Positions 1 through 33,190 of a DNA stretch of 33,190 bases are shown piece by piece. The number at the start of each line of letters is the position of its first letter. The first letter of the stretch is position 1. The translations under genes and the position numbers were made by a program. The DNA is from Boletus sp. NGJ (Eukaryota; Basidiomycota; Agaricomycetes; Boletales; Boletaceae), in contig JAGTXK010000180.1 of NCBI GenBank assembly GCA_019096195.1, forward strand, positions 1 through 33,190, read 5' to 3'. The notes under the pieces were generated by a model. It had not been told where the DNA came from and made no database searches. It worked only from the letters and a program-made list of their open reading frames with translations.

Positions 1-2109
1 TCCGGCTATGTATACGCAGTTGCGTTCCACCCTGACGGAGAGCATCTTTTGGGCAGGAGTGACGGTGGGATTCAACGATGGCGACTTGCAGACGGTCAAC
101 AGGTCTCAAAGCAAACGGGAATGACGGTGTACGCCATTTCCGTGTCGAGGAACGGCAAGTGGATAGTTTGTGGGACTAAGGAGGGAGCAAGTGTGTGGGA
201 CGGAGAGATGCGTGAAAAGGTTATCGACGTGGAGGGCAGATCGAACGAGGTGTTGGCAGTGGACGTTTCCGCAGATTCGACCCGGTTTGACACTGGGACT
301 TTCAATGCGAGCATTTGGACAATCGACACTGGAGAGCGACTCGTTGGCCCACTCAAGCATGACAATTATATCACTAGAATCCAGTTCTCCCCGAATGACG
401 AGCACATCGCCACTGCTTGTTGGGGTGCCAGTTCAATCCGCGTTTTCAACAGTCTCAACGGCAACGAGCTCATCACCATCGACACCACCGCACCCGGATT
501 CGTTTCAGTCACTCCTCTAGCGTGGTCAAGCGACAGTCGACAAATCTTTGCCACATCCAAGGACGACAAAATCAAGTCTTTTGATGTGTCGACTGGGTCC
601 CAGCTCGCCGAACTGCAAATTCCTGGTGGTGTCCAGTCTCTCGCTCTCGCCCCCAATGGCAAATTCATCGCCACCTCCGGGGACCGTTCGATCTCGTTCG
701 TGGACACATCGACACATTCTCTGACTGGCCCTGTCATCGGAACAGTGAACGGATACAGTCAATCGCCATCTCTCGGGACAGCAGCTATCTCGCGACTGGA
801 CAAAGCAACGGGAAAATTGTCATTCGTCACCTCAGCAGTGTGCTCACAGACTCGTACGGTCCATTCCGTGTAAGTATTTGTGCCTTTATAGTCCCACCAT
901 GTTGCATAAGCCCCCTAGGTTGACATGTAGATATCTACTCTTAAAGTACAACAAGACCAGCCGCCTTCAACATCAGGCCGCCCCAACACTGAAGCACCTA
1001 ACACCGCGGTAAAATATTGTCATTCCGCCGCCAAAAAAGTTATGCTGACTCCATTGTGTACGACAAAGGAAAAATCCAGTCCACTCGACTCTGAGGGACA
1101 CAACAAAGATGACGACGAGTTCCTCGAGGTAGTTCATTCGTTCTCCAATCGAGGCGAGTTCTCACCATAGCATAGACCGAGGTGCGGTCGGGCACGCCTG
1201 TTGATGAGTTCAATTATGACGAGGTTAGTGATCACTTTAATCTCCTCTTGCTTCCGTGTTGACGCTACTGGAGTCTCTGTCCACCGCATCCTCTCCCGAG
1301 CCCCGGAAGGATGAGATACTGCCGTCTCATGTCATAGCACAGCCATCAGTGTACCCGCCAATGACCTCCCCTGCAGAGGCACTTCGTGAGGAAAATCTCG
1401 AGTCATCCAAAGACACTATGGGGGTCAAGAGGTGGCTGCAGACGACGTTCAGGAAGAGTAACAAGGACCCGATGTCACACAAGCTCGGTCGACTTGTTGG
1501 AAAGTCACGCAAGCCTGCTGATCGTCGATCTCCTTCCCACTCACCAGCGAGAGTGGATGACAGGCAAGAGGGACCTTCGAGGATGGCTGCAGGTCAACTT
1601 ACCCCAGTGGGTGTTGTTCCTTGATACATGATTGGATGCAGTGTCTCTAACATATTATTCTAGCGAGTAGCTGCAAGATCCTTCAGAAGACAAAAGGTTT
1701 GTTGTGCCTTGAGTATGGATGCAGGGCTCCTCACACGTTACAGGATAAATCACGCAGCAAGACTACTGTTCCCAAGCAGCCGAACGAAGGCGCTTCTTGT
1801 AGTGGACAAGGTGCTACGGATGCAAGGGGAACTGACTCGGTGCGTCTCTTCTGGTGATGATGGACCTCGTCACGTCAGCTCACCTCCCATCAGACGCAAC
1901 AAGCCACCACTCCATCTCAACCCTCGCTCGCGGGGGTCCATCTAACGGTGCGCGTTACTCTCCTCTCACCTACATTGTTAGGCTCACAATAGATCAGCAT
2001 CAGGAAGAATCAGGCTACGGGACCCTCAAGTTATCAATTAGATATCCCATGTGGTTGTTGTGTTGTCGCTCGGGTACACATGACGGGACACATTAATCAA
2101 AGTGTTTGA
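1..2109 (+). pseudogene. WD40-repeat protein gene, left copy (5' truncated by window, frameshifted)
   Basis: Seen: from base 1 the frame reads as successive WD40 blades, for example AFHPDGEHLL, FSPNDEHIATACW, WSSDSRQIFATSKDDK and LALAPNGKFIATSGD. WD40 propellers are protein-interaction scaffolds; no specific partner can be named. Near 741-747 the blade continues in another frame (SIAISRDSSYLATGQSNGK), so there is a small indel and the copy is probably inactive. A plausible intron follows at 871-930 (gtaagta...tgtag). Later exons near 931-1130, 1181-1227 and 1258-1590 encode a low-complexity Ser/Arg/Lys-rich tail, and the last exon probably ends near 2109 (IPCGCCVVARVHM). This architecture, blades plus a disordered tail, is common in expanded agaricomycete WD40 families. 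The 5' end lies outside the window. Exon limits in the tail are my inference. The copy is CpG-rich compared with its duplicate at 12678-14950. Confidence 0.75.
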
Positions 2110-2465
2110 ATGCATTACATATGTAGTAGATATCACACTGTTCTTGCGAGCCCTTTGGCAAGAGGGTGCATCTTCCGCCTATACATAGATGAAACCATGG
2201 TAGCCAGCCCTCTCGTTGAGTAGCAACAACTTTGAATTGGGTTGGATTAAATTACGCCCATTGTCGTCGGCTTCCCCGCCGCAGCGATGAAGGTACTCAC
2301 CAACTGCGCGTATAAGCTCGCCTCTGTCCGACAGGCCTAGCGGGTCATTGACCAGTTCGAGCTGGAGATGGAAAGTTCACCAGTTTGGTCTGTACAACAA
2401 ACGCAAGTGTGGTAAAACCTACAGTAATAATACTGTACCCCAACCCCCGTGCATACAGAGCCAAC
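2110..2465. other. Intergenic, part of the duplicated segment
   Basis: No supported gene. The sequence aligns by eye with about 14130-14510 of the right arm (shared atcttccgcctatac, agccctctcgt and ccaacctatc), so it belongs to the WD40-locus duplication. Confidence 0.6.
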
Positions 2466-3707
2466 CTATCCGAGACAAGGACGATCCTCTGCAGTGAATG
2501 AAGACACGCTTTCGCGCAACTCCCCCTCCGCACAAGTATGCAGCAGCCGAACGGCCCTGAGTTTTGGCGCCGTCAGGGTCACGAGAGCAGAAACCAATGC
2601 CTGGTGATGGAAATGCGGTCTCTTTGCAGCATTGGAGTGTAGACCAAGGTAGGAAACCGGCGGAAGGACAAGGCATGGTTTTAGCTCGAGCCAGGAGTGA
2701 AGGTAGATCACAAGCTTGTCGAGCACCGTGCAATATTCGGAGAGTAAGTCAAGCTTATTCTGCAGAGAGTCACCCAGAAGACAAAAGTCGAGTGAGAATG
2801 CAATCATAGGTGAGCTGAATGAGTTTGCATCTTTGTCCTGCGGAAGATAATCTCGCAGAAAGATAGATATTAGAGTGATGGATTCCAGTTTTGGCATGAC
2901 GGGAACGTCCAGGCGACTTCTAGAAACCCTATTGGGAGGCGTAGGGGAGCAAAATGGGCACCTAAGTACCCTCAAATCAAATGGAAGTGGTGATCGATGC
3001 GATGCTCGCAGAAGCCATGAGTACGTACACCCTCTCCGCCCTAAACAAGGGTTCATAATCTTTACTTGCTTCGAATTATTGTATCCTGCTGCTCGTGCGT
3101 CGCCAAAGGGCAGACTTGAGTAACGAGAGTCTTTCCAACCTCTCCAGGGGATCTTTCAGTCCATACGAATTGATGATGGCGGACTCCTCGGCAAAGTGGG
3201 GTAGGTGCGGTGGCGACGGGGGTGTGTTGGCAGGCTCCACTCCTGGTTGAGCTCTTCGCAGCGAATACTCACCAGGGGAACGAGCAATTCAGAGTTGTCC
3301 ATAGTATCTCGACAAGTAGGCAGGATAGAATCACATGTGCCTTGGCTCATCAAAAAGTGGCCATGTGGTTGCAAGTTTGAACAAAGCCTAACGCGTGAAT
3401 AAAGTGGGATCCACTGTGGTGGGTGCGCACACAGCCAAATCACAAGCTTCTTTATTCTGGGAGTGCTTCCTCCGACGGGAACTTGGACCCATTCTAAGTA
3501 CCGAGGCTTGGGATGGACTGCTTTAACTACAAGTGGTCTAGTCTGGCCCTCGTGCGTTACGTTTGTGTTTGTGTTTGTGCGCTCATATTTGACGGCTGGG
3601 ACGGCGAGGGGATGTACGTTGTGGTGGGGGCGAGGCCCGGAACGTGGGGTGGTGGGTGCACAACGACGCGTTGTCATCGTCTTGAAACGGGTGCGGTGTG
3701 GTGACAA
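2466..3707 (-). CDS. Unassigned minus-strand ORF region (hypothetical, probably broken)
   Basis: Two minus-strand open stretches (3707-3156, 183 codons; 3056-2466, 196 codons) lie in different frames and could be exons or a damaged gene. The second contains leucine-spaced segments such as LPPVSYLGLHSNA and LVTLTAPKLRAVRLLH. These loosely recall the LRR-type tails of agaricomycete F-box-like proteins, but I see no F-box and no diagnostic residue. Most of the region (about 2507-3546) is absent from the right duplicate, so it is either an insertion here or a deletion there. The outer ends overlap duplicated non-coding sequence, so the start at 3707 is not trustworthy. No function is claimed. Confidence 0.25.
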
Positions 3708-3954
3708 TCGTCATCGTCGGGTGGGTTGTGGGCGCACGTGCGTTGTGCGGTCGCTTCTGCACGGCGAGGTCGACGATGAAAGCCTAAATGTTCTGTTAGG
3801 GTGACTGCGACTGTTTTTCCATTAATCAGATCTACAGGTACCATTCATTGTACGGCGAGTTGGACAAATGCAGATTGTAAATTTGTCGTGAATAGAGTCT
3901 CACAGCGTAGACACGACAAGTGACAGTCGCAAACATTGACTGTCATCAACGAAC
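3708..3954. other. Non-coding spacer between WD40 arm and Plavaka element
   Basis: Up to about 3846 this is the tail of the left duplication arm. From 3847 to 3954 the sequence has no match that I can see in the right arm and no ORF of note. Confidence 0.5.
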
Positions 3955-4245
3955 GTGCCCAAATCTAGCTAGTCCTAGCTAGACCGTACGAGACCGTAAA
4001 AGGGCTATTAGATATAGTAGCCCTAGCGAGGAAATACATTTTCTTGCACGTCACTGCTATATCGCGCAAGCAACATGTCGTACTAGCTAGAGGATAGCAG
4101 GCTCTTACTCCTAAGAAAGCCTTGCTAGGCTTGCAATTTCTAGCTAGACTTAGTACGGAATATAAATTTTGTTGCCCGAAAATCCTTACCTTGCTAGGCC
4201 GTGCTAGACTCTCCAGATTCTCGTTTCCTTGCAAGCCACTAGTAG
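3955..4245. repeat. Left subterminal CTAG-rich repeats of Plavaka
   Basis: There are about ten CTAG-centred motifs, such as ctagctagtcctagctag at the outer edge, ttgctaggcttgc near 4131, and ccttgctaggccgtgctag near 4191. Related motifs occur at 12238-12376. Subterminal repeats of this kind bind transposase in CACTA elements; binding here is inference. Confidence 0.65.
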
Positions 4246-4639
4246 GCATACCAGTTCTTGTATGACCACCAAATCATTTATTCATTTATTAGTACATAAT
4301 GATAACACTGCATAAAGCCGAGTCCCGAGAACAAAACAGAGAGGACGATGAACTCTGAGTCCAAAAGCGACAGAAAGTGACAGAGAGCAGCTTGAATAGA
4401 ACCTGAAGCTGAATGAAAGGATGTGATGCAATGGTCCGAGAGTACACGTGATTGAGACGAAAGGCATGGCACAATAGTCCGAGAATGCGTGCGATCAAAA
4501 TCTATGTGAGTTCTACATAGCTGCCCTGCCAGTGACGAATCTTGGTATTGAGTGTGCGATGGGGCAGTGGATAAGTGTGACAAAAAAGCTGCTCCATGTG
4601 TTGGGAGCGATGTGGTTGTGATGGTCTGTGAATATGTGG

Positions 4640-7517
4640 TCAAAATCCATTTGACTTCTTGCCACCCCAGCGGCGAGGTCTCTTGGTAGTGACTGTGCAA
4701 CCCTTCTTCTTTGGCTCAATGGGGCCACTGGGTGGGTGAGACATAGAAGCTGGTGCCAGGAGCCCAGATGCAGCTGCTGCAGCACTGGTGGATGGAACTG
4801 GAGCATTGACACTGGCAGTCTTGTACGCCATGCAGCTGGATTCGGCTTCATTGTCTGACATGCATGGAGATAAGTCGGACTTGATTGCATCAGCAGTAGT
4901 GCTGAAGATGCTCGACATTGGAGTGGTACTACTAGATGAATGGGGTTGCAGTGCCACTCTGTGAAAGGAACTTGCAACGAACAGAAGAAAGAAACCTAAA
5001 CCCAATATCTGAAGCGTTGCTAACTAAAGCAATATGCAACAGAGAGAAAGGCAATTTCAAGGCTAAGGGAAACATGGTACTCTACCGGCTACTTATATAC
5101 TACCGGTAGCAGTGCACGGACCGTGCTATGCTATGACATCATAGGGTACTGGGTATGACATCACAGGAATGAAGGAATGTTAGTGTCCAATGGCGAAAGG
5201 GAGAAACTGTGGGATGAGATGCGTGTGGTATATGCATGTAAGTGAAGGGTAGTCCGGAACGCTCTAGGCATGGCTACGTGTGATATACCTAAAGGGGAAC
5301 TAATAGATAGGAATGGAAGCGAGAGGGGAAATGAAAGAGTGATGCGTAAGGCATCACATAGGGTGATCGTTGGATCTGGTATTGAGACAAGATCGTATCG
5401 GGTGATGGATTGGGTCTTGTCTAGGGGTTAATCTAGCGTGGGCTTGATTAGTACTTGTGTAGCGTACTGAGCTCTGCGTCAGGTACTGTCTACAGGGGGT
5501 GTGCACGTAACGAGCGTATACGTGACAGAGGGGTTTCTGTCATCATATGGCGTTATGTCATGGGGTGTGGCTACCGAGTGCTGCATCAGGTAGGTCCACA
5601 GGGGGCGGTGTAGTTTATAGGTGTGTGGGCCTTGCTTGTGGCTGTGAAGCCGGGGTTTAGCCATGAGGCTACTTGGTGTCGTAGTTGTAACGGGTACGAC
5701 TAGGGTATGACTAGTGAAAGCGTACGTGGGTGTATGTGGTCGTGTGGTGTATCATACGGGGGAGGATACAATGAGTGACTATTCTAGGTGTATGCGTAGG
5801 TAAGGTTAGGATGGAGGTTGGGTGAGGTAGGCGAGTGTATCGTCTATAGGTAGTGCGAAAGTATAGGTAGGGGTGCTAAGGGTGCTAATAAATAGGTGGT
5901 GATCGTTTCACTCTGCTGACTGAATCCTCTGAGTCAGGTGCCACTGATGGCATGTGCTGTGGATCTTTGGGCAATGGAACACTTGGAGACTTGGGCGATG
6001 GACTTGGAGTCCCAAAGAAACTTGCCTCCACAGCACGTATTAATGGCCTGGGATGTGCAGCCTTCTTCAAGAGGCGAGCCCATTGAGCACGGATCTTCAC
6101 CATATCATTGTCAGAATCCATGTCCTTGCAAGTTCCATGGCCCTTTGGGAAAGCCTGACTAATAACAAGTAAATTTACAAGTGACAATAAATGAAAGACA
6201 TACGAATTCCACCATGCTAAGATCTCCTTGGTCCAGTCGTCTTTGTCATCAAACATTTTGATGATCGACCAGGCCATCTCTGCTAAATCCATCTGCCCAA
6301 TTGTTGTGCACCACCATGGTGCAGTGCTCAAGGTAAAATATAGCTGCCAATGGTCATTAGTTATTGAAATCACGATGCTGGATGTGGAGTTACCATAACA
6401 TGGATGTATGTGATGATGTGTGGCATGACCTCAGTGAGGCCCCAGGCGTGGTTTTTTGAGGCCTTGGATGAATTTGAGGTAACCATGTCAGTTGATGCTG
6501 CTGACGGTCCAATGAATAGATGTGTGTAAAACTGTATAACAGGCCATTAGCAGCTGATTGAGTCTGAAGTGACGACCTACCTGAAAAGCGGCATGGCCAC
6601 AAAAAAGTCCCTTTGCTCTGTTGTCCAGATCATATACTCCCTTCTTGTAGAAGCATATTGGCCAGTTGGCTGCTGTGGTCCAGATTGTGCCCTCTTGAAG
6701 TGCTCCAATAATTCTAAAACAAGTAACTTGAAGCAAAAATGTTACATACGTGTCAGGGTCTTCATCAAACACATTAAGCTTTTTTCGGGGACACAGCATA
6801 CATGTGATCTGTGGGTGGTTAAACCCACGCATTGACTTGTCCTCGGATTTTGCAATTGATGGCTCGAGTGACTTGCCATCGGCAAATAGATAGGCCAGAC
6901 CAGTGTGTTTGACTGATCCAAGGTCAGTCGAACACTGGTCGCTCGTGCCCTTTGTGATCTAGACACCGCAGGTTAGATATTGTTGGATATATGCACATAT
7001 ATTAACTTACCCAGGCGCATATCTTTTGTAACTCGTCTGCTTCCATCTGATTGTTGAGTTCTTCAGCCAATCCTAGGGCATGGGTCAGGATTATATCATA
7101 GATCTGATGCTGTTGTGTGATGTCTGATGAATCGCTAGTAAATCTATTAGTAGTGCTGCTATGTAGGTATTGACATGACTTACTATGTGTCAAGCTCGTT
7201 CTCGCGACCAGATTCAACCTTGAGTCTGACATTGATGGCAGCTCTTGGGGATCCAAATGGGTGTGAAAGGCACACAATTTTCCTTCCAACAAGTTCATAC
7301 TTTGCCTTATGGGACTCAGTTACACTGATGGACTTGGAGGTTCTTCAAGGGTGAATTAGCTTACAGACCACATTATAGAGGACATGTACTTGGCTTTTTT
7401 CTTTCTTGGCATAGCTTTTGCTACCTCATCGGCAAGGTTTTCTTTATGCTTGGTCATCTTGGCTGCTGTGGAAATGGATTGCTCCATTAAAATGGGATTA
7501 ATGGGGGGCTGAGACAT
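4640..7517 (-). CDS. Plavaka-linked hypothetical gene, multi-exon, interrupted by a solo LTR
   Basis: I place the start at 7517 (MSQPPINPILMEQ). Exons are joined by short GT-AG introns: tctgtaagctaatt near 7366, gtaagtcatg near 7190, gtaagttaat near 7010, gtatgtaac near 6750 and gtatgtcttt near 6205. Conserved-looking blocks, in order, are ELVGRKIVCLSHPFGSPRAA, ITCMLCPRKKLNVFDEDPDT, WPICFYKKGVYDLDNR with GLFCGHAAF, and DDWTKEILAWWN. The tail is Ser/Pro/Ala-rich and ends in basic KRPRRWGGKKSNGF. This resembles a frequent uncharacterised agaricomycete family; no enzymatic motif is visible. I found no premature stop in the proposed exons, in contrast to the neighbouring transposase. The only clear lesion is the LTR at 4962-5910. 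Removing it with one CTCTG copy joins DSVSR to VALQPH in frame. Function is unknown; a role as a transposon accessory protein is inference. Confidence 0.65.
4962..5910 (-). mobile_element. Solo LTR (949 bp) in the Plavaka partner gene
   Basis: The element runs from tgaaaggaac to gatcgtttca, so its edges are TGAAA/TTTCA inverted, i.e. TG...CA. It is flanked by the 5-bp direct duplication CTCTG at 4957-4961 and 5911-5915. On the minus strand a TATA-like tatataag lies near 5090, about 130 bp from the LTR end, which fits a U3-R-U5 layout in minus orientation. No gag or pol sequence is present, so it is a solo LTR left by LTR-LTR recombination. Excision in silico restores the host reading frame. 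The sequence keeps more CpG than its surroundings, suggesting recent insertion. Superfamily cannot be told from the LTR alone. Confidence 0.85.
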
Positions 7518-7715
7518 TATGGTGAGAGTTTGAAGGGTGATTGTGCGATGGAAGGAAGGCAGACATAATCTAATCTGCTGAGATTGAAATTCTCGGGCTG
7601 TGCCGGGCCAGCAGCGCAGCTGTGCTGTGACTCAATGCCCGATTGAAGTCAATGTTCAACATCTTAGAATTTGACCTTATCCCATCCTGACTGACCTGCT
7701 GATTGACCCACCTAG
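7518..7715. promoter_or_regulatory. Divergent intergenic region of the Plavaka element
   Basis: These 198 bp separate the start of the minus-strand partner gene (7517) from the start of the transposase (7716). Both must be transcribed from here, outward. I see no clear TATA box. The role is inferred from position only. Confidence 0.4.
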
Positions 7716-10700
7716 ATGGCTGAGATTGTTTGCCCCTCCTGTGGCAAAAAGGTCAAGAGAGAACATGGTCTCTCTCTTCACACATCTCGCTGGTGTCACA
7801 AAAATAAATCTAGTGTCACTGATCTGCTTCAATAGTGTCAAGAACATGCCAAGACTGTAGCAGCAGAAGAACAAAGGAGGCTCCGTGATGAAGCAGAGAA
7901 ACAGGCAGAGAGAGATCAGTTGAAGAGAAAGCAGGACGCCTTACAAGCACAGCGACTCACTGAACATCAAGCCCTTTCGGTACGTTGTTCAAATATTAAA
8001 TATTCTTATACTGTATTGAACACGAGCATCAGTTTGATGGGCCTGATCTTAGTGATAATATTGAATGGCGCCCATCAGGCCTTCCCAACCATAATTGTTG
8101 CCTACCACAGCGTTACTGTGATGACCCTCCGCTCTTGCCGATTCCAGTGCCAGCTCCTATAGTTGCATCGGATTCTGAGCAGGATCCCCATGGAAACAAC
8201 CCATTAGATATCGAGATGGACCCCATCGAGGAGACCAGTGGCAGCCAAAAGTCACCAATTGATATCTCCCACCACCTTCGGACAGAACCTGATAGGAACA
8301 ATATGTTTTCTGAATATTGTGGTAGCTTTCCTTCACACAACATGGAAAATATGATTTCACTTGAGCATCTCTGCAATGGCCCAACATTCCAGTGCACTGA
8401 AGACGATGAAGATGCACAGCTGCTTGGAAGTGGACGTGTGACCTTGACTCTGGACACCATTTAGAAGAATTATTTCTCCCCTTTTTTGAATGCAACCATC
8501 TGGCGACTCATGAGCTGGTTCTACAATAGCGCCACTCAGAAATCCCTTGACAACCTTAATCATCTTGTTTGTGATGTAATCCTAGCTGACAACTTCAACC
8601 CCAATGATCTCGATGAGTTTAATGCTCAGTGCGAGACAAAACAGCTTGACAATGCTCCCGCTGCCACCAGTGGTGATTCTTCATCTAAATTCTCCACATC
8701 AGATGGCTGGCACACAATGTCCGTCTCCATCCAATTACCCTGTGATAAAGTCAAACAAGCAGAAGACATGGCACCTGAGTTTCGTGTTGAAGGACTACAC
8801 TATTGGAGGATCACAGAGGTCATCAAGGCTGCATTCGAGGAACCTGCAGCCTACACATTCCACCATGCACCATACAAGGTTTTCTGGCAGCCAGACAAGT
8901 CACGTTCACCTAAACGAGTAATAACTCGCCGATGTGATGCTTGAGGAGCACCAAAAGATCCATCTCAACCCTCCTGAAGTTCCGGGATGTAACCTTGAAA
9001 CTGTCATTGCTGTGATCATGTTGTGGTCAGACTCGACTCATCTCACAAGCTTCAGCAATGCTGCACTGTGGCCCATCTATCTGTTCCTCGGAAATCAATC
9101 AAAGTATACTCGTGCGAAGCCAAGTTCATTTGCTGTGCATCATCTGGCATACATTCCCAAGATACTAGTTTTATCTATGGTTGATGCAAGACACGGCTGA
9201 CAGTATTACAGCTATCTGATGAAATCCAGGACTTCTACATGAAGACATTTGGTGCAAGTGCGACTGCAGCAGTGCTAACACACTGCAAGTGTGAACTCAT
9301 GCAAGCCATTTGGTCTTACTTACTCGACTCCGACTTCCTTGACACCTATGAACATGGAATAACAATCAAGTGCCTTGATGGGATATCATGTCAGATCTTC
9401 CCACAACTATTTACATATGCCACAGATTATCTAGAGAAGTGAGCACAATCTGCCGTTACTGTTCTTTTTTAACTGATCAGAGTTGCTCTAAAAGAATTCT
9501 CCTCATGTGCATGAAGTTTCTGGGAAGGTGTCCTTGCCCACACTGTCTAATCAACAAGGATAAAATCTACAAGCTAGGTACAAAAGTTGATCAATGGGTA
9601 CGTAATCGAATGGCTTGTGTAGATGATGAAGCCCGTCAATGGTCAATTGAATATGTACGCAAGGCCATTTTTGAGTATGGACGCGGCATTCTCAGCAAGG
9701 CAGTTGAGGGTGTTATTGGAGCCAAGTCCCTTATCCCAACACGTGTATGCAAAGTTTTACACACTAATGGATCCATATTATGTTACTGATTCTGATCACT
9801 CATTGTCTAGAACGCCTTTTCTGAGAAACTTGGCAAATTCAGCTTCAACTTTTATTCTATGCTCGTGCCCGACTTCATGCGCGAATTTGAACTTGATGTT
9901 TGGAAAGCAACACTGACACATCTCATCTGAATTCTATTCGAGGCAGGCAAAGATATGATACAGGAACTCAATGCTCAGTAGGTGTTTGTGTTACTATTAG
10001 AGACCATCTTTGGATTACTTACTTACCTCTACAAAGCTTCCAGTTGGTACCCACATTTGGCCGAGGCACAATCCGCACATTCAGTTCCAATGTTTCTGAT
10101 CTGTCAAAACTGGCAGCAAGAGACTTCGAAGATATACTTCAGGTACATTCCGCTAATGTCTTTCCAGTCGAAACCCTTATGACAGTTCAGTGCGCAATAC
10201 CTGCCTTCGATGGGTTACTCCCCGCACCCTATAACTCCATCATCCTCAACCTCTTATTTGAGCTCGCTATATGGCACGCATTTGGGAAGCTTTGGATGCA
10301 CACAGAGACCACCCTATTCCACTTTGAAAACAGCACAATTCATCTCGGTCAAATTTTGTGCAAGTTTTCTTGTGATTGCTGTGCAAAGTTCAAGACATAT
10401 GACTTATCATGTGAGACCGCTGCACATGTCAGACGAAGGGCCCACAGTGCCCAAACCATGTGGGAGTCGACATTGACATCTGGGGAAACACAATGTGCTG
10501 GTAATACAACTACAGCCCACAAGACCTGCAATTTCAACATGTCGACCTACAAGTTACATGCCCTCAGGGACCATGTGGCCTCCATCTGGCAGTATGGGAC
10601 CACAGACAACTACTTGACACAGGTGGTAAGTGAATTCCCTTGGTCAGAGTAGACCAATTGGCACTGAGAACAATTGCAGGATGAGCTGGAACATTGCCAT

Positions 10701-12128
10701 GTCAAACGATTCTATTCGAGGATGAACAAGAATGCCTTTATCTGCACAATTGTGAAACATCAATGATGCAAGCGGCTATTTCACAGGATACACAAGGAAA
10801 ACCGCATACTAGTGGCTGAAGGAAGCCGTGACATAGCACACGCATCATCAACAGACAGAGAATGGCCCTTGCTTCATTTTGCAGATCAAGAACCGCTACC
10901 GAATTGTCCTCCAGAAGCTCACTACCAGATAGCACAAAGCAAGAAATATTATTGGGACACAAGTGCATGGCTATCACAAAACAGAAACGACATGGCATTG
11001 AAGGCAAGTGGCTATACAATCTCCTTGAAAAGCAGTGCCAAAACTCATGCATGGATCTGGTTGTTATAGGACTTCCTGCCCAAGTTGAAGAACCACATAC
11101 TTGGACGTCTGTTTGGCAATGGTGACAAAGAGTTCACACAAGCACAATGCAATGGGCTGGCCTTCATCAACAATTGTATCTACCAACACAAAGTCTTATG
11201 TGTCAACTATACTACCTATGACCTTCGATGGGAGCAAGATTCCCTCAACCCACGTACACATGCCGATATCATGGTCCTCTCACATGAGGATGTCGATAAT
11301 GCTCACCCCTACTGGTATGCTCGTATCATTGGAGTTTTTCATGTCGATGTGGGGTACCGCGGCTCAGAGATATAGGATCAAGCACCCCAATGTGTCGATG
11401 TTTTGTGGGTTTGATGGTTCGCATGTAATAGGAACTTGAAGTCCGGTTGGGCTGTGCGGCGCCTTCCATGTATTGGCTTCTATCCACAAGACGACATCAA
11501 CACATCCGGCTTTATCAACCTGGATGATGTTATTCGAGGTGTACATTCAATTCTGGCCTTTTGTTACAGCCATACTGCTAGTCTGTTACCGCCATCAATT
11601 GCCTGCAACAAGTCCGAGAATGATGAGGATTGGGACTGGTATTTTGTTAACATGTAAGTCATACAATTTTATTGTCTTACAAGTGTTTCTAACTACAATT
11701 ATTCTAGTTTTGTAGACAGGGACATGTTTATGAGGTACCGAGGCAGTGGAGTTGGACACAAGTCAACTCGCGAGGCAATGCACTGCCTTCTCGACGACCG
11801 CGAGACCCTTGATAAGCAACCCTTTGTTCTTGAACATGATTGCAATCTATTTGACGAGGAGGGCGAAGAAACTGGCAAAGATGTTCCAATGGATGACTCC
11901 AGTAGTGCTGAGGAAGAAAGTGATGAGGAGAGCGACAAAGATGGGTCTGAAATAGAAGGCATTAACGTCGAAGATGGCAGACAGCTAGTTGATGATGAAC
12001 TTGGTGATGAAATGGATGAGTTTGGGTATAGTGGATTGGATCAGGTGCTTGATGACGACGAAGGCTCTGGCGATGAAGATGCACTGGGTCTGGAGAACAG
12101 GGAAGGTTTCGAGGAGGCCATACTCTGA
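7716..12128 (+). pseudogene. Plavaka transposase (inactivated)
   Basis: The start at 7716 opens a C2HC-type zinc finger (MAEIVCPSCGKKVKREHG, C-x2-C-x12-H-x4-C) followed by a charged coiled-coil-like stretch. Family blocks follow: YFSPFLNATIWRLMSWFY (about 8470), MLWSDSTHLTSFSNAALWP (about 9018), KFLGRCPCPHCL (about 9515), LVPTFGRGTIRTFSSNVSDL (about 10050), VNYTTYDLRWEQD (about 11206), AHPYWYARIIGVFH (about 11305), and FVDRDMFMRYRGSGVGHKST (about 11709) before an acidic C-terminus. Introns are 45-65 nt, e.g. gtgagcacaa...ctgatcag near 9439-9480. It is broken by TAG at 7833 and 8462, TGA at 9928 (HLI*ILF), 10764 (KHQ*CKR) and 11412 (LWV*WF), and a frameshift near 8915-8935. The donor site of the intron near 9160 also looks degraded. 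Three TGAs fall where family members normally have Arg. Confidence 0.85.
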
Positions 12129-12376
12129 GTCTAATATCTTACTCTCCACACATTTGTGTCATAGTATGCTGCCTATCATTTCTGTGTGACCATGCAAAAT
12201 CAAAGTAGCAATAATTAATGCAACTTTCATACCAGCACTTGCTAGGCCAAGCTAGGTCTAGCACGGAGTGTGGTCAACTCTCACAAGGCTCTACCAGATC
12301 CAAGATGGCCTTGCAAACCCTAGCTAGGATTGCCAGGTTCTCCCGAAGTCTGCTAGGTGGAGCTAGGTTTGGGCGC
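12129..12376. repeat. Right subterminal CTAG-rich repeats of Plavaka
   Basis: Motifs include cttgctaggccaagctaggtc near 12240, ccctagctagg near 12318, and tgctaggtggagctaggt near 12352, in inverted sense to those at the left end. The outermost ctaggtttgggc mirrors gcccaaatctag at 3957. Confidence 0.65.
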
Positions 12377-12677
12377 ATTTGCTGATGGTTTACCTGGTCG
12401 CAACGAGGTCACAAAGCTGCGAATACATGCAAAAGACATGAGGCAGTGTGTGAACAGACCACATGGAGAAGGAAACATGTGTATGGAGTATATTTGCATA
12501 CCATGAGTAAACCGAAACACATTGTTCTTTTGTTCTTCAAAGCAGACAATTGTGTACCAGTAGTGAGGATGTCTTCAATGAACACCAGTGGGTAGCAGGC
12601 CCAAGGTGTGATTGAACAATGCTAACCATTTAGTAAGACCAAACAACAGTACTTGACACCAGTCGCTCTGACGAAGT
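12377..12677. other. Spacer between Plavaka right end and right WD40 copy
   Basis: About 300 bp with no gene that I can support and no clear match to the left flank of the element (3847-3954). Confidence 0.4.
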
Positions 12678-14130
12678 ATACGCAGTTGCATTCCACCCTG
12701 ATGGAGAGCATCTTTTAGGCGGGAGTGAAAATGGCATTTGACGATGGCGACTTTCAAATGGTCAAGAGGTCACAAAACAAACGGGAATGAGAGTGAATGC
12801 CATTTCTGTGTCGAGGGATGACAAGTGGATAGTGTGTGCGACTATGGGGGGAGTAGACATGTGGGACTGAGAGATGCGTGTAAAGGTCACTGACGTGGAG
12901 AGCAGAAACCCGGTGTTGGCAGTGGACATTTCCCCAGATTTGACCTGGTTTGCCACTGCCAGGACTACCCACAATGAAGCAAGCATTCGGAGCATTGAAA
13001 CTGGAGAGCGACTTGTTGGCCCACTTGAGCATGACAATGCTGTCACTGGACTCAAGTTCTCCCCCAATGGCGAGCACATCGCCACTGCATGCTACAGTCG
13101 CTCAATTCGTGTTTTCAACAGTCACAATGGTGATGAGCTCATCACTGGCATCGACACCACCATATCTGAACTTGCTCCAGTCACTCCACTTATGTGGTCA
13201 AGCAATGGTCAACAAATCTTTGCCATATCCAAGGACGACAAATAGCATAGTCTGAGGTGCCGTCAAGCACCCCACTCCTCAATCATTTGACTATGACGAG
13301 GTTGGTGATTACTTTATTCTCCTCTTGCTTCTGTGTTGACGCTACTGGAGTCTATGTCCACTGCATCCTCTGCCAATCTCTGGGAGGATGAGATACCGCC
13401 GGTTGGTTCATCTAATGTGATAGCACAGTCATCAGTGTATCCGCCAGTGGCCTCCCCTGAAGAGGCATGTTGATAGGAAAATCTCGAGTCGTCCAAGACC
13501 ATGGTGATCAAGAGGTGGCTCAAGACGAGGTTCAGGAAGAGTAACAAGGACCTAGTGTCACACGAGCCTGCCGACCATCGATCTCCTTCCCAGTCACCAG
13601 CAAGAGTGGATGACAGGCAAGAGGGACCTTCAATGATGGCTGTGAGTGCATTGCCTTCAAGGACAATTGAATGCACTGTGTCGAATATGTCTTAGCTGGC
13701 GAGGAACAAAATCATTAAATGAAGAACAGTTCATTGTTCCTTGGATTTGTAGTATGCAGAGATTCATCACACATTACAGACTAAATTGCACAGCAAGACC
13801 ACTACTTCCAAACATCCGAACGAAAACACTTCTCATAGTGGGCAAGGTGCTGTGAATGCAAGTGAAGTGGACCAGGTGCATCTCTTTCTGGTGATGATGG
13901 ACCTTGTCACATCAGTTCAGCTCCCAGCAGACACAACAAGCCACTAATCCATCCCAACCCTCGCCTGCGGGAAACCATGTAACAGTGCACTTTACTTTCC
14001 TCTCACCTACATTGTTAGACTTACAATAGATCAGCATCAGGAAGAATCAGGCTACAGGACCCTCTTGATCAGATATCCCATGTGGTTGTTGTGTTGTCAC
14101 TGAGGTACACATGACAGGACACATTGATCA
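12678..14130 (+). pseudogene. WD40-repeat protein gene, right copy (deleted, decayed)
   Basis: The copy begins gtatacgcagttgcattccaccctga, matching base 11 onward of the left copy. WD40 segments are visible (LAVDISPDLTWFATAR, LKFSPNGEHIATACYSRS, WSSNGQQIFAISKDDK) but in-frame stops break the 5' part, such as tga at 12738 and tgggactgag near 12864. At about 13240 the blade stops at KDDK and jumps to tagcatagtctgagg, which corresponds to about 1167 in the left copy, so about 600 bp with the last blades and first tail exon are deleted. Tail-exon remnants (KRWLKTRFRKSNKDLVSHE) follow to about 14130. Many left-copy CG dinucleotides are CA or TG here. Confidence 0.75.
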
Positions 14131-14950
14131 AAGTGTTTGCATGCATGACATGTAGTAGATATCACATTATTTTTGCGAGCACTGTTATATGTGGTGAGGT
14201 GCGTCTTCCGCCTATACACAGATTGAAACTATGATAACCAGCCCTCTCGTCGACTAGTGACAACTTTGAATTGGATTGAAAGAAAACTGTTTACACCCAT
14301 GGTCCTAGGCTCCGTTCCTACTGCAGCAGTGAAGGTACACCAACTGTGCCTGTAAGCTTGCCCAAGTGGGGCATTGACTGGTTCAAGCTGGAGATGGAAC
14401 ATTGTGTCCTGATCAACTTATAACTCTTCAGTAGTTCCATTGGTCTGTACAACAAACGCTAGTGTGGTAAAATAATATCCCAACCCTTGCATGCAAAGCC
14501 AACCTATCTGAGACAAGGGGCGGCTCCTTGAAGACCCCTCATGCATTATGTTTGTGTTTGTGTTTGTGCGCTCATATTTGACGATTGGGACGGTGAGGGG
14601 ATGGACGTTGTAGTGGTGGGGACAAAGACACATCGCTGTCATCATCATCATCATCGTTGTGGGGGTGAGGAGACTGGAATAGCAAGAGAAAGGGATGGTC
14701 ATAGCAGTGAGTTGAGGACAACATGTCGTCATCGTGGGGGCAAGGTTTGGAATGTGGGGTGGTGAGTGCACAATGATGCATTGTCATCGTCTTGAAACAG
14801 GGGGGTGGTGACAATCATCATCGTCAGGTGGATTGTAGGCACATGTGCATTGTGCAGTGCTTCTGCACGATGAGGTCAACAATGAAAGCCTAAATGTTCT
14901 GTTAGAGTGACTGCCACTGTTTTCATTAATCAGATCTACAAGTACCATTG
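12678..14950 (+). repeat. Right arm of the direct WD40-locus duplication
   Basis: This arm matches 11-3846 in the same orientation, ending at agatctacaagtaccatt. From about 14530 to 14950 it corresponds to 3547-3846; the intervening 1.04 kb of the left arm is absent. CpG loss is obvious in the final 150 bases, where left tgcgttgtgcggtcg appears here as tgcattgtgcagtg. Confidence 0.85.
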
Positions 14951-16440
14951 GAACATTCCTATCTAACTTGGGGTTCAACTGTGACCATTCAGCTCAGCAA
15001 GAGGTCATCAGGTCCGTAGAGTAGTGGCATGTACTGATGTGTTGAATTCTGTGTTTTCGACTAAGGGACAACTTGAAGTTTCAAGCTAAACTTCAAGAGA
15101 TTCATATGTTCACATTAGTGCGTGTGCCACCTCCAACTCGATGACCTACATTCACAACTTTTCTGTGCTTGTGACACTGGCATAGGCACTTGGGATACAA
15201 CGACCAAACCTGTTGGTAATTTGAGGTTCATAGGGATGGTGATAGAAAGCCAAACAAGGTGTAACTGCTGATAAAACAGGTGAAAAGTAAACCAATCATG
15301 AAATCAGTCAATCTCTTCTAATGGCATGTGAGATTCATCAGAATATCAAAAAGCGAAGCACTCACCAGCGTCAAGCTGAGTGTATGCCTGATGCATCTCA
15401 TAAACGATGATCTTAAGGTGAGCCACTTCCTCCGCCTCTAGTACATCACAATCCCAATGCTCACCCAATTGCGGAGTCCTGCGAATCTATTGATTCCATC
15501 AATTTCCATTGGTCGAATAACAGGTGTTCTGGGGAGATGTACCAGTCTTTATTCTGGAGATCAAGCCTACAGGGCCTCAGTAGGTTTGAACTTGTGTCTG
15601 CTCAATCAAGTTTGGGGGAAATTTGCCCACTTTCCAAGCTTCATGCAGTCAGCGCAATTGACACCAAATTGTGCTTCTATACTGCTGAAGCTTGGCGCGC
15701 CATCACCCACACATACGATCAGCTCTCCACTGACACTGCTCCACTGTCAATGGGTCTGCGGTCCAATGGTGAATGGACCATCTGGAGGGAAAAGAACATT
15801 AAGAGGCTTGTTGTATGGGGCGTAATACTAGTCATTATCCCTGGGATTGAACAGGTGAGAATGGATTGGGGCTAAACAGTACTTATCGATCCATTCTGAT
15901 GAACTGCTTGAACAACATGAACAGGATTCAGATGAGGAGTCTCACCTGTAGGTCTGGTGAGTTGTAGTTCAGTGCCAACCCATGCTCCCAGCCCCTTACT
16001 AAGCTTCATCCACAACTCAGGGCACTTCAAAAGAACCTTCAGCAACACATGCCATAACCCACACTAAGTCACATTCATTATACTCCACCTACTATTTAAG
16101 TCTATGAGGGATTGGCAGAGCCGGATGGGTATCAGACGGATCAGAAGACAAGCTAGATGTAAAAGAGAGAGGATGAAGACTGTCACATGACCTGAGCAGC
16201 TCGAGTGGCCCAAACCTCAAGCACCCCACTCTCTTCAAACTCCCTCCTAACCATTTCTCTGATGAACCACAACCCATCACTCCCAACTGTACGACAGACT
16301 CCACAGGCCAATGTACATGTCACACCCTGAAAGTCACCTTACCACACCACCTTACTCAGCACAAAATAAACTGTCACTGCGACTTGGAAGATCTGCATGT
16401 CTAAAACAGCCAGCAGGAATGGCAGACTAGTGGGGGAAAT
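14951..16440. other. Anonymous region with weak coding-like stretches
   Basis: No gene can be assigned. Two short stretches look coding-like. On the minus strand at about 15445-15365 there is a helical-looking segment (EAEEVAHLKIIVYEMHQAYT). On the plus strand at about 15537-15875 there is an open frame containing AEAWRAITHTYDQLSTD and WTIWREKNIKRLVVWGVILV. They may be remnants of older elements. The rest (15880-16440) shows nothing that I recognise. Confidence 0.3.
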
Positions 16441-16605
16441 CTACATCAGTAAATATAGGATTTCATCATAGTGCTCATAGTGCCATAGTAGTTTCATAGT
16501 AGTCATAGTAGTTTCATAGATAACTCATAGTGTTCATAGTATCATAGTATCATAGCATTTCATAGCATTCATAGTACATTCATAGTAGTCATAGTCATAG
16601 TAGTA
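16440..16605. repeat. CATAG-rich low-complexity tract
   Basis: The motif catag recurs about twenty times with short spacers (catagtag, tcatagtagt, catagcat), an imperfect simple-sequence array. It ends just before the TCCTAA hexamers at the left edge of the KDZ element. Confidence 0.8.
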
Positions 16606-16613
16606 ATTTTAAG

Positions 16614-16641
16614 CTAATCCTAATCCTAATCCTAATCCTAA
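16614..16641 (+). repeat. TCCTAA hexamer array, left edge of the KDZ element
   Basis: Four and a half copies of the hexamer TAATCC. The complement (TTAGGA) differs by one base from the common fungal telomere unit TTAGGG. The inverse array is at 33172-33190. Confidence 0.85.
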
Positions 16642-16974
16642 ATCAAAAGCATACAAAATGTGTAGTCAAATGTGTAGTTAAATGTTGTACAAAAAGTATA
16701 GGAAAGAGTGTAGTACAGTGTAGCAAACAGAGTGAAGTAAAAAAAAGCAAACAAAAGTGTAGCAGAGTGTAGTACAGTGTAGCAAACAAAGTGTACCAAA
16801 AGTGTACCAAAAATGCGCACCAAAGTGTAGTAAAAGTGTAGTCACAATGTGTACCAAAAGTGTAGACCTACACTCAAAAAAAATATCCAAGTCCATTTTC
16901 CCACACTCAGTGTTAAAAAAGGGGACATTGTTTGCCAATGTTTGTGCCACCATTCACATGATGCAGTCAAATTT
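16642..16974. repeat. GTGTAG-rich low-complexity tract inside the left edge
   Basis: The motif gtgtag recurs with aaa-rich spacers (agtgtagtacagtgtagcaaac is repeated near 16706 and 16767). No counterpart is visible at the right edge, so the two ends are asymmetric here. No gene. Confidence 0.7.
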
Positions 16975-18130
16975 GCCCATAGCATATGGTGAGCCTGCTT
17001 GCAAAACACCCAACATGTACGGATGATACTGTGATAGGCCCGAGATATATGAGATGCATAAGACACGGCCGGGCCTGCCTAACATGCATTTACATAGGAT
17101 ACGGAAGGCCCTGGAAAGGGTAACTAGATGAAGGATCAATAGATACGAAACAGCCCCCAGTGGGGTGAGTAAGATTGAGGTCAATGCATATGATGGGACT
17201 GAGTAGGGTGGGGGTGTCCAAGTACTGATATATATGACAGGACTGAGCAGTGTGAGCATGGCTGACCATGGTGTATACAACAAGACCGGGCAGGTTGGGG
17301 GTGACCGAGGGCCAATGTATATGACCACACCAAGCAGTATGAGGGTGACCAACCTCAATGTATACGGTGGGACTGAGTAGGGCGGAGGTGACCAACTACC
17401 AATGTATATGACCACACTGAGCGGTGTGAGTGTCACTGACCTCAATGGATACGATGAGACCGAGCAGGGTGAGGGTGACTGACCTTGATGGATACAACCA
17501 CACCGAGCAGGGTGAAAATGGCTGACATCGATGGATACGATCACACTGAGCAGCATGAGCATGACTGATCTCAATGTATACGACAGGGCCGAGCAGGGTG
17601 GAGATGACCAAATGCCGATGTATATGACCACACTGAGCAGTGTGAGTGTCACTGACCTCAATGTGCATGACGAGACCGAGCAGGGTAGAGGTTACCAAGT
17701 CCCGACGTATACAACCACACCGAGCAGGGTGATGGTGACTGATCTCAATGGATACAACTACACCGAGCAGTATGAGTGTCACAGACCTCAATGTATATGG
17801 TAGGACTGAGCAGGGCAGAGGTGACTAAGTGCTGATGTATATGACAGGACTGAGCAATACAGAGGTGACTGACCTCAATGCATACAGTGTGACCAAGAAG
17901 CATGGGTGTGACTTACCTTAATGCATTTGACCAGACCAAGCAGTGTGAGCGCAGCTTACCTCAATGGGTACAGCAGGACCGAGCAGGGTGGGGGTGACCA
18001 CTTGCCGATCTATGTGACGGGACTGAGCAGTGTAAGTGTGACTGACCTTGATACATATAATAGGATTGAGCGGAGTGAGTGTGACCTAGTGCAATGGATA
18101 CAGAAGAGACTGAGCAAGGTGCATGTGACA
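16975..18130 (+). repeat. Left long terminal inverted repeat with 43/44-bp tandem units
   Basis: The outer 200 bp are unique-looking (agcctgcttgcaaaacaccc, ggaaggccctggaaagggta). From about 17190 to 18130 there are about 21 diverged tandem units of 43 or 44 bp, with the unit beginning accgagcagggtgagggtga and ending near gatacaaccac. Period 43/44 is not a multiple of three, so open frames running through the array are repeat artefacts. The array is the reverse complement of 31565-32820. Confidence 0.85.
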
Positions 18131-18320
18131 CACCTTGAATATGGGGAGATGGTATGGCTAATGTATTGTTCTGTCCAAAATCTACTCTCCTTGGTGGCTG
18201 TGAATGAGTCTCCAAATCTGGACTAACACTTGAAACATGAGTTTCCATGGGAACCTACCACTCCATATATTATTTTCCCAATTCCTGCTTTCCCCAATCC
18301 TCTCGGATCTTCCTTTCACC

Positions 18321-19572
18321 ATGAGCCCCCCTGAAATTCCTGACAATTGGGCCATTTCCTATACTGATAAATTGGCTGCCTATATGGTGTCTAGATTTCA
18401 GAATTCCCTGCTGCCTACCAACAACAACAATTGGCCAAAAATTCCACCTCTGTGCATTCCCATGCAAACAGTTTGTGAGGCAAACAGGATGGTCAGCATC
18501 ATTTCAAAAGCATATCAAAACAAGGGTATGGCTCTCACATTTGATAATGCCCTGCTAATTCCTGCCCAGTGATGATCAGCAATGTCAACATCATTCGGCT
18601 TGGTGAACGAATCAAAAGGAGGGGACATTCAACAGTGCCATCAGATGCTGATGATCAGGAATATACTGTGCTCACCGAATCCACTGTTGTTACTGATCAT
18701 TCAGGCTATGTCTTACTTTGGTATTTACCTAATGCGATCAGCCACCCTAATCAAGTGAGTATGTCCCTGGGTTCCACAACCATCTCACTGATAGATCAAT
18801 CAAGTGATACATCTGGGAACAGCTACTGCTGCTCTCTGGGCCTCTTTCCTGCAGCTTGACTGGGAATACTCACTGGCACATCTCAGAGGCAAACTTCCAC
18901 CCTATGGCAAAGCTGTGAGGGACGATCAACCTATCCCCTGCTTGGTTTCAACAGGGCCAAAATGTCAGTGTTTATTTGGCTTTCCCTCTTTTTCATTAAC
19001 CCAACATTGGTCAACAGGGGGAAAATGGGCCACCTGAGGTCTCGGCACTGTTCAAGGCAACCAAAACTGACAGTGGAGCATGTGAATGGCTGCTGGCCAT
19101 GAAAGAGCATTCTGCTCTTTTGGCAGCATCGGTTGCCATCCTGCATCCAGAAATGTATGATTTGGGTTGGGAGGTATTGGTTCAGCTTGGCAACTGGGTG
19201 GCCACACAGGAGGACCTTGACATGAAGGATGTACTTCCTTTGTGGTCATCGGTTTATAATGTTGTGTCCGTCATGGTCAACCGAGTGAGTCCATTTCACA
19301 CTGATATCAACAGAAGGCCCCAGTGGTTGGATCTTCTTGTCTTGGTTGGCGACTACACCGGGTTAGATTTTATGGTCCCCATCATCAAGCATCGGCTTCG
19401 GTATGACCCAGGGACAGTGATCACATTCTCGGGGCAAATACTCAAGCATGGAGTTGGTCAAGTTGAAGGGGAGTGGGGGGTGCTCTCATACTACATGCGG
19501 GACAATGTCCATGAATACATGGATGTTTCCTGCTGTAATTACATGAAATATGAGATGTGGGGAGGACAGTAA
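18321..19572 (+). pseudogene. TET/JBP-family 2-oxoglutarate/Fe(II) dioxygenase (5' part damaged, catalytic exon open)
   Basis: Family role: oxidation of 5-methylcytosine or thymine in DNA. The start at 18321 (MSPPEIPDNWAISYTDK) opens exon 1; a 44-bp intron at 18526-18569 with branch-like gctaat joins it to ISNVNIIRLGERIKRRG. A second intron begins at 18755 (gtgagtatg), and a third spans 18964-19017 (gtcagtg...caacag). The exon before it carries the family motif NLSPAWFQQGQ but has an in-frame TGA at 18916 and probably a frameshift near 18857. The last exon (19018-19572, 185 codons) is fully open. It holds the iron-binding HxD (PFHTD), DLLVLVGDY, YDPGTVITFSG, the distal His (LKHGVGQVEG) and YYMRDNVHEYMDV, which contains a candidate 2OG-binding Arg. 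Trp follows EGE where I would expect Arg (tgg from cgg). The catalytic core could still fold; the full protein is probably not made. Confidence 0.75.
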
Positions 19573-19748
19573 AGAATAGGCAGGCCGTCAAAGTCGGAAG
19601 TAGATTTGTTGCCTCGGTCTGTGCTTGGTTAGTCATCTTTGTCGACGTCAGCCAAGATATCGCTGGGTAAAGCTTGAATTACAAATTACCACCATTAACT
19701 ATGGACAAGGAGTCTGGATCACAGGCCAAGCATGCATCACCGATGCTT

Positions 19749-20495
19749 TCAAAACAGTTTCCACAACCAAACCATATCTACCCAAGACTCTATCATTGTC
19801 ACCTCTGCCTTTGCAAGCTTGGCAATATTTTGCTGAAGCTCAGCCAAAATCCTGGTTGCCAGGGCATCCAGCCGAGCATTGTGAGCATTGTCCAATGGAG
19901 ACTCATCCATTGGCCAATAGTTCTTGTGATGAATTAGCTGACAACCATGATCCAAGCAATCCACATACCTGGAAGAAGATTTCTGCCCTTACAAAGAAAT
20001 CGGCAATGAAGAATTGAGATGCCTTGAGGTGGTAGTCCGGAATGTCAGCCACCCACCATGGATGCTCGAATCCAAAGGTGGGAGCACCCGTGCTTGGCTG
20101 CCAACCTGGCAAGAGCTCTGGGGTTTGCTTCATGCCATCGAGGTCAATTTCAGAGGTGGCACAGATGATGTCCTGTTAGAGATCCTCCAGACTGGTGCTG
20201 ACTTTGATGAATCAGGCACAGGATGGGGTTGGCGGAGGTATGGTGTGCATGGGTGCATATAGGCCTAAGTAAAAGGCCAAGATGTTCTGCAAATCAACAA
20301 TGTCAAAGGGCCGATCTGCAATGTGAAATGGGGAAAACATACCGATTCCATGATCATGTTATCATGCCAAGTTGCTGGCCACTGCTTGGCAGGAAGTCGT
20401 GCAAGATATGCCATGGCCACTTCAATCTGGCACTTCTGATACCACAGCATCATATGGAGAGTGGTGACAGGTGTGTCATCAGAAAATGTTTCCAT
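19749..20495 (-). pseudogene. Unknown KDZ-element passenger gene A (small, stops present)
   Basis: I place the start at 20495 (METFSDDTPVTTLHMMLWYQ). A 56-bp intron probably spans 20342-20287 (gtatgtttt...tttgcag), joining MIMES to NILAFYLGLYAPM. After this two stops occur in frame (TGA 20212-20214, TAA 20176-20178). The frame then continues with LLPGWQPSTGAPTFGFEH, WWVADIPDYHLKASQFF and, after a short intron near 19975 (gtatgtgg...tgtcag), DNAHNARLDALATRILAELQ, ending at 19749. It would give roughly 200 residues, with an amphipathic helical C-terminus. I recognise no family. It converges on the TET/JBP gene (19572) with about 175 bp between them, and lies just downstream of the transposase on the same strand. 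Confidence 0.5.
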
Positions 20496-20654
20496 GGCAG
20501 GATGATGAGGAATGGGGAATATGATGAAACGGAGGGTGTGGAGAGACTGTGGTTATATATTCAGCCCCCGCAGACCTCAGAATATCCTGGATTCATCAAC
20601 AATGCATGACCATTTCGGACAGGCTATGTATTTTTGTCATAATATAATGTCTAC

Positions 20655-23600
20655 TTATAAAAGGAGGCTACCATCCAATGTCTCCATAAGTTGTGACTCC
20701 CGGCAGCTTTTCCACTCTGCCCGACACTGCTTCTGAAGTCGAGCATAGATGGCCTGCTGGCGGGCAGCATAGCATGTTTTTCCTTGGCTGTCATTCTGCC
20801 AACTGTGTGCCACATGCTCTTCCCATTCCCTTGATTTGTGGTCGAAGTAACTGACGGTCCATTCAAACTCGGCCATCAGTAGCTCTGCCTCCTCTCCCCA
20901 CCGATCCATTGTGGCTTTTGCATGCAACCAATGTACCTGGTAGACTGTAGATATATATAATGTTGGCAGAAAGGTCTCATGAGAATGTGGAACTTACATT
21001 CAGACATTCAGACATTCATCTCAGTGTCCCCTGGTATATCCATTGACCAGAACCAGGCCAGGTTGTTGGTGTGATGATTGCGGGAGTTGGGCTTGGTGAC
21101 TGCAGTGCTAACCTTGAGATCCTCGTCCTTCAACACCTGATATCTGGCCAACATGTCATCCTCAACCGAAAGATTTATCATGGCAGATCAGCATTTCTGA
21201 TATATGGTAACTTGCTGAGCAAGTAAGGCGTCCACGGCATTCACCTTTCCCCAGGCTCTGGTGGTCTTCGCATGGCTTGAAGCATGCTGAACGTTGGTGC
21301 AGAACAACACTGCCTTGTCTGCTAATGTGAGCCGGATTTCATGTAAGGCATCATTTGCTTGGCCTGCACGAAGTTTGAGCTCCTGTTTAATCAGGTGGTG
21401 TTAAGAACGGACAACTTCGATGAAACTCCGAAGGACCGGAGTTACTTGAGGGTGTCAGGACTTGGCTTCACCTTATGTGGTGTGCTCTTGCTTGAGTCCG
21501 ATGTCCCAGATTTCGAAGACGTAGGAGGATCAGAGGTTTGGACTCGACATAGTCAAATGTCAAGTCGAGCAGAGGGTCGGAGTGAGTCATCGAGACTCAG
21601 ACAGGAGACAGGAGGAGTGTTCAGAGTTGATATTTGAACTGACTTTACAGGAGTAGTACTGAGGGTTTATATATGATCGGAACGAAGGTATTAGTAACGG
21701 AGTTCGTAAGGTGTAATAAGTAACAGGATGGAGATGGGACCTCGCCGGAGCAGTGCTCCTAAGCAAGACAGATACTGGGTCGGAGACAACTATAAGGCGG
21801 GACTAGGATGGATGAAGAAGCATAGGTTATATATAAAAGGAGAAGTATGAATACTATAGTGAGGGTGTTACAAGTCCGAGGGTATGAGGACGTACTCTGA
21901 GGGAGAACACGCCAGAGTTATGGACAGAGTGCTGGAGTTGGACTTGTCGAATTACATGGGATATAACAGGTGGTGAGCACCAATCGCCATGCACTTGTCA
22001 TGACTCAGGTTAGACGGCAATGACAGCTTCCCCTGATCAGGTTGTTTAGCTCCAAGATCATTGACCATGTCTTCATCTCCAATATTGCTGTCTCCATCTG
22101 ATATGTCTGATTCCAAATCGTCATCATCCTCCAACTGAAGGAATGTGGAAGCTTCGGCAAGGAAGCATGAAATTTCGGCAGCCAGCCAATCGGCTCGGTG
22201 GGCAAGGGCCAGCTGTTGAAGTTCAGTGGCCCTGGAAGCCATCCATTTCATATCTCTGCAGAGTGATATCTGTGCCTCCTCAATTTTCAAACCATTTGCA
22301 AGCCATGTTGCAGCTCTGGAGTGGGCTGCTGGTGTGTGAGTGATGCCCTCAAGCATTTCCCTCTCAATGGCCTGTATGGTCGGTGTTGTACTTGGCAATG
22401 CATGAGCAACAGTCTGAGCTCTGTGGCAATATGCACCATGTTCTGACTCACCTTTGTGTAGCTGCACCCCGAATATATCCATTGCCGATGGATCGCTGAC
22501 TCGTCTCTCCAAAGCCCTCTGCTCCTTAACCAGCCACTGCTGTTTTTGAATGTGGGCAACTCCCCCATCGAGGGCATGGAATGTCACCCTTGCTGATGCA
22601 AACGATTTCCATGCAGCCTTAAGTTTCCTTGCCAGAGTTCTGGCTGGTATCAATGAGTACAGGTGGGATAAATGGGTAAACAACCGCAGGGGAACATACA
22701 CATTCTGATCATTTTGATAAAATTGGAATCGTTCATTTGGAAGTCAAGAAGCTCTTGCCAATGGGGGGAGGTCATTCCTCGGGCAGACCTGGACACAATG
22801 TTCAAAGTAGACCATAAGGTCTCAATGATCTCACCATTGACTCATCCTGCCCCAGGAATGAACAAGGGGGAGTACCGAGCAAAACATGAAGATTGATGTC
22901 CATGCACGTGCCACATCCCAATGCTGGGTATGATGGCCAGATTCAGTGGCAGCTGAATGAACCTGTTATCATGTAGCCAAGCTTGGAGCTTCTTTACATA
23001 AGAACAGTTGATGTCATAGAAACTTATGATGCTCGAAATATTGTTCATGTTGTGGATAAGGGCATTAATAAAAGAGTAGTCCATGTTCACCTGCCTGCAG
23101 GGATCTAGATGATCAGCATATTCATATTCTTCCTACATATTGCTTACCTCTCCCCCTTCTGAAAGTCGACCACTGAGTGTGGTATAAAACAGCCATGCCG
23201 AGCACATGCCGAACCACCAATCCCAGTGGAATCCAATTTGCCTCAGCTGGCATTCGCCTGGTTCACAGCTTGGTGATTGTTGCAACTTGACCTCTGTTGA
23301 TGGATGTCAGTGATTATAGGAATGGCATTCCTTCATTGCATGATTACCTCCAGGGGGTGGTGCATCTCCTTCAGATACTCCTGATAGTTCAGCCAAGTTA
23401 CCATGAAGCCGAGCCCATCCATCAGCCAAATTTGGTCATCAGGCCGTCTCTCCCGCATGTGTTTGGCCTTGAAGTTTCCATCCATGATAAGAGTTCAGCC
23501 ATACTTCCAACTGTTGGAATTTCAATCAGACAGTGCAGCAGTCAATGAATATCATCACCAACTTGGAAAGCTCATTGATGGAAACATGCACATTCATCCC

Positions 23601-24891
23601 CAGTTGAGGACATGCAGGGCAAAAAAGGGCAAGATCTCCCTTCAGTGGCTGCCAGGAATGATGGCCAAAGCCATTCCACTTGAGAAGCTTCAGCAGTCTC
23701 CACTGTCTGGCGACCCTGAGCAACTCTCGGTAATGATTCTGGACCTGCATGAGCAGTTGACATGCAGAAAGCAGGTCAGCAACATACCAGCACAATGTGA
23801 GGGAAGACGTTGGAAGTTATCCTTTGGAGCTTGCTGTAATAGTTCATTCCGGATGTTCCACACTCCAAATTATCTCAGATGAAGTCATCCAGCAGGGTGA
23901 AGGTAAATGCAGTTCTTGGAATTTGTAGCGTTGCAGGGTAAAGCTTGCACCACAAAAGTTGAAGATATTCTGGGTTAGAATTGGGGCATGTGCAGTAGTT
24001 GATGGTCATGAAATGAATCCCAGTCACATCAACCACCATCAGATAATTTGACCTGCTTGGCAGACAAAGGTGTGGCAGAATGTCATCTCAGTGGATGTCT
24101 TCCCAGGCCTTGTCATCCATGGATGCTGGGTTGTCAGGTGTATTCGGATGTTTCTGACTGCCGCTTGGACATGGCCCACCATCATGACTGAGATGGAGCT
24201 CAAATCCGGTCTGTCACAACATGTTTCAAAATCATCCAAGGCTTAGGGATGCTTTACAAAGCTCACCAAGATCAGAGATGAATCATCAAAGAATGCCCCA
24301 GTCCACTACTGAATGCGATGAAAAGGATGCCTCTTATGTCAGTCTCTACAGCACCCAGTGCATAACAGCGGCTGACCGAAACAGTCCGAACACTGATAGA
24401 TGCCATCCCGACAGCATATACAACATTCTCAGAGATCAGTGGGAGCTTCCATGTCCAACACAGCTTGCAGAAATTCTTCCTTGTGAGTGACCTATTCACA
24501 GAAATAATTATTTGAGGTCTAGACATTTGTGTGGATTAGTGCATTCACCAAAATCAAGGATGGGTACATTTTTAGGGGGCAATCAGATTGGCCAAATTTC
24601 CTCTAATTCTCCATTAGCAGCATCCAGCCTTGACCAGATATCATTAGAATAGCAAGTTTAAACATGACAAAGAACATACATGCTGGCACTGAAGGTAAAT
24701 CGAGAGTCAGATGGTCCAGGCTTGCTTGGGGTGGACTGGACAGATTGGGATGGTATTGTGGAAGTTGGATCTTTGGTAGCATCCAATCTAACAAGAGTCA
24801 TCTTAGGCCCCCTTGTGGTATTTTTCGTTATCCAAGTGGCATGTGTAACTCTTCCAGGGTTAATCTTTCATTTGTAGACATTCTTAGGCAT
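20655..24891 (-). pseudogene. KDZ (Kyakuja-Dileera-Zisupton) transposase, inactivated
   Basis: The start at 24891 reads MPKNVYK then TGA. The family's Cys cluster follows (ECCICCRDG, CSDCFGQPLLCTGCCRD, about 24428-24342), then VDVTGIHFMTINYCTC, GTSGMNYYSKLQRITSNVFP, RQWRLLKLLKWNGFGH and FCPACPQLGMN. The RNase H-like catalytic part has LIMDGNFKAKHMRERRPDD (about 23490), FYDINCSYVKKL, SIGMWHVHGHQ and NGEIIETLWSTLN (about 22838). The C-terminal part (ARTLARKLKAAW, KQELKLRAGQANDALHE, RAWGKVNAVDALLA, LAWFWSMDIPGDTE, KATMDRWGEEAELL) ends at 20655. In-frame TGAs lie at + positions 24868, 24429, 24339, 24088, 23875, 23495, 23243, 22842 and 21188, and TAG at 24306. Many sit at conserved Arg sites, as expected from CGA-to-TGA. 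A solo LTR (21399-21968) interrupts the C-terminal exon. Confidence 0.9.
21399..21968 (+). mobile_element. Solo LTR (570 bp) in the KDZ transposase
   Basis: The element runs from tgttaagaacgg to gggatataaca, with perfect TGTTA/TAACA edges. It is flanked by the 5-bp direct duplication GGTGG at 21394-21398 and 21969-21973. A TATA-like tatataaaagg lies near 21831, about 135 bp before the end, giving plus orientation. No internal retroelement genes are present. Removing the LTR and one GGTGG copy rejoins GAHHL to IKQEL of the transposase in frame. It is visibly CpG-richer than the surrounding transposase sequence. Confidence 0.92.
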
Positions 24892-25448
24892 TGTTAGGAC
24901 AATGGAAGACAGTACAGTAGCATGAAAAACACAGATACAACACACTTTACACCACAAGCCAAAACACAAATCAGTAATGCATGTGTACACCTGTGTGGTT
25001 TTTTGGACGCTGTAGTGTCTCATCTCGGCTAGTCGGAACCAAGTCCATGGATATCGGAACTTTGATTTCTCCTGCAGCACTTCTGTCATTCAGTGACCTC
25101 GGCTATGCCTCATGTATGAATATATTGTGATCATGATTGCTTTGGCTAATTACATGGATCAAGGAATATGTCTGCCTAGGGGGGTTGCTGGTATCACATA
25201 ACCAAGTTTGCTGCTTGGTGCCTGGCCCTATGCCATATGGTTCATTTTATATGACTTCTCTTGGTGACATTTCGGGCACTTATGGCACTAAGCCTGGCAT
25301 ATCTTACTTCTCTTGGGAGTATTGTGGTTATCATGTAACCTTGGCTACTTGGTCTCCAGCGATCATGACATGGAGACATAGTTGTTGTAACACTATCCGA
25401 TGAAAAATGAATGCATTGTGCTGCACTTTGAGTCTACCCTCTACTATG
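24892..25448. promoter_or_regulatory. Divergent intergenic region between KDZ transposase and passenger gene B
   Basis: 557 bp without a supported gene. The transposase starts leftward at 24891 and gene B rightward near 25449, so both promoters should be here. No clear TATA box or operator is visible. Confidence 0.4.
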
Positions 25449-28000
25449 TCTGACAACGAGATGGAATACGCCATGACCGACTATCAAGGAACTGTTCATG
25501 ATGGCTCACAAGATGAGATGGAAGAAGAGGAACCCCAGACCAAGGATGTCTCAGCTGAAAATGAGGCAGGGCCATCTTGGAATCCGATGTGACATGAGAA
25601 CCCTGGCATATCTGACAACTCACTGCACATTCTCCAGGAGCAATGGCCATCATGGAAGGCTGTCAGAGGTAAAAAACAACAAACCATCTGGAGGGCTCTG
25701 CTAATTCAGATCCGGTGTCTGAGAGAGAACCTTACCCTGGAGGATGCAGTATGGGAGTGTCAAGTTCAGGTGAGAAACGAAATGTTGTTTCTGTCATGAA
25801 GATTTGATTCCCAATTTTTTGAAAGGGTTATGAGAAATGGATGCAAAAACAAGGGCGGATGGGGAAAAAAAGGGATGGCATCACCCTCAGCACAACATGG
25901 ACAGCTCGGTCTGTGATTCAGGAGCAACAGAAAGAAGAAATCAAGGGGATGATCAAGGATCAGTTCAGTGTGGAGCCAGGATCCTCAGCAATGTTTCAGC
26001 ATTATCAGACAATGCTATCAGAAGTCATGAATGGTCTCTTTCCTAATGAGATCCAGAATACTGAGTCGACTGCCACTGCATGGAATTCACAGGGTGCCAC
26101 AATCGAAGTGAAGGCATGGTAAGTGTTTCTGATTGAAGCATATACTACATGCTGAAATTCATACAGGTTTGCAACAAGGGGTGTGGTGTCAGCCATGAGG
26201 CAGTTCTCCCAGGAAATGTGGAAAAGAGGAGGGATCTGGATGGTCGTATTGAGTGGATTTAAGGATGAGAAAGGGGAGGTGTTCTCAAACCAGTGGGTGG
26301 ACTCTCGGCACTCCAACATTCCCATAGTCTGATTGACATAAGCTTCAACTTCAACTTGGCAATTGAACAGGCCCCATCTTTCCAAGGCTTTGATGCAATC
26401 CAGGGGGACTGGGATAGGTATCTCGGCAGCTGCTTTGCTCCTGCAGACGACGAAGCAGAGGTGGATGATGAAGATGAGCATTGGGTCAGGCTGACACGAA
26501 AAGGTGGAGAAAGCTGAGGCAGAAACGAGGAGATGATGTGGTGAACATGGTAACTCGGTCGGATAGTTCCATCTGGATCCCAGAGTTCACTGGGCAAAGC
26601 CGAGCTAATATGCAAAACATGGTCCGAGGCTTTCTCACCTCACACTACCATACGTCAATGTCATATCTAACTGTCATGCATAACATTAACTGTTTCCAGG
26701 CTTGATATGCAAAAATCCAAAGGTCTCAGCCCCTTTCAAAAAGCATGCTGAGTTCCAGGGTGACCTGTTTCAGCCTGAACATCTTCCAGACGGCTTTATC
26801 TTTCCTGATGATCCTAGTCATCTAAAGGCCGATGATGTCAAACAGTTTTTGGAGTTTATTCGGAAATGACAACATAACAGGCCAGATGATGTCTTTCAAT
26901 TCCAATACTGGTTGGACAGGAAGAATGAGCTTCAGGAGCCTGCAGAGAGCAACGATGAAGGTTTCTCAGAGGTAAAGCGATTGAAGAGATCTCAGCAAGA
27001 AAGATCAAGGGCAAAGAGGCTCTCTGGGACTCTGATCCAGGGACAGAATAATGCTGGCCTGAATGAATCAACCTCAGAGGAAGAAAATTCGGTTCAATGC
27101 AATTTGAGGAGCCCATCCATCCCCTACAGTGAGTGGTCCAAGAGCGAACAAGAAGCCGGGGACCTTCCTCAGAAAATGGTGTCATTCAAGGTGAGCACTC
27201 CAACACGTGGTATGGCATCAAAAGCGCATTTAGATGCATTCATTTCACTGATTCAGTGAAAGGATTAACCGCAAGAAAACCCCAAATAGAGAGTGGTGGT
27301 GACCGAAGGGGCCAAAGTGAAGTGGATGGGTGACTGAGGCTGATCAACATCCAGACCTTGGTAAATGGTCAGTGGTTAATTCTCAGATATCACATTGTTG
27401 ATGCAGTGGATGTGTGCTTGTAGTGGGGCAATCACCAACCAAGAATTCCAAGAATGTGTCACATCATCTGCAAGAACCATTTAAAGTTGGACCGCCAAGA
27501 AATGCCAAGAAGGCAGATCAGGTAACTCGGGAGAATCCTGCCAGACATATTGGGCACAGGAATGAGATACCGGCACCGAAGGAACATTCATTGCTGAAAC
27601 CGACTTTGAAGAGAACCGCCCCAGGCAACGATAATGACCAAGGTATGTGGCTTGATTTCTCTCCAGATGGACTCAGCAAATCCACCTGAAATTTAGCTTT
27701 AGCACCACAAAAAAAGAAGTTAAAGTCGGCTTTAAAGACATCGAATGAATTGCCCCCAGTTGGTCATGCTGGAACTGAGGGTTGTAAAAAACTGAGGTCC
27801 TGAGCTTGCACCCCAGTTGTATCATAAGGGATGGGAACCCAAACCCAAGGTGTGTCCACATTAACCCTTTTCGAATCACTGCTAATTCTAGATTTTTATC
27901 CATAGGCACAACTCCACGTCGATCAGGAAGAGCGCGCAAGGCTCCACTGCCCTCTGATGCAGAAGCATTGACTCCGGGACCTCGGCCGATCAGAAAATAA
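25449..28000 (+). pseudogene. Unknown KDZ-element passenger gene B (long, broken)
   Basis: The start at 25449 reads MSDNEMEYAMTDYQ and continues as an acidic N-terminus. After a TGA at 25590 the frame resumes with HENPGISDNSLHILQEQWPS. An intron at 25770 to about 25825 joins it to KWMQKQGRMGKKRDG and IKGMIKDQFSVEPGSSAMF, and another (about 26119-26166, gtaagtgtt...atacag) leads to FATRGVVSAMRQFSQEMWKR. Frame changes occur near 26330 and 26515. Later blocks are FNFNLAIEQAPSFQGFDAIQ, PFKKHAEFQGDLFQPEHLPD, GFIFPDDPSHLKADDVKQFL (then TGA at 26867) and DDVFQFQYWLDRKNELQEP, before a long Lys/Ser/Pro-rich tail ending PRRSGRARKAPLP...RPIRK at 28000. I cannot name the domain. The conserved central blocks and basic, disordered tail suggest a nuclear protein, but that is inference. 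Confidence 0.5.
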
Positions 28001-28098
28001 ATGTATATGGCTGTTTACTCCTCGTATTATTTTGTAAATAGCTCTGTCAATATGGTTTACAATTTTGCAAAAAAATTTGAAATACAATGCTAAGAACA

Positions 28099-30105
28099 CT
28101 ACTGAGGGGCCGAGTGTTCCCCAGACGTCGCCCCTGCATCTTCCTCCTCCTCCTCCTCACCCAAAGCCCACTCTCCAGCAACCGTCTCCTCTGCAGCCAC
28201 GCTCTCCATATCCATGGCATTGTCATCCTCAGCTTGAATGGTGGTGATAGTCAGCATGGATACCATCAATCTGGGTGTGGATTTCCCAGAAAGATCGGCC
28301 ACCTTGGGATTGAAGATTGATGGAAGCTGTGGGAATAGTCGGGGAGGCCCCCAACTTCCCTCTGAGATCCTGCCTAGGCCACCGCCCCATGTGACAGTCA
28401 TGGCAACCCCAGTGTGAGGTGGCAGAGCTTGACGGGGAAGGGGGGCGATCAGCCAAGGGGATGAGCCCTCGGTTGAAGGAGGGTGGAGGGGAGTGTTGGT
28501 ACCATCGAGTTCAGATCCAGCGGCTTGCTGGCCGAGGGGTGGAGTGGGGGAGGAAGGGGAGCCAAGCACAACTGGCTCAGTAACTGCATTGAAGAACACC
28601 AAGGATGGTGCCCCATTGATGGCTTCGTCACCAGCCTGCTGATGAATGTGTTGGAACAGGAATCGCATTGTTGTGGATGAAGGACGAACCGTATCAACTG
28701 CAGTCCAACCCTGGCGGTCTCTGAGCTTGGTGATGACCTGGCAAAACGTTTCCAATGAGTCGGCCATTGCATTAACCCGATCCTCGAGGCATGAGTGACT
28801 TGCTTGCAGCAGGCAGTGGCTGGCCTGCAGTTGCCGGTGTGCTTGAAGCAGACTCTCGTAGTCACTGGTGTTGGCAGGCTCAGTGTGGCCAGACCAAGCA
28901 TCGTCTGATGTTCCGGCAGTGGACAGTCCAGGTGCTTGCATGGCTGGAACCAATTTCTTCACCCTGGGGATCACCACACCTTCAAGGACTATGTAATCAA
29001 TGTTAGTGGGTAGAATATCACAAGTGTGCATGACTTATCTTGGGCTGGCTTCAATCATTTGGCATTCTTTTGCAGGGGGCCAACTTTGATGGTTGGCGCT
29101 GGCTTACAGGCTGAGGGTGGCCCACAGCATTGGATGTGAATGGCTGGCAATGGCATGGGGGTGGGTGGTGGTGGTGGGGCATTGCATCGAATCTGTGATC
29201 AAGGTGGGCGAGCGCGAGACTTGCTGTGTTCCCACAGTTTCTTTGTTCTCTCCAAGGATGGGGATTGGTGGGTAAGAGAACTCAACTGTTGGCGCAGTCT
29301 TGCCAGGAAACAGCATACCTTCCGCTGGTGGCACTGGACGCAGGCATGGCCAGGATTTGGGGTGCACCTGTTGCCACATTGTTTGCAGGCAGCACATACT
29401 TGCTCAGAATCACCCTCATCCTCCATCTCTTCGGTGGGTGGTGGTGGCCACGACCTGCCCAGCAAGTGTCCACAAGATTTACCTGTCCCTAATGCATCTA
29501 ACAGCTTGACGCATTGCCTTGAACGACCTCACTCTTCAGAATCGGTTTCTGGCGGGTCAATTTGCCGGGCCTTGCCCTTGCCTTTGTCCACCTTCTCTGG
29601 CACCATCTGCACTTTTTTGATGTCGATGTCATCACCATCCTGTGTTGTCCTGACAGCCCGATCCTCAGTGTTGAGTGGCTGTCCTCATGGCCGAGTGACC
29701 TTTGCAGAAGATGTTGCAACCTTGTTTCCAGAATCAACTTGGCCGACATTGAGCCATGGATGATCTGGGCGACTGGAAATGTCATTCTTCAGGATCTTGC
29801 TCCAGTCCAGCCATTGGCTGTTCTGATACTGTAACATCTCGATGTTACAGGCGACGGCCAGGAGAGGTATCATCTTGGCACCACCTGCCACAGCTCAAAT
29901 TGTGTCCTAGCACGAATGTTAGTTAGGCTGTTATGGTATGAGAGATATGATCATGCACCAATTGGCCCATGATCTTGGTAATGGCCTGGTGCCATGCTGC
30001 TGTCCGGGCAGCAGCTCCCTCAGTTGTTCCAAGCACTTTCATTTTGAAAATGTGTTGGATGGTGGCTGTGGTGTTGTCGACGATGGTTTGGATGGTGGAA
30101 GACAT
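28099..30105 (-). pseudogene. Unknown KDZ-element passenger gene C (Cys-rich, broken)
   Basis: The start at 30105 reads MSSTIQTIVDNTTATIQHIF. After a short intron near 29910 the frame continues with IPLLAVACNIEMLQYQNSQW and DWSKILKNDISSRPDHPWLN, then an acidic/basic linker. It then reaches a Cys cluster at about 29405-29315 (VCAACKQCGNRCTPNPGHAC, then QCHQRKVCC), which looks like a zinc-binding module of C-x2-C-x2-C-x3-C type. A final open exon (to 28099) contains a Leu/Gln/His helical repeat (LLQAHRQLQASHCLLQASHS), probably coiled coil, then Pro/Ser-rich sequence and an acidic end. TGA stops at 29685 and 29529 both stand where CGA would give Arg. No known family is claimed. Gene B converges on it, with 98 bp between the ends. 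Confidence 0.5.
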
Positions 30106-30365
30106 GGTGGTGAATGGTGATGCAGAATGGAATGGAAAGAGAAGTGTGGGGTGTGGCAAGTTTTGCTTCGTGAATGCCGAACGGCATTCACCATTGTTTA
30201 GTTCTCTGCCATTGTGGCTCAGCAATTCTGGCTAATGCACTATACTCCATATTTCCCACATAACCGCCCACTCCACTGCTGACCACACGTGTTACCACGC
30301 CCTGATCTAACTTCATCCCATCCCTCCCATTCCACTTTTCCACCATATCTCGGAACAGAGTCGCA

Positions 30366-31394
30366 ATGCAAAAGCAAGTTCAGTTCACGATTCCAGGTGA
30401 GTGCGACGTTCCTGTTCTAAAGAAAATTTCCATTTAAAAAAAATCGAATTCATATGCCACTTTGGTCACCATCAGGCTTGGCCAACAGTGGATCAGACTC
30501 CATTGGTAAGTGATTGGCCTTGGAATTGATCAGTAATTGACCACATTTTAGATCTAGAGATGGCAGATGCATCAGATCTGTTGTGGCATATTCCCACCCC
30601 GCCTCCATTCCATCCTTACCCACCATCACCGATGACGACTGACTTTAACAATTTTACTGATGCCCACTTACCAACCCCACTCCCCTTTGCGATGCCTGAC
30701 ACCCAGCCAGACATGTTCACGAGTGCCTGCATTCCAACTCCTCCTCCATTTCTACCGAATGACATTCACATCCCAACACCACCAAGATTCATTCCGATGG
30801 CCAAAGACCCTCTCCCCTCCTCCACTCCACAAGAGATGGCACAGGCCGGTATCCCTCAGCAGTCGCCTCGCCCAAAAGGCAAGACACATCTACCCACCCA
30901 AAAGCATCAATCGGGTGAGCCAGAGTGGAATGTTCACATATTGCTCGGTTGTGATGCAAGACAAAAGCGTTGGGCAGAGACCATGCAGACCATCGATCAA
31001 CACTGTGAGTTCAATCATCATCTCACCTCCATGATGTATATCTCATTACCTTGTCCAAATCTAGTGGCTGTGAGAAACGATGCCAAGCATGATCAGTTCA
31101 CAAAACAGGGCATCAACATAGATGGAATTCTGGATTTCGGTGAATGCACAATTAAAGTGTAAATGGCTCATTCTGATGATATTGACAGTGTTTGAAAATG
31201 CATCCATGGTTGATTGCATGGTGGAGCAAGTATCCAGTGTTCAGCATAAACCAATTGAACATCCACTTGCTCAGGTGGCAATGGAAATGGCCACAGAGTC
31301 CTTCATTCAGGCCTCTCAGCAAAGAATGGAATTGTTTCAGACCCAGGTAAGGTTGTTGGATATGGTGGAATATATTCAAGAGCAGCGTGTGTAA
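30366..31394 (+). CDS. Unknown KDZ-element passenger gene D (small, Pro-rich)
   Basis: I place the start at 30366 (MQKQVQFTIPG). Introns at 30397-30475 (gtgagtgcg...atcag) and 30506-30551 (gtaagtgatt...tttag) join it in frame to DLEMADASDLLWHIPTPPPF. The main exon has repeated PTPPPF/PTPPRF proline motifs. A further intron near 31009-31063 (gtgagttc...aatctag) keeps the frame (LAVRNDAKHDQFTKQGINID). The last exon, after an intron near 31158-31189, reads MVEQVSSVQHKPIEHPLAQV and FIQASQQRMELFQTQVRLLD, a likely coiled coil, and ends at 31394. No premature stop is seen, so it may be the least damaged gene of the element. Function is unknown; a short Pro-rich protein with a C-terminal coiled coil suggests an adaptor, but that is inference. 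Confidence 0.5.
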
Positions 31395-31564
31395 GAATAG
31401 AATAGACATATATGCTAAATCATAGCATATAGATATGGTGTTCATACAATGAGGAATATGTGGATGCAGTTCAAGGCCACAACTGAGCTCAGTCTGTTGG
31501 CGCATTCATGCATGACCTTTGGTCTGCTATGCAGCGGTCGGTAATCCCTGCTATTCTCAGTCTC

Positions 31565-33042
31565 ACCGTATGTATCCAGTTAAGTACCCACCCTGCTTGG
31601 CCCCACTGTATACATCATGGTCAGTCACACCCACACCACTCAGTGTGGTCATATACATCGGTACCGGTCACCTCTACCCTGCTCAGTGTGGTCGTATCCA
31701 TCGAGGTCAGTCACCCTCACACTGCTCAGTCCCATTGTACACATTGAGGTCAGCCATGCTCACACTGCTCGGTTTGGTCATATCCATCAGTACTTGGTCA
31801 CCCCCACCCTGCTCGGTCCCATCGTACACATCAAGGTTGGCCATGCTCACACTGCTCGGTGTGGTCATATCCATCAGTACTTGGGCACCCCCATCCTGCT
31901 TGGTCCCATCGTACACATCGAGGTCGGCCATGTTCACACTGCTCGGTGTGGTCATATATGTCAGCACTTGGTCACCTCCACCCTGCTCAGTGTGGTTGTA
32001 TCCATTGAGGTCAGTCACCCTCACACTGCTCAGTGTGGTTGTATCCATCAGTACTTGGTCACCCCCACACTGCTTGGTGTGGTCATATACGTCGGTACTT
32101 GGTCACCTCCACCCTGTTTGGTGTGGTCGTATCCATCGAGGTCAGTCACCCTCACACTGCTCAGTGTGGTCGTATCCATTGGTACTTGGTCACCCCCACC
32201 CTGCTCAGCCCCATTGTACACATCGAGGTTGGCCATGCTCACACTGCTCGGTGCGGTCGTATCCATTGGTACTTGGTCACCCCCACCCTGCTCAGTCCAA
32301 TCATACACATCGAGGTGGCCATGCCCACACTACTCAGTGTGGTCGTATGCATTGGTACTTGGTCACCTCCACCCTGCTTGGTCCCACCATATCCATCGAG
32401 GTCAGCCACCTCCATCCTGCTTGGTTTGGTCGTATTCATCAAGGTTAGTCACCTCCACCCTGCTCAGTCTCATTGTATCCATTGAGGTCAGTCACCCTCA
32501 CCCTGCTTAGTGTGGTCATCTACATTGGTACTTGGTAACCTCTCCCCTACTCGGTCTTATTGTATCCATTGAGGTTGGTGACACTCACACTCCTTGGTGT
32601 GGTCATATACATTGGTACTTGGTCACCCCCGCCCTACTTGGTCCCACCATACACATTAAGGTTGATCACCCTCATGCTGCTTGGTGTGGTCATATACATC
32701 GGCCCTCAGTCACCCCCAACCTGCCCGGTCTCGTAGTATACATCAAGGTCAGCCATGCTCACACCGCTCAGTCCTGTCATATATATTGGTGCTTGATCAC
32801 CCCAGCCCTGCTCAGTCTCATTGTATGCATTAACCTCAGTCTTACTCACCCCACCGGGGACTGTTTCATATCTATTGATCCTTCATCTAGTTACCCTTTC
32901 CAGGGCCTTCCATATCCTACGTATATGCATGTTAGACGGGCCCGGCCGTGTCTCACACATCTCATATATCTCAGGCCCGTCACGGTATCATTTGTACATG
33001 TCGGGTGTTTTGCAAGCAGGCTCACCATATGCTACGGGTGAA
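31565..33042 (-). repeat. Right long terminal inverted repeat with 43/44-bp tandem units
   Basis: About 29 tandem units occupy 31565-32820, alternating 43 and 44 bp (an 87-bp higher-order period in places, e.g. ggtcacccccaccctgctcg recurring). The outer 220 bp (ccctttccagggccttccat, tgcaagcaggctcaccatat) are the reverse complement of 16975-17190. The right copy has more tandem units than the left, so arrays changed length after insertion or during amplification. Long open frames here arise from the repeat. Confidence 0.85.
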
Positions 33043-33171
33043 TGTCACCACATGGGCTCCACCATTCTTATATAAACAAGCCAGACTTCAATAACATTCC
33101 CACATCCTCTTATTTCTTAATTTTATCCTTCTCTACTCATTACATGAAGTCAACACTTCACTTTGTAAATC
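33043..33171 (+). promoter_or_regulatory. Outward-facing core-promoter-like segment at right edge
   Basis: A TATA-like cttatataaac near 33069 is followed by pyrimidine-rich sequence and an atg at 33144 whose frame closes after ten codons. No counterpart is visible at the left edge. A promoter function is only suggested by the base pattern. Confidence 0.25.
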
Positions 33172-33190
33172 ATTAGGATTAGGATTGGGA
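33172..33190 (+). repeat. TTAGGA hexamer array, right edge of the KDZ element
   Basis: Attaggattaggattggga mirrors the TAATCC array at 16614-16641 in inverted orientation. It is cut by the window end. Confidence 0.8.

Follow-up and report, generated by a model that had tools for sequence, protein, structure and literature searches.

A decayed KDZ transposon of Boletus sp. NGJ carrying a TET/JBP oxygenase and four further recurrent genes

Introduction

Some basidiomycetes carry transposon-borne TET genes by the dozen, and published speculation points to untargeted activity. Iyer et al. are said to have described TET-bearing Kyakuja DNA transposons in 2014. The window analysed here, a stretch of 33,190 nucleotides from Boletus sp. 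NGJ, holds a KDZ transposase gene and a TET/JBP gene between long inverted repeats, together with four other genes (A-D). It raises the question whether all of these belong to one mobile unit, and what the additional genes may do in it.

Results

A sequence-only reading had placed the element at 16614-33190, within inverted repeats of more than 1 kb. The repeats were borne out, with two arms, roughly 1.1 and 1.5 kb long, that consist mostly of arrays of 43/44-bp units, while the limits had to be replaced by 16955 and 33059 on the evidence of the target duplication, empty sites and arm ends (Table 1). Alignment of 17 arm ends gave the termini as CACATG.. and ..GGGCTC. Taken alone, the window copy leaves room for a target duplication of 7 to 9 bp. 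A length of 7 bp agrees with Laccaria Kyakuja; the left and right duplicates are identical at seven of seven bases in the window and in C97 and at six of seven in C68 and C73, and comparison of the duplicates at the C3 and C114 arm pairs gave no match.

When joined, the flanks align over their whole length with unoccupied copies of an older dispersed repeat in 40 rows, at 95-98% identity (40 scored of 173 candidates, at least 237 of 240 bases aligned in each). Because the joined flanks match empty sites, the inverted arms bound one mobile unit; this comparison had been set beforehand as a possible refutation, and it supports the unit. For the C68 copy, the search for an empty site returned only its own two flanks. 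The segment 16614-16954, CTAATC tract included, is part of the older dispersed repeat that served as target and lies outside the element. Position 16614 was rejected as an element end, since CTAATC arrays are scattered (180 exact 23-mers) and belong to the target repeat. A telomeric nature of CTAATC/GATTAG was likewise rejected, as the arrays sit inside contigs; the CCCTAA pattern gave 11 matches, on C20 and C107. The contig of the window stops at 33190.

Table 1. Coordinates of the element, its ends and its genes in the window
Feature	Position	Strand	Remarks
Complete KDZ/TET element	16955..33059	.	16,105 bp; from empty-site comparison and alignment of 17 arm ends
Target site duplication CACCATT, left	16948..16954	+	arm-end alignment, empty sites
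Target site duplication CACCATT, right	33060..33066	+	arm-end alignment, empty sites
Outer left terminal inverted repeat	16955..17150	+	inverted-pair search, arm copies, end alignment
Left subterminal array, 43/44-bp units	17150..18100	+	15 core matches
TET/JBP oxygenase	18321..19572	+	exons 18321-18568, 18619-18758, 18823-18944, 19018-19572; open in window copy
Gene A	19749..20495	-	exons 20495-20343, 20286-19966, 19919-19749 (approximate); stops in window copy
CxC2-KDZ transposase	20640..24801	-	ends approximate; interrupted, stops in window copy
Nested solo-LTR-like insert	21399..21968	.	570 bp; 5-bp duplication GGTGG; ends read by eye
Gene B	25446..27998	+	exons about 25446-25769, 25826-26118, 26167-26292, 26343-26604, 26700-27190 and more; 3' part approximate; broken here
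Gene C	28100..30105	-	Zn2Cys6-type cysteine cluster; stops in window copy; middle exon limits approximate
Gene D, proline-rich protein	30366..31394	+	exons 30366-30396, 30497-30505, 30552-31002, 31063-31139, 31189-31394; open in window copy
Right subterminal array, same units inverted	31590..32830	-	22 core matches
Outer right terminal inverted repeat	32831..33059	-	inverted-pair search, end alignment

The best ungapped inverted pair (16961-17469 with 32545-33053; best among the 25 listed of 34 pairs in all) spans 509 nt at 88% identity. A search with the arm's outermost 180 bp scored 40 places (of 60 candidates), including six convergent pairs 13-22 kb apart. All 20 exon blocks compared match the diverged element on C128, with TET exon 3 and B exon 4 taken only in a non-coding frame. 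Since the arm recurs at these places and the exon blocks match this diverged element, the structure is not a product of chance. The core matches of the arrays were found by a regular expression that itself selects for the unit core, so its conservation rests on an independent repeat consensus, in which the core reappears for the diverged C128 and C101 elements. Most of the ends seen read CACAT..GGGCTC, and C97 begins with TACAT. With 40 of the 60 arm candidates scored, a detected arm lay within 5 kb of only 12 of the 33 TET rows and 18 of the 33 gene D rows.

Within the arms, the genes stand in the order TET, A, CxC2-KDZ transposase, B, C, D with orientations + - - + - +. This alternation and the gene content had been claimed from the letters, and they are confirmed by Pfam domains and by four further genes that are all multi-exon. 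The transposase carries a CxC2 domain (about 24051-23806, minus strand, E 2e-21) and a KDZ domain in two pieces (about 23494-23141 and 23096-22722, minus strand, E 2.3e-13 and 2.1e-23). Membership of the KDZ superfamily is indicated by the domain with its associated cysteine cluster (PF18758 and PF18803, both above cut-off) and by mobility with a target duplication, seen in the duplication itself and the empty sites. The solo-LTR-like insert splits the transposase gene and is absent from that position in five aligned copies. Relatives of KDZ were found neither in viral IMG/VR contigs nor in prokaryotic GTDB contigs.

About 0.2 kb separate the left array from the start codon of the TET gene, which encodes a Tet_JBP domain (19048-19467, plus strand, E 4.7e-12). 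Its closest solved structure is CcTet (7vpn, 8jkk; E 4e-17), with HxD, the distal H and the R aligned. The iron ligands and the 2-oxoglutarate arginine are retained in three of six aligned copies, the window among them; the AG type would combine them with Asp337 and with Gly or Ser at position 331 (CcTet numbering), and in the window, C133a and C3 they are accompanied by D337, with R, R and G respectively at 331. Elsewhere HxD reads HTN (C133b), the distal H is replaced by R (C97) and the R by W (C68, C97).

The accessory genes had been described as having no assignable function. For A, B and D this stands, with no recognisable domain: Pfam gave no match for A, and matches below cut-off for B exon 1 and D (E up to 10 throughout), PDB profile searches with pieces of A and B gave no useful match, and no relatives of either appeared in viral IMG/VR contigs. 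For C, a function class can be proposed. Zn2Cys6 proteins follow the pattern C-x2-C-x6-C-x(5-12)-C-x2-C-x(6-8)-C, and gene C of the window fits it with C-x2-C-x6-C-x7-C-x2-C-x6-C, the sixth cysteine being present with or without a proposed intron. All six aligned copies and C128 share the spacing of the first five cysteines, with a stop falling within the motif in two of the six. The Zn_clus match lies just below the gathering score (20.4 against 21.0 bits, E 5.7e-4, 16 of 39 positions). By its sequence, C is likely a DNA-binding-type Zn2Cys6-like protein.

The six genes recur together. Thirteen clusters in this genome hold all of them (10 clean, 3 composite), and the 10 clean ones share an identical order and orientation. 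Gene A lies at most 3.5 kb from TET in 26 of 27 places, with about 0.2 expected by chance (26 of 35 K rows used, nine weak ones omitted). All 29 places of gene B have at least one of the other genes in the same cluster, and C and D are solitary in only 3 of 33 and 2 of 33. These counts take one row per locus (TET 33 of 40 rows, A 27 of 59, K 35 of 37, B 29 of 63, C 33 of 43, D 33 of 78); the omitted rows are additional fragments of loci already counted, and among those retained a few may stand for one gene split in two. Thus, TET-A-KDZ-B-C-D is the standard set in this one genome. The predicted cargo module holds here, and some loci speak against its being universal: C17, C27 and C109 depart from the standard order or orientation, and none of A-D is among the matches at a KDZ-TET pair on C11 that is only distantly related (40% and 29% identity). 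Homologues of A-D mostly outside KDZ elements, the outcome that would have spoken against the module, were not what this genome holds.

It might be supposed that A-D are host genes taken up as neutral cargo, a view to which the C11 pair and the absence of good Pfam matches for A, B and D lend something. We regard it as very improbable, given the same order in diverged elements, the few matches outside clusters and Ka/Ks well under 1 in all four genes. Between two copy groups Ka/Ks was 0.34 (TET), 0.33 (A), 0.36 (KDZ), 0.43 (B), 0.37 (C) and 0.37 (D), values that CpG-biased decay may distort and for which the frames of TET exon 3 and B exon 4 were not the coding ones (the spliced TET frame gives 0.35). 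Ks was 0.75 for C and 0.50 for D, and Ka/Ks within groups was 0.37-0.51. The substitution pattern of the six genes indicates past purifying selection.

The window copy is nevertheless defective and decayed. The spliced frames of A, B, C and the transposase contain stops, in a tally of stops and frameshifts that ignores insertions relative to the window; because of these stops, automatic gene models from the window alone are poor, and the exon boundaries of B, C and the transposase are in part approximate. Transitions make up 2751 of 3245 biallelic sites; 56% of them are compatible with an ancestral CpG, and the GpC control gives 20%. The CpG observed/expected ratio is 0.35 within the element, compared with 0.74-0.96 at window positions 1-4500; only the short outer ends stand out, with 0.59 and 0.66 (on 6 and 9 CpGs). 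By these substitutions, the copies bear a signature of methyl-CpG-type decay. The arrays (0.41 and 0.37) are as depleted as the interior, and therefore TET failed to protect them from methylation over the long term.

Discussion

The coupling of KDZ and TET is already published. The element shares with TET-bearing Kyakuja, as presented in passages of Kojima 2025 (PMC12730594), a KDZ transposase, a putatively AG-type TET (HxD and Asp337 are retained in the window), a 7-bp target duplication and a 5' CA. Its termini fit neither of the two published Laccaria Kyakuja families: these end 5'-CA..TG-3' and lack terminal inverted repeats, whereas our element has GGGCTC in place of the 3' TG and long array-bearing inverted arms. 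Unlike Kyakuja as described in those passages, it also carries four additional recurrent genes. A keyword search of accessible papers found no description of the four-gene cargo, the arrayed arms or the TET-A pairing. The same source describes a TET-bearing IS3EU of rusts in which TET, a transposase and a further conserved gene (an alpha-kinase) stand in fixed order; transposase, partner gene and host group differ.

We see an even chance that the window element is a now defective KDZ transposon of autonomous type, bearing TET, whose six genes would have worked as follows. The CxC2-KDZ protein would cut and join the ends, C, perhaps with B and D, would bind the iterated sites of both arms, and TET, paired with A, would oxidise 5-methylcytosine at the arrays. 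The arms and the TET gene near the left array might thereby be usable despite host CpG methylation. The window copy would be incapable of this alone and would need help from intact relatives, provided that active ones exist. The six-gene set may be a toolkit against the element's own silencing, in line with the suggestion of the sequence-only reading that the element could alter the methylation by which it is silenced. More specifically, C could recognise the CpG-bearing 43-bp arrays and recruit TET and its constant partner A, so that the element's own ends are demethylated or oxidised; we put this forward tentatively and consider it rather unlikely. VANC does not belong to the Zn2Cys6 proteins, to our knowledge, and VANDAL elements are not known to have a TET gene. 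PMC5735166 presents VANC of Arabidopsis VANDAL elements as a transposon-encoded, sequence-specific protein that often targets tandem repeats and causes methylation loss over the element, as in the proposed model, where C would bind the arrays. Two published statements count against such anti-silencing targeting: oxidised cytosines on Laccaria bicolor transposons accompany silencing (PMC8889193), and AG-type TET is speculated in PMC12730594 to act without target specificity.

The latter view also favours another explanation, in which the accessory genes and arrays would serve transposition, with C, B and D pairing and exposing the ends and TET as an untargeted add-on. CACTA/En-Spm elements of plants are comparable. 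They have subterminal repeats bound by TnpA and a 3-bp target duplication, and we know of no TET in the maize element. Large size, short repeats close to both ends and an additional DNA-binding protein (putative here) are shared; the transposase is unrelated, and the 3-bp duplication differs. Arrays in both arms are what synapsis sites would lead one to expect, and C74, C101 and C108 carry D, C, B and KDZ but no TET. An ancestral TET-less lineage is not borne out by C101 and C74, however, as C101 is an internal deletion that fuses TET exon 1 to the 3' part of KDZ and the C74 match stops in that 3' part. Additionally, none of the 10 clean full clusters lacks TET or A (a matter of definition), and A without TET is very rare. 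We judge this explanation possible, if somewhat doubtful.

It is less probable still that TET writes stable oxidised cytosines, or oxidises N6-methyladenine (6mA), and so perhaps regulates or limits the element with no relief of silencing. The accumulation of oxidised cytosines on silenced L. bicolor transposons agrees with stable marks, and passages of PMC12730594 report that CcTet acts on 6mA too and link this to the position of Gly331. An R at that position in the window, C133a and C97 speaks against the 6mA part only; it is a trait of some copies and not of the family, because C68, C3 and C133b have G and C128 has S.

The recurrence of six genes, among them one for a DNA-binding-type protein and a constant partner of TET, together with arrayed sites, turns the question whether fungal transposon TET is targeted, and by what, into a testable one. 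If the self-targeting proposal were true, the element would be a TET-based counterpart of VANC, with enzyme, adaptor and address within one transposon. It could represent a natural system of sequence-addressed methylcytosine oxidation.

Element limits and target site

The sequence-only reading had placed a single mobile unit between the inverted repeats. An empty-site query of 240 bases (left flank, a single CACCATT, right flank) was searched against the 32.8-Mb genome, in which the window is the complete contig C33 of 33,190 bases. It gave 40 matching rows (173 candidates, 40 scored), each covering 237 or more of the 240 bases with 95–98% identity, and the seam is visible when the joined flanks are aligned with four empty places. 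This match supports the single unit, but the earlier limits of 16614–33190 give way to those in the table. The left limit had been drawn too far out because the target, a dispersed repeat, itself contains CTAATC and GATTAG arrays.

Target duplications were also compared at the arm ends of other copies. The duplication agrees at 7/7 positions in the copy on contig C97 and at 6/7 in each of those on C68 and C73; no matching duplication was found for the C3 and C114 arm pairs. A genome search with the C68 flanks found no empty site.

Features of the window; the ends of the element derive from a comparison of 17 arm ends and were tested by the empty site
Feature	Position	Strand	Remarks
WD40-gene-bearing stretch, first copy	1-3817		CpG o/e 0.74-0.96; direct copies, 76-91% by block
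DUF6698 domain	~6200-6950	-	E 1.6e-29
Plavaka transposase fragment	8996-9158	+	E 1.3e-8
WD40-gene-bearing stretch, second copy	12667-14923		CpG o/e ~0.36-0.46
Dispersed repeat around the element	16400-16954, 33067-33190		several hundred bp; CATAGT, CTAATC, GATTAG arrays; loci L064-L067; abundant (173 candidates for a 240-bp query); apparently a family of non-autonomous repeats
KDZ/TET element	16955-33059		
TET gene	18321-19572	+	open over 354 codons
Solo-LTR-like insert	21399-21968		TGTTAAG..TAACA; 5-bp duplication; second copy (L015, C97:108412-108982) in arm of C97 element
Switch point of mosaic copies	26400-26800		seen in window and other copies

The target duplication of the window copy is perfect and its flanks diverge from the empty places by 2–5%, which suggests a fairly recent insertion. 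Outside CpG sites the window copy already differs from other copies by 4–6%. Its transposase gene is split by the solo-LTR-like insert and has a stop within the catalytic block, a block free of stops at C133:43294, C133:61524 and C133:113734. The window copy may have moved in trans when already damaged.

A recurrent six-gene set

The TET protein aligns with CcTet (E 4e-17), including HxD, the distal H and R. All four residues are kept in the window, C133a and C3 copies, and at least one is missing in each of C68, C97 and C133b; position 331 (CcTet numbering) carries R in three copies and G in another three, with S in C128. The transposase (-) carries CxC2 and KDZ domains. Together with the CcTet-like TET, these domains would suggest an agaricomycete genome. 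We found no known domain in gene A (-) and no convincing one in gene B (+) or the proline-rich gene D (+). Gene C (-) shows C-x2-C-x6-C-x7-C-x2-C spacing in 6/6 copies and a weak Zn_clus match. KDZ/B and C/D form divergent pairs.

Clustering the matches of six genome searches yielded 13 clusters with all six genes, which are copies related by descent. In the ten clean ones the order is always TET+ A- K- B+ C- D+, on one strand or the other; the composite ones lie on C17, C37 (which holds one further full set) and C73. Of 27 places with gene A, 26 have TET no more than 3.5 kb away. Within this genome, the earlier suggestion that the passenger genes form a standard module is therefore supported. 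Moreover, 27/33 TET rows have A and 29/33 C rows have D, and the same order recurs in the distant C128 element (20 exon blocks, 35–79% protein identity).

Many clusters are only partial, and order or orientation deviates in C17, C27 and C109. A distant KDZ-TET pair on C11 has none of A–D among its matches. Eight KDZ loci lack any other gene of the set; all are weak matches (26–35%) and probably belong to other KDZ families.

Two of the three C133 clusters look like mutual duplicates. These copies (35–49 kb and 56–71 kb; L026, L027, L044) are inverted, and several gene matches score equally, yet the TET/arm part is only ~92% alike, which suggests gene conversion or an assembly artefact.

Decay, probable past constraint and mosaic copies

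The copies look strongly decayed at methylated CpG. Transitions account for 2751 of 3245 biallelic sites, and an ancestral CpG fits 56% of these transitions, versus 20% for GpC. At TGA stops other copies most often show CAA (32) or CGA (17), as expected if the ancestral codon was CGA. Of six copies, five have a CpG o/e of 0.26–0.39; the sixth, C3, reaches 0.62, but its stretch includes other DNA. For comparison, window 1–4500 gives 0.74–0.96. Relative to the interior and the arrays of the element, values rise to 0.59 and 0.66 at the short outer ends, where sites are few.

Between the copy groups (window, C68, C133b versus C133a, C97, C3), Ka/Ks is 0.34 for TET, 0.33 for A, 0.36 for KDZ, 0.43 for B and 0.37 for both C (Ks 0.75) and D (Ks 0.50), and within groups 0.37–0.51, values that CpG-biased mutation may distort. 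We take these ratios to mean that all six genes were once constrained and later decayed, the decay being seen in the stop counts.

Over the left two thirds, divergence is 0.08–0.10 within and 0.09–0.11 between groups; from ~26.8 kb on, the groups differ by 0.21–0.36. The copies are therefore mosaics. Their switch point lies within gene B, to the right of which two diverged modules carry the same genes.

Arrayed arms and possible roles

Inward of the short outer repeats, both arms are built of 43/44-bp units, as a repeat finder showed; the unit core matches at 15 places in the left arm and 22 in the right. Each unit has up to two CpGs. The start of TET lies ~0.2 kb beyond the left array, towards the interior. 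The C128 arm is ~68% identical over 530 bp, and the consensus of the C128 and C101 arrays (~43 and 87 bp) contains the same core.

KDZ-TET coupling is already known. In the consulted parts of PMC12730594, TET-bearing Kyakuja elements have 7-bp duplications and CA..TG ends without TIRs, and we found no accessory genes described for Kyakuja. According to the part of PMC7641404 consulted, CxC2 precedes KDZ in intact Pleurotus elements, as it does here. Among the papers listed in our literature searches, none was seen to describe a comparable set of genes. What this analysis adds, for one genome, is the arrays in the arms, the pairing of TET with A, a gene of Zn2Cys6 type and a six-gene order that recurs.

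Judging by its family, the KDZ protein would carry out transposition. TET as an anti-silencing factor is a guess in published work. The arrays are a candidate address and C a candidate reader, much as targets in VANC systems often form tandem repeats (PMC5735166, in part). Oxidation targeted in this way seems doubtful; CpG in the arrays (o/e 0.41 and 0.37) is no better kept than in the interior of the element. That C and the arrays serve transposition is a tentative possibility. Targeted oxidation and a role in transposition are not exclusive.
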